From Isoetes taiwanensis (lineage: Eukaryota > Streptophyta > Lycopodiopsida > Isoetales > Isoetaceae): a DNA stretch of 64,000 nucleotides. Below the pieces are notes generated by a model. The model was not told the DNA's origin. It ran no database searches and worked only from the letters and a program-made list of their open reading frames with translations. Of the stretch, positions 1 to 64,000 are shown in pieces. The stretch lies in the NCBI GenBank assembly GCA_021234155.1, contig JAJEKV010000017.1, positions 3,268,024-3,332,023 of the forward strand. Reading direction: 5' to 3'. The translations under genes and the position numbers were made by a program. Position 1 is the first letter of the stretch. Every line of letters begins with the position of its first letter.

Positions 1-201
1 ACCAATCAGGGACAATCAAAACTAGCTGCCCCAAGGTTTTTTTTTCCCAAATAAAATTTGCCACGTGACAAAAGTAAATATCAATTTGTCATGCGTGACA
101 AAACCTTTACTTTTGTCACGCCTGCCAATTTTACTTTTGTCACGTGGCAAATTGTGTTTGGGAAAAAAAAACTTGGGGCAGCTGATTGTCCCTGATTGGT
201 T
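1..201. repeat. Foldback (long inverted repeat) with TTTGTCACG-type motifs
   Basis: The first 201 bases fold back on themselves. The left arm begins ACCAATCAGGGACAATCA and the right arm ends with its exact reverse complement. Both arms carry AGCTGCCCCAAG, a T/A homopolymer run, and TTTGCCACGTGACAAAAGT. The centre holds TTGTCATGCGTGACAA. The same GTCACGCGTGAC-type palindromes occur beside a CACTA terminus near 37.2-37.5 kb, so this is probably a foldback MITE or the end of a CACTA relative. It may continue beyond the window edge. Confidence 0.75.
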
Positions 202-1480
202 GCAAATTGGCACATAAACATGAAATGAAATTGATATACATAAAAATGATATAAAGTACATACGCAAGTATACAAAATATAAGTATGCAAAATCTATGAA
301 TACGCACAACTGCCATTGTCTCCGTCCCTGTCATCATGTCGTTGAGACATGTCGTCCCCCTCTACTTCAAGTGTCCCTGAAAAAACGGTCTGTCATATGG
401 GACATCGATGTCATAGTTTTCCTCCGCTAAGTTCTGGACCTCGCCTTCTTGGAGCATCTGTATAATCCTCTACAAAAAATAAGTAGCATTAGAAACTATG
501 TTGATCAATGGTATCTTCATTGGCTTCAAGTTAGTTACTGACCTCTCTATCGGCTTCAGAAGTGGCCACATGTTCTGTCCCGCCATGTATAACTCAAAGT
601 CGGGCTGTGATATATTATTTCTTACATCGCACTGGTCCTAAGTGGGCGCAAATCCGTATTGTGCATACTAAAAATAAAGTAGCGAAACAGGAAAGCCTCA
701 TATAAGACTCTAGACCATTACAAAAGACTCAAATACTTACAAAATCTGACTAGAACTACCAAACCCATGATTCACTGATTGCTGTACAATTCTTGCACTG
801 CACATGTAAAAAGTCTAAAAGAGAGAATAAAATATTGCAAGCTAAAATAAAGTAAACTTACGATGTGACATATTTCTACTGCACATGTCTGTCTGGTTCT
901 GCATCATCTGCCGCAATCTCTCAAAGGGCCCACTCCCATGCTTCGTCAAGGATACATTTTCGCTTAGAAGTTCTCTCTTCTAGATGCTTCCTAGTCTCCT
1001 TCTTCAGCTTAGAGCGATGGCTTTTGAAAACGTTAAAACAATAACAATTTCAATGAAGATGGTTGAAGTTTAATAAAATTGAAGACAAAGATAACACACC
1101 TATGGATCTCAGATAACTTGTGCCGTATAAAGGACTCCGAGACATCCCCATGTATTTTCTTAACCTCATGTATCACCTGCATTTAAGTATGAGATACGAA
1201 CACTTTTAACTAAGTACAAAGAGAGTGATTGATGTAAGAAACGATGAGTAAAGCATTTCACCAGCTCAATATGCTCAGGATCTTGTTCTTGCATTTTCTT
1301 GTGAGGTGCTTTCCAATAAAAATGATTGTGCGCTATATTTTTTATAGTCCTGCGTAATGCCCTATCTCCTAGTCCAAACTTTGGCTTGCCCATCGGGCTT
1401 ATCACCAAAGAAGGTACATCTGGTGAGCTCTCTAAAATCCTACAGCCTGCATGATACTTAAATATCCCCAGCTGCAAGGT
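202..1480 (-). pseudogene. Possible CACTA accessory-ORF remnants
   Basis: There is no intact gene here. On the minus strand, the reading SLTKHGSGPFERLRQMMQ near 900-960 and an open frame at 1166-1477 (GKPKFGLGDRALRRTIKN) look like pieces of the accessory protein of plant En/Spm (CACTA) transposons. The pieces lie beside a foldback with CACTA-like subterminal motifs. Frames are short and interrupted. The family call is inference and could be wrong; the rest of the stretch is AT-rich and shows nothing I recognise. Confidence 0.3.
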
Positions 1481-2006
1481 AAAAACTTATATATGTTATC
1501 AAGCAGAAAGCCAATCAGAAATTTAAGTGCATCTATAAGTGGATCTACGATGCGACATAACTAAGTGACTGAAAAGAACTGCATGTGAAACTCCCTCTCA
1601 CAAAAGATCTTGATAACTTAACCTGCAGTGTACTTGAATGCACATATGTGACTTCTCCCAATGGTTTCAAACAACATATGCGACTTACAACTAGAGGAAT
1701 GATAAACTCCTGCTAGGAATATTCTGTCTCATCCATGCAATGATAAACTACTGCTAGGAATATTTTGCTTTTGCACGTGCCTATGGTAACAGCTGTATTA
1801 ATCGGCTATGTAGGATAGATACAGAGCGTCTGGACTCAATCTTACTCATCATTACTGTCATTATAGTGTTTGAACGAAAATGGCATATCTCTGTACTGTT
1901 AAAAAGAGGTTTCTACAACAGTTCTAAAGTCTAGGCAAAAAGGGAACTCCATAGCATGAATCCTAAAGGGCTTGTGGCAACTGTCAACACATAAAAATAT
2001 AGAGCC
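1481..2006. other. No recognisable feature
   Basis: AT-rich spacer. A short direct repeat is visible (AATGATAAACT..CTGCTAGGAATATT near 1697-1770, twice). I see no gene, RNA or transposon end. Confidence 0.5.
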
Positions 2007-2963
2007 TTGTCTTGTCTTGTCCGTCAAAGGTTGGAGCCTGACATGGGATTTGGTCCCAGAAAATTTAGTTACGAACAATTAAGCATTGCTACCAAGAACT
2101 TTAGTCAGCAGGAAAAGGTAGGCCATGCAGGGTATGGAAATGTATACCGTGGTGTTTTGGTAGATTCTGGATCTGTTGTAGCCATAAAATGTGTTTCACA
2201 CGATTTAATAGAGGTTACGCCAGAGCTCCTTGCAGAAATTAACACAATCATCAGCTGCCTACGACATCGTAACCTGATTCAATTACAAGGATGGTAGTTT
2301 TTTCCCAATGGAAGTCTGGACAAAACACTCTTAAAAGCAAGGAAGTACTTCCCTGCTCTCATAGGTTCACTATTGTCAATGGTTTAGCTGCAGCTTTACA
2401 GTACTTGCATGGAGAATTTGTTATTCACAGGAATGTGAAAGCCAGCAATGTAATGCTCGATAACAACTTTAACGCTTGGCTTGGAGACTTTGGAATTTCC
2501 AGATTCATTGAGCAATTTATGAACCCTGGAAATACTATTGTTGCAGGAACATTTGGTTATATTGCTCCTGAAGCAGTGCAAACAGGGAGGTCAACAGACA
2601 AGTCTAATGTGTTCAGCTTTGGAGCGGTGACATTAGAGGTTGTTTGTGGCAGACAAGCATTAAATGATGCATTGCCAGATGATGAGGCTGTTCTGGTGGA
2701 CTGGGTGTGGAACTTGCACAGAAGGGATAAACTTATGGATGCTGCTTGGAAGTGCTTACGACGTTCATGAAATAGAAACCATGTTGCATGTTGGGCTTCT
2801 TTGCTCCAGCCCGGAACCAAGTAGCAGGCCATCAATGCAGCAAGTCATGAAGATATTAGCAGGTGAAATACCTATTCCCCAGCTGCCTGGGAACAAGCCT
2901 TTTTCTGCCTTCACATCAGATATGCCAATCTATACAAGATCTGCTGTCGGAATCCGCAGTTGA
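2007..2963 (+). pseudogene. L-type-lectin-like receptor kinase domain, decayed
   Basis: This is the cytoplasmic kinase domain of a plant receptor kinase of the legume-lectin type, read across three frames. In order it shows FSYEQLSIATKNFS, a glycine loop altered to GHAGYGNVYRG, VAIK, LRHRNLIQLQGW, then PNGSLDK, ALQYLH, a catalytic loop HRNVKASN, LGDFGISR, GTFGYIAPE, VFSFGAVTLEVVCG, and a C-lobe LLCSSPEPSSRPSMQQV. The reading meets TAG directly after LQGW, with the family's hinge segment (usually C..LVYEF) missing. It shifts frame near 2330-2370 and again near 2755. The catalytic HRD aspartate is asparagine. No lectin or membrane segment precedes it. It is a truncated, non-functional copy. Confidence 0.85.
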
Positions 2964-3276
2964 CATCAACAACTCCTCAGAAATCAGCAACTGTTAGAAA
3001 ATGCAGCAGGAAAATATACAACTCCCTTGCTCTTATGAGGGAAGAAATTCTGGCAGATTTATTATGTTCAACTTCATGGAGAATTTCATGCAGGCAACAA
3101 GTTTCATGTAAATGCTGATGTAAGATCTATTGCAGATATAATGCCCTGGCCATCTGCTATTGTAGGCTTCAATTTCTGAACCCATTTTAGATAAAATTTG
3201 TTATGTATTCAACGGTTAATGCATTTATTTCATTTTCCGTACACATTCATGAAGTAAATAGATTGCACCGTTGCAA
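2964..3276. other. No recognisable feature
   Basis: AT-rich sequence after the kinase pseudogene, perhaps its old 3' flank. Nothing else is seen. Confidence 0.4.
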
Positions 3277-3490
3277 TTAGCTTATGGATATAAAAAATCT
3301 GATGCATGCTAAGTGAACTGAGTTAATAAACCAGTTGTCGCATATTTTTGCATTCAAGACAGTCACGTAGAATTGAGGTTCCACTTGATGTGCAAGATGA
3401 ACATTCAAATACCCTGATCGCGCGATGAAACCATCTTCACTGATCTCAAGGAAGTGATCTTTGTAAAACTGCATCTTGGTGGGAAAATCA
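3277..3490 (-). pseudogene. Small ORF fragment, inverted relative of 5255-5410
   Basis: The minus strand reads KMQFYKDHFLEISEDGFIAR followed by SGYLNVHLAHQVEPQFYV. A plus-strand stretch at about 5255-5410 reads KVQFCKEYFLEINEDAFVQQ then SGYLYIHFAHKV, clearly the same peptide. I do not recognise the protein family. The two copies lie in opposite orientation either side of a LINE fragment, so they may belong to a transposon or to an inverted duplication. Confidence 0.5.
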
Positions 3491-3499
3491 CTTGGTTAC

Positions 3500-4420
3500 C
3501 CATGTCCTTGATATTTATGAAAGTTCCTGATCGTGCCAGATGAGCTGATTCTTATCTTTTTGAAGTCTCTTTTAGCTTTACGTTTTACTGCGGTATTGGC
3601 TGCAGCCATGTTATATTGGAAAGGAGGCAGGTTTTCCAAACCAAATTCCAAGGAGGCAGCCCATTGTGATGCCTTTGTGCACCAACACTCTTGGCCGAGG
3701 ACCAAAGCTGGTGCACGTATACAAAAAGGACACTAACTGGAATGCTGCATCCAGTTGCAGAGGAAAAGCTGAAAATTCTGCTAATATGATTGAGTGCGGT
3801 ATAGACGCTTTGCTCATAGTCATTTTGGACAATAGATTTGCAGCCCCTATATTTGACCCCATTCTTTAGCTACGATGTCCATCTCCCACATCAAGGCTCC
3901 GTATAAACCTGCTGGCCTATCTAAGGTATTGAAAAGATGAAGTTTTGCTGGGACATTTTAAAAGTCTGCTTGGAAACATCTTCTTTCTAGCATTGCAAGC
4001 GAGGCATATCCTTATGTGAGCCTTGCATATGCTGCATCTTCTATGCTAAAGATGGGACCTTTAAATTGCAACTCCAAGTAAGTATAATGAGAGAACACTT
4101 CCACTTGTTGATCTATAAAAAATAAGGGGTTGCGGTGCATGCAAACTCGTGATGTGTTGAAAACCATCACTTTTGTTTTGTTCAAGTTCACTTTAAGCTC
4201 TCTTTGCACGCAGAATTTTTGAATTGTCAGTAAATGATGTTGAAGGCCTTCAGTGAAAGAGGATATAAGTACCATATCATCCGCATATAGAACGATGGAT
4301 ATGCACTTCTCAGCTAAAGCAGACCCGTCGCCTCCAAGCGCTGCTACACAGCTTTCCAGCTCATCAATATATAAACCAAAGAGCGCAATTTCATCCCTGT
4401 TTAACCAAAGAGCCCTGTTT
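3500..4420 (-). mobile_element. LINE reverse transcriptase fragment
   Basis: Reading the minus strand from about 4415 gives LFGLYIDELESCV, the catalytic box LYADDMVLIS, KFCVQRELKVNLNKTKVMV, then HYTYLELQFKG, and further downstream LHLFNTLDRPAGLYGA. This order (FGLYID, YADD, NLNKTK, YKYLG-like, RPxLLYG) is the C-terminal half of a non-LTR reverse transcriptase. Both catalytic aspartates are kept but the frame is broken below 4012. The 5' half, the endonuclease and the 3' tail are missing, so it is an old truncated copy. Confidence 0.8.
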
Positions 4421-5254
4421 AACCCCTGCTTATTTCATCCGACACTAGCCAGACCACTTTCTTTCCCATTGCAGATGATATTAGCAACAAGCAGAAGTCA
4501 TGTCCTCTATCGCCCTCCCTGCAGACCCGATATGTTTCAAGTCTCATAGTCCTAGGTTACAAAATACGTTAACAGAATGGAATAATTACTTGTCCCGCAC
4601 ATGTGAGCGACCTAGAAAAATGCAAGAAAAACACATATTTTATTGGAAAGTTTCTGACGCTTGGACACTTGATTTCCAGCAGCCTTAAATTCCATTTTTG
4701 GCAGCCACCCCAAACAATAAATTAGAATGTTTGCTTTCATTGCAAGGTGTAACAAGTTAAACAAATGCAATGTTCCATTTTGGTCCATCAAAGGCGCAGC
4801 ACAGTTCTTGCGCATTTTTTCTGTTCAAACTAATAAATACATATTCTTAGCATTTTTTAAAGTTTAAAAAATGAAAGAGAAAAATACGTATGTTGTTACC
4901 TAGTCATAGAACATGATTTGGAATATTTATATTCCATGAAAACCGTGAATTGAAATATCTATATATCTCTAGCTGTGCATGAACTGTCATATGCCCAAGC
5001 GGTCTCCCCCAGACGTTATCTCCCTTTGACACAAACTCTCCCAAACATGTCTCCATATTTTTCAGAAAGGAACTCTTCTCAAAATTTCCAAATATTTTTC
5101 TTAAATACCAATAGACTAATTATGTGCATTGAGGCTACTCCCCTCCCTGCAGATCAAAAATTTCCATATGTTTCCGGTCTCATAGACCTGATGGGTCTTC
5201 CGGAGACATGAACCATAACTTGGAATATTTATCTAATTACAGGCATGGCTGAGC
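4421..5254. other. No recognisable gene
   Basis: AT-rich. Two short stretches (about 4505-4550 and 5135-5195) share CCTCCCTGCAGA and GTCTCATAG and resemble each other, which suggests a small dispersed duplication. I found no coding family or RNA gene. Confidence 0.4.
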
Positions 5255-5410
5255 TTCCTACCAAGGTGCAATTCTGCAAAGAATACTTTCTTGAGATCAA
5301 TGAAGATGCTTTCGTCCAGCAATCAGGTTATTTGTATATTCACTTTGCACATAAAGTGAGACATAATGTTGGTCAGCCAAGGTCTCATTTCATCATCTTA
5401 AGATTGAGCT
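5255..5410 (+). pseudogene. Small ORF fragment, partner of 3277-3490
   Basis: Plus-strand peptide KVQFCKEYFLEINEDAFVQQ/SGYLYIHFAHKV, homologous to the minus-strand peptide at 3277-3490. No start codon or complete frame is visible and the family is unknown. Confidence 0.45.
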
Positions 5411-5699
5411 GGTCCAACTAGACCTAAGGTTGAGCTATAGAGGATCTGCAGACTGTGACTGTCATTGAAACGTAATAGAGATGGAGGAACATGTTGCATT
5501 GCCACTTCACTTCCAAATATCATTAAATATGAGGACACAAAATGTATTGCTCTATTACTTCATCAAATGACTGTACATAATAAAGGGAGAAAAGAGTTGG
5601 CACTACACAAATGCAGATCACTCTCTCATCAGAGGCAACAATAGCAACACATGGAAGTCATTCCCTCTACCTCGAATCCTATTCAAAAAGGGGTACCCA

Positions 5700-6060
5700 C
5701 AAAAGTCTCAATAAAAATTGAGCAGAATATACAGTCCTTTAAAAGGGAAAACACACTCTGAACCAGCGGCTAGGAAAAAGACAAAATCGACGAAATCAGG
5801 ATTTTCCTTTACTGCCCGCTTTCTTCTTCTTGACACTTTCATGGTTACTCCTCTTGGGATCAGATTAGATGGTCCAGGGAGGGGACCTGACTTCTGTTTA
5901 TCATTATTATCACCTCCAATGAGAAAGAGAGCGATCTGCCTTTGTGTAAGGTCATTTTCCTGTCCAGCTCTTCCCATAGCCTGCTTCTTCAACAGATTCT
6001 CCTATGAACAGTCATTTGGTGGAGAAAAAGAGCTCTGGTCCTCATATCTGATGAGTTTTG
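5700..6060 (-). CDS. Possible terminal exon of an unidentified nuclear protein
   Basis: The minus strand reads ENLLKKQAMGRAGQENDLTQ, RQIALFLIGGDNNDKQKS, GPLPGPSNLIPRGVTMKVSR and then the basic RRKRAVKENPDFVDFV. The low-complexity, basic C-terminus looks like the last exon of a plant nuclear protein. I do not recognise the family and see no convincing upstream exon, so this may equally be an isolated gene fragment. The plus-strand frame over the same bases is a shadow. Confidence 0.3.
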
Positions 6061-8809
6061 AGAGGGATGTAGGTTCCCGAAACAAGCAATGAAATCTGCG
6101 TCTCACCTTAGCATGGCATCCATTGGACTGTTTTCAAGATAATCTTGGCAGATTAAAGGTGAAAGCTTAGGAGGAACACTTGGAGTTCGTGAAATTCCTT
6201 AGTGAGTCCTCAAGCCCTTATCTGAAGCAATCGATCAATATCTGGAAAGGTCTTTACAGCATTTCCAGTAATTATACAGAAACATAGTTATAGATACCAA
6301 AAATGGAAATCAAAGCAAAACATGAAGACATAATTAAATAATTTAGAAGATGCATGCAGAGACAGTAAATCCTTGCATGTAATGATGATTAGGTACGAAA
6401 ATGCATGATTTTAACAGGTAAGGAAATGCAAACTTGTTTACCTTCAACTTATATGTAAAAGCTGTATTCAACATGTGTTGAATTCAGAAGCCTGACCAGC
6501 TACTTTGCCACATTGACTATTATGCCAGCATTATCTGAAATGCATTCACATGCCAAGATATCAAATCACTATAATACTTCAAGAAATTTAAGACATAAAC
6601 ATCAGTGTATTTTTATGCTAGATCAAATATGCTTACCTTTTGACAGCATCCAAAAAAGATGCTCATCCTGATCATGATGCATGGCAAATAGTAGAATGGA
6701 AATCAGAAGAAAATCTGATTTTACATGAGCAAGAAATTAGATTGCATTACTGTCTAATACATTGCAGCAATGTGATCTGGGAAATAATGAAAGAATGAAA
6801 CATTTATCTGAAGCAAAATTAAAAGCATGTTACTATCACCTTGATCCGGGCTCATGCTTGAGCTCTAAGCAATACAGCGCCCTCCCTGGTCAGTGCCCTC
6901 CCTGGTCAGTTAAGGAGTTTATCTCCGTCCTTTTCTTCAACATACAGACCCCTGTGCAAGGATGACATGCATAAATCAAATCAGTAACATGACAGACGTA
7001 TCAGGTTTTGGTGATTTATTATCAGACCTTACCTGCAAGGATGGCACCACCTATAACCTCAGTTGACTATGCCAGCTTGACCTCACGCAAAAAAAAAGCC
7101 CATAAAATCGTAGCAGCAATAGCAGCTTGGCCTGCAAAAGGAAGCAAAACAATTTACAAAGGCATTTCCACAAATAATACAAGAAAATGCTATCAACCTC
7201 AAAGCGTGAATTTACACATTAGGTATATCTATCCAGCAATACCGACCATCTTTCCAAACACAATTCAACGAGTCCAAAGCATTCAAAAGCATTCAATTAC
7301 AAAGCAAAAATATAGAATGCATGCAAACTGTAATTCCAGAATCAAATCCTTGAGACCTGTTAATCCAAGACAAAATACCTGTTTCCTATTCTACTTGCCA
7401 GTCAATTACACCGGGAGTTGTTTTCTCATCCAGAGTTGCCGCCGGAGAATGCAAGAAGGCAATAAAGATTTCCCGCTTTCCGCCGAATGAATTTTTCTCA
7501 AATCTTGGTGACGTGGTTCGAAAATAGGGGAGTTTTCTACCCTAAAAATCCGCCCACTTGTGTTAAATTCCTGTCATCCTAAAAAAATTTCGGCAATTTC
7601 TAGGCAAGAAAATAAAATATTTCTAAATACACTAAAAATGCACTAATGTATATTTTTTCCGGTAGCCTCAAATACCAAGCGGCATTTTTACTAGTTGGAG
7701 ACATTGCTATTTTCGGTCCCTGGACGACGCAATTCCAATTTTTTTTCCCTTTTGTGACAAGATGAGTTTGTCACGAATGCACCAACTCTTACGCGTGACA
7801 ATTGTTCTTTCAATGGTCTACGAAGCTATTTGGACAAGCACTCAATTTGCAATAATCATGAACTAGTAAGATGACTTGTACGTCATAAAACTCACCATTC
7901 ATTATAGTTAGTAGGAACATCATAAACTAACCACAATTTCGATTTCAATGCAAGCCATCCAACACCCTGGTCATTATAAGTTTTATCTTATGTTCCTCTC
8001 TTTCAATTCAATCCAACCCTTGTGAAAGAAGCAGACATTGCTTACCTTTTCTTTTCTTTTCATTTTTCCTATAGTATCTAAAGTATTATTCCTCAAAAGG
8101 GACCAATTCGAAAAAAAATATCTCAAAAATTTACTCCCGGACTCTAGAGCTAGTACTTCATAGTTAATGATCCAGTCTTCACTTTATCTGGGTTATTATA
8201 AATACACTATTTTTCCCAGGGATAGATACTACATGGATGTAGTAACCATATTTCCATATAAAAAGGCCAAGAAGGTACCTCCATTGCCTATGAAACATCC
8301 AGTTTGTATGAATTGAGCATCACATATTAAATTTGACAGGACCCAAAGACTTAACTCAAATTAATGGTTGCATTGTGCCTTTAGATAACTATGATCCCAA
8401 AGGAAAACTTCTCTATATGAAGGTAGGAACAAAATAGAAGTCAAGTGAATAATACAAGGCACAAAGAAGTAATCAATCTCAAGGTTGACTAGTTCTGCCA
8501 GACTTATGAGATCATGCTCTGCCCATGGGATAAATGGTTACCGTAGAAGTATCAATATGAATTCTACTTGAACCAGTGGAATGAATATGTTGTCTAGACC
8601 AAGCATGATGACTCATGTACCGACAGTATGTGTTTAAAAGTGTATGAAGCAATGGGGCTCATATAGCTATAGCCATTACAAGTGACCCCCCCTCCCCCTT
8701 CTCTTCTTCCCTTCTCTTTCCCCCTTAAATCATACGTATACTCATACCTAGGGGGCATATAGTTGTAGCCATATAAGTGGACCCCCCTCCCTCCCCCAAA
8801 ACCCCCTCC
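6061..8809. other. Intergenic, with scattered short repeats
   Basis: No gene is recognised. A short tandem CCTCCCTGGTCAGT(G) occurs near 6880-6910. TTTGTGACAAG, GTTTGTCACGAA and ACGCGTGACAA near 7754-7801 resemble the CACTA subterminal motifs seen elsewhere in the window. Two related stretches around 8650-8810 carry a C-rich run after CATATAGYTRTAGCCAT. Frames here are short and unlike proteins. Confidence 0.4.
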
Positions 8810-11800
8810 GGGCCATGCATGTGGATGTTCATTTCTTCTTTTCGGGGCATTTCGAGGGTCACAAGCTACCATTTGGATGGTATCAGATGCCCGTATCGGA
8901 TAGAACTTGGCTGGGTTGGTCATGGAAGCTTGTCCCTAGGGTAACTTGGATGCTTTGGACTCATGCGCGAAGTTGGAGCCATGTTCCAAGCTACCATCTT
9001 CCCATCATGCCACTATGTCAAGAAGGGGAAAATTTGTGGATTGACACATCCATGCCGTGGATCTCTATTTTTACTTTCCGCAGACATTTAGAGGAACACA
9101 GGCTACCATTCGAATGGCGGAAGTAGAAAATGGAGCAGTTTTGGTCGCTAGAGTAATTTAGATGCTTTGGACTCATGCGCAAAGTCAAAACAACATTCTG
9201 AGCTCGCTAGAGTGGCTGAACTGGGGGATTGTACCCCTATGTGATGCCCCTACATTGGAAAGGGATGAATTTGGGGGGTGCATATCTGTGCACTGGATGT
9301 CCAATTTTATTTTCAGAAACATTTCTTGGTACATGAACTACCTTTGAATGGTAGGATTAGCAAATGGAGCATTTTTTATGCCCTGATACTTAAACCCTAC
9401 TAAATCTATAGGGTTTAGATCTTTACAGCCTTCTCTGCCTCTAAAGTGGTCGAGAGCTTATTGTAGAGTTTCCTCAAGGTTCTGAAGAGAGACCCCAAGA
9501 GAGAGAGAACAAAGAATCTCTTCCTAGGCACCATTTCCAAACTTGCACCGTCGCAATTGCTCGTAACAAGCTGGACATTATGTGACCGGGCATGCCAGAG
9601 GGCACGGCATTATTCGTCGTGCTTCTACGTGGGAAAGGGTGAGCCACCTTTGGACACGTGTTTGAGGAGTAGATAATCGATCAAACCCTGGCTTGCCTAG
9701 TACATGCTATGTTTAAATTAGCGCTCTAGGCAAGAAGTGCATTGAATGAGAGGTCGACTAGTTGCTCATATCATGTAGAGATTAGCTTTATTGGTCATGG
9801 AAGTTGGTCTCTAGAGTAATTTGGATGCTTTGAACTTATATGCAAAGTCAAAACAATATTATGAGCCCGCTAGAGTGGCTGAATTGGGGGACATTGACAT
9901 TTCCCAGTCATGCCCCGACGTCGAAAAGGGAAAAATTTGGGGATCAGCACATCCATGCAGTAGATGTTCATTTTTTCTTTTGGGGGACATTTCATGGGAC
10001 ATGAGCTACCATTTGAATGGGGGATTAGCAGACGAAGCAGTTTTGGTGCCCCGATGCTTAAACCCTATTAAATCTATAGGGTTTATGTTTTGGCAGCCTT
10101 GCCTACCTCTGAAGGGGTGGAAAGTGTGCATGCATAGTCTCTAAAGTAAACAACATGTTTTTTACTCATGCACAAAGTCAAAACTACATTCTGAGCTGCT
10201 AGAGTGGTCGAACTGGATTAACACACCATTATTTGTCGTGCCCCTACATGGAAAAGGGGGGAATCCAGAGGTTGGCACATCGGTGCAGTGGATGTCCAAC
10301 TTTTATTTTCAGATATGTTTCTTGGGACATGGACTCCCATTTGAATGGTGGGATTTGCAATTATGTGGTTTTCATGCTCTGATACTTAAACCCTACTAAA
10401 TCTGTAGGGTTTAGGTTTTGGCAGCCTTCCCTGCCTCTGAAGTGGTCGAGATCTTGCGTGCAAGGTTTCCTCGAGGATCAAGAGAGACCCTAAGAGAGAG
10501 AACGAAAAAACCTCTCCTAGGCACCTGGGATGGCTCGTAACAACTGAACATGGACATAACATTTCGAATGTGTGGTTGCATCCAGACTACCAAAGTTACC
10601 CTTGGACATATGCTTGAGGAGTAGACGATAAATCAAACGCCTGGATTGCCTAGTACATGCCATGTTTAAATTAGCGCTCTAGGCAAGGAGTGCATCGAAT
10701 TAGAGGTTGACTAGTTGCTCATATCGTGTAGAGATTAGTTTTATTGGTCATGGAAGTTAGTCCATAGAGTAATTGGGATGCTTTGAACACATGTGCAAAG
10801 TCGAAACAACATTCTGAGCTCGCTAGAGTGGCTGAACTGTGGGACCATGACATTTTCCCGTCATGCCCCGACGTCGAAAATGGAAAAATTTATACGTATA
10901 GTAGATGTTGATTTTTTCTTTTGAGAATGTTTCATGGGACATGAGCTACCATTTGAATGGTGGGATTAGTAGATGAAGTAGTTTTGGTGCCTCGATACTT
11001 AAACCCTACTAAATCTGTAAGGTTTATGCTTTGTCAGCTTCCCTACCCCTGAAGGGGTCGAAAGCGTGCATGCATAGTCCCTAAAGTAAACTGGATGTTT
11101 TTGACTCATGCACAAAGTCAAAACTGCATTTTGAACTGCTAAAGTGGTCGAACTAGATTAACACACCATTATTCGTCGTGCCCCTACATGGAAAAGGGGG
11201 AAATCCGGAGTTTGGCACATCGGTGCAATGGATATCCAACTTTTACTTTCAGATATGTTTCTTAGGACGTGAACTCCCATTTGTACAGTGGGACTAGCAA
11301 ATGGGATGGTTTTCGTGCCCCGATACTTAAACCCTACTAATGTGTAAGGTTTAGATTTTGGCAGCCTTCCTTGCCTCTAAAGTGGTCGAGAGTTTGCATG
11401 CATAGTCCCTAAAGTCAATTGAATGTTTTTGACTTAGTCACAGAGTCAAAACCGCATTCCAAACTTGCTAGAGTGGTCGAACTGGAGGAACGTGCCACTT
11501 CTTGGTTGTGCCCCCACGTGGGAAAGGGGAAAATTTGGAGGTTGGCACACCCGTGCAGTGGATGTCCATCTTTAATTCTCGGAGATGTTTCTTGGGACAT
11601 GAACTTCCATTTCATCGGTGGGATTAGTAAATTGCGTGGTTTTGATGATGTGATATTTAAACCCTACTAAATCTATAGGATTTAGGTTTTGGCATCCTTT
11701 TTGCCTCTGAAATGTTTGAGAGCTTATGTGCAGAGTTTCTTCAAGGGTCCGAAGAGAGACCTGAAGAGAGAGAAGAAAGAACTCCTTCCTAGGCACCGGT

Positions 11801-12417
11801 TCCAAACTTGTGTCGTTGCAATGGCTCATAACAAGTTAGAAATTGTGGGATCGGGCATGCTAGAAGGCACAACATGACAGTTTGGCTTCATGCTTGCATC
11901 CAGATGGCCAGAGTCACCCTTGAACACATGTTTAGGGAGTAGACAATCGATCAAATGCCTGGCTTGCCTGGTACATGCTATGTTTAGATTAGCGCACTAG
12001 ACAAGGAGTGCATTGCATGAGAGGTCCACTAGTTGCTCATATTGAGTAGAGATTAGCTCTATTAGTCATGGAAGTTGGTCCCTAGAGTAAGTTGGATGCT
12101 TTGAACTCGTGTTTGAAGTCGAAATAGCATTCCGATCTCGCTAGAGTGGTTTAAGTGGGGAACCACGCCATTTCCTCATCGTGCCCCTACATAGGGGCAA
12201 ATTTGGGGCTTGGCACATCCATGCGCTAGTTTTTCATTCTTTATTTTGGGAGACGTTTCATGGAACATGAGATAACATTTGAACGGTGGGATTAGCAGAT
12301 GAAGCTGTTCTGGTGCCCCGATACTAAAACCCTACTAACCTGTAGGGTAGGTTTTGGTAGCCTTCCCTGCCTCAAAAGTGGTCGAGAGTTTGTATGCATA
12401 GTTTTTAAAGTGAATGG
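8810..12417 (+). repeat. Complex satellite array, left half
   Basis: Tandem degenerate units of about 330 bp recur, some with a longer variant insert. Each unit has CTAGAGTGGY(C/T)GAACT, a GTGCCCCTACAT..AAAAGGGG block, GGACATGARCTNCCATTT, and the signature CTTAAACCCTACTAA..TAGGGTTTAGG with GGCAGCCTTCCCTGCCTC. The signature appears near 9400, 10060, 10390, 11000, 11328, 11660 and 12328. Longer units add AAGAGAGACC..CTAGGCACC and CTGGCTTGCCTAGTACATG. Open frames in the array are repeat artefacts, not genes. The array resumes in the same orientation at about 23.83 kb. Confidence 0.85.
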
Positions 12418-12813
12418 TATATCAGTAAGAATTGACTTTCAGATTACTGTGGCTGGTTAACTGGTTGTTGCCTAAAATTCCCTTAAAAAGTCCATTTTTA
12501 AGGTTTGTTCGTGACAGGTGTGACAATTTAGCTAATTTAGGTACCCTTTTTGAGGGGTTGATTGAACATAACTTCTATGCAAAAATATTTAATAGCTATT
12601 TTCATCCTCCTAATTTAGAACAAAAAATAGTTACTTATCTAAATTGTAGCAAAAAAGGGGAAATAAAAAAAATAGCAAGGGTAATAGAGTGACAAAGAAG
12701 TGATATATTCAAGGTTGTGAAAATTTTACAAAATTATGAACAAAATTGTCAAAAATATAGGACATTTTGACAAACCCTCATCACCTGCACTTTTTGTTCT
12801 TTACATGTTCGAG

Positions 12814-14108
12814 TCATCGAACAAACTTACATTTTGCAGCAATATCAGGATGCATGTCATCCTCATACTCATTTAATCCCTGATCACTTGAGCCTTCATC
12901 CGCAGCTTCACTCTCAAAACTGGATGTACTCGAACAATCTTCTTCCTCACTGTCTACAAGTGAGTCTTCGTCATCATCTTTTTTTGCCATCTTTCTAGGT
13001 TGTTTGTCTAATCCACATGCCGACCTTATTAAAGTTTGAGTGACCATACATAACTTATTAGCAGCAGTCAGAACAAAGTCATATGCAAGAACCTTTACTT
13101 CAACTAGATCTATGACATCAGTGTTTGCTTTGGACTTTGCTCTCTTTCCCACTCCTGTTTTTACCATCTCCAAAGTATAACTCACACTGAAGCATTGGCA
13201 GCATTTGTTCTTATCCAGTGCACTTTTAATTGAGTGAAAATTCCATCCTCTCTTGTTACCTCCAGTACTTTAGCTAGCCAGAATAGCTTCTCAGATTCAT
13301 CATTATCAGCTGGGACAACTATGAGCATTCCTTTCTGAATCTCTGAGACTGAACCAGACACTCGAGCAACTTGTTGTGCCGTGCGTCTGGGGCCAGTGTA
13401 CATGACTCTGTGATCTTCATCTGAGCTAGCCATTATCTCTACATGTTCCTCTTGATTCTCAACTTGCACAGGGAGAGTTTGCCTAGATGGCAAGTTGAAT
13501 GTAACTGGCCTTCGACCTTGTAATAAAGCTTGTAACATGTCACGTTGCCGAGAAAAAAACTGAGGCCACCATAAAGCATCTGCCTCCCCAAAGTGGTTAG
13601 AGCATGACTGAATACTTGTTTCAATATAATCCAATGATTTGTTTGAGTCAAATGCTCTTCCCTCCTTTTTACTCTTTGTGATTTCTTTCAAGCTTTTTAA
13701 AGGCATTTGCTCTGCAGAGAGCATAGAAGTAGTATCGGGGATGGTGTGAATGAATTGAATACCAGCTGCTGACTGCCACTGCAAGGATGTGGCGTATTTC
13801 TTTCCTTGTAAGATGGCCTTGCCATCTACAAGTGAGAATTTGATCTGATGCTGAAATGTAATGTTTCTCAAGGGCTCAATTGCACAGCGATCCAATTGAT
13901 CTCTCCAAAAAATCCATTCCTTGAAATCATATGTTTCTTCCAATAGCTCGATGTCTGGACGAGGATTATGGGAATCTTGGATAACCTCAATCATTGCTGG
14001 CAGACTGAGAGCTTTTTTTCGAGCAAGACGTTTAGAAAACCTACTGAACATCTGATCAATTTGATCGTGTGTATGACCAACTAGCAGGAAACCAATCTTC
14101 ACCTTTAG
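12814..14108 (-). pseudogene. DUF7869-like protein, C-terminal part
   Basis: The minus-strand frame beginning at about 14108 reads VKIGFLLVGHTHDQIDQMFS and continues for about 300 residues. The VGHTHxxIDQxFSR motif is the signature of the DUF7869 domain found in many transposon-linked plant and animal proteins. An RNase-H-like transposase fold is my inference. The frame ends near 13182, and an overlapping frame (12814-13185) supplies a lysine-rich segment and an acidic Ser/Asp/Glu tail, so the true protein probably needs a splice or carries a frameshift there. An AG acceptor-like site sits at the upstream edge. The preceding part of the domain is not found next door; the probable N-terminal exon lies at 17.85-18.67 kb. 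Confidence 0.65.
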
Positions 14109-16175
14109 AATACATGTGCGTGGACGGAGAAGGGGTTTTTTTTAAAAAAAAAAGTACGTATACCTACGTTTTGGCGCCCAGGATGTATGGATTTCCACGG
14201 TCCGGGATGGATTTCTTCGAGCTGCTAAGGCGAAAGAATACGTTTTGAGGGCTTTGAATCCGAAGCTTGCTGCTAGAAAAACGTCAAGGGATTTGGTGTT
14301 TCGGAGGTAATGTTTTGAAGTTTTTTCATCCCTAAGAGGCATTTGCAAATGCCCTTGTTGGTGATTTATGCTTAAAACGGCAGGCTGGTGCTTATGTTTG
14401 GATGTGTTGTAACTGATAGTAGCACATGTCTTCTCTGTCTACACTGCACAGGTGCTCAAAATGCTGGGCAGACCTCTGTGGATGCAACAAACGGCATGCT
14501 TGAAAGGTTTCTTTTGCATAAAAATGCAATAGTCGTACATGGCTGATGCCGTAACTGATAGAGGCATATATCTGCTCTGCTTGAACTGCTCAAGTTGGTG
14601 GTGTTTTGATCATGAGTTCTTATTCATATGTCGAGAATGCCAGGCTCAAATATTTGCACTGCCAGAACGACTCATGATTGGAAGTTTAAACCTCAGCTTC
14701 AATACTCAGGTTCGTTTTCATCATTTTTCAGTGAAAATGGTGGTGTTAATACAGGTTAATGAGATATATTGCAGAGATATAGATCTGTCTAAGAAGTTAG
14801 ATCTAGAATACTATGAAATAGAACATGAAAACATCTCTCCTTTTTCCTGATTTCTTCATTTGATATCTAGGTACACAGACCTCATGGCTACATGAATATA
14901 CAAGTATTCTGCATATGCGACAATCAGACGAACTAGAAGATGATAAGGCTTGAGTTGGCTGCTATAATGAAGTTCTAAGTATGGAAGGTTTCACAAAGCA
15001 AGATCTTTTAAATCTTAACAGTGAAGGTCGTTGTCTTGTAACTGATCATGGAGCTTTTGGTAAGCATAAACAAATCTTTCTTTATGCATGCATTGATACA
15101 GAAAGAACTTAAAACAGCTTTGGGGAACATATTATATTACACAGTATATTATGTTTATGCACTTCTAGATCTACTCCAAAAACCATTTTAATAAATGTTT
15201 GCGTTTAATCTAAGACGCAGAAACCATCAGGAAGCTTAGCTTAAGTCTGGAATTTGGTATCTACTTTTTGTGCAGGTACATCCATATTCATGTTCGTGGA
15301 CATTATGCATTAGAATCCAGCTTGGTTCCAGAGAATGATGCAGCTGATGGCTTCATCAAGGCCTTGGGACTTGCATGGCAAGAGTTTGGAAATGAAAGGC
15401 AAGGATTTGATATTGCATGAGTTTACTGATTGTTGGTTCTTAGGTATATGATATACTTTTCGATTTAACAAATGCAAAAGGGAGGAAAATTCGAGAGGTA
15501 GGCTAGATGGTTCTTTTCTGGTTATAGACACGGCATCCAGAAATAATTGATTTATGTTTGATTGCTTTGTTTAGGGTGCAAACTGCTTACTATCATTGCT
15601 CCCAACACATCCAATTATTCTGAAAGAATTTCAGGTAAACATATTAGCATTACTACTATTTTGACTTAAATTTGTCATTATTACTTTAGTATTTATCACA
15701 AGGGTATCAGAACTTGCAAGACTTGAAGAGGGGACCCAACTTCTTGCTAGAAGATTTGCAACGGAATCACATCTTATATACATTTTACAGGTTATCACCC
15801 ATCCATAATCGAGTCTTGGTAATAACAAAGAATCGCCTCTCTAACAATACCCATAGAACTTCGACTTTGGAAATCTAAATTGGGAAGGATCTGTGTAGGT
15901 AATTAATGGCCTGCTAATGCTAGTAAATCAAGCGTGAGAGTCTCCCCCATCATTTCCATGAGGAATTTCTTAAGTTTGGTGGTTTCCAAGAAGTTATGGG
16001 GTGGTAATGTTTTGGTATATGTGATCTATATACAAGGATTGATATAACATAATATTTGAGTTGTTGCGGGCACTTAATGAATCTCTTCGAACCGAAAAAA
16101 TCTTAGTGGGAGTTGATGACCGGATAAAGCATGGCAAGTTATATGAGTGCATTAAGGATTATGAAGTTCTTGGTA
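14109..16175 (+). pseudogene. Exon-like fragments of host genes, one resembling APE2
   Basis: Several plus-strand protein-like stretches have plausible splice borders. About 14150-14310 reads VWISTVRDGFLRAAKAKEYV. About 14972-15059 reads MEGFTKQDLLNLNSEGRCLV then TDHGAF before GTAAGC, close to the endonuclease region of plant AP endonuclease 2 (EGRCVxTDHGxF). 15575-15634 reads CLLSLLPTHPIILKEFQ before GTAAAC. 15703-15790 reads VSELARLEEGTQLLARRF before GTTATC. About 16085-16171 reads EKILVGVDDRIKHGKLY before GTAGG. Frames do not chain into one recognisable gene. They may be captured fragments of two or more genes sitting inside the DUF7869 gene's gap. Only the APE2-like piece has a family guess. 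Confidence 0.4.
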
Positions 16176-17715
16176 GGTTAGGCTTTTAATGTTCTCTATG
16201 TGCTTGCCTAAGTGCAAGTTTAAAATGTTTGTTCTATTGGCAAGTGCAGTTTAGAAAGACCTCATGAATCCCCAAAGCACCACACTCTTGGCGGGTAATG
16301 TTTATGTTTCAATTGTTTTGATTTATGAACGAATGCTAAGTTGTTCCTTTAATGCCTAGCGAAATTCATCTTGATGTCCGATAATTGAAATTAGGAAGGA
16401 TGCCAAAGAATGAATCTTTTCAAAAAATCCTATTATGTCACCGAAAAATGGCTTGGAATGGTGTCGACCATCCGGACAAAAGGTATGGGGTCCTTGGGTG
16501 GTCGCTTGTTTTAGGCATTGTCGAGAACATGGGCCAATTTTGCGTAATGGCAACAATGTGGAAGAAGTTGTGATGAGGGAAGTTGTTGCGACTTTTGAAA
16601 CGGCTTTGAAACGGCTTACTTGGGCATGTGCTCTTAAGCAGATATCTTCTTTTGGAAGCGCACATTTGGCAGAAAACCAGGCAGGGGTTAGCCCACGTTC
16701 TACAGTGGTCAGCGTTAATGGTCTTTGAACCTTTTGTGTGCTGAGGCATGCTGAAGTTTACGAAACATTAGAGCTTATTACGGCAAAAGGAAGGAGCTTC
16801 CATATTTGTTAATGTTCTTGCAGCTCATTGTTTGTGCACCATGTAAATGCATGTTGTAGTTTCCATTATGTAGTATACAATAGCAATGCTCGGTTATGGG
16901 CCAGAGGATAAAACAAGAATTGATATTTGTGGGAAGATATTTGTGTTCGACAGTGCACCCATTTTGGCAGTTCACAATCCTATCCCTATAGATCAAAGGT
17001 AAGGTTTTATGAAGGCCTTGTATTTCCACATCCTTTGTATTGCAGATAAACTTAAACCATGGGATTAATCTTATATTGTGTCCCCTTAAACTTGCACCTA
17101 TATAGAATCACTAGCGAACAAGATATTGCCAAATAATGGAAGGTCTAGAGGATAGAACGTAGAAAGGAAGGTCCAAATCTATCAAAAAGGTTAGAATATA
17201 TCTAAAATGTTAGAACACGATTGCAACTCTACCCTGAATTTGCACAACGTAAGAAATGTTTCTATCACAAAATGCCAAAGGGAAAATTTGACACATGGGA
17301 AGTGTCAATTTTGACACATGGGAAGTGTCAAATTTGTGCTTTTGTACAAGGCTTTGACGTTCCTATGCCAATTTTCCCATCATGCTTTGTGTTTGCCTCC
17401 TCAAATATTCGAGAAAGGATAAACATTATGTGCGATGTTTGGACTTGACTAGAGCAAAAAGAATGGACTTGGGGAAACATTATAAACCTTTAGAAGATTA
17501 AATAACATTGTAGATAGATAGGCCATCTTGCCTTGCTGTCAACGAGCTCTACAGGCGCTCTACAATCACAATGAAATCCCAAGCGTGCAATTTGGGAGGT
17601 AAATGTAAGGTAGAGGGTAGGCTACATAAATAAATACTGGACGTAAAAATAAGGTTAAGGGTAGGGTAAATTGTGCTTAGACTCGGTGTAAAAATATGGA
17701 ATCGGGTATTCTGCT
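16176..17715. other. Mostly unassigned sequence within the inserted block
   Basis: No convincing gene. A frame at 16435-16728 has some protein-like segments (VWGPWVVACFRHC) but no family match. At 17288-17333 there is a tandem near-duplicate of TTGACACATGGGAAGTGTCAA, itself an inverted repeat. The remainder is AT-rich. Confidence 0.4.
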
Positions 17716-17853
17716 TCGACAACACAAGACTGTATATATAGGGGTTTCTATGGCGAGCTGTATACATAGGGGTTTCTCCCGACTTGATGCACGCACATGC
17801 CATATACCCCTAACATAGAGGTGAACCCCCCCGGGGTCGTGTTGTCTAGCTGA
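17716..17853 (+). mobile_element. Short inverted-repeat element end, related to the MITE at 39.6 kb
   Basis: The segment is bounded by GACAACACAAGAC on the left and, inverted, GTCGTGTTGTC on the right. It contains TATATATAGGGGTTTC, GCACGCACATGCCATAT and GAGGTGAACCCCCCCGGGG. These match the right part of the MITE at 39632-39870 (TATATAGGGGTGTTTC, GCACGCAGGTGGCATAT, AGGTGAATCCCCCGGG). It truncates the proline-rich reading frame of the minus-strand gene. Confidence 0.5.
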
Positions 17854-18672
17854 AGATATAGAACCGGTGGTATATGTTCTAGATTGGAACCTCAATTCCT
17901 TTAGTCCAATCTTAAGCAAACAACGTTGAGAACAGTGCTTTGTATGTGTTGCCCTCAAGTGAGCCTCGTCCATAAGTTTCTTTCTTCTTTGGGATGTACA
18001 TGCTTTCTTGTGTAAGTTTCGCTTAAGGTTTTTACTTGCAGGAGCTTTGAATTCGAACATAGAGTCTTGTGGCTTTGGTAGGTCCTCGTCTGAGAGATCA
18101 ACATGAGGTGTTTCTTCGTCTGACACGAGAGCAACAGATGGTGTACTAGTAGATGCTGAGAGGTTTGGAGTGGGCAAGTCCTGGGGGGAGGTGCTTTCCC
18201 TCTCTCTGGGAAAAAGTAATCGAGGTTGGTGACGTAGTTGACAAGCTCTTGAAGTGTCGTAGAACACAGAAGTTGCATGGCGCTGATTGCTCCCACTTGT
18301 TGTAGTACCAATTAACGAAATGGATGGACTTGGTGTGATTTGCCTCCGGGGAGGCAGTCTACGGTGGACTATGGGAGACGTACTAAAATGAACTGGAGGA
18401 GGGAGTCTGAGCTCTGTAGCTTGTGGTGGAGTAAAATGCATAGGTGGGGGCAAACGACGTTCAGGAGCAGGGTGTGGTGGAGTAAATTGAACTGGTGGTG
18501 GAAACCGAGGTGGTCGTGGTGGAGTAAATTGAACTGGGCTGGGGCTTTGAATATCGGAGGCAGAAGTTTCGTGGCTACTTCCTGGGGTCAGTTGAGGAGG
18601 TGTGAAAGTCATCGGAGGAGGAAGCCTGCGAGCAGGAGAGGGAGGCTATGCAGCTCTTTTCTCTCGAGCCAT
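17840..18672 (-). pseudogene. Proline-rich N-terminal exon of the DUF7869-like gene
   Basis: The minus strand starts with ATG at 18672 (MAREKRAA), meets TAG at codon 9, and stays in frame with the long open frame from 18612. That frame has four to five degenerate LPPPVxFTPP repeats, a Ser/Thr-rich region, an acidic patch (SDEETPHVDLSDEDLPK), a basic stretch and a Cys/His segment (HTKHCSQRCLLKIG) followed by KELRFQSRTYTTGS. The Cys/His segment resembles the N-terminal region that precedes DUF7869 in related proteins, so I infer this is the first exon of the same gene as 12814-14108. Its 3' side is cut by the repeat at about 17.85 kb. It is divergent from the methyltransferase gene, with 351 bp between the two ATGs. 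Confidence 0.5.
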
Positions 18673-19023
18673 ACTGAGAAAATTAGCGTCACACTGTATA
18701 AATTTATACGACAGAAGAGCAGACGGTATAAATTTATACAGAGATGGTATGTATAAATTTATACAGGGATGGTATAAATTTATACAGAGAACGGCAACTT
18801 AGAACACAAACAGTATAAATTTATACGAAAATTCACAGATACTTGTATGGGACACTTTATGGAGAACCGCTATACGAAAAGGCTCTGAGCAGAGCTACTT
18901 AAGCCGGGCGCCGGTCGTTCTATTTTCTCCATACGCTATTCGGAGTCGAATCCGCTCGCGCTGCGCCTTATATACCCCCTCTAATTTGCTCTCACGAACA
19001 GCTATAAGCGGATCCATACGGTC
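18673..19023. promoter_or_regulatory. Bidirectional promoter region with palindrome operators
   Basis: This 351-bp gap separates the ATG of the minus-strand proline-rich gene (18672) from the ATG of the ParB-methyltransferase gene (19024). It contains five copies of GTATAAATTTATAC (18696-18826), a GC-rich stretch at about 18900-18965, and a TATA box (CTTATATACC, about 18967-18976) some 50 bp before the plus-strand ATG. The palindromes lie nearer the minus-strand gene. Control of both genes by a palindrome-binding protein is inference. Confidence 0.55.
18696..18826. repeat. Palindrome cluster 1 (5 copies of GTATAAATTTATAC)
   Basis: Perfect 14-bp palindromes start at 18696, 18726, 18751, 18772 and 18813. 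Spacing is irregular here (21-41 bp), unlike the phased intron clusters. Confidence 0.95.
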
Positions 19024-22000
19024 ATGGCCACGTAAGTCTCTAATCCGTACTATTCTAGTTTCACATCTCTTTTAATCTGTTGAGTCTAAGGTCCTTCTGT
19101 ATAAATTTATACCGAAAGTGTTCTGGAACGGTATAAATTTATACGCTCCGAGCACGAGCGGTATAAATTTATACCGTTGCAGAACACTTGCGGTATAAAT
19201 TTATACGCCTCGAGCACGAGCGGTATAAATTTATATCGTTCCAGAACACATTCGGTATAAATTTATACCGCAAGTGTTCTGGAACGGTATAAATTTATAT
19301 GGCGTATAAATTTATACCACAAGTGTTCTGCAACGGTATAAATTTATACCGCTCGTGCTCGGAGCATATAAATTTATACCATTCCAGAGCACTTTCGGTA
19401 TAAATTTATACAGAAGGAGAACAATGTCGTTTTAACAAAAACTTTGTAACCACTTGCGGTATAAATTTATACGAGAAGACAACATCCGTGGTTTAAATTC
19501 TCGTGAAGTGTCGAGTGTCTAAAAAAAGGTCTTGAACCGTAGTAGTTGAGTAATAATGTTGTGTTTTACCGTCAATTGACACAAATAAAGGGTTAAAATA
19601 GCGTGCATTTTAGGTCCTTTAAGCCACTTTTCTTACAGTTAAAGTGTTTAAAATAGTGGAGAAAAACTGTATTTCTGATGTAAAAATGGGTTTTTTTTGC
19701 GTCTTTTCAGCCCCAAGGTCACGTTCACACAGAGAGGCCAATCATCAAAGGCAAAACAAGCAGAGCCACAGCCGCAGCCACAGACATATGAACTGAGAGA
19801 TCAGACGTGGTACGTACACAGGGGAGCGAGAGAGCGCAAACCCACTGAGGCATACCTTTATTTGTGTTATCAGTCAGGGCGGGGAAAGTGGAAGTCGGAT
19901 GATTACTACCCCGCCGGTGAAATGATAAGCCTCACTGCAACAGAAAATGAAGATGAGATTCTTATGAAGTGCCTAAATGACGACGGGGACGTCTACTACA
20001 TTCTGAATAGTAGAATGCTTCCTATAAGCATGTGCAAACCTAAAGACGTCCATGATTACATGGCGGAAAATTATAAGAATGGCTATGTAAGTAGGTCTTA
20101 GTGTCTTCACGTATAAATTTATACCGAATGTCTTCCTAATTTACCCTGCATTACAGGACATAGTGGACATTTTGTCCTCAGTAATACATTGTGAACAAAA
20201 GGAGATGGTCAAAGGTCTTTGGTACCCCATTCCTAAAGAAGATGTCGAGAAGGAAGAGGAATCGGAAGAAGAAGAGTCAGAGGAGGAACCGGTGGTGACA
20301 AGAGGGAAGAGCAAGAGAGTAGCATTGGTAGTAGATACCCAGCCTCCCACCAAAAGAAGGTCAAGAACCACAAAGGCCTTGACCATAGAGGAGTCAGCAG
20401 AAGCTCTTCAAAAGGCTCCTGGAGCAGACATTGTTGTGTGGCCCTCATACAAGTCAAGTGCTATTTTAAAGAGGGTTAACGAGAGCAAACTCCTCAAGCA
20501 AACCATCTCTTTGACACTGAGCACGATTAAGAGGCCACCAAACAATGAAAATGGGGTCAGAGTGCTTCAGGTCCGAAAGCTGTACGCGGCACATGTGGCT
20601 ATCCTCAAGCAAAGAATGAGAAGGAATTCTCATGCCCATGTGTCACCACTAGTTGTGATGGTAGACAGAAGTCAGTGCAACCAATTAAAAGACTACAAAA
20701 AGGCAGACTTCGAAGATTACACCTATTATGTTCTTGGAGGCACACATAGTTATAAAGCAAGAAAAGAACTTTCAAAAGACGAAAGCCGTAAAGAAGTCTG
20801 GAAGAGCGTGGAAGCACATATCTACGTTGGGGTGACAGACGAAGAAGCAAAGGTCATTGCCGTGAGTCATAATCTCGACAATGACTTCAGATTAAAAATG
20901 AGCCTGATAGACAAGATCCGCTTTATGCACCGAGAGTACGTGGAGTTTAAACAAGTGCATGGAGATGACTTTAAAAAGCAAAAGAACAACCTCCAAGAGC
21001 TTCGAGAAGCTTGCGTCACAGAGTGCTGCCTTAGTTATGATTCCGATAAGAAGCCTATAATGGCTGTAAAGCAGTACGACAATTACTTCCAGCTTGCCTT
21101 CCGAGATGGTCAAGTAAGTTAAACTTTTAATTATCTTTTAGTAGTATGTTTAGTGTGAAGTGAACTGTGCACTGGCCTCAAACTGTATAAATTTATACCA
21201 ACCTTGACAGCAGGGCTCGGTTCAATATTTATACCCTGCCTTGGCACGGTATTAGTCACGGTATAATAAGGCACTGTATAAATTTATACCGTGCCTTGGC
21301 TTGGTATAAATTTATACCGTGCCTTGGCACTGTATAAATTTATACCGTGACTTGGCTCGGTATAAATTTATACCGAGCCCTGCTTTCAAGGTTAGGCTCT
21401 CAAGTTATGCTACTAACACTAAATAATTTGACTTCGACCATAAACAGGTTTGGGATCTTCAAGAATTTTTTTTTTGCATGTTCGAGGATGGTGAGCTTAA
21501 AGAACAAGCTAGCTCCACTGGAAAAAAACCAAAAAAAAAATATTGAAGGAAAACAGAAAACATGAGCATCGTACCCTAGACTCAGCTACAGGGACTGAAA
21601 AGCAAAGAAAGTTTTGTACGTCTCCTGGAGAAGGTTGTGGCCAAGGAATTTACTCTAGAAGAAATGGCCAAGGAAGCTAAGACGTAAGTCTCATGTACTT
21701 TCTTTAATTCCTCACTTCGTCTTACAACCTTTTTTCTCCTTGCAGTCAGAAAGACATTGTCACCTGCCAAGCCGAGTTAATGAAGCAACTAAACTTAGAA
21801 GACTGGGAGGAGTGCAAGCTTCTTTACCCAACTTGTACGACAGACAGTGTAATTAGAGAGCATGCAGTTAACTTCAGTGGCTGGGTAAGTTTTGCAGAAA
21901 ATATGTTTTCTCTTTGTGCCTTTGTCTTACTATTCTCTTACAGAACAAGAAGAAAGGGCTACCAGCAGGCTTTTTGAACCTGGTTCGTAGGGCCAAAGAG

Positions 22001-23340
22001 GAAAGGCAGAGACTTAAGGCCATTGAACAGGGAAAAGAAGTCGGCCCCAGCACTTTTGACACTAGCTATGAAAGATTTACAATGTTTGATCAGGATTGCT
22101 TGTACAAGGTCGTTCAGGGTGATTGCACTAAGCTGGGGACACTTTTGGACAAGCAAAATTTTACTTTGTGCATAGCAGATATTCCATACGGCTTTAAAAT
22201 TAAGGATAGCGCCTTCGATGATGAAGCCTTCACGCACGTGCAAGTCCGTGCTTTTTTGGATGGGCTGAAGGATGTCACGATATCTGCAAACTGGAGGGTT
22301 ATCATTTTTCATTCCGACCTGCAGACGATGTCGGTGCTTAAACCTCTGGGAGCGGTCTGCAACGCCGGCTTCGAAAACTGCGTTTGGTAAGCTTCATGTT
22401 TATTGCTTTTCTATTTACTGTAACTCCACGGTATAAATTTATACCTCAGTTGCCTTAAGGTATAAATTTATACGACTGGAGCAACCGTGGTATAAATTTA
22501 TACAGCAAGGCAACCTTCGTATAAATTCATACGGCATGGCACCGTGGTATAAATTTATACAGCAAGCCAACCGTGGTATAAATTTATACCGCCACACCAC
22601 TGGGCTAACTTATTTTCATTGTTTTCTTTCTACTAAATTTTAATTGTTGTATTGTTTGGCAGGCTAAAAACGAACGTCAAGGGACATGGTGGTGGTCCAC
22701 GCTTAGTGAGCTGTTTTGAGCATTTCCATATAGGTTTTTACAGCGCAGACGCCAAAAAAACCATGGCTCATTTCAATACGCAGAATGAGAAGACTCCTCC
22801 CTGCAATGCTTTTCAGTACCCGGCTATTCTGCAAAAGTTAAGAGACCCAAGCGCTGTTGTGTCCCATTATCAGAAGCCACAGAGGCTTATTAATAACTTA
22901 ATACAGTGGTTTTCTCGCCCAGGCGACTGGATTTTGGATGCTTTTTCCGGAACAGGCACCACAACAATTTGCGCCCTTAAGCAGGGGCGCAATGTTGTCT
23001 CTGTCGACATAGACCCAGATAAAATAAGTTTCATCAGGACCAGGATAAGCTCTTGTGAATCCTTTCCGATGAAAACGAGGAACTGGGAGCAAAGAACGGT
23101 GTTGGCGATGTTAAAGGCACTTATACAGAAATCCAGCCTCCTATTACAGGGAGAAAAGATGAGGAGGTGGAGTTTGTCGACCTGGAGCCCTCTGGAGCTC
23201 AGGTTGAAGAAACGCTGCGCCAAATGGGATTGGAATCACAAGCGGCGTCTCGTACTGTTGTGTCCTTGCAAGAGCCGGATCCTAAGGGTAACCTTTTCCT
23301 CCTTGGACCGGGAAGAGCCACCTCCCCTTCGCACCATTGA
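19024..23340 (+). CDS. ParB-like domain / beta-class DNA methyltransferase fusion, 8 exons
   Basis: Predicted role: sequence-specific DNA binding plus N4-cytosine or N6-adenine methylation. Exons: 19024-19031, 19711-20086, 20157-21113, 21448-21490, about 21580-21683, 21746-21884, 21944-22386, 22663-23340; introns are GT..AG. Protein is about 915 aa. Near residues 157-173 there is an acidic run, then a basic KRRSRTTK. At about 258-395 lies a ParB/Srx-like domain (SPLVVMVD, YYVLGGTHSYKARKEL, AHIYVGVTDEEAKVIAVSHN). At about 540-840 is a methyltransferase with motif IV ADIPYGF (about 622) before motif I LDAFSGTGTTT (about 782) and VSVDIDPDK, the beta-class order. Bacterial and phage ParB-methyltransferases have this architecture, but here it is intron-rich. 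Defects: exon 4 fits exon 5 only if a 10-T run is 9 T, and the last exon shifts frame near 23050-23070. So it is recently decayed or misassembled. Confidence 0.8.
19093..19417. repeat. Intron-1 palindrome array, itself a larger inverted repeat
   Basis: Copies of GTATAAATTTATAC start at 19099, 19131, 19161, 19193, 19223, 19255, 19287, 19304, 19336, 19366 and 19398, with three one-base variants (19223, 19287, 19366). Steps are 30-32 bp except one of 17. Spacers alternate between two types, AAGTGTTCTGGAAC and CTCCGAGCACGAGC, and invert past the centre. The whole 325-bp array therefore reads as an imperfect palindrome centred near 19255, with CCTTCT at its left edge and AGAAGG at its right. A further copy lies at 19459. 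Confidence 0.95.
19459..19472. repeat. Single palindrome GTATAAATTTATAC in intron 1
   Basis: Perfect 14-mer outside the phased array but still inside intron 1. Confidence 0.95.
20111..20124. repeat. Single palindrome in intron 2
   Basis: Perfect GTATAAATTTATAC in the 70-bp intron between 20087 and 20156. Confidence 0.95.
21185..21393. repeat. Intron-3 palindrome array
   Basis: Perfect copies start at 21185, 21276, 21304, 21332 and 21360, the last four exactly 28 bp apart. Decayed copies lie at about 21222-21266. The flanks CCTTGACAGCAGGGCTCGG and CCGAGCCCTGCTTTCAAGG are inverted relatives, so this array too is a larger inverted repeat. Confidence 0.93.
22431..22589. repeat. Intron-7 palindrome array
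   Basis: Copies start at 22431, 22460, 22490, 22519 (one-base variant), 22547 and 22576. Spacing is 28-30 bp. The array fills the intron between the exon carrying methyltransferase motif IV and the exon carrying motif I. Confidence 0.93.
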
Positions 23341-23830
23341 AATAGCATTATAATTATTTGAATGTGTGAGAGCCTCTACTTTCATTCTAAACTATGTGCT
23401 AAGAATTATAATATATATTTATGAAAAATTTTAAACTGAAAGCTTTGTGTCTACAACAATGCTTAATTAGAACAACTCTTTCTTGCTCCATGATTTCACA
23501 CTCTTTGTCTTTTATATGTTTGATTTTAGTAGTACTTATATTAAGCGTGCAAAAAGAAAAAATATATTTCCTTCTATTTTCAACAATAAATACTTATTGA
23601 GTTTTCAAAACTTATGTTTCTCTCCTTAAAACAAGCATTTTTTTTTTGCCCTCTTTTAAAAATGAAAAAGCTTCAAAAATGTTACTTTTTTAGGGATATT
23701 CCGAACGCTAAGTGCTCAACAATCTATTTTGCTCCCTATTTTGTCTGTTTTTTTTCAAGTTTTCAATTTTTATAAAGGAATCTTTCAAACGCACTTCTTA
23801 AATAAGTGCGTTTCATTTTAAATCTTGTTT
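23341..23830. other. AT-rich right end of the inserted block, with a hairpin
   Basis: This is the 3' flank of the methyltransferase gene and is rich in A/T runs. Close to the junction with the satellite is a clean stem-loop, AAACGCACTT (23787-23796), a 7-base loop, then AAGTGCGTTT (23804-23813). It may be the element's terminal hairpin or a transcription end signal; neither is shown. Confidence 0.5.
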
Positions 23831-25890
23831 AACACGTCATTTCTTCGTCGTGCCCCTATGTAGAAAAGGGAAAATTTAGGACTTGGCACATCCGTATGGT
23901 AGATGTTCATTTTTTCTTTTGAGAGAAGTTTCATGGGACATGAGCTACAATTTGAATGGTGGGATTAGCAGATGAAGTTGTTTTGGTGCCCCAATACTTA
24001 AACCCTACTAATGTGTAGGGTTTAAGTTCTGGCAGCGTTCCTTGCCTCTAAAGTGGTCGAGAGTTTGCATGCATAACCTCTAAAGTCAATTGAATGTTTT
24101 TGACTCAGTCACATAGTCAAAACCGCATTCCAAACTTGCTAGAGTGGTCGAACTGGAGGAACATGCCATTTCTTCATTGTGCCCCTACATGGAAAAGGGG
24201 GGAATTCGGAGCTTGGCACACCCGTGCAACGGATGTCCATCTTTAATTATCGGAGATGTTTCTTGGGACATGAACTTCCATTTCATTGGTGGGATTAGCA
24301 AATTGCGCGATTTTGATGCTTTGATATTTAAACCCTACTAAATCTATAGGGTTTAGGTTTTGGCAGCCTTTTTTTTCCTCTGAAATGGTCGAGAGCTTAC
24401 GTGCAGAGTTTCTTCAAGGGTCCGAAGAGAGACCTGAAGCGAGAGAAGAAAGAACCCCTTCCTAGGCACTGGTTCCAAACTTGTGTCGTTGCAATGGCTT
24501 GTAACAAGCTAGACATTATGCGACCAGGCATGTTAGAAGGAATGAAGGAAGGAAGTATATTTTAACGTCCACGGAGGCCAAATAACATCGATAAGCATTT
24601 TCAGCCCATCGCCATCTGGGGGGCTCGAACCTCTGACCACAAGGTTAAGAGCCTTGTGCTCTACCAACTAAGAGGCACGACATGACAATTTGGATCCATG
24701 CTTGCATCCAGACGGCCAGAGTAGTCCTTGAACACATGTTTAGGGAGTAGACAATCAATCAAATGCCTGGCTTGCCTGGTACATGCTATGTTTAGATTAG
24801 CACACTGGACAAGGAGTGCATTGCATGAGAGGTCCACTAGTTGCTCATATTGAGTAGAGATTAGCTCCATTGATCATGGAAGTTGGTGCCTAGAGTAACT
24901 TGGATGCGTTGAACTCGTGTTCGAAGTCGAAATAGTATTCCGATCTCGATAGAGTGGCTGAAGTTGGGAACCACGTCATTTCCTCATCGTGCCCCTATGT
25001 CGAAAAGGGGCAAATTTGGGGCTTGGAACATACGTGTGATAGATGTTCATTTTTTATTTTAGGAGAGGTTTCATGGGAGAAGTAACATTTGAATGGTGGA
25101 ATTAGCAGATGAAGTTGTTTTGGTGCCCGGATACTAAAACCCTGCGAACATGTAGAGTTTAGGTTTTGGCAGCCTTCCCTGCCTCTAAAGTGGTCGAAAG
25201 TTTGCATGCATAGTTTTTAAAGTGAATTGGATGTTTTTGACTCATGCACAGAGTCAAAACCGCATTCCGAGCTTGGTAGAGTGGCCGAACTGGAGGAACA
25301 CATCATTTCTTCTCCGTGCCCCTATGTAGAAAAGGGAAAATTTGGGATTTGACACATCTGTATGGTAGATGTTCATTTTTTTCTTTTGAGAGACCTTTCA
25401 TGGGACATGAGCTACCATTTGGACGGTGGAATTAACAGATGAAGTTGTTTTGGTGCCCCAATACTTAAACCTACTAATGTGTAGGGTTTATGTTTTGGCA
25501 ACCTTCCTTGCCTCTAAAGTGGTCGAGAGTTTGCATGCATAGTCCCTAAAGTCAATTGAATGTTTCTTACTCAGTCACAGAGTCAAAACCGCATTCCAAA
25601 CTTGCTAGAGTGGTCGAACTGGGGGAACATACCATTTCTTCATTGTGCCCCTACGTGGGAAAGGGGGGAATCCAGAGGTTGGCACACCCGTGCAGTGGAT
25701 GTCCATCTTTAATTCTCGAAGATGTTTCCTGGGACATGAACTTCCATTTCATCGGTGGGATTAGCAAATTGCGTGGTTTTGATGCTGTGATATTTAAACT
25801 CTACTAAATTTATAGGGTTTAGGTTTTGACAACATTTTTGCCTCTGAAATGGTCGAGAGCTTACATGCAGAGTTTCTTCAAGGATCCGAA
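23831..25890 (+). repeat. Complex satellite array, right half
   Basis: Same units and orientation as 8810-12417. The TTAAACCCTACTAA..TAGGGTTTA signature recurs near 24000, 24331, 25137, 25467 and 25797. The array ends in the middle of an AAGAGAG block near 25890. One unit carries a SINE insertion (24541-24675). Confidence 0.85.
24541..24675 (-). mobile_element. tRNA-Lys(CUU)-derived SINE
   Basis: Read on the minus strand, the head is a tRNA-Lys relative: TTAGTTGGTAGAGCACAAGG, the anticodon loop CTCTTAA (CUU), and the B box GGTTCGAGCCC. The first ten or so tRNA bases are missing. The tail reads TTGGCCTCCGTGGACGTTAA, then AATATACTTCCTTCCTTC. That tail is shared with the 3' ends of the LINEs at 27.1 and 54.8 kb. 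The matching satellite unit near 11850 lacks the insert (CTAGAAGGCACAACATGAC), giving the empty site. Confidence 0.88.
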
Positions 25891-26480
25891 GAGAGCCCAT
25901 TTGAAGTGTCTATTTTTGCTAGGGCTCCCCTATGTACTGGATGATCCATTGGTAAAAATCTTTCATGGATCCTCGTATATATGTTTCTTCAATGAACCAG
26001 AGTATCTTGATGTGATTTGGTCACCACAACATATGCAAGCATATTGACCTTTAGTTTGTAGACCTATAGGTGTAAAAACAATTTGTATTATCGATGCAAT
26101 TTTCATATAAAAAATGCCCTCAAAATAAATAAAAACAACAAGAAGATACCGTTACGTATGCTAAGACCAGGATAGTCATGCATTGTCTACATTAATATAG
26201 CTTTCAGTGCAAATCTTTGCTCTCTAGATATTCTCTTAGAGATATCTACCATGGGAACACCACTCCATAGAGTTTTCAAGTCGTCAATTAAGGGTGATAT
26301 CAAAATTTTCAGGTTGTGAAGGGCCTGCAATATCAAGACTCAACATGATTAAAGACTCCCACTACACTTTATATAAAAAAAAAAGTATTCCTAATAGGAC
26401 TGAATTGTACAAACCTGGAATTATCATGCTCAAGATGATATGACCCCGCTTGATGGACTCATATGGAGGGATGTTGTAGT
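25891..26480. other. No recognisable gene
   Basis: AT-rich transition between the satellite and the CACTA fragment, possibly non-coding CACTA sequence. No family recognised. Confidence 0.4.
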
Positions 26481-26957
26481 TTACAAGCATGACTGGCCAT
26501 GTGGACCACGAGGCTGTCCGTTGCAAAAAAAAAGATTGAAACCATCTGTTGTGAGACCAAAGTGAATATTTCTTGGTTCATTTTGAAATTCGGGCCATCT
26601 GCTATTTATAAATCTCCATGCCTCTGAATCAGCGGGAATGCGCATAACTCCATCAGAACTACATTTATTTACATGCCAACCCATCAAGGCAGCAATCTCC
26701 TTTGTCCTAAACATATGTTTAAGTCTAGGAATTATAGGAAAATACCGCAATATCTTGCATGGAATGGTCGAGCCTTGGACATCTTTACGGTACCTCGACT
26801 CGTTACGTTTAGGACAATAAACCATATCCTTGGTGTCCTTATAATATAAGGTACACTCATTTGGACATACATGGATATTCTCATACTCAAAACCAAGCGC
26901 CTTTATGAGCTTACGTGCTTCAGAACGACTAGAAGGAACCTTGTTTTCAGGAGGCAA
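26481..26957 (-). pseudogene. CACTA (En/Spm) TNP2 transposase fragment
   Basis: The 158-residue frame carries TNP2-family hallmarks in order: HVCPNECTLYYKD, CPKRNESRYRKD, IPCKILRYFPIIPRLKHMFR, MGWHVNK, DGVMRIPADSEAW, WPEFQNEPRNIHFGLTTDGF. These match the N-terminal zinc-binding and early catalytic part of plant CACTA transposases. The rest of the transposase and any terminus are absent nearby; a LINE 3' end begins at about 27122. The encoded fragment cannot be an active transposase. Confidence 0.88.
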
Positions 26958-27322
26958 TATTTTACAAATAAGTCTGCATACACAAATATATGATGATTAA
27001 GCCAACAAAGATAAACAATAAATTTTCATATGTTCGAGAATTAAGAGTTAGTAAGGGAAGGAAGAATCTTAATATTGCATCGACTGCAACATTTGATATC
27101 TTATATTGCCCTTGCAAGTTGAGTAAGGAAGGAAGTATATTTTAACGTCCACGAAGGCCAACTGGCCTATGAGACGGTGATTACAATATAGCGGAAAGTT
27201 TCCAAACACAAAAGAAAACCACAGAAACCTTGTACAATGTGTCTCTACCACTGGGATGAAAAAACCCCCCATGTGGGAGGAAAAACCCTTGTAGTAGGCG
27301 TTGAGAGGCCCTATCTGGGCGC

Positions 27323-29600
27323 TCAAATTCCCTGTGCTGTGAAGGACTCCCTGAAGGTGGAGACTTGCAAAATGTAGGACGCGAGACGTGCAACCATTGG
27401 CGAAGCCAGCAGTTGATGAATTGCTATCTCAGAGCATCTGAGATCGGCGTGAGCTGCTCGGATGTGTGCATATGTTTGGGCATTCTCAGAGAGCATGGTG
27501 TTCATCTTCTACTATCCGCATGTGACAAAGACCGCATAATCTCTCTCATCTTTGGGGATTCCCTACCCTCCATTTGTACCCCCAAATGTCTCAATTTCGA
27601 GATGGTGGGACCACCCGTCCCTTATTGCAGCTATAGCTCTCCATTTCTTGGTAGAGATTTGTGCCTTCAAATACTGGTGGGGCCATGTTCAAGCTGACAT
27701 TAACATGCGTGTGGTAGTGCTCTGTTTTGGGCTTTGCAAGAGGGCGATCCCACGAGAGGCAAAGAAAGCGCCATTGAAATCGCTCCCCGCTCCGCGTATC
27801 CGACATATCCATAATGTGTTGATAGTCTATGGACCATCTTGCGAACCATCCCTACAATGCTCCCGCCACACTCTCTTCTTAGGACGCTGTGGCCCTTGTG
27901 CCAATAATGTGAGCCGGGGAGGAAGACGCGTTGTGTATCCATTCTCATCAACCTTATGGAAATATGCAAGGTGCTGCGCAAGATAGCGTAATGCCGCAGG
28001 GCCAAAAGCCGCCTCATACAAAGAAAAAAATCGGATAAGGCACCGTGTCCTTGACGCCTAGGGTCAGATGTCGAAAAGCCTTCTATACCCTCTCTAGCTT
28101 ATCCCAAGTACCCTTGCTAACCGGGCCCCCCCTACCTCTACCCCATACAAAGAATACGGGTTCCACGAAGTGCTCGTAATGTGTGCTTTTTTATGCATGC
28201 CCAATCGCAGAGATCTATTCTGTAACAGCTATTCTGCATTGCATACATGGCTTTCCATCCCGCGCTGACCCTTCTTTCTACATAGTCATCCCATAGCATG
28301 TTAGCAGAGAAATCGATTCCCAGATACTTAAAGGTCCTTACAACTTCCATCCTTTGTCCTATGTAATAGAAGTCTGGGATATCATGCTGCACAGACAGGA
28401 TTGGCAACAACTTGGTTTTCTGCTGGTTGACTGTCATTCTTGCTATGTCACAGAATTGACTGAGAGCATCCAAATGTTCCTGTATACTCCTAGCTGTATG
28501 GGACAATAAGCCCAGATCGTTTGCATAGAGCAACTGTTCTACTGTATATGCCTCTGGCAACTGTGGGCCACCACCTCCATGTTCTTGCATCCAGGTCTCC
28601 AACTTGTCAATGTAGAGTCCAAAAAGCATTGGAGATAACGGGCATCCCTGTTTAACACCTATGGTGCTGTTCACCCGGTGGTCTGACGCAGGCAAAGTGG
28701 CATATATTCTGTCATAGAGCCGGTAGATGGCATTCTGCAAATCCTGTGGGACATGTAGCTCCTGCAAGCGTTGCCACAACAGGTCCCGAGGGGCCGTATC
28801 ATATGCCGTCTTAAAATCCACGAAACATCAATACAAGTCACGTCGTGCATTGCGACTAGCTTTCATAAGGATTTTGAGAGTAAAAATATGATCACTCGTG
28901 GAGTGGGCAGGGTGGAAACCTGCCTGGCCAACTGCATGTACCCCAGTTTCCTCCGCCCATTGTGTTAACTTCTTCTCCAGCACACCTGCTAGAAGTTTTG
29001 CAAGTAACGGGCTCACCATGATCATATGGTAGTTGGTGGAGTCATCCCTGCTTCCCGTCTTATGAATAGCGGTGACCTTCCTAACCATCCATTCCTGCGG
29101 GAGGCCCTCTCTGATGGCCTGATTGATTATCCCTGTCAAAGGCCCGAGCAAAGCTGGCTCACCCCATTTCAACAGCTCGGCCTGAAGTCCCTGCAAGTCC
29201 TTTGCTTTACCATTAGCAAGATGCCTAAGACGTTGGTGGATGTCCTCCTCTGAAAGCTGTAGTGTTTCTCCTAGCTGGTCTGGTATGTCAGCGATTGCTC
29301 CTAGGGGGTCATACAACTCCTCCAACCGCTGTCTCCACTGGTCTAAGGTAATATTGCCAGGTGGTTGATGCCTCTTATACAGCACTCTACGCCAAAAGGC
29401 TTTTGGCTCAGTCATAAACATGCGTTGCTGATTTTCTGCAATGTAGCGATGCTTTTTGGATTTCAATAATGCCTTATAGTCCCTAATGGCCTGTTGCCGG
29501 AGCTGTGGATCTAAGATGGTGCGTAGCTGACTCTTTAGAGCCTTACATTCAGCGTCAAACTAGGGGTTTTGAGGGAATTGCGCAGTGTCCCTTCGCGGAG
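27323..29600 (-). pseudogene. LINE A reverse transcriptase and C-terminal region
   Basis: From 29466 the frame reads LRHLANGKAKDLQGLQAELL, LPQEWMVRKVTAIHKTGSRD, VHAVGQAGFHPAHSTSDHIF, then from 28821 DFKTAYDTAPRDLLWQRLQE, VKQGCPLSPMLFGLYID, and LLYANDLGLL. The catalytic box is YAND instead of YADD, losing one of the two metal-binding aspartates. An in-frame stop separates 28828 from 28821. Further down, AQHLAYFHKVDENG and HQLLASPMVA match LINE B. Confidence 0.85.
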
Positions 29601-29654
29601 GCTTTCTTACTGCAAAGCATTCACTGGCTGATGCGAGTAAGGCCTTCACCAACC

Positions 29655-30012
29655 TGTTAGTTTTGAGTTCTTGGCATGCACCCTGCAGCAGCAGTCTATG
29701 ACTGCCGGATGCTACAGAGCTGCCATGCTCATGATCACAAAACAAGAACAAGACAAAACAAATATGTACAAAGAATGAAGGGAACGTGGCCAAATGAGGC
29801 TCTCCAAATATGAGATCAAACCTGAGTACATCTGAAGAGGCTCCGGTCTAATATAGTGTAGACCGCAAATCTGAGCCGTACATCTAACTAAATCTAATCC
29901 CTACACTTATGTTAACCTAATCATGCCAAGTGTCAGTCTGCCACCACTGACACCTAACATGTGCATGCACCTAACATGTGCATGCACAATGTTAACCACT
30001 AGGTGGTTAACA
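29655..30012 (-). repeat. LTR (3' LTR in element orientation)
   Basis: 358 bp, matching 32327-32684. It holds an internal duplicate CACCTAACATGTGCATG near the end. Confidence 0.92.
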
Positions 30013-30249
30013 CTGCCTCCCCCTAAAAGTTTTTTAGCACAAAAACATGTACAGACTTTTATAAGATAAGTCCGACAATTACAATATGGTGCCAAAAAAA
30101 TTTTAGGGGCGAAAATGATGGTAATGGTTGGGTTGTGTCGCCGTAAAAGATCTTCATGAATGTGTCGATGACATATAAGATCCGAAAGAATGTCGATGCA
30201 GAACGTGGATCATAGGAACTGGGGCAAGAAAAATATGAAGACTATCCCC

Positions 30250-30630
30250 TTATATCATGGGGAAGTCCATTTGAACAAACAATGCCCAAACGTGGCCCAT
30301 GGGTCAGCAGCGTGACCATGGGAAATAAAAAGCATGAAGAGCGTGGCAAAGCGTGGGTCTTAAAAAATAGAGCGTGGGTTTTGTGAGGACAAGAATTACA
30401 GAGCGTGGCCTTTGCGTGGTCAATCTGCGTGGTCAATCGAGGGCAAAAAGACAGAGCGTGGGTTGTGAGCGTGGCTTTTTTATTAGCGTGGGCGTGGGCG
30501 GTTATCAGCCAACAAAAATATTATGCCCGTGGCATGGAGCGTGACCCGTGGGTACAACAACCAGGGGAGAATGCGTATGCGTGTGGCCCTGTGAGCGTGA
30601 AAAAAAGTGGCCCACGGCGTGACCCGTGAT
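30250..30630. repeat. GCGTGG-rich simple-repeat patch inside the LTR element
   Basis: The hexamer-like AGCGTGG/GCGTGGG recurs many times with irregular spacing. It may be packaging or leader-like sequence, or degenerate low-complexity DNA; function unknown. Confidence 0.6.
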
Positions 30631-32326
30631 CAGCCTGCACAAATATAGCGTGAGGTGTGAGCCCTAAGAAATCATCCTCCGTTGACAGCTATGGCGGTGC
30701 TGCTCCATCCTTTTATGATGTGTTGGCGAGTTGGTTTTAGGCTGCCGCTGCCACAGAGGTTTTGCGCTGATGGGAACAAGAGGGTTTGACAAAGCAATGT
30801 GCCTGAAGCTCGGAACTGCGGAATTTAAACTACGAAATTTGCTGCAAGTTCATTTGATGGTCGGATATATCTTGAATAGATAATAGCATTGGATGGGATG
30901 CAGCTAGAAGAGATAATAGCATCTGTGCTTCTCTGGGGTGTTGTGCAGGGGCTTGCAGGATTGAGATCTGCCTGTAACTGAAAAATGTGCTGTAGACTCT
31001 TCTTCTGCAAACAGTGCCGCACTCTGCTCCTGCTTAGAGGGTGGGGCATTCGATTGATGCTGCAAACAAACAGGGCTCTTACTGGAGCGGTGGCAGAGAC
31101 GGTGTGCTGGAAATAGAAAGATCGAACCCAGAATAGGTGATGCCAAGGAAGGCGGCCTGATTTCCGCTGCTTAATGTAAGAGCATTTGAAATGTGCTTCA
31201 TGAACCGCGGTACCATGAGAACTCATTCATGTTTCTCTTTCGAAGAAAAACAAACTACGGTTGGATTCAAATCATAGTGAGAAAGATCAAATGGAATCAC
31301 CGAAATCACTCCATTTGAATTTATTAAAAAAACTTCTATTTCTTATAATTGGAATTTATTGAATCTTTGATATATCTAGGGATTATTTGCTTTGAAGCAA
31401 GTCCTCCCTGGAAAGATGAGCTGCTGAAACAGTGATGATGCCCAGACTGTGCCCCACAAAGATTTTCGAGTCAACTGATAAAAATATTTTCTTCTTTTAC
31501 AGACTAAAGAGCCTGGAGAAATCCGACTGGAGGCGTGCTTGCTTGAAGACGGCTTGAAGACAGATAGTTGTTGCAGCCTGTATGTGCTTGAACAGATGGA
31601 TGGGGGCGAGCCAAAGTGCTGGCCCTCTTGAAAAAATTGAAGAAGTGAGACAAATTTGAGCCCGAATACTTGAAAAAAAACTTTTCCATCACAGCTTGTG
31701 TTGTAAAAACAGAGCTTTGTCCACCATGAATAACAGGATTCTGCCAAAACGAGTTTTGCTACCGGAAAATATACCAATAAAGAACACAGATCTGTCCTAA
31801 AGATGAAGTTCTGGAAAGAACTCTGAGAAAACAGAGCTCAACTCGCCCAAAAATGATGCGAAAAGACAAGAAGAGCCGTTGGGCCTCTTCCCATCTTGCC
31901 GAGATTCAGAAAAACATGAAGAAGAAGAGTACTCTTTGCTGTGCAGAAACAGAGGGCACAATTTTGCCATAATAGAAGATAATAAAACGAATCAATGGGT
32001 TTTTCTGATAAGCTTTTTTTGCAAAAAGAGGAGTGCTGTCACCACTCCAGAAATCCTTGACTGTAAAACTGTGCTTGCTGCACCATGAAAAACAGAGGTA
32101 AGAAAACTCTTCCATAGCTAGACTAATTGCAAACGAAAGGATTTGACAAAGGGGCCTCCAGCCGGACCATTTCAACAACTGGTTGGGCCAAATAAGGGAA
32201 TTGAAAGGGTTAAGAATAATATACAAGGAGTATTCAAGAACTCATCATGATGAGAGCAGCAAGGACAACAGCAAAACATCAAGGCTGAAAAAATGATCAC
32301 GAGCGAACCCGGCATAACGGCGTCAG

Positions 32327-32684
32327 TGTTAGTTTTGAGTTCTTGGCATGCACCCTGCAGCAGCAGTCTATGACTGCCGGATGCTACAGAGCTGCCATGC
32401 TCATGATCACAAAACAAGAACAAGACAAAACAAATATGTACAAAGAATGAAGGGAACGTGGCCAAATGAGGCTCTCCAAATATGAGATCAAACCTGAGTA
32501 CATCTGAAGAGGCTCCGGTCTAATATAGTGTAGACCGCAAATCTGAGCCGTACATCTAACTAAATCTAATCCCTACACTTATGTTAACCTAATCATGCCA
32601 AGTGTCAGTCTGCCACCACTGACACCTAACATGTGCATGCACCTAACATGTGCATGCACAATGTTAACCACTAGGTGGTTAACA
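32327..32684 (-). repeat. LTR (5' LTR in element orientation)
   Basis: 358 bp, apparently identical to 29655-30012, next to the tRNA-Asp-like primer site. Confidence 0.92.
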
Positions 32685-32689
32685 CAACC

Positions 32690-33620
32690 ATTCACACTTA
32701 TCATGCAATGTATAGAGGGCATCAATCCCTGTAGCTCACGTTCAAGTGCCACCTCATATCCTGCTTGCTTCCGATAGTTCGGGGTGTATCCCAAACCCCG
32801 AGGGCGCCTGTCCTGTGGCTACGCCACTGAGTGCCTCCAATCCAAAATGACATAAAGTGGATAGTGGTCTGACAAAGTCTCTTCACCCCTTGTTCCTGTG
32901 TCTGTCGCAAAATCTCTAATGATATCAAGTTCTGGCACTGGAGCCGTCGCTTCTGCAAGTGAAGCCCCCTGATCGCGGCCATTGGAGCATACCATTGCAG
33001 ATCACCATGTCAAAGATATGACATAGCTGGACCAACTCTCTTCCAAAGGCTCCGGAGACTGTATTCTGGGAGCGTCTTGCATGCTGGGATGCCTCCGTTT
33101 CTAGCCAAAGTGGGTTGAGTCGCATTTCCCCCGAAGGTGACCGACCGCCAATCGTGGCCGCACGCATTGAAATCTCCCAATAAAAACACATGACCCTCCT
33201 GGCGTTACTGCTCTATGTCATCATACAGTTCCCTATAGGGCATATGCACATCTATGTCTGCCTGATGAACCCTATAGAACTTAGAAGTTTCATGGGGTAT
33301 ATAACATCCTCGCGAGCAAACAAGGCGATGGTGAGGCTGCAGCACTCGTATCCACAGGTAGCGGTTGAGTCTATCAGCCTTGTGGAGCGAGACTGTGGAT
33401 GCTGTAGCATCTTTGAAGTAGCAGGCGACCCTTCCATACCCTCGCTTGCCATGGCGCTCATTGGCCAGTGAGAAATGATGGTACCCTGGGATGTCCGGTA
33501 ACAGATGGCCACTATATTCCCATGTCTCTTGCAAGAAGATGATGTCCATGCCTCTAGCAATTTCAGCAATGCCCTCGCCGCGCTTCCAGGGAAATCCCCT
33601 ACAGTTCCACGATACAATTC
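32690..33620 (-). pseudogene. LINE A endonuclease region, frame-broken
   Basis: The minus-strand frame from 33549 reads MDIIFLQETWEYSGHLLPDI, PGYHHFSLANERHGKRGYG and VACYFKD. A second frame from 33191 reads VFLLGDFN-like FYWEISMRAATIGGRSPSGE and HIFDMVICNGMLQWPRSGGFT. LQETW and the GDFN-like segment are typical of the AP-endonuclease-like domain of LINEs. Frames must be changed to join them. The region directly abuts the right LTR and continues across it. Confidence 0.75.
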
Positions 33621-34406
33621 GAAGGCACTCTTCCTATGCCGCCTCGTGGTGACTCGCCTCTATCCCAAATTCCCCATGGAGGCTGCAGGAGTTGGGCCAC
33701 TGGCAGGTGTCGGGGCTCTCATGTCCGGCTCTGCTACTGTGGGTGGTGCCCGGGTATTTGGTCCTGGCTGCTGTGTGTGATCCACCATTCTGAAGGTAGG
33801 GGATCCAGAAGTGCTTGGTCCCCTGGTCGCCGCTTTTATCACTGTTGGTCATGGAGGCACAAATACCTTCATCTTGCCATTCACCGTGCCCGCATCCCCC
33901 CCCCTCGCCGGACTGCCTAATCTTTGCGAACTCCTCCCCCGCCTCTCTTCTTGTTGAGCCGGGTTAGATCCATGTCTAAGTACACCGATGTCCCCTTCAA
34001 GCGACTAGCGCGCTGCAGCATCAACATCTTCGATGCCTGAGCAGTGTGAGTTTAACTAGTCGGGGTCTCATGCTTGGCCCTCCGACTCTGGTCGGGTTTC
34101 CTACTGTCAAGTGCTGCAATTGGAACCTTGCCAATACCAGGGCATGGAGCTTAGCTGGGAGATCTTCCCCTTGTTCTTCAGCAAGCCCCAACCACAATGT
34201 TCACCGACGAGATCAGCGGTCCTTCTCCCTCGCAAGGACCCGTCTAATTCCCTATGCAACCTCCTCCTCCGTATTGGGCATGGTGATGGTGCTGCCCCTG
34301 TGGTGGTACTTGTCTGTTTCATCTGCATGCGCAGATCATACATCTCCCGCTGGAACTCGGCCATCCTCTTCTCAAGGGCCGAAAGCCTGGGCGCTGTCTC
34401 TTGCTT

Positions 34407-34937
34407 TTAGGCTGTCTCTTTTCTAGGGTATCCAACCTTCCCTGCATCCCAGACATTGTAGCCTCCTGATCTGCCAATCGGCCGTTTGGGGCAACCAATC
34501 AGGTAACTGTGCCATCGCTCAATCGAGCTCATTTTGCGGTATACCACGCCCTCTGACATTTGCCGTTGGAGCTGGTCCAGACGTCGGGTTGCATCGCTCA
34601 GGGTGCGGGACATCGCTGTCAATTCACTTCTTAGCTGGGCGACAGTATCGCGTGCTTGTCTGCGCTCAAAGTCAGCCAGCCCAAAGCGGTCATCCAGTGG
34701 CCTAATGCATTCTTCCAGCGTCGAAATACGTTCTTTTTCTTTCGCCAACTGTTTCTTGAGAATAGTTGCCGGTTGGGTGTCCCTTTGCATCTCCACATCT
34801 GTTAGCTTGTCCTGAATGGCATTCAGCTTTCCCTCCAGGGCATGTATTGCCTCTGTCTGTGTGATGTACTCCGAGGGGGAGGAGCCCTCGCCATTACGTG
34901 CCCGCTTCTTTAGCGCATGCAGATTCCCCTCCATCAT
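34407..34937 (-). CDS. LINE A ORF1-like coiled-coil protein
   Basis: A 176-residue frame begins MMEGNLHALKKRARNGEGSS and is dominated by a long coiled coil (AIHALEGKLNAIQDKLTDVE, KKQLAKEKERISTLEECIRP, VAQLRSELTAMSRTLSDATR, RLDQLQRQM). Coiled-coil nucleic-acid-binding proteins sit 5' of the endonuclease in many LINEs. No RRM or zinc knuckle is clear. The frame's C-terminal end looks disrupted. Confidence 0.6.
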   Translation of the reverse strand: MMEGNLHALKKRARNGEGSSPSEYITQTEAIHALEGKLNAIQDKLTDVEMQRDTQPATILKKQLAKEKERISTLEECIRPLDDRFGLADFERRQARDTVAQLRSELTAMSRTLSDATRRLDQLQRQMSEGVVYRKMSSIERWHSYLIGCPKRPIGRSGGYNVWDAGKVGYPRKETA

Positions 34938-34960
34938 TTGTGAGCCTACAACTTTCGAGC

Positions 34961-35504
34961 ACTCCGGAGTGAATTAGAAATGCGCAGGAAGTATATAGGG
35001 ATTCAAAGATTAAAAGGGAATCACAAAGAGTGCTTGGCCTTAATGGTGGGCATGGGGGGAGGGTTTGGGGGGGGGTTCAACCCTATGGGTGGGGGGCTCA
35101 ATTCCAGTTGCTGCCCGAATTCTTTTGGAGTGGGAAGGAGTTGGAAGCTGGGCTGTTAGATCTTTTGCTCTGTGGCTTGGGAACAAGAGCTTGGTATCTA
35201 AACCGGCGTACTCTGGGAAAAAGTGATTTATTTTTTTATTTGGAGCATCAAAAACCCTGAGTGCGCCTGTTTTGACTAGGGGGCTTTGACCAGGGCGCTA
35301 GAAGACAGTGAGGGCAGTGAGGGCGCTAGAGAGAAAGTGAGGAGGCATAGGTTAAATGTCAATATCGATATTTTGCAACCATCGTATAATTTTGTTTTGG
35401 CATCCTGGATTATCTAATCATCAAGGTATTCAGCTAGATCTACCTCAATGACTTCATCAACCTCAGAGGCGTGCATATCTTGTTTGTTAATGTGGTCTGG
35501 GCGT
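34961..35504. other. No recognisable gene
   Basis: G-rich stretch upstream of LINE A (about 35040-35100), perhaps its 5' UTR or promoter, then unassigned sequence with GAGGGCAGTGAGGGC duplications. Confidence 0.4.
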
Positions 35505-35722
35505 TTGGTCTAGTGGTAACACACTAGTTCCTTAGCAATGTGGTCTCGAGTTCGAGATCGCCCAGAATCGCACTCGGTACTGTTGGGGGTCAAATCCCAA
35601 CAGACGCAATGTAATGTGGTTGGGGGCAGGGCCCAACCAAGCAATGTAGTGTAGTATGTGGTCACATGTCCAGTTGGATGCTGCCTAGTGGCGTGACGTT
35701 AAAACTACTATCTATCTATCCA
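35505..35722 (+). mobile_element. Second tRNA-derived SINE
   Basis: The head GGGCGTTTGGTCTAGTGGTA has an A-box-like TGGTCTAGTGG, and GAGTTCGAGATCGCCC supplies the B box and closes an acceptor-like stem with GGGCG. The body contains TTGGGGGTCAAATCCCAACA and the tail reads GGCGTGACGTTAAAACTACT before (ATCT)n. The GTGACGTTAAAA motif resembles the LINE/SINE tail GTGGACGTTAAAATA, but the terminal repeat is ATCT rather than CTTC. The parent tRNA is unclear. Confidence 0.7.
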
Positions 35723-37506
35723 TTATCAATGCCTTGCATGAGAAACTCAAATTGAGCATGCTCGTACAACAAATCTCCCATTAACTATAGTATTTTCTCG
35801 TGCAATCTTTTCCATATAATCACGGTGGAACTAATGATATACGAGGAGCATCTGGTACCTACACCAAAAGAACCGTTTATCCAATATGTCAAGAATACCC
35901 TTACTTTTAAGCCATTAACCATTTTGTTTCAAGCATTATAATAAATGTTTGAAATCTAATCACTAGGTATAAAATTGCCAAGTAAGCACAACAATAAGTA
36001 GGAGCACATGAATTGATTAAATAAAGAAAGAAAAAATGAAAGAAACATAATGCACTTTGAATAGCATTAAGTGTTGCACCACACCTGTTGATCAGCCCCG
36101 CTATATTGCCATGTTCTTCCACACGACTATCAATATAAGATCTCTTGTCCTCATTGTACTCTGATCTCATTTTCATAGTGCATGCATTACTGTTGCAACT
36201 GTATACCATTATAGAACATGAATAATATGTTAATGCCTCCCATTCGGATGCATTATACTCTGGACCTCCATAGATCATCAAAGGGACAACTGAATTATAT
36301 CCAACACGAAGATTTTGGGCAATGAATAATCCCCTTCCAGATCCGTAGAGCGAGACCGCTTTATTACATACCGTCGACCCCAATAAGTGAATATGTCACC
36401 TAAATTGGGCAATGGACCACTAAATAGACCTAATCTTCGTCGATCTACAGGTTTTAATAATCTCTCAATGTGACGCGGCATTGGTAAATCAGGTATGTCA
36501 CACCCCACAACTTGGTAACTACTTCAACTATGTACATTTATGTGGCTTGATCCATGGGTCCTATAGTGGGATGCACTTTGTGCAGAATCTATTTCATCAT
36601 CATCGCCAATATGTCTCCAAACTCCCCTCGAAAAATTGATTATGGCTCGTTGTGTTGAGTTCTGTTTAATTATAGAATGCTTTTTAAATAGAAGACTGTT
36701 TAATTATATAATGCTTTTTAAATAGAAGACTATGTATTTAACTAAAATACAGCTATTTACCCCAACATGCTAGATAATAAAATAAACCTGTAACAAATCA
36801 AATTATTTACTAACCTGTCCATCTAGTGGTGCTGGATTGTAGGGCACGCCAAAATGCCTATAAAAGCTTTTAGGAGCGCCCCAATAAGTACCATTTGACT
36901 GCAAATGCTGCTCAATCACCATAGCCAACCGGTTGTGCTGCCCCACACATGACTGACACCAACAAGGTTCAAACTCACCAGCATGGTGTCCTCAACGTGT
37001 GTCTCTACCAAGCAAGGAGGAGAGCAACCTCAAGATCTATCAACTCTTTTTATCGCCCTCCTCCTAGTACTAGGAGGCGATTGTTAAAAAAGGTTGGGAT
37101 CCATACCAAGCACCCAAATGTAGCTTTAGGAGAAGAGGAGCATAAGAAGGGAGCTGAAATAAACAGATTTAAAACTAAAATAAACGGCTACATTATTTGT
37201 CACGCGTGACAAAAGTTTGTCACGCGTGAGAAAAGCTATTAAGGTTTGTCACGCATGACAAATATTTGTCATGCGTGATAAAACTTTGTCACGCGTGACA
37301 AAAGCTATTAAGTTTTGTCACGCATGACAAATATTTGTCACGCATAATAAATTTTAGTCTTTTGTCACGGTTTTTTAGTTTGAATTTTTGTCACGAGTCG
37401 CAAAAAAGGGTTTTCCTTTGTCATGAGTGGCAAAATTAAAATACGTGACAAACTTTATTGGCGTGACAAATTTGCCCGTGACAAAAGACCCTTGTGCCTT
37501 GTAGTG
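35723..37506 (-). mobile_element. CACTA element right end with ORF remnants
   Basis: On the minus strand the terminus reads CACTACAAGGCACAAGGGTC starting at 37506, the classic CACTA end. Inside it, 37195-37480 holds many copies of TTTGTCACGCGTGACAAA-type palindromes (subterminal repeats). Further in, 36955-36840 reads LAMVIEQHLQSNGTYWGAPK then SFYRHFGVPYNPAPLDGQ, and 36508-36280 reads IPDLPMPRHIERLLKP. These look like accessory-ORF exons. No opposite CACTAC end or TNP2 gene was found close by. Confidence 0.7.
37195..37480. repeat. Subterminal palindromic repeats of the CACTA end
   Basis: At least eight variants of TTTGTCACGCGTGACAAA, often TTTGTCACGCATGACAAA, sometimes separated by AGCTATTAAG. 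In En/Spm such motifs bind the element's TNPA-type protein. Confidence 0.8.
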
Positions 37507-38036
37507 TGTGCATGATTTGTCCATTAGTATTTGGGAGATTTGGTCCCCTACCTAGTGGTAGGATAAGCTCTAACTAATCTAGAGTCTAGTCTAAAGACTA
37601 GTTTATTTATTTTGAAATTATAGCAAATGGAAAGGGTGAAGAAGGTATGAGCATAAATTTTATTGCTTCCTTTGCATCTTCCTTTTTCATCAAATACATG
37701 TAGCTTACAATACAAGTGTCAAAAGTGTGATTGGAATATGCGTAGGAAGGGCTTTAAATGAGTCATATATCCCAATTTTAGTGACCTTCAAAGATGTTAA
37801 AAACATTCCTTTGGAGATACCGAGAATCTTGAGGGAAGCTTAAGGACTCTCATGGAATTCAAAGCAAATGGGAATCTTGAGAGAATCTCAAGGAATGTTG
37901 AGGGATTGAGAGTTTCAAATCGTAGAATGCTTGTGCCCAATAATGCCAACCATCAAAATGAAAAAATCGAATAAAATAATAGGAAAAAATAAAAGGAGCC
38001 ATGAAGATATGGTTTTAGTTAAAAAGGTGGGTAGAA
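37507..38036. other. No recognisable feature
   Basis: AT-rich spacer between the CACTA terminus and the first big LTR. A short near-tandem GAATCTTGAG(A/G) is visible near 37825-37900. Confidence 0.4.
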
Positions 38037-40235
38037 TGTAACGAACCTAGCTAGCTAATGATATGGAATGGATTTTTATTCTAGAATCATTTCATTTCAA
38101 TGGTAGAGACAATTAAGATATAAGATAGTTAATATTATGGTTTAGAAAAATGCAAGTAGTCAAATTGAGGAAATGCATGCAAACTACGTTTCATGCAAAC
38201 TAGAAATTTCATGCAAACTCAAGTTGAAAAACTATATAAATGGCGAGTGAGTTGATAGAAATTAAGGAATCAAGAAAGGAGATGGAGCTAGAAGAAGAAT
38301 TCATTTGCACATTGAGCTTGCAAGTTGTGAGTACATGCAGAGCCTTTGGTGCATTGAGTTCCTGAGGATTTGTTCTTATGAATGATTACGGTTTGCAATT
38401 TGGTGATTGTTTGCATAGTTAGATCTTGTTGTTGGTTTTACCGCTTGAATAAATGTTTTTTTACGATAATGTAGATCCAGTAGTAGATATAGATCGAAAC
38501 TAAGCCGGGTTATCTATTCCGCTATAAACTTCGGTTCCCCGCTTCAAACCTATTCAGGTTTTTTTTTGGTTCTCCCCGCTTGTGTCGCTTTTAGTGTTGT
38601 TAGATAAACACTACCGTATGGTCGACTGAAAGGATTTAAAGAACGCATGCAGTATGGATTTCTTGTTCGGGCCTACAGCTTAAACTTCTTTCCCCGATTG
38701 CCACCGTGGTCGGTCTATCTTGTTATTAAGCTTGGAATATATTCGTGACTGTAGGCTTTGTCTCTTGCATGCCATCTTTGATGGTTTGGAACCCAATCTG
38801 GAATTTTGTAGCTTCTTATCACTCACTGTTCTATTGCTCAGTGGGTTCATGACGGACCTACTTGATGAAGCCTGGAATCACAAATATCCCTGAATTAGAC
38901 TTTCAAACCCCTGTGAAATGGTCCGGCCTTCATATTGTCAGGTTACAGTCGTGCTAGAGTAGCAAATTCGTCCTGTTATTGTCTTGTTGGTCGCAGATTA
39001 GACAGGAAATAAAGAATAAGTTTCCTCATTAAATAATAAGTGGTTTATTAGCATATTGGTTAGGGGCTTGGTCTTGCATGATCAGGACGAGTTCAATCCC
39101 TAGTTTCGACCATATTTTTCCTTGTTTCTTTTGCGTTTAAATGTGAACCTCGCTTGTCTATAAGTCCCAAGTTCAGATGTTATTCCTTTGAATTTTGCCA
39201 CACTTTAATAGTTTCTCTTTATTTCAAACTAGATCATTGGTTATTTCTCTCATAGTTATGCATGTTTAGTAAAGATTTGCCCATTGTTGTCTTATAGTTA
39301 GGGAAGATTAAACTTTGGTTTTGCTTCTTGATTGAAGGATGCTAGGTATTTTGCATGGGCACAACACATATAGAACATATTGATGCATACTTAAATATTG
39401 ATTCTCCGTAATGATTTGACATCATCTGAAGCACTCCTAGAAGATGCCCCAGGATGAGAGTGTGAATTGCGTCATTGACCCTGCCTTTGAGTGGAGCCTC
39501 AAGGGATTAACCGGGAGGCTCCCGCGAGCGAGGACTATTATCCCGCATAATAGATTGATGATGTTCTAACGAATATTAAAATTTCACTTTACATTTCATG
39601 AAGTGTGATGATTCTTACAACGCATATGTACCTCGGGGGATTCACATAGAAGACATGTATGAACCTAGTGAGTGTGTGGAAGGGGGTTTTTTCTCGATGT
39701 TTTCGTACGTATACTGGGGGTTTAAATTCCCCTCTTACTGACATTCTAGTGTATTTTCTCTATGGAAGGGGTATTTTTCCAACACTTTTGCGTACGTATA
39801 TAGGGGTGTTTCTTCTCACCTTAAGCACGCAGGTGGCATATGCTCATGTGATAAAGGTGAATCCCCCGGGATATGTACTCACTTAAACGTAAGTCTAACT
39901 TGTGTGTTTTTTGAATGTAGCAAATGGCCCGTAGCTACCCTTAGAAAAGGTAGATATGGAGCTAGTTGAGCTGTGGGGTCATTTAGAAGGATGCTGGATG
40001 TACCAGGATTACATGAACAAAGAAGAAGCTTTTAGAAAGATGATTTGCCGTCTTGGTGTGATGCAAGTGGCTATTTTTGTGCTGAAGATCTGAAATCTAA
40101 ATCTGTAGTTCCGAATTCGCCAAATGATAAAGAACCATCAGATTTAAGGTTAGGACATACTATTAACTAGATTTTGAATTTGACTTCAATAGTTCAAGTA
40201 GAAGAATAAATTAGTAAAATCCCAGGAGCTTCACA
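38037..40235 (+). repeat. Large LTR, left arm of a giant inverted repeat
   Basis: It begins TGTAACGAACCTAGC and ends GGAGCTTCACA. Two bases later comes TGGTATCAGAGCT (40238), the plant initiator-Met tRNA primer-binding site. So this is a 5' LTR about 1.95 kb long once the nested MITE (39632-39870) and its duplication are discounted. It contains TATAAATGG near 38236, and a tRNA-like stretch near 39055-39110 (TATTGGTTAGGGGCTTGG and GAGTTCAATCCC). The inverted partner is 40771-42886. No protease or polymerase coding follows it. Confidence 0.78.
39632..39870. mobile_element. 239-bp MITE with 8-bp target duplication
   Basis: Ends are CTCGGGGGATTCAC and, inverted, CCCGGGGGATTCAC. ATATGTAC flanks it on both sides (39624-39631 and 39871-39878). 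The other LTR arm carries the empty site (GCATATGTACTCACTTA, reverse strand near 41150-41166), which proves insertion after the inverted pair existed or into one parental copy. An 8-bp duplication suggests the hAT or another 8-bp class, but the tips are not typical hAT. The small open frame inside is not a gene. Confidence 0.88.
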
Positions 40236-40770
40236 TTTGGTATCAGAGCTCGAGAGTCTTTAGATCTTGTGGGAAAAATACTAAAGATTTATATTTTTCA
40301 TCACAGAGAGGTCATTGAAATTTCTTCTGACAAAGAGGAGAAGGAGAATTCTGAGCATGAGTGTGTTGACAGCAATGCTGATATTCTAAAAAACATGATT
40401 TTTGACGATGATTGAAAATTGTCAGGTTACAATCGTGCTAGAGTAGCAAATTCCTCCTGTTATTGTTGTATTTTTGATGAAAAACGTGTTGATGAAAAAC
40501 ATGTTGATGAAAAACAATCGTGAATGATAATAATAATACAAAACAATAATAGGCGGAATTTGCTACTCTAGCACGATTGTAATCTGACAATTTTCAATCA
40601 TCATAAAAAATCATGTTTTTCAGAATATCAGCGCTGCTGTCAACACACTCATGCTCAGAATTCTCTTTCTCTTTGTCAGAAGAAATTTCAATGACCTCTC
40701 TATGATCAGAAATATAAATCTTTAGTATTTTTCCCACAAGATCTAAAGTCTCTCGAGCTCTGATACCAAA
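40236..40770. repeat. Palindromic leader between the two LTRs
   Basis: Each half starts at an LTR with an initiator-Met primer site (TGGTATCAGAGCT at 40238, inverted copy at about 40756-40768). It then runs through ATTGAAATTTCTTCTGACAA and GAGCATGAGTGTGTTGACAG toward the centre. A loop of about 55 bases at roughly 40475-40530 is made of GTTGATGAAAAAC repeats. The half next to the loop repeats a piece of the LTR itself (GTGCTAGAGTAGCAAATTC, also at 38951-38970). Confidence 0.8.
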
Positions 40771-42886
40771 TGTGAAGCTCCTGGGAGCTTACTAATTTAT
40801 TCTTCTATTTGAACTATTGAAGTCAAATTCAAAATCTAGTTAATAGTATGCCCTAACCTTAAATATGATGGTTCTTTATCATTTAACGAATTCAGATTTA
40901 GATTTCAGATCTTCAACACAAAAATAGCTGCTTGCGTCACAGCAAGACGGCAAATTATCTTTAGAAAGAGATTCATGAGTTTTGACAATCCTATTCAAGA
41001 AAAAGTGAAATAGACAACTAAAACCTTCTTCTTTATTCATGTAATCCTGGTACATCTCGCATCCTTCTAAGTGACCCCACAGCTCAGCTAGCTCCGCCTC
41101 TAACTTTCCTAAGGGGTATTCAAGAAACATACAAGTTAGACTTACGTCTAAGTGAGTACATATGCCTTGTAAGAATCATCACACTTCATAAAATGTAAAG
41201 TGAAATTTCATTATTCGTTAGAACATCATCAATCTACTATGCGGGATGATCAGTCCTCGCTTCTCACGCAATGCCCATACAAAGCGCGGGAGCCTCCCGG
41301 TTAATCCCTTAAGGCTCCACTTAAAGGCGAGGTCAATGACGCAATTCACACTCTCATCTTAGGGTGTCTGCCAGGAGTGGTTCAGATAATATCAAATCAT
41401 TACTGAGAATCAATATTTAAGTATGCATCAATATGTTCTATATGTGTTGCATCCATGCAAAATACCTAGCATCCTTCAATCAAGAAGCGAAACCAAGGTT
41501 CAATCTTCCCTATCTTCCCTAACTATAAGACAACAATGTGCATCCTTCAATCAAAAGGCAAAACCAAGGTTCAATCTTCCCTAACCATAAGACAACAATG
41601 TGCAACTCTTTACTAAACATGCATAACTATGAGGGAAATAACCAATGATCTAGTTTGAAAGAAAGAGAAGGTATTAAAAGTGTGGCAAATTCAAAGGAAT
41701 GACAATAGAACATGGGGCTTATAGACAAGCAGGATTCACATTTAAATGCAAAAGAAACAAGGAAAAATATATGGCCAAAACCATGGATTGAACTTAGATC
41801 TTGGCCATGCAAGACCAAGGACCTAACTAATATGCTAACAAACCACTTATTACTTAATAAGGAAACTTATCTTTATTTTCTATTTAATCTGCGACCAATA
41901 CAACAATAACATGAGGAATTTGCTACTTTAGCACGATTATAACCTGAGAATTTGAAGGCCGGACCATTTCACAGGGGTTTGAAGGTCTAATTCAGGGATA
42001 TTTGTGATTACAGGCTTCATCAGGTAGACCCGTCATGAACCCACTAAGAAATAGAACAGTGAATGATAAAGAAGCTGGGAAATTCCGGATTGGGTTCCAA
42101 ACTATCAATGATGGCATGCAAGAGACAAAAACCTACAAATCCAATTTAATATATTCTAAGCTTAATAACAAGATGGACTAACACAACTGGCAATCAGGGA
42201 AAGAAGCCGGAACTGTAAGAACCGAACAAGAAATCCATACTATGTTGTCTTTCTTTAAACCCTTCCAGGTCTGACCGTACAGCAGTGATTGCCTAGCAAC
42301 AGTAAAACGACACAAGCAGGGGGAACAAAAAAAAAAAAAACTAGGTTTGAAGCAGGATCTAGAAGTTTATAGCGTAATCCATAACCGTAACATCCATTAA
42401 GGTGTAAACCCAACAACAAGACTTAACTATGGAAACAATCACCAAATTGCAAACCGTAATCATTCATAAGAACAAATCCTCATGAACTCAATGCACCAAA
42501 AGGCTCTGCATGTACTCACAACTTGCAAGCTCAATCTGCAAATGAATTCTTCCTTCTAGCTTCCTCTCCTTTGCTGCGCTTTTGTATTGGGTCCCATAGA
42601 CCGATTGGTCTCCGTGGACGATAAAAATACCTTCCTTCCTTCCTTCCTTTCTTGATTCCTTAATTTCTATCAATTAACTCCCCATTTATATAGTTTTCCA
42701 ACTTCAATTTGCATGAAGTTTCGAGTTTGCATGAAAACGTAGCTTGCATGCATTCCCATTTTGTCTACTTGAATTTTCTAAACCATAATATTAAATATCT
42801 TAAATTTTAATTATCTCTACTATTGAAATGAAATGATTCTAGAATTAAAACTCATTCCCTATCATTAGCTAGCAAGGTTCGTTACA
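40771..42886 (-). repeat. Large LTR, right arm of the inverted repeat
   Basis: On the minus strand it starts TGTAACGAACCTTGC (at 42886) and ends AGCTTCACA (40771). It parallels 38037-40235 over its whole length, with point changes, small indels, no MITE, and one extra insert at about 42580-42650. A frame at 40879-41130 (PLGKLEAELAELWGHLEGCE) is open in this arm but disrupted in the other; it has no known family. Confidence 0.78.
42580..42650 (+). mobile_element. 5'-truncated LINE/SINE tail insertion
   Basis: About 70 bp, absent from the opposite LTR arm, reading CCCATAGACCGATTGGTCTC, CGTGGACGATAAAAATACC and (TTCC)n. It matches the LINE A/B and SINE 3' tails and shows that this tail family keeps inserting. 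Confidence 0.75.
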
Positions 42887-44926
42887 AAATAGAAATGGGG
42901 TCGTCATTATTCCCTGGCGCCCATTCTCATGGCGACACGTGGCACCTGCCAATATCACGGAATGGAAATAGGGTTGATGCATTCTGATCGACCGGCGGCG
43001 CAGGTTTTAGGTTCTTGTTTTAGGGTTCTTGGCGCTCCACACCGCCGCATCTTCCATCACCCAAGATCACAGATTTTCCACACCGCCGCATCTTCCACAC
43101 AAGATCGCAGGACTGCACCGCACTCTTCAAGCAGGTCTTTGAGTACCTTGAATGTTTAAGCATGTTCAAGCAGCTCGTTTTTTAAATTTTGCATGTTTTC
43201 AAGCAGTTCGCAGGTTTTCAAGCAGTTCGCAGGTTTAATAGGTCTTCGAAAGCAAAGATGAGCGATTCGCGAGGTCCTCAGATTTTTGCCTTAAACACTA
43301 TGTTTTACGGATCCTAAGCTCGCTTTTTGCCTCGATTCAACCATTTCTCGATTTAAAGTTTATAAGATTTCCACGGATCTTTGCCTAAAACTCGTTTCCA
43401 CGGATCGTAAAACTCAAAACTACGCCTCGACTCCCCATTTCTATTTTGTAGGGGAATGGAGGTTGGTCCTCCATTCGGTTTTGTGTGTGACCCGCTCCCG
43501 CTAACGCCGGTCACGGGACCCCACCTGCAAAACCGGGAATGGAGTCCCAACCTCCATTCCCCTATACAAAATAGAAATGGGGTCGTCATTATTCCCTGGC
43601 GCCCATTCTCATGGCGACACGTGGCACCTGCCAATATCACGGAATGGAAATAGGGTTGATGCATTCTGATCGACCGGCGGCGCAGGTTTTAGGTTCTTGT
43701 TTTAGGGTTCTTGGCGCTCCACACCGCCGCATCTTCCATCACCCAAGATCACAGATTTTCCACACCGCCGCATCTTCCACACAAGATCGCAGGACTGCAC
43801 CGCACTCTTCAAGCAGGTCTTTGAGTACCTTGAATGTTTAAGCATGTTCAAGCAGCTCGTTTTTTAAATTTTGCATGTTTTCAAGCAGTTCGCAGGTTTT
43901 CAAGCAGTTCGCAGGTTTAATAGGTCTTCGAGCAGTATGAGCAGTTCGGAGGTCCTCAGATTTTTGCCTTAAACACTATGTTTTACAGATCCTAAGCTCT
44001 GTTTTTGCCTCGATTCAACCATTTCTCAGATTTAAAGTTTATAAGATTTCACAGATCTTTGCCTAAAACTCTGTTTCACAGATCGTAAAACTCTGGTTCT
44101 GCCTCTGACTCCCCCATTTCTATTTTGTAGGGGAATGGAGGTTGGTCCTCCATTCCCGGTTTTGCGTGACCGCTCCCCGCCAACGCCCGGGACACGACCC
44201 CACCCACAAAAACGGAATGGAGTCCCAACCTCCATTCCCCTATACAAAATAGAAATGGGGTCGTCATTATTCCCTGGCGCCCATTCTCATGGCGACACGT
44301 GGCACCTGCCAATATCACGGAATGGAAATAGGGTTGATGCATTACGATCGGCCGGCGTGGCAAGCAGTTTTAGGTTCTTGTTTTAGGGTTCTTGGCTCCA
44401 CACCGCCGCATCTTCCATCACCCAAGATCACAGATTTTCCACACCGCCGCATCTTCCACACAAGATCGCAGGACTGCACCGCACTCTTCAAGCAGGTCTT
44501 TGAGTACCTTGAATGTTTAAGCATGTTCAAGCAGCTCGTTTTTTAAATTTTGCATGTTTTCAAGCGGTTCAGCGAGTTTTCAAGCGATTCGCAGTTTTAA
44601 TAGGTCTTCGAAAGTAAGATGAGCAGTTCGGAGGTCCTCGATTTTTGCCTTAAACACTATGTTTTACAGATCCTAAGCTCTGTTTTTGCCTCGATTCAAC
44701 CATTTCTCAGATTTAAAGTTTATAAGATTTCACAGATCTTTGCCTAAAACTCTGTTTCACAGATCGTAAAACTCTGGTTCTGCCTCTGACTCCCCCATTT
44801 CTATTTTGTAGGGGAATGGAGGTTGGTCCTCCATTCGGTTTTGCGGTGACCGCTCCCTCTAACGGCCACCGCGGGACCCCACCGCAAAAAGCGAATGGAG
44901 TCCCAACCTCCATTCCCCTATACATT
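42887..44926 (+). repeat. Three tandem ~680-bp repeats with internal hairpins
   Basis: Units begin CAAAATAGAAATGGGGTCGT at about 42885, 43567 and 44245 (682- and 678-bp steps). Each has ATGGCGACACGTGGCACCTG, CACCGCCGCATCTTCCAT, repeated TTTTCAAGCAGTTCGCAGG, and a hairpin closing the unit: GGGGAATGGAGGTTGG pairs with CCAACCTCCATTCCCC across about 80 bp. Unit 1 lies directly against the right LTR. The open frames of 60-100 codons recur only because the units repeat; I do not call them genes. Confidence 0.9.
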
Positions 44927-46058
44927 AGGATATCATATTGATATCTGCATAAGAAAATGTACGTTTATCTTGCATTTTTGGTAGAGTCAACCATGTCTCC
45001 ATGTCGCGGCATGGTTGACCCTGTCGAAATGCAGGGTAACCATGCATTCTTGTTATGTAGACGCAAGTTAGATTGCACTTTGTGCATAGTAAATCTCCAC
45101 CAAAATCGTCCGGATGTAAGGTAAATTAGCAGAATGGAAGGTTAGTCATCCGGAATATTTGGTAAGCCATCTAGAGTGCAATGCAAATGCTAGAATGTCC
45201 GGGCAAGAATGGAGCACCGAAGCTTTTTCACAGAAAGAAACTTTGCCACATGGTGTTACGTGATTGGCTTATGCAACAGAATGCAATGTTACCTATTTTA
45301 TGTTGTAAATAATATTTGGCATTTGGCACATGTTAAACCTTTAGTTACATTCACATGGGAAGTTGTACAATTTCAAAAGTTGGGCAAACCCATTTGGTGG
45401 TTGTTACTTTTCAACCACCAAATGCCTACCAATCAACACAACATGTACCTTAGGGATTTCATCATCATATACGTAACATGCATAAGTAACATTGATGGTA
45501 AAAACAAATGTGAACCGGGATGGAAATTGGAGCTCTGATTTTGACAAAAGAATATGTAACATAGTTTCGGATTTGAAGCTTAAGCAGCACTTTGAAAATG
45601 CTTTTAATACAGTTGTCATTCGTTGATGACTTTGGTGTAGTACAGCAGTTCACGGATGTTGTAATTGAAAGCTCGTCCAAACACAATGTTAGACACACTA
45701 TCGACGTGTTACCCATTTACCTATTCTAATATTCTGTTTTGTAGAATGTAGACCACAACTTGATAAAATAGACAGAAGACCGGAAAATAATAGCTAAGTT
45801 GTTATTCTCTATACTTAGCCAAGTGATTGACCACCTTATATACAAACGAAGTTATGGTCTATTTTCACTTTGAGACAACCACAGCATTAGTTAGAATGAG
45901 ACTATGTAGCCAATAAAATAGAAAAAATGAAGGAGGAGAAGAAAACACAGAAATGATGAAATGCTAAGTCTTGATACTTCTCGGGTACTTAAGGAGGGAT
46001 CCGAGGAGGCAGAGGCAGAGAAGAAGAGCATTACTTAAGTCCGCTCGAGACCAAGTAG
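44927..46058. other. No recognisable gene
   Basis: AT-rich intergenic DNA. A small inverted repeat is visible near 44985-45040 (ACCATG..CATGGTT). The final 100 bp may be promoter or 5' UTR of the dirigent pseudogene. Confidence 0.4.
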
Positions 46059-46539
46059 ATGGAGAGGAGGTGGGCGGTTGTGGCCGTGGTGCTAGCATTG
46101 AGCATAATATGTAAGGCAGAAGCTAAGGGGCGTTGGAAAAACATAGTAATGTATTACCACACAGATTCAAGTGCTGTAGTAGCAGCAGGGCCATATGGGA
46201 ATGCCAGCAACATTGGAAAGTGTGTTTGTAATTGACAACTACTTGACCGCCGCGCCTGAGCAAAATTCCAGCACACTAGGCAATGCGAAGGGGCTGGTTA
46301 TCTTGGCAACTGGAAATGCCACTACTACATCTCCCAGCCTTATCATCTTTGATGCAGTGCTGCATTCTGGCAGCAGCATCCACTTTGAAGGCCTTTTTGT
46401 GCCCTACAACACCTCTGAACTTAATATTTATGGTGGCACTGGGAAATTTTGCCTTGCCCGAGGCTTTGCTTCTTTCTACCCTGTCAATCCTGAGGTTTAT
46501 GCCTCCCCTAGAGCTATCAACTGTACTTTCCTTGCTTGA
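46059..46539 (+). pseudogene. Dirigent-like protein, frameshifted
   Basis: Dirigent proteins are secreted beta-barrel proteins that steer phenoxy-radical coupling in lignan and lignin-related pathways. ATG at 46059 opens a signal peptide (MERRWAVVAVVLALSIICKA) followed by YYHTDSSAVVAAGPYGNASN. Near 46214 the frame is lost: relative to the copy at 47401, five bases are missing in ATTGG(ATTTG)GAAGTGTG. The next frame continues with VFVIDNYLTAAPEQNSSTLG, NAKGLVILATG, FDAVLHSGSS and IYGGTGKFCLARGFASFYPV, the family's C-terminal core. Length is otherwise normal, so only this lesion breaks the gene. A sequencing error is possible. Confidence 0.85.
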
Positions 46540-47400
46540 TCCTCCTCATTTGGTTCTACATAGACAATAAGTTCCTGGATGTATCAGTGCTCCTACATCT
46601 AATAGATATTAATATAGCATAAATGCAAGATTTACATGCATAGATTAAATTTGTTGATTATTCATCTGGGCAACTCAGAATCTTAAGCCCCCCAAAAGCA
46701 AGTTGGATAAAGAGCAAGTTATACCAACTCAACTTTTACATGTTGAAGACTCCATTCTTTCTATCCAGGCTAGCTAAGAAACTTATATAAAATATGAGAA
46801 GCTAAAAAATGGTTGTAGAGAATCCAATACCTCCTATTTGTCAAATATACGTTTTGTGTGCACCTAAAAGATAAGTTACCAATATAGTACATCCAAAAGA
46901 TAATGCAACAACGTCAAGTTTGTAGTCAATGGTATGCAGTTTATGCAAGTTTAAAACCAGATTAACCATACCATGGTTACAGGAATCATTGCGAATGATA
47001 ACCAAGCCCTACCTTTAGCAATAAGCATCTGCGTTTTCATCCTTCTGCGCTCACACAAAGCACCTGATTTGCCATAAACCGAAAGAAAATTTAGAAACCC
47101 TAGGCCTACTGCCAAAATATCGCCTTGTATGCTGGCATGTACAGCTCCATAATTATATTATATTCAAATCACCAAATTGACGAGTACTGTACGTGCAGCT
47201 AACTCTGGCTATTTATTTTAATAGGAAAACCAAGATCAATTGATGATTGGTATGTGGAGGTATAACACAAGTTTGAATAAGCAAAGAAGATGGAGGTGAG
47301 GGGATACCTATTTGACTAGCATATAATAAATGAGCCAGGGGCTGTATTAAAGGGTAGTACTGCATTATCCTACAGCTTCAAATTTAGCATCTGCAAATGG
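46540..47400. other. No recognisable gene
   Basis: AT-rich gap between the two dirigent copies. The last 100 bp may hold further decayed dirigent sequence. Confidence 0.4.
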
Positions 47401-47592
47401 AATACAAGCAACATTGGATTTGGAAGTGTGTTAGTAATTGAAAACTACTTAACTGCGAAGCTGGCGGGAAATTCGACTCCGATAGGCAATGCGAAGGGCC
47501 TGGTGATCTTAGCAACTGGTAATGCAACCCTCATCATCTTTGATGCAGTGCATCATTCTGGCAGCATCACCCACTTTAACCCTCGCAGATAG
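47401..47592 (+). pseudogene. Dirigent-like fragment, truncated
   Basis: Reads NTSNIGFGSVLVIENYLTAK, then STPIGNAKGLVILATG, LIIFDAVHHSGS and a stop (TAG at 47590). It keeps the GFGSV segment that the first copy has lost but lacks the signal peptide and the GGTG..ARG C-terminus. A tandem duplicate that decayed independently. Confidence 0.82.
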
Positions 47593-48261
47593 GGCAACAA
47601 AGAATAAATTGGTGGCTGCATCTGGAAGCCTGCACTCACTACAGTTTATACAACAATATCCAATGCTGCGCTGCAGCAAAATTCAATTACAGTTGCAAAA
47701 TTTCAAAGCAATATACCTATTTATGAAGGATAATGTGAACTGCTGATCTCCATGCCACTTCAGATGGTCATATTGTTTCAATCTTTCAAGACTTGATGAG
47801 TCTTACATTTACATTTTCTGCACTATGAGAATATAAAGAATATAGATACTTTCATTGAAAGAATATGTTGATACATCAAGGGGCATATGTCAAGCCAGCC
47901 TTGGACAAGTCTTTTTGTTACAGAATTGGTAACACGTTTTATATACAATTGGCAACTTCCATTTCATTGCCCTTTCATTTCATCAGCAATTTTAGCAAGC
48001 AATTGCGCATGGCTTCATTGCTCACAACCATCCACCTGCCAATACCCTTGTGTGTGGGCTTTTTTCCTTTCTTCATCAGCAATTAACAAGCAATTGCACG
48101 TGGCTTCAATGCTTGCAGTGATCCACTAATCCCTTGGAATTTGATGAGTTTAAAAGGAAGCATACATGTACCATCTTCATAACATGGCCTCTTGTGATTT
48201 AAGTTTTCAGCTGCTGCCTGTTCATGCATCATGTCCCCTGGTATCTTAATCTTTGTTCTCC
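47593..48261. other. No recognisable gene
   Basis: Contains an imperfect local repeat (TTTCATCAGCAAT..CAAGCAATTGC near 47978-48005 and 48075-48100). May include the 3' flank of the downstream minus-strand kinase. Confidence 0.4.
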
Positions 48262-49131
48262 TTATCCTCCTCCTTTCGCATGCAACTGAGTATTTGGCGA
48301 TCCAAGGGTGTGATAATATTGCTGCAAACTTATTCTTTCCTCGGGATCAGGCCGTAACATCGCCAAAACAAGATTCCTTGCTTCTTCTGATACCATTCCA
48401 GCGGGACATTCTAACTCTGATACAGCCAAATCCTCGCCATTAAGCAGTTTTTCTCCAATCTCACCAATCTCGCCAGTAAGTGACTGATATAATATCAAAC
48501 CCAAACCCCATATGTCTATCTCTGTGGAATAATATCCCTTCAGAACCTCAGGAGCAAAGTAGCCATCCGTTCCAACTTGGGATGTAAAATTGGGAGGAGA
48601 ACATGTAAAACGAGCAGAGATGCCAAAATCCGAAACCCTAACATCGTAAGGTTTTGCTGTTGAGACCACAAGAATGTTATCTGGCTTCAGGTCCCGATGG
48701 ATAATACCATTTTGATGTAGATCTTATATAGCTAGTGAAAGGTTTCGAATAAGAAGGGCTGCTTCCTTCTCACATAACTGGCCTCTGTTCATAATTAGGT
48801 CAACCAAACTACATTCACATAATTCCATGATCAGATGCCAGTAACCATCATCTATGATCACTTCGTGTAAGAGTATTATGCCAGGGCTGCTGGCCAATTT
48901 CTGCATAATCTCTATCTCCTCTGCTGGCTTTGTGTATTCGGCCTTCTCAATTGAGATGGTTTTGCAAGCAAACTGTTTCTTACCCCTTTTACTCCTGCAA
49001 AGGAAAACCATAGCTTGGGCGCCGCTGCCTATCTCCTTCACCAGATCATAGCGCTCCAAAAGATTGGGATATGAAGCCGAATAAGTGTAATTGAGAACGC
49101 CTTCTTCTGCCTCTTGCATCTCTGACTCCAT
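48262..49131 (-). pseudogene. CAMK/CDPK-like Ser/Thr kinase with one in-frame stop
   Basis: The minus-strand frame starts with ATG at 49131 (MESEMQEAEEGVLNYTYSAS) and covers a full kinase domain: YDLVKEIGSGAQAMVFL, FACKTI (ATP lysine), LIMELCECSLVDLI, HRDLKPDNIL (catalytic Asp present), SDFGISARF, GTDGYFAPEVL, DIWGLGLILYQSLTG and MLRPDPEERISLQQ. The one defect is TAA in SLAI-stop-DLHQNG, near 48724. It is one base from CAA (Gln), and both halves are in the same frame (462 bp apart). All other catalytic motifs are intact. It is a very young pseudogene, an allelic nonsense variant, or an error. A (CT)n tract lies in the leader. Confidence 0.85.
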
Positions 49132-49929
49132 TTCTTCGCGACTCTGTGAACTCTCTCTCTCTCTCTCTCTCTGTGAAATGAAGCGTGACCAAATTTATAC
49201 CTTTCGTAAGTTGTTGACGTTTCTGTCCGTTGGATGTTGGCACGATCCCAAAGCAAACAACGCGAGCCGTTGATGCACAAACACAATCTCAAACGCTAAA
49301 AGATGCCAACTCAGCATCCTCTGCCCATTAGATTTACAAGGATATGCTGACTGGGACTTTGTGGGTGTATCTAAATAGTATCTGAGAGGAAAGAGCTAAA
49401 ATAACGTAATAAACGCTTGGTAGAGTCAAATTTAGCCTAGATTATATCACAATCACTTGCATAGTGGTGCCGCTGTCGCTATCCTCTGTTATGAGCACCA
49501 AGAGTTCCTCTACTCTGCAGAAACCCTGCGAAAAGAATTTTCATTTTTACTGGAGCAATCATGTTTTTTATTGCTATAGATGTTTCTATTTCTTGGAGCC
49601 ATAGCTCGAAAGAAACCTTACCCACTGCTGAATCCAGCAACAAACTCTGCCAGGGCTCCGCAAGAAACTGCGCCATAGGCCGAGCCAACAATTTCTATTT
49701 GAAATGTCATGTATCATAATCTGAACCAAGTGTTCCATAAGTCACCGGCTAGGCAACATTGCACCCCATAGGGCGTCAAGGCAGCCCGTCAAAGCCCTAT
49801 GTTGCTCTACCGGTGAATTACTTAGTACATAAACTGGATTTTTCTTATTTTGTTAAGCTTTGTCAAGTTCAAGTGCATTCATGTTCTAGAAATGTTGTGC
49901 TTTGTCATCACACCTTGACAGTATGGCAT
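49132..49929. other. Kinase upstream region, otherwise unassigned
   Basis: Directly upstream (49153-49174) is a CT microsatellite, common in plant core promoters and leaders. Nothing further is recognised. Confidence 0.4.
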
Positions 49930-50335
49930 TTGTTTCTTTTTTAAGTAATCTTTTGTTAGACACACGTATTCCATCTGTCATTTCTGCTTATTGCCAAGCT
50001 CAAGTATTTATAAGCCTCACATGTCTCCACAATGTTGCCATTGTATTTGAATTGGTGATCCTGCCTAAGAGCTCCAATTGTTGTGTTTTCAAGATTTACT
50101 TCCATACCAGTTGCTTCACAAAACTTAGCTAATGAATCCAAGTGATGCTACATATGATCTTGCGTGCGTGTAAAGATGACAACGTCACAATTCTATCATG
50201 TACACATTTATATTTGTGCTTCCATCTCCATTGCATTAAAGCCAATCCTTTAAACTATCAATGAATAGTCCAACTAGAGTTGAAGACATCGGGCACCCCT
50301 GCTTCACCACAATATTGTTGTCAACATGCTCCTAT
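49930..50335 (-). mobile_element. LINE reverse transcriptase fragment
   Basis: The minus strand reads VKQGCPMSSTLVGLFIDSLK near 50310-50250, then LAKFCEATGMEVNLENT, FKYNGNIVETCEAYKYLSLA and ISRNDRW. The order is that of RT motifs after the palm; the YADD box itself is lost or frame-broken. A short, old fragment. Confidence 0.7.
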
Positions 50336-50580
50336 ATCTGGAGAAAAAGGTATAAGTAGTACTTTTTCATATAGTATACGAAATACATTGAAATACATTT
50401 TGTAAACATTCTGGTACATGTGATTGTTCCATCCTTTTCAAATCTTAGATACCTTACCAATAAAGTCAACAAATGAAATGTAAGCAGATTTTTTTGTTTG
50501 ACGGAGTCCATAATGGTCTTTAAAGCAAGTAATTTTTTTTTTTTATAAGGATGAAAGCCAAAAGGTTTATTAATCAGACT
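50336..50580. other. No recognisable feature
   Basis: AT-rich with a 12-T run (50528-50541). Nothing identified. Confidence 0.4.
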
Positions 50581-50950
50581 AGAAACGTATGCCTGGTGAT
50601 GCCAGGCATTAATCGTGGACATGTGGAATGGATATGTTAGTCGTGAACATGTGGAATGGATATATGAAGGGGGCAGATGTAAGCGAGTTTGTAGGTAAAA
50701 TAAATAGATGTATATAGAACCATATCTCTACATGCAATGGAGTGTCAAGTGTGCGTGAATTAGAGTTTAAGGATGTTAGGCATTAGCCATCGGCACGTGG
50801 AATGGATAGGAATAATGGAATGCATAGTTTGGAATGGGATGGGGTGCCAAGTGTGAATGGCATAGAGTTTACAGATGTTTGCCATTAGCCATGGGCACAT
50901 AGAATGGAATGCATAGTTTGGAATGGAAAATGGAATAGAATGCACAGCGT
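50581..50950 (+). repeat. Imperfect short tandem duplications
   Basis: GTGGACATGTGGAATGGATAT / GTGAACATGTGGAATGGATAT (about 50614-50662), and a roughly 110-bp unit containing GCCAT(C/G)GGCAC..GAATGGA and AATGCATAGTTTGGAATGG twice. No coding. Confidence 0.65.
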
Positions 50951-51009
50951 TAGTTGGTACTTGTGAAAATTTAGGGTTTTATAGAAAATTGCAAATTCAA
51001 ATGCATAGT

Positions 51010-51319
51010 ATAGTAAAAATAAGGATATTGTGTCTGCAGTGAATGTATGTGCAGTTTTAGGAGACTTTGAAATGGGAAAAAACCTTCATGCTAAATTTAT
51101 TGAAAGTGGTCAAGAACTGGATCTGTTCCTTGGAAATAGCCTTATTGATATGTATGCTAAGTGTGGGAGCCTGGAGAGTGCCCTCCAAGTGTTTGGCAAG
51201 TTAGCTTTGAACATATTATATCATGGACTGCATTGATTGCAGCATATGCGCATCATGGCAGGGATAATGATGCCTTTCATGTCTTTGCACTAATGCAAGA
51301 AGCTGGTATGAAGCCATGA
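51010..51319 (+). pseudogene. PPR protein fragment
   Basis: Pentatricopeptide proteins bind organelle RNA. The frame reads VNVCAVLGDFEMGKNLHAKF, IESGQELDLFLGNSLIDMYA and KCGSLESALQVFGKL. Then, after a frame change near 51205, ISWTALIAAYAHHG and DAFHVFALMQEAGMKP run into TGA. These are about two consecutive PLS-type repeats with the typical NSLIDMYAKCG and SWTALIAAYAHHG boxes. The rest of the array and any E/DYW domain are missing. Confidence 0.85.
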
Positions 51320-51411
51320 TTTGGCTAGGCTACATGCGTTAATTCAGTGTGGAACTATTGCAGAAGTTGATGTTATGTGTTATGTGTTATGTTGTTGATT
51401 ATAAGGAAGGG

Positions 51412-51552
<141 letters not shown>

Positions 51553-51609
51553 GATGTTCAGTAGGCATGTTGGCAATACCACAATGGTACTCATATCTGT
51601 TTCATGTGC

Positions 51610-51790
51610 TTTTATGTTATGACTTGAATTTTCAACTCCAATAACAACATGTGTGCTATGCAGGACCATAATAATATTATGCATGGAAGAAAAAGGAGGG
51701 AAGCAAAGTCCATCCTTGCTGTCCTTTTATGACTTGAATTTTCAGCTCCAATATCAACCTGTGCGCTATGCAGGACAAGGATAATGTAGT
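51610..51790 (+). repeat. ~110-bp tandem duplication
   Basis: GACTTGAATTTTCAACTCCA (51621) and GACTTGAATTTTCAGCTCCA (51730) each continue to GCTATGCAGGAC and an AAAAAGGA..AAAGTCC block. Confidence 0.7.
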
Positions 51791-53109
51791 TGCCCTAAAG
51801 AAAAAGGATCGAGACAAAGTCCTTCCTAACAATTGCACATTTTAATTCTTATCTTATGTTCAAGATGCCCATGTTTGACAAGTTTTTCAAGCAAAATGGT
51901 GTCCTTCATCACATGTGCATGTAGCATCAGCAACCAACTGCTAGAAGAACTCCAAATTGGTTCAAGTATCAATGTCTCTTCAGCCGATGATCTTGGGTCC
52001 AACCAAAACCAGCCTGCACAGTACTCCTAAGAACCATGACCTACACATGCCAGTACAATTTTTGTTGGCTATGATTGCCACGTGATCTTTCAGAAACTCT
52101 CCATTTATTATGGCATGAACCACAGGTGGAAAAAGTGTGTCGTAATATGTTTGTCTAAGTTACTTCATAGTACCTAGTGTAAGTTGTAACGTGTGTTTGT
52201 GAACCAAATATGGCAGTGGTGCATGTATGCATAGCCATTGTGCAAGATATTCATATGGATGCATATGAGAGTTGACATATCTAAACATATGTAATTGAGT
52301 TTCTAATTTTTCTTTTTTCTTTTTTTGTGTTCTCCGTCGCAATCTAAATGAAGGTTGGGGAGCCACGTTTGCGAGTAAATGAATGAAGAGATCTCCACCG
52401 TAGTTACCACTGCCATAACTAGGCTGGCATTCAAGAAACCAGGAGGTATTGCAGAGCTCTTTCGTGGATTCAGTGCGTGAGCTAGGGCGGCCACTCACCG
52501 ACTTAAATTTGGAGTATGCCGTCTATAACGCTCCTCCCTGGTCGTCATCTGCAGGTAGGTTGTGCTCTTTAATTCTATACTATTCTGCTCCCTGCGTCCT
52601 GCTCCGGCATCCTAAGCAATGGGAGCTGGATGAAATAAGTGGCTATTGAGTATGACTACACTGTTTCTATCAGAAAAATATTCTTCTTGCTTTTGGGTCT
52701 TTGTTCAAGATTTGTATTTGAAGTCTGGCAATCTTTTCCTTCATCTATGATTGCAAGGCTTCTAGTGCACCATTTTGGTTGATCTTTATTCCAGAGAGGG
52801 GCAATGCAGATTCACGTGAGGATAGGATTTGCCATCGGTTTTGAGCATTTTAACTTCCGTGCTTGAAAGAATGGTTATTCATAGGAGACTGCTTCTACGA
52901 AACGGTTTCAAGTATGTGAAAGTAGGGGAAACCTTACAGAGCTGAACAACAACATAGATAATAGGAGCAGTAGAATCTCTACAGCTCCCTTTTCTGTGTT
53001 TGATGGGGTCCTTTCGAAGCGTGATAAGGTGATATTTCTAGAATTTGCTACTGCCTTTCCATGCTCCATTTCTGCTGCTCCTACATTTTCATCCTTCAAG
53101 CTCAGATTT
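51791..53109. other. Intergenic with a possible exon-like stretch
   Basis: At about 52383-52480 the plus strand reads EISTVVTTAITRLAFKKPGG then IAELFRGFSA before TGA. This is protein-like but not assigned. The rest, including 52900-53110, shows no family. The 52908-53387 minus frame is a shadow of LINE B and its flank. Confidence 0.35.
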
Positions 53110-54795
53110 TTGTTGAATTCGCCCTTGTAGATTTTAAGACTGCATATGATACCGTCCCCAGAGACATGCTGTGGCAGAGGTTGCAAGAATTGCGAGTGCC
53201 ACAGGAGTTGCAGAATGTGGTGCACCAGCTTTATGATGGGATTTATGCTGCACTGCCTTATGAAGATCGGCGGGTAGCTAGCACTATGGGAGTTAAGCAG
53301 GGCTGCCCGTTGTCTCCAACGCTTTTTGGGCTGTACATTGATAGCTTGGAGACGTGGATGCAACACCATGGGGGAGCCGGGGTGCAATTATCTGATGCGA
53401 CCTCTGTGAGCCAGTTACTATATGCGGATGATGTAGGTTTGCTAGCCCACAAAGAAGATTTGGATGCCCCCGGGGGTTCTCGTGGGGCAACGGGAATGAC
53501 AGTGAACTTGCACAAAACTAAGCTTCTTGTGATCCTATCCTCGCAACATCCTATCCCGAAGTTATATTACAGGGGACAGGAAGTGGAGATGGTGCGGAGC
53601 TTCAAGTATCTGGAAATTGATTTCACTACTAACATGCTGTGGGATGAGTGTGTGGAGAGGAGAGCCAGTGCAGGCTGGAAGGCTCTATATGCAAAGGCAA
53701 AACGCTGTTGCCTGATAGATCTCTCGCGGATCGGGCGAGGAGAGCACACCCGCTTAGGGCTTTGGTCGAGCCGGTGCTGCTATATGGGGTGGAGGTTTGG
53801 GGCCCAAAGCCAGCTAGCAAAAACACGCGGGATAGGTTGGAAAGGGTGCGTAAAAGCTTTGACATATAGCTTGGGAGTGAAGGACACCGCATCGCATCGA
53901 TTTTGTTGTATGAGATGGGGTTCGCCTTTTACAAAGATTCGCTATGCGCAGCATCTTACTTGCTTCCATAAGGTGGATGGGATGGATGAACATCGCTTGC
54001 CTCCACAAAGCCGCCGTTTGTTAACGCAGGGCCCCCCAAATGCTGAAGAGGGTATGGCACGAAAGCAATCGTAAGGGATGGTTTAGGAGGTGGTCTATGG
54101 ATTACCAAATGATGGTGGCACCAGCGCATTCTGATGCGCAGAATGGGCAATTGATGCGGGCTATGCCGCCACTTGCGGGATGCCTCTACTCTTGCAAAGC
54201 CCAAGACAGAGCACTATCACGCCGATTAATCCCGCCTTTGAGCATGGACCCCATCGGTACTTGAAAGCACACATCTCTCGCGGAAGAAACGAAGAGCTAT
54301 TGCTGCCATAAGGACGGGTTCCCATTACCTCATAATTGAAACAGTCACCGGGGTGAATGGCGGGCACGGATCCCCTGTGGAGGAGAGGATATGTCGGTGT
54401 TGTGAGATGCACGATAGAGGATGAGCACCATGCTCTTCGCCAGTTGCCCAAAGATATGCCCATGTCCGGCAAAGGCACACCGATCTTAGATGCTCACACA
54501 CCGCTACATCGCTTACTCGCATCACCTATGGTAGCGTGATTGAGCTTACATCCCCGCAGATTTCTACCGGGCCGACTTGCTCTTCGGGGGCATGGTATTT
54601 GAGAGCCTACTGTTAGGGTTTTTCCTCCCAAGTGGGGGTTTTTTCATCCCGGTAGTAGGGATCTACTGTACAGTTACATTGTTTGTTTTTGGTGTTGGGG
54701 TTTTTGGCTTTTTGCCTGTTCTCTGCATGTACCGTCTCATAGGCCTCTGGCCTCCGTAGACGTTAAAATAAACTTCCTTCCTTCCTTCCTACCCT
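53110..54795 (+). mobile_element. LINE B, 5'-truncated, same family as LINE A
   Basis: Starts inside the reverse transcriptase with VDFKTAYDTVPRDMLWQRLQ, then VKQGCPLSPTLFGLYIDSLE, the intact catalytic box LLYADDVGLL, GMTVNLHKTKLLV and YKYL-like FKYLEIDFTTNMLWDE. Frame changes near 53760 continue to AQHLTCFHKVDGMDEHRLPP and HRLLASPMVA. The 3' end reads CTCATAGGCCTCTGGCCTCC, GTAGACGTTAAAATAAAC and (TTCC)n. Endonuclease and ORF1 are absent, a typical truncated insertion. It shares its tail with the SINE at 24.5 kb. Confidence 0.88.
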
Positions 54796-54887
54796 TTAAA
54801 TATTTCCTTCAAATCAGACTTGGGTTGAAGCGTAACATGGTACTTCTTCTCCTCTTGCAAATCTACACATGGCTTGAGATTTTGTAG

Positions 54888-55260
54888 CTAATTTTTTATT
54901 CTGCCAGATTTCTTGAGAAAACAAGCCAGCCTTTGCATGTTCTCAACATCCGCAAAGCCTTTGAACTCTACAAAACGTTGCTGGATCTGACCTCGAGATA
55001 AACGCTGCTTTAGCAGATCTAAATCTACCTCATAAATTCTTTCATTCTGCACGGGATAGAATAAATACTTACCCAGTTTCACTTCAAATTTGAGGGAATG
55101 CTTCTCAAGCATAGATTTAAGTTCTGACAAAGTTCGCCCAATATGATCTATATATAAAGCAGGCTTAGACGACCCAAAAACTTGGACACTAATCTGATAC
55201 TCATACGAACTGGAGGCCAACATTTGGATCAAATCTTCAAGCTCAGAAACAGGGCTTTTG
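54888..55260 (-). CDS. Unidentified ORF, about 120 codons
   Basis: The minus-strand frame reads SELEDLIQMLASSSYEYQIS, VQVFGSSKPALYIDHIGRTL, SELKSMLEKHSLKFEVKLGK and VEFKGFADVENMQRLACFLK. Composition looks like a real alpha/beta protein. I recognise no family and see no start context that decides a gene model. It sits directly after LINE B's tail. It could be an exon of a host gene or a transposon scrap. Confidence 0.35.
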
Positions 55261-55339
55261 GTGTGAGAAAATTTAAAACAAGCAAAGAAATGGAGCTGCT
55301 TCGCCTAATTGGGAAAATCGCTAAATAGGCCCAATTGTC

Positions 55340-55778
55340 TCGCCGGATCTTGCTTACCTCCACAAATCAGACCCCTTTGCGAGGTTTTCTTCATCTTGCA
55401 TTGCCCAAAGAAAGCAATCGACAAAGCGCGTACTGTTTTGCAAATGTTGTTCTTCAGTGTCTCACATACACGAGACCACTCACTGCATATTTATCACAAA
55501 GAAGCCACCAGAAAGGGTGTAAGTAGATCCGAAATTACTTGTCTCAACTATTCGAAGTCATTATCATGTCTTTGGATATTAATACTGGTTTCTTTCCTGG
55601 TATAAAGGCAAACGAAATGATTGGTGCTTTATGTGCGAACTTGGAAATCATATATTAGAAGCTTTGCAGAACCCACATCAGAATCCATTTTCACCCATTC
55701 GTATTTTGTCACGTCTGCGTAACATTGAAAACCACCTTGGGTCTGGAAGGCAAGAAGACGCAAATGAGTTCATGAGGT
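55340..55778 (+). pseudogene. Ubiquitin-specific protease (UBP16-like) two-exon fragment
   Basis: Exon 1 reads [20 protein letters not shown] and [10 protein letters not shown], ending before GTAAGT near 55520. Exon 2 resumes after AG with NDWCFMCELGNHILEALQ, FSPIRILSRLRNIENHLGSG and RQEDANEFMR before GTATGAG. This follows the plant UBP15-19 pattern (SCYANAVLQCLTCTRPL..CLMCELE..SQEDAHEFLR), with the catalytic Cys of the Cys-box kept. The family's GLxNxGN motif before it is degenerate. The His box and the rest of the protease are absent, so it is a gene fragment. Confidence 0.82.
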
Positions 55779-56217
55779 ATGAGAGTCTGGGCAAATTTGT
55801 GGACTTGGTCCTTTGTGTGATTTGTGCCTCTATAATTCTCGTTGTAGATCCACATTCACAGTTAACAACTTTAGTTCAGTATATATTTGGTGGACTTCTG
55901 CAATCTCAATAGGCATGCGCTCTCTCACTAAAATCATTATGTCTTACCATTCTTTTATGGATCGACTATGTATCACCTATGGGCCCATGCCTGGGAATGG
56001 ACATTTTGCATTTGTTATTTGGTTTGGCATGTTGATCAACATGTATCTCAGAATCATTAAGTCTCCTTGATGCAGATCTTCCTTTTTGCATGCATTTACA
56101 ATTTCTTCCATACGTATATTTGCAAGGTGGTCTTCGAAGGAAATCAACATTTGAGACATGATGTCTCTTTGCTAAGATTGCCAATTTTCACCCAGCCTCT
56201 CAGCCCTTCCCCAAAGA
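55779..56217. other. No recognisable feature
   Basis: Possibly intron sequence continuing from the protease fragment. No further exon is recognised. Confidence 0.4.
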
Positions 56218-56690
56218 GTTGCGAAAATGACATTTTCGAACCCCTTTTTGGATTCCAAACATCCAGAACGTGCTTCGAGCAACTTCTTTGCTTTGCCCCA
56301 AATTTCCATCCTAATTCCTATCAACCCTAAAAAATTGCATGAAGGACGTTTTCGAGCCCCCATTTTGGATTCCAGACATCCAAAATGTGCTTCAAACAAT
56401 GCCTCTGCGTTGCCCTAAATTTTTGCACTAATTTCTGTCTGCTCTAAAAAGTTGCCCGAAGGACCTTTTTGAGCCCCTATTTTCGATTCCAAGCATCCAA
56501 AACACACTCTGAGCAACTTCTCTGCTTTGCCCTAAATTCCTGCCCTAAATCCTGTTCGCCATAAAAGGTTGCGCGAAGGACGTTTCGGGTCCCCCTTTTG
56601 GATTCCAAGCATCCAAATGCCCTTTGAGCAACTTCACTCCCTTGTCCTAATTTCTGCATCCCAGACAACCCTATTCTGATTGGTATTTGA
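56218..56690 (+). repeat. Four tandem ~117-bp units
   Basis: Units start at about 56218, 56334, 56451 and 56568 (116-117 bp steps). Each has (G/A)TTGC..GAAGGAC..TTTCGAGCCCC, TTGGATTCCA(A/G)(A/G)CATCCA, GAGCAACTTC and TGCTTTGCCCTAAATT. Mutual divergence is high, so the array is old. Confidence 0.85.
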
Positions 56691-57050
56691 ATGGCTTGTT
56701 AGAAAATTAGCCCTGTGTAGATATCTCAATGATGACAATGAAGCCCCCAACAAGGCTATAGTTAAGTGATCCATAACTATAGATTATTCTAAAGCTCTTC
56801 CTTTTTTTAATGTGTGGAGCTCCTGTTGTTCTCCTAAGTTTGACCACTTCATTTGAATTCTTGCTCAACATAGCTTGAATAATCTGGATTCTATTTCTAG
56901 AAGAAACAATGCTATTGCTGCTACATATCCTCTCAATTGTCTTTTAAATGAAACCGTGAGCCATATCTTTTTTTGCAATAAGCTAAATGGTTTGTGGAAG
57001 TGGATCTACAATAGGTTTTATGACAAATCTACATCAATGGACATGAGCTA
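56691..57050 (+). mobile_element. Possible LINE zinc-knuckle (zf-RVT-like) remnant
   Basis: Plus-strand reading NNAIAATYPLNCLLNETVSH then IFFCNKLNGLWKWI resembles the CPxC..ETxxHLFFxC..W motif found at the C-terminus of plant reverse transcriptases. Two of the cysteines are lost. Low support. Confidence 0.35.
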
Positions 57051-57683
57051 ATCTGTCAATTCTGTAAAAAAGTAGCATTTAAGTTTCTAGAAATTAAGTA
57101 CAACTTCACGCGCATAAAAATGTTGAATCATCTTTGTCACAATTTATGACTAATCTAGATCAATGGACATGAACTAATCTGTCAATTATGTAAAAAGGTG
57201 GCCCTTCCTGAGAAAGCAATCCAGCATGCCAAGCACCCTCGAAATAATATATTATCTACAAGGAAAAGCCATAGCCACATACCTTAAGGTGAATCCGACA
57301 TCTATCCTGTCCCACGTAATATCTCTTAGAATAGGTTCATGGCTATGGTTCCATATGACAATGCAAAAGCTGGCATCATCAAATGCATTGGCTTTTGGTC
57401 TTCTTCAATTTTTTTCTCTTAGTGGTTTACTAATGACACCTACATCAAAGTCGCTAGTGTCTGAGGACCGTGGAGCAAAAACTTGTATCATTACTTGCCT
57501 TTCATATAACACAAAAGTTGAGTTCCCACCTTCATTCAATTCTAGTTGATAATCTTTTTCTTGTAAAAGTGAACTCAATCTATATCTGCATGTCTAGGGT
57601 CTTTCTCCAATGGCAGTGCAATAACATACACATCGAAAGTACAATATTGAGTCGCTAAACTTGGCGCCTACAAAATTCGCCAA
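57051..57683. other. No recognisable gene; includes LINE C 5' flank
   Basis: A duplicated phrase (ATGACTAATCTAGATCAATGGACATGA, split between 57020-57055 and 57145-57180 in related forms) is visible. The final 100 bp may be the 5' UTR of LINE C. Confidence 0.4.
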
Positions 57684-58406
57684 ATGGTAAACCGAAAGAA
57701 GAAAGGCAAGGGAGAGGAGTCGGATGATGAATCCGAACTGCTTACTCTTGTCAGACAGCTCGCCGAGGATTTGAAGCAAGCAAGGACGGAAATCAAAACG
57801 CTGAAAGAAGCAATTGGGATTCTTCAAAATGGGGTCTCAGACTTGTCAAAAGGGCAAGGAGAAATTAAAGAAATGGTTACAGACCTGGACGAATCAGATT
57901 CAGAAAATCCAGAGGATAACTTGACCCAGCCCGAGGAGATTGTCGCACAGATATCTTCAAAGATTGAGGCACAGGTATCCTCTTTATTCAATCAGGGGCA
58001 AGAGAGGCTGAAAGAACAAGAAGACCGTGCTGACAGAGCAAAGAACATACTAATTGCTGGACTTACAGAGAAGGAAGAAGAAGACACACCGACGATTGTT
58101 GAGAGCTTCTTTAATGATATCATGCATTTGGCATCGCCTGAAGTAAAGTATTGCAGAAGGATTGGTAAGAAAATGGATGGGAAACACAGGTTGATCCTTC
58201 TAAAATTCCACAGTTTAGAAGCAAGAAACAGAGTAATGAAGCATCGTAATCATTTGAAGGGTCACCAAATTTGGTTAAATGATGACTTGACAATCCAGCA
58301 GCAGAAAGAAAGGAAAATTGCACTCCAAGAAGTACGTAAATTGAAAGAAGAAGGCAAAAATGCATACCTCATTGGAAACAGAGTGATTGTGCGTAACAAT
58401 CAATAG
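57684..58406 (+). CDS. LINE C ORF1 protein (coiled coil plus L1-ORF1p-like domain)
   Basis: 240 codons from ATG: a basic start (MVNRKKKGKGEESDDESE), a coiled coil (LVRQLAEDLKQARTEIKTLK, LSKGQGEIKEMVTDLDES), and a second helix (KIEAQVSSLFNQGQERLKEQ). A C-terminal RNA-binding-like domain follows: ILIAGLTEKEEEDTPTIVES, VKYCRRIGKKMDGKHRLILL, NHLKGHQIWLNDDLTIQQQK. The layout parallels LINE ORF1 proteins that coat element RNA. The frame is intact and ends in TAG. The endonuclease follows in the same frame directly after that stop. Confidence 0.8.
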   Translation: MVNRKKKGKGEESDDESELLTLVRQLAEDLKQARTEIKTLKEAIGILQNGVSDLSKGQGEIKEMVTDLDESDSENPEDNLTQPEEIVAQISSKIEAQVSSLFNQGQERLKEQEDRADRAKNILIAGLTEKEEEDTPTIVESFFNDIMHLASPEVKYCRRIGKKMDGKHRLILLKFHSLEARNRVMKHRNHLKGHQIWLNDDLTIQQQKERKIALQEVRKLKEEGKNAYLIGNRVIVRNNQ

Positions 58407-61400
58407 GAATTGAAGACCCTCAACCTGTTGGCTTGGAACATACATGGTTTCTCTGAAACGAAGGTATTGAGTAACATGAATTGTTTTCGTGAATATGAAA
58501 TTCTTCTATTGACAGAGACTTGGGAGCATGAAACCAGCAGACTTACTGACATCCCTGGCTTTACCTTATTGGAATCACTATGGAATGATCAAAATGGTAG
58601 CAGAAGAGGATGGGGAGGTATTGCCTGCTTTGCCAAACATGAAATCTGCAAGGTAATTAAGGTTGTTAAAAAATGTGAGCATAAGCAATTCTTATGGATC
58701 TGCTTGCATGATCGCATATATATTGCATTGGTATACTATGCGCCTCTTGAACCTTATCCAGCACCCATTCTATGCATTATCAGCTGACATTTGCTACTTT
58801 CGGACCAAAGTCCCGGTGTATATTATAGGTGACATGAATGGGAGATTGGGAGACAAACAAGCTGTTATTCTTGCAGGAGAGGATAATCTTCTATGGCTGC
58901 AGGAGCATACAGATATTGCTTATGGACAGATATCCCGAGATGTGCATGGTATTAACCGCATGGGTGAGCATATACTAAACTTATGTGAAGCATTTGATAT
59001 GATCATATACAATGGCACAGAAACATTTCCATCTTCCAGCAGTTTCACATGCTTTCAACCGAATGGTATGAGTGTTGTAGACTTTCTTCTTGGCAGCCCA
59101 GACAATATGCATTTGGTGACTAAATTCCAAGTCTTTGATCAGCATGTAGACTCAGACCATGCGCAGCTCGCACTCCAGCTGAAGCTGCCAACTCCACGTG
59201 CTTGCATAAGAGGTAAAACTCCTCCTAAACTCCGCTTATCATATAAGCTTGCAGAGGATTATGAAAAAAGCTTGACTGCTGCTATTGAGAAAGCTGAGTG
59301 GCCAGATAACCTTGATGATAAAGCTGAACTCTTGAAGAAACTAATTCTTAATGCTGCGAAAGACACATTTGGCTCCATGCAATGCTCAAACAGGAACTAT
59401 AAATCAAAGAAGTGGTATGATGCAGAATGTATAGCAGCTAAGCATGCTTTTCGTAGTGCTACTGACAAAGCTGCATCAAGGAGAGATTATAGGAACTTAA
59501 TCAAAAGAAAGAAAAGGAAGTGGCTCAGGGAACACCATAAAAAAGTGATAGAGCAGATTGAGACGGATCCAAAAATGTTCTGGAAAAAGTTAAAGCCCCA
59601 AACAGGTATTGGGGATTTTACCCAAACAGACTTGGTGCAATGGGTAAACACATATGGGTAAATGCAGTGTTCCTATCTTTCACCTCTCAGACGTCAAGGA
59701 TGCTTTGAAAAGGATGGAGAATAATAAAGCAGCGGATACAAACGGGCTTAGCATTGAGTTGCTTAAATGGGGAGGCAATGCATTGTGTGAAAAACTTGTA
59801 GAATTTTGCAATTCTACACCGCTGACCCGGCCGTTTTCCGGCAGATTGAGACTAAGTAGAGTAGTGCCGCAGCATAAAGCAGGAGACAAAGATGACGTAA
59901 AGAACTACCGCACCATCCTTATCAGTAATGTGTTTGCAAAGGTGTTTGCATCTATGATTGAGAAAGCAATTGCAGAATGGGCGGACGAAAATGAAATAAG
60001 GGCATATGGACAAGCTGGGTTTAGATCTGATCACTCAACTATAGACCATTTGGTCGCATTGGCGGTAATCGAAGGAGCAAAAGGGGTGAGAAATAAAAGA
60101 TTCCTTGCATTTATAGATCTAGCCAAAGCTTTTGACAGAGTAGACAGAGGAGACCTTGTCGCCGCTTGGAGATGCTTGATGTGCCTTTGAGCTTAGACAA
60201 GCGGTGGCTTATCTCTATGAAAGTGTCCCCGATAGACCTCTTTTTCCATTCAAACATGACATGCACATTGCCAAGACAATAGGTGTGAAACAGGGATGCC
60301 CCCTGCTCTCCCACTCTTTTGGTTTATATATTGACTAATTAGAAGGATGGCTGGAGAGGATGGGCTGCATGGGTGCTAGACTTGGCAAATACATCATTCG
60401 ATATTGCTTTTCGCAGATGATATCGCGGTTTATATCAAAGACCGCAGTACGACTCCAAAGATCACTTAAATGTGTTGCGCAATTTTTATGCAGCATAAGG
60501 GGATGACAATTAATGCTAGTAAATCCAAAATCATGATCCCGGTACACGAAAAGCGTAAGTCTTCTCCGTCAAGCGCACACCACTTGAGCAGGTATCTAAT
60601 TATAAGTATCTAGGGATTGAAATATCCGATAATTATAATTGGAATATGGCTGCTGAAAAGCGCATCGTGGGGCTTAGAGCTCTTTATAGCATGATACATA
60701 TGTGCGGGTTAACAATCTCGCACCGGGAGCTCGGTTACTATATGACATTCAAGTTAAGACAATTGTGTTTTTATGGATGCCGTGTTTGGGCACCTGGGCC
60801 ATAAAAAAAAGTGGGAAAAAATTGAAAAGGTTCGTAAACGCTTCTTAATGACGAGCTTACCGGCAAGATCCGCACTCCATACCATGTAATGCTTGCAGAG
60901 GGTCGGAATGCTTCCTCTCGAGGTTGAAGCCCTTTGTCGAACAATTGCTTATGTGAACAGACTAAAAACACTTCCTAATGACAAAGTTGCCATGCCAAGC
61001 TATGATGCATTCGAATCCAAAGGCCGGTATAACTCAAGATGCAAGTGGGCGGGCTACCGGGAATGGGAGGGTCTTTTTGGCCAACTTCTGATAAACTGAA
61101 AGATATTAGAGAGTATGTTATGCCCAAGGTCTTGGCGAAGATGTGGACCATTGATGAAACGGAAGTCAAAAAGCACTTTTATAAGACTGAAGTCAATCCG
61201 ATGGACACATACAAGGAACAATCTTACCTATTGGCAGATATTAGCAGGAATAACCAGATGGTGATTTCTCAACTAAGAACGGCTTCACACCATCTTCATG
61301 TTGAGACTGGTAGGTGGTATGATGTACCTCGATATGAGCGCTATTGCCCAAGCTGCCTTGATCCAAAGGTTGAAACTGAATCCCATACATTTTTAGAGTG

Positions 61401-61581
61401 CCCTGCCTATGAATATATCAGGAATAAGTATGCCCTAGAGTGTTCTACTTTGTTAGAACTTTTATCTCTCCCACCAAACCTTCTGAGTTCTTATTTGAAG
61501 GAAGTTTTGAAAGAGAGGAGTGAAATATTGGAATTATTTGTGAATATGAGTACTTTTGATGAGAATGGTGCCTTTGATTAG
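58407..61581 (+). pseudogene. LINE C ORF2: endonuclease and reverse transcriptase, frame-broken
   Basis: The endonuclease starts LNLLAWNIHGFSETKVLSNM, LLLTETWEHETSRLTDIPGF and, after a shift near 58770, VPVYIIGDMNGRLGD, YNGTETFPSSSSFTCFQPNG, VVDFLL and VDSDHAQL (the catalytic SDH). The RT reads MENNKAADTNGLSIELLKWG, RVVPQHKAGDKDDVKNYRT, YGQAGFRSDHSTIDHL, FLAFIDLAKAFDRVDR, then VKQGCPLLSHSFGLYID, and in another frame ILLFADDIAVYIKD, so the FADD box survives. The C-terminus has CPSC..ESHTFLECPAYEYI. At least four frame changes or stops are needed to join these. Confidence 0.85.
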
Positions 61582-61649
61582 CACCTCAAAAAAGTATTGA
61601 CGATGTAATTTTCGCCATATGGGCCTGGGGGTCTAAAATGGTGTGATAA

Positions 61650-61789
<140 letters not shown>

Positions 61790-63086
61790 ACAATCTCTGC
61801 TACACAGGTACAGAATGACAAAATGCTTAGTGCCAATGATTGCCACATTACCTCTAAGGAGACACCATTTCAAGGAAATCTTGTGCAGGAAAGGGAATAT
61901 AATGCTCGTGCCAGCTTCCAAGACAAGGCTGATATGTGCATGATATTCCTGTTATCATAAAAGGGGCTGCACAAGAAAATAACATCATAAATGTATTGTC
62001 TGAAACTGCAAAGGAACCACAAATTTTCACAGATTTATGTAATGTTTATGGCAAATTCGAATAGTGGCATAAACAAGACATGTAAGTAGCTTCAATGCAA
62101 TTGTACAAGACAACAAATGTGACAAGAGACGTAGACCTAAAGATCTCATGCCCTACAATCAACATAACTTCTCTAAATGTTGTCTTTGAGCATAAAACGT
62201 CACATGCGACTGATTTGAAAACTTGGTTGGCGCAGATAACAAGAAAATTTTGTCCAGGAAAGGTAAATACACTTTCCCTTTGCCTTTTCTGACGATTTTC
62301 GCAATTTTAAGACGAAAAGCTCCAATTTCTTCTCCATTCATGTTATGCAGAAAATCTACCAACATAAACCCAACAATATAAAGAAATATAAAAATCCCAA
62401 AGGAAAGTGCATATAACCTTAACCTGCCTTCATTCTGAAAGGCATTGCAGAACATGGTTCAAGATGGTCCTCTGAGCTCACCCTATCATTTGCTTTCATT
62501 GCAGTACGTCAGAAATTCTGGCTGTAAAATATAACCGGATCTTATTCTCATCTCACAAATGCAGATTAGAAAGAAGCTTTCTGTTTTGTATTCAATTCAA
62601 TCCAATTATTCTTTCTAGTCCGTATTTTTGTTGTTTTTCCTTTTCTGGCATTGTTACCAACACCACACAAAGTGCATTTAAATTAATGAGCTGAATTGAT
62701 CATTATTTGTTGCCATTAATGTGTGCCCAATCAGAAACCGTTTTTTTATAACTTAAAGATTTGTGAAGGTTTTGTCTGGTATTCGTATCAAAATACGTAC
62801 AAAGATGACGATGGCATCTCGATATTGGAAAGAAGCAGTATTTTTTTTTCATAAGGTGGAACGGCAGATAGGAGCTCGCGTGCAGCCTGGGCATATGGCG
62901 ATCAGGGAGGGCGATACTAATTTGGTACTTTGCAGGTGTCGGCATGGTCATGTGGACGAGATGGGAATCGTCCGGATTGTTTTTGTTTGTTACTTGTACT
63001 AGGCTGGCATACATAGAGGTGAGCGACTTCCTGTGTTCTCTTTGTTTTCTTGGTTTTCTTTGTGTTCTTGGTTTTCTTTGTGATCA
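61790..63086. other. No recognisable gene
   Basis: AT-rich. The stretch 63020-63080 has tandem TTTTCTTTGTGTTCTTGG-like repeats just before the Replitron-like ATG and may be an intron or leader. Nothing else is recognised. Confidence 0.4.
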
Positions 63087-63860
63087 TGTCTATGAGAAGA
63101 GCAGCCAGAAAGGGCAAGACTCTCGCTGCTGCCCATGTGCCCATCTCTGGTTCCATGCCTGTGGATTCAGGTTCTACGCAGACCGATAATTCCCCTACCA
63201 TGCCTAATCCTGCCATGCCCAGTCTTGCAATGAACTTGGAGGCAATTGATGTCTCTCAGAACACCGGGTTGTCTGGGCAAGTTGTCCCGCTCAGTTTCTT
63301 TGATGCCCTTTCATCATTTTGTGACAGAAGGTGTGTGGCTGGTGCTGTTGCTCTGGAAAGGGGGTCTTCTGCAGACCACCTTCATGTCCAAGCTGTGCTA
63401 AGAGCCCACTATAAGAGACCAAGGGCTTTGAATGAGGCTTTTAAGAGGGATTTCAATTGGCACTCCAAGCCAACCAGTGTTGTTTTTAGTGTGCAAAGTG
63501 CTGAAGAATAAAAGGTTACACTGCTTTGAGGGCATGTTGGGGTATTGTATGAAAGACTTAGGTAAGATGCACTATTCTTGCCATCTCCATGACATATCTG
63601 AATCCATGGTTGAGAAGGGGAAGGATCTCTATCTAAGATGGGGTGCTGGGAACACAAAAGGCCTGTGTGTATTGGACAACAAGAATCTGCTGAATAAGGC
63701 AGCACACTTTGTATTTCATCATGGTGGCCGTAGACTCACCCCTAGCTTGACATTTATTGTTTGCGTGATGCCCGTAAGTGGAAAGTACACTTTGAGCAAG
63801 AGCTAGATCATTCCTTCCAACAAAGGCTCGTGTGAATGAGCACGAGTTCGTGGCCGCTTG
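63087..63860 (+). pseudogene. Replitron-like HUH endonuclease fragment
   Basis: From ATG at 63087 the frame gives a basic start (MSMRRAARKGKTLAAAHVPI), a Met/Pro/Ser-rich linker, then VVPLSFFDALSSFCDRRCVA, GAVALERGSSADHLHVQAVL. HLH in ADHLHVQ is an HUH motif. After a frameshift near 63500 it continues KNKRLHCFEGMLGYCMKDLG then KMHY, with the conserved GYCxKDxGxxHY tyrosine motif. A further frame change near 63740 gives YCLRDARKWKVHFEQELDHS. HUH followed by this Tyr motif is characteristic of Replitron transposases, which cut and join single-stranded DNA. The helicase-like domain that defines Helitrons is absent. Confidence 0.75.
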
Positions 63861-64000
63861 AGGGTTCTCTTTGAACCCCGCCCACCGCATGCCATCCGAT
63901 GTTAGGACTATCCCGCTTGGTTTGCCCGCAGGTATGTGGTCGGGGAAACGTAATGGCCCCGGCTCCGTAGTACCGGATGATTCCGCGCCATCCGATGAGA
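63861..64000. other. Replitron flank, window edge
   Basis: GC-richer than the preceding DNA, with GCCATCCGATG repeated (63892 and 63989). The element may continue past the window. Confidence 0.4.

Follow-up and report, generated by a model that had tools for sequence, protein, structure and literature searches.

ParB-methyltransferase genes have been reported in transposons of brown, green, and red algae (PMC12477816). In the Ectocarpus DNA transposon Sola1-1_Ec32, one accessory protein carries ParB-like and N4C/N6A methyltransferase domains, and its gene and that of the transposase lie on opposite strands (PMC12477816). Self-marking has already been guessed for the algal proteins; the available part of that report names no target site. 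Phages encode similar fusions of a ParB domain (PF02195) and an N6_N4 methyltransferase domain (PF01555). A survey of the ParB fold found these methyltransferase fusions in phages, and the words "plant" and "transpos-" are absent from its main text (PMC12704722). Arabidopsis VANDAL elements encode VANC proteins, which bind a short word densely repeated in the introns and other non-coding DNA of these same elements, so that DNA methylation is lost from them (PMC5735166). Marchantia DN4MT1 (PMC8566409, PMC12344493) and rotifer N4CMT (PMC8885841) are eukaryotic amino-methyltransferases of bacterial origin and are described with host functions.

We analyzed a 64,000-nucleotide stretch of the Isoetes taiwanensis genome (the window). 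A preliminary description had found an intron-rich gene joining a ParB-like stretch to a bacterial-type methyltransferase and had placed it inside a mobile or viral element. It had also held that no use of N4C enzymes by plants is known. That was wrong, since Marchantia DN4MT1 makes 4mC (PMC8566409), and the fusion cannot be called unknown in plants because algal transposons carry it. The ParB-methyltransferase fusion is not new to eukaryotes. The Isoetes element shares its domain combination and divergent gene arrangement with Sola1-1_Ec32. It differs in that its host is a vascular plant and its length is about 8.7 kb (parts of different copies summed) rather than 21.5 kb, and in the documentation given here of its copy number, selection, and palindrome arrays. 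The Isoetes enzyme is transposon borne, unlike DN4MT1 and N4CMT. The literature searched (titles and abstract starts; most subscription papers lay outside) showed neither a land-plant example nor a palindrome array in elements of this type. As far as these searches reach, the vascular-plant host, the copy number, the selection, and a candidate DNA address are new. We think it fairly probable that the transposon-borne, selected ParB-like/methyltransferase protein binds palindromes and marks its own element against silencing, in a manner resembling VANC.

The accessory gene belongs to a multicopy DNA transposon with terminal inverted repeats. The parts of the window copy are as follows.

12468-14105, minus strand: 3' portion of the transposase-like gene, including DUF7869 (PF25273), plus the left region of the element; the left terminal repeat is missing.
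14106-17887: foreign segment; it takes the place of some 1 kb of transposase-like gene sequence.
17888-18671, minus strand: 5' region of the divergent transposase-like gene, proline rich and cut off at 17888.
19024-23340, plus strand: ParB-like/N6-N4 methyltransferase accessory gene, with seven exons in the family model.
19024-19031 (inferred), 19711-20086, 20157-21113, 21448-21683, 21746-21884, 21944-22386, and 22663-23340, plus strand: exons of the accessory gene.
20517-21113, plus strand: ParB-like stretch with the GGTHSYKAR box; weak matches, and conservation within exon 3 is highest here.
21944-23056, plus strand: predicted beta-class amino-methyltransferase, with motif IV DIPYGF (exon 21944-22386) followed by motif I FSGTGT (exon from 22663).
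23787-23829: right end of the transposon with the terminal inverted repeat.

The mobile setting proposed earlier is borne out by terminal inverted repeats, 4-bp target duplications, and at least 125 candidate copies. The right end lies at window position 23829. In the search that located it, 39 non-self matches stopped at query positions 189 to 198, with 22 of these at 190. The left ends of four other copies begin with AACAAAGTTTAAA, which repeats the right end in inverted orientation. The terminal inverted repeats are 30 bp long, and 29 of 30 positions are identical across the compared stretch. Thirteen copies were examined for their ends, and both ends were located in six. Five of the six have 4-bp target duplications (CAAG, GGGT, TAAG, ACCT, and ATAA); C1052 has none. 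The Sola superfamily makes 4-bp target duplications, and the element agrees with it in this. A Helitron, suggested by a hairpin near the right end, was rejected on the matching left repeats and the target duplications. The element is flanked by a satellite array whose units measure about 330 bp (window positions 9141-12415 and 23829-25898). By eye, about 75 bp of the satellite unit are missing across the insertion.

The ParB-like exon was found in at least 125 scored candidates (129 matches), from 3,512 candidates at first look. The methyltransferase exon gave at least 150 matches from 150 scored of 2,416 candidates. Both counts are minima, and each counts the window copy. The divergent gene on the opposite strand is proline rich at its start and carries DUF7869, with an E value of 4.1e-46 in copy L066 and 1.2e-22 in the window. 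It is probably the transposase, judged by its place and its domain. A literature search found no paper with the word DUF7869.

The window copy of the transposon is broken, and its left terminal repeat is lost. A search for terminal repeats within the window alone found none for this reason. Position 17888 was considered as the left end, where 38 of 39 other full matches start and one starts two bases in. It was rejected as such, as all 18 copies compared (of the 39) share the sequence upstream, with 14 to 15 of the nearest 15 bases. The window copy diverges from all 18 at this position. Since the other copies continue upstream, 17888 is the point at which the window copy is interrupted; the segment 14106-17887 is therefore foreign, and the transposase-like gene has lost about 1 kb. 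An imperfect inverted repeat is visible by eye at the end of the foreign segment, at about 17695-17860. The proline-rich start of the transposase-like gene meets a stop after eight codons in the window copy.

Other repeats and genes occur in the window. A fragment matching Transposase_21 (tnp2, PF02992, E value of 2.8e-11) at 26481-26996 on the minus strand is a CACTA-like relic. Reverse-transcriptase-like open frames at 28138-29559 (minus strand), 53028-54074 (plus strand), and 58657-61581 (plus strand) look by eye like LINE relics. Protein-kinase-like open frames at 48262-49194 (minus strand) and 2273-2770 (plus strand), also recognized by eye, are probably host genes or fragments.

The accessory gene contains the peptides quoted in the preliminary description, in the order given there. 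Its multi-exon GT..AG structure holds at exon 3 across the family, with a GT donor in 30 of 30 loci and an AG acceptor in 27 of 30 at the matched boundary (window copy included). In place of the eight junctions predicted earlier, the family model gives seven exons and six introns. Exon 4 is a single exon (21448-21683) that is open in 15 of 29 other loci, 2 of which had no exon-4 start found. A direct junction from exon 3 to 21592 was rejected on these grounds. The accessory gene of the window copy is therefore degenerate: its exon 4 contains two stops, and the frame breaks near 23057. Exon 3 is free of stops in 24 of the 30 best loci.

The protein is under purifying selection, which is strong in exons 3 and 6. 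Exon 3 has a mean dN of 0.051, a dS of 0.609, and a dN/dS of 0.083 (30 loci, window copy included); the loci are the best protein matches, and dN is biased somewhat downwards because they were chosen by protein similarity. The dN/dS is 0.25 in the first 100 alignment columns and 0.02 to 0.03 in columns 160 to 332, where the ParB-like box falls. Exon 6 has a dN/dS of 0.077 in 19 of 20 loci, with one of different length dropped.

The methyltransferase half belongs to a family that is mainly prokaryotic. The spliced protein matches PF01555 with an E value of 6.4e-14 and 52.9 bits (cut-off of 26.7), as the earlier assignment to the beta class predicted. Motif IV (DIPYGF) precedes motif I (FSGTGT), which is the beta-class order. 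DIPYGF is retained in 19 of 20 loci, and the remaining locus has DILYGF. The catalytic motif reads DIPY, with I in the second position, and departs from the canonical DPPY and SPPY. Methyltransferase activity is not assured for this reason. DPPY is the motif of bacterial N6A enzymes, and SPPY is that of most N4C enzymes (PMC8885841). The product is more likely to be 6mA than 4mC, judged from the initial D of motif IV.

The methyltransferase query matched 1,315 phage records at an E value of 0.1 or less, and 85 of these covered at least 80% of the query. The full-length matches have about 23 to 26% identity (40 of the 85 listed), and one short match has 41.7% identity over 60 residues. A profile of the methyltransferase part of phage and viral relatives matched the window protein with a probability of 98.3. 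It drew on up to 83 relatives, of which 4 were phage proteins and 79 were frames from 80 viral contigs; gappy rows were dropped. The plant protein resembles the phage fusions in its domain order and its beta-class motif order; it differs from them in this low identity and in its ParB-like region, which does not match PF02195. The viral half of the earlier claim gained no support, as two scans of viral contigs with the window proteins found no relatives. An ancient capture followed by intron gain is compatible with these results.

The ParB-like half is the less secure part of the earlier assignment. A Pfam search of the plant region gave no match to PF02195 (ParB N-terminal domain), and no ParB model matched in an NCBIfam search. 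What speaks for the assignment is a set of weak PHROG matches and a profile alignment. Of 18 copies, 15 to 17 weakly matched three PHROGs, each named ParB-like, with a best E value of 0.001. They include phrog_1033 (best E value of 0.001, 15 of 18 copies) and phrog_723 (E value of 0.01). The best Pfam match of the region was PF24077, below the cut-off in all 18 copies (E values of 0.001 to 0.005). A PDB search found nothing of weight, and its best match was an unrelated enzyme (E value of 0.66). No DNA-binding domain was recognized in the region.

The profile alignment places GGTHSYKAR on the phage ParB box, upstream of the methyltransferase as in phage. Against four phage fusion proteins, hhalign gave a P value of 0.0011 and a probability of 21%. 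Of these four, one scored above the PF02195 cut-off itself and one fell just short. The match was weaker against a larger phage set, with a P value of 0.0075 and a probability of 5%. With that set, reversal of one side gave P values of 0.48 and 0.48, and comparison with the methyltransferase part gave 0.30. Reversal of both sides, which mirrors the real comparison, gave 0.014. These weak matches suggest that 20517-21113 is ParB-like, and we do not file it as a member of the ParB family.

The preliminary description overlooked the divergent transposase-like gene, the transposon ends, and arrays of a 14-bp palindrome, GTATAAATTTATAC. The window contains 25 exact and 4 one-mismatch copies between 18696 and 22589. 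The chance expectation for the whole window, allowing up to two mismatches, is 0.31, and the only match elsewhere in the window has two mismatches. All 29 palindromes are non-coding and lie between the divergent genes or in introns 1, 2, 3, and 6, as follows.

18696-18826: five copies of the palindrome between the two divergent genes.
19099-19472: array of 12 palindromes (9 exact) in intron 1.
20111-20124: lone palindrome within intron 2; other copies share its position.
21185-21373: array of five palindromes in intron 3.
22431-22589: array of six palindromes (5 exact) in intron 6.

The assembly contains 12,556 exact sites of GTATAAATTTATAC versus 17 for a reversed control word, counted over 1,658,258,908 bases in 1,110 contigs, with sites inside and outside elements included. 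The palindrome is present in all 30 exon-3 loci, with 3 to 25 exact copies per approximately 4 kb. It occurs inside exon 3 in none of them. Of the 362 spacings below 200 bp, 184 are 28 to 32 bp. Five of five divergent copies, with 73 to 76% protein identity, keep the identical word exactly, 10 to 20 times each. These arrays resemble those of VANC, where a transposon-encoded protein is likewise paired with arrays of one word that lie in non-coding DNA of the same family and vary by tandem repetition. The Isoetes protein differs in that it includes a methyl-adding enzyme and in that its anti-silencing role is putative. The VANC domains DUF1985 and DUF287 are absent from the Pfam matches of the Isoetes element.

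The palindromes could instead be cis sites for the transposase or a cofactor, used in cutting or in the pairing of ends like subterminal repeats elsewhere, and the methyltransferase would then have a separate purpose. We regard this as unlikely, though it is the strongest of the alternatives. A 2.2-kb derivative (L010:147-2349) fits such a role. It has both ends, the duplication ATTT, and six palindromes but no intact genes; of the coding sequence, only 26 residues left from exon 2 are clearly matched. Its retained palindromes count for the self-recognition reading as well. If it moved in its present form, it was served in trans. The arrays of the window copy fit less well, as they lie in the middle of the element, in introns and between genes, and do not adjoin the terminal repeats.

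A second alternative is that the protein represses its own element by binding and methylating palindromes in the promoter and introns, which would limit copy number. A high density of palindromes in the intergenic stretch and in intron 1 would suit repression, as would selection on the protein. Against this, the copy number is high, and self-limitation would be harder to sustain by selection on individual copies. We consider self-repression improbable.

The palindromes might also be selfish or structural tandem repeats that multiply through slippage and conversion, with no protein binding them. The number and place of arrays do differ among copies, and adjacent units share spacer sequence. One array with decayed copies (L008:1441-1663) lies outside any recognized element, and no element genes or ends were found within 3 kb of it. 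It is either a relic or part of a second palindrome-bearing family. Exact copies nonetheless far outnumber one-mismatch copies (489 versus 101 in the 30 loci), even beside decayed coding exons. The intron-2 site provides a comparison free of motif-based choosing, because it is solitary and positionally orthologous. Its palindrome columns are 95.4% conserved, compared with 82.6% in 40 further columns of the intron (31 sequences, excluding L120 and three loci whose exon start is shifted). At this site, 26 of the 31 sequences have an exact palindrome within 80 bases before the exon. Spread as repeats alone is very doubtful given these two results.

Bacterial contamination or misassembly, an objection raised in the preliminary description, could draw on the phage matches to the methyltransferase but has a negligible probability and was rejected, given the introns, the copies across many contigs of one plant assembly, their differing flanks with target duplications, and the lack of a close phage or viral match.

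As we read the combined evidence, the protein likely serves to recognize its own element and to mark it against silencing. The element would have spread in the lycophyte genome, with its protein kept by selection. The ParB-like part would bind the arrays of 14-bp palindromes in the non-coding DNA of the element itself. Because the assignment of this part is weak, with no DNA-binding domain recognized, the transposase or a host factor might be the reader instead, and the palindromes at L008, outside any recognized element, also speak against so simple a scheme. The methyltransferase would place methyl groups on exocyclic amines on or around the element. This mark may label the element as self and leave it expressible or mobile despite host silencing. 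A more specific version is tentative. A putative nucleotide-switched ParB-like clamp might load at the palindromes as parS-like sites, and the methyltransferase might write a non-5mC self-tag, also in trans on deletion derivatives, that host 5mC silencing does not read.

The guess of self-marking is directly testable here, because the family is large and selected and has a candidate 14-bp DNA address. The Isoetes taiwanensis genome was sequenced with Nanopore, and 6mA and 4mC can be called on element copies in the long reads. If the proposed self-marking is true, a mobile element would supply plants with bacterial-type DNA marks that lie outside the 5mC system.
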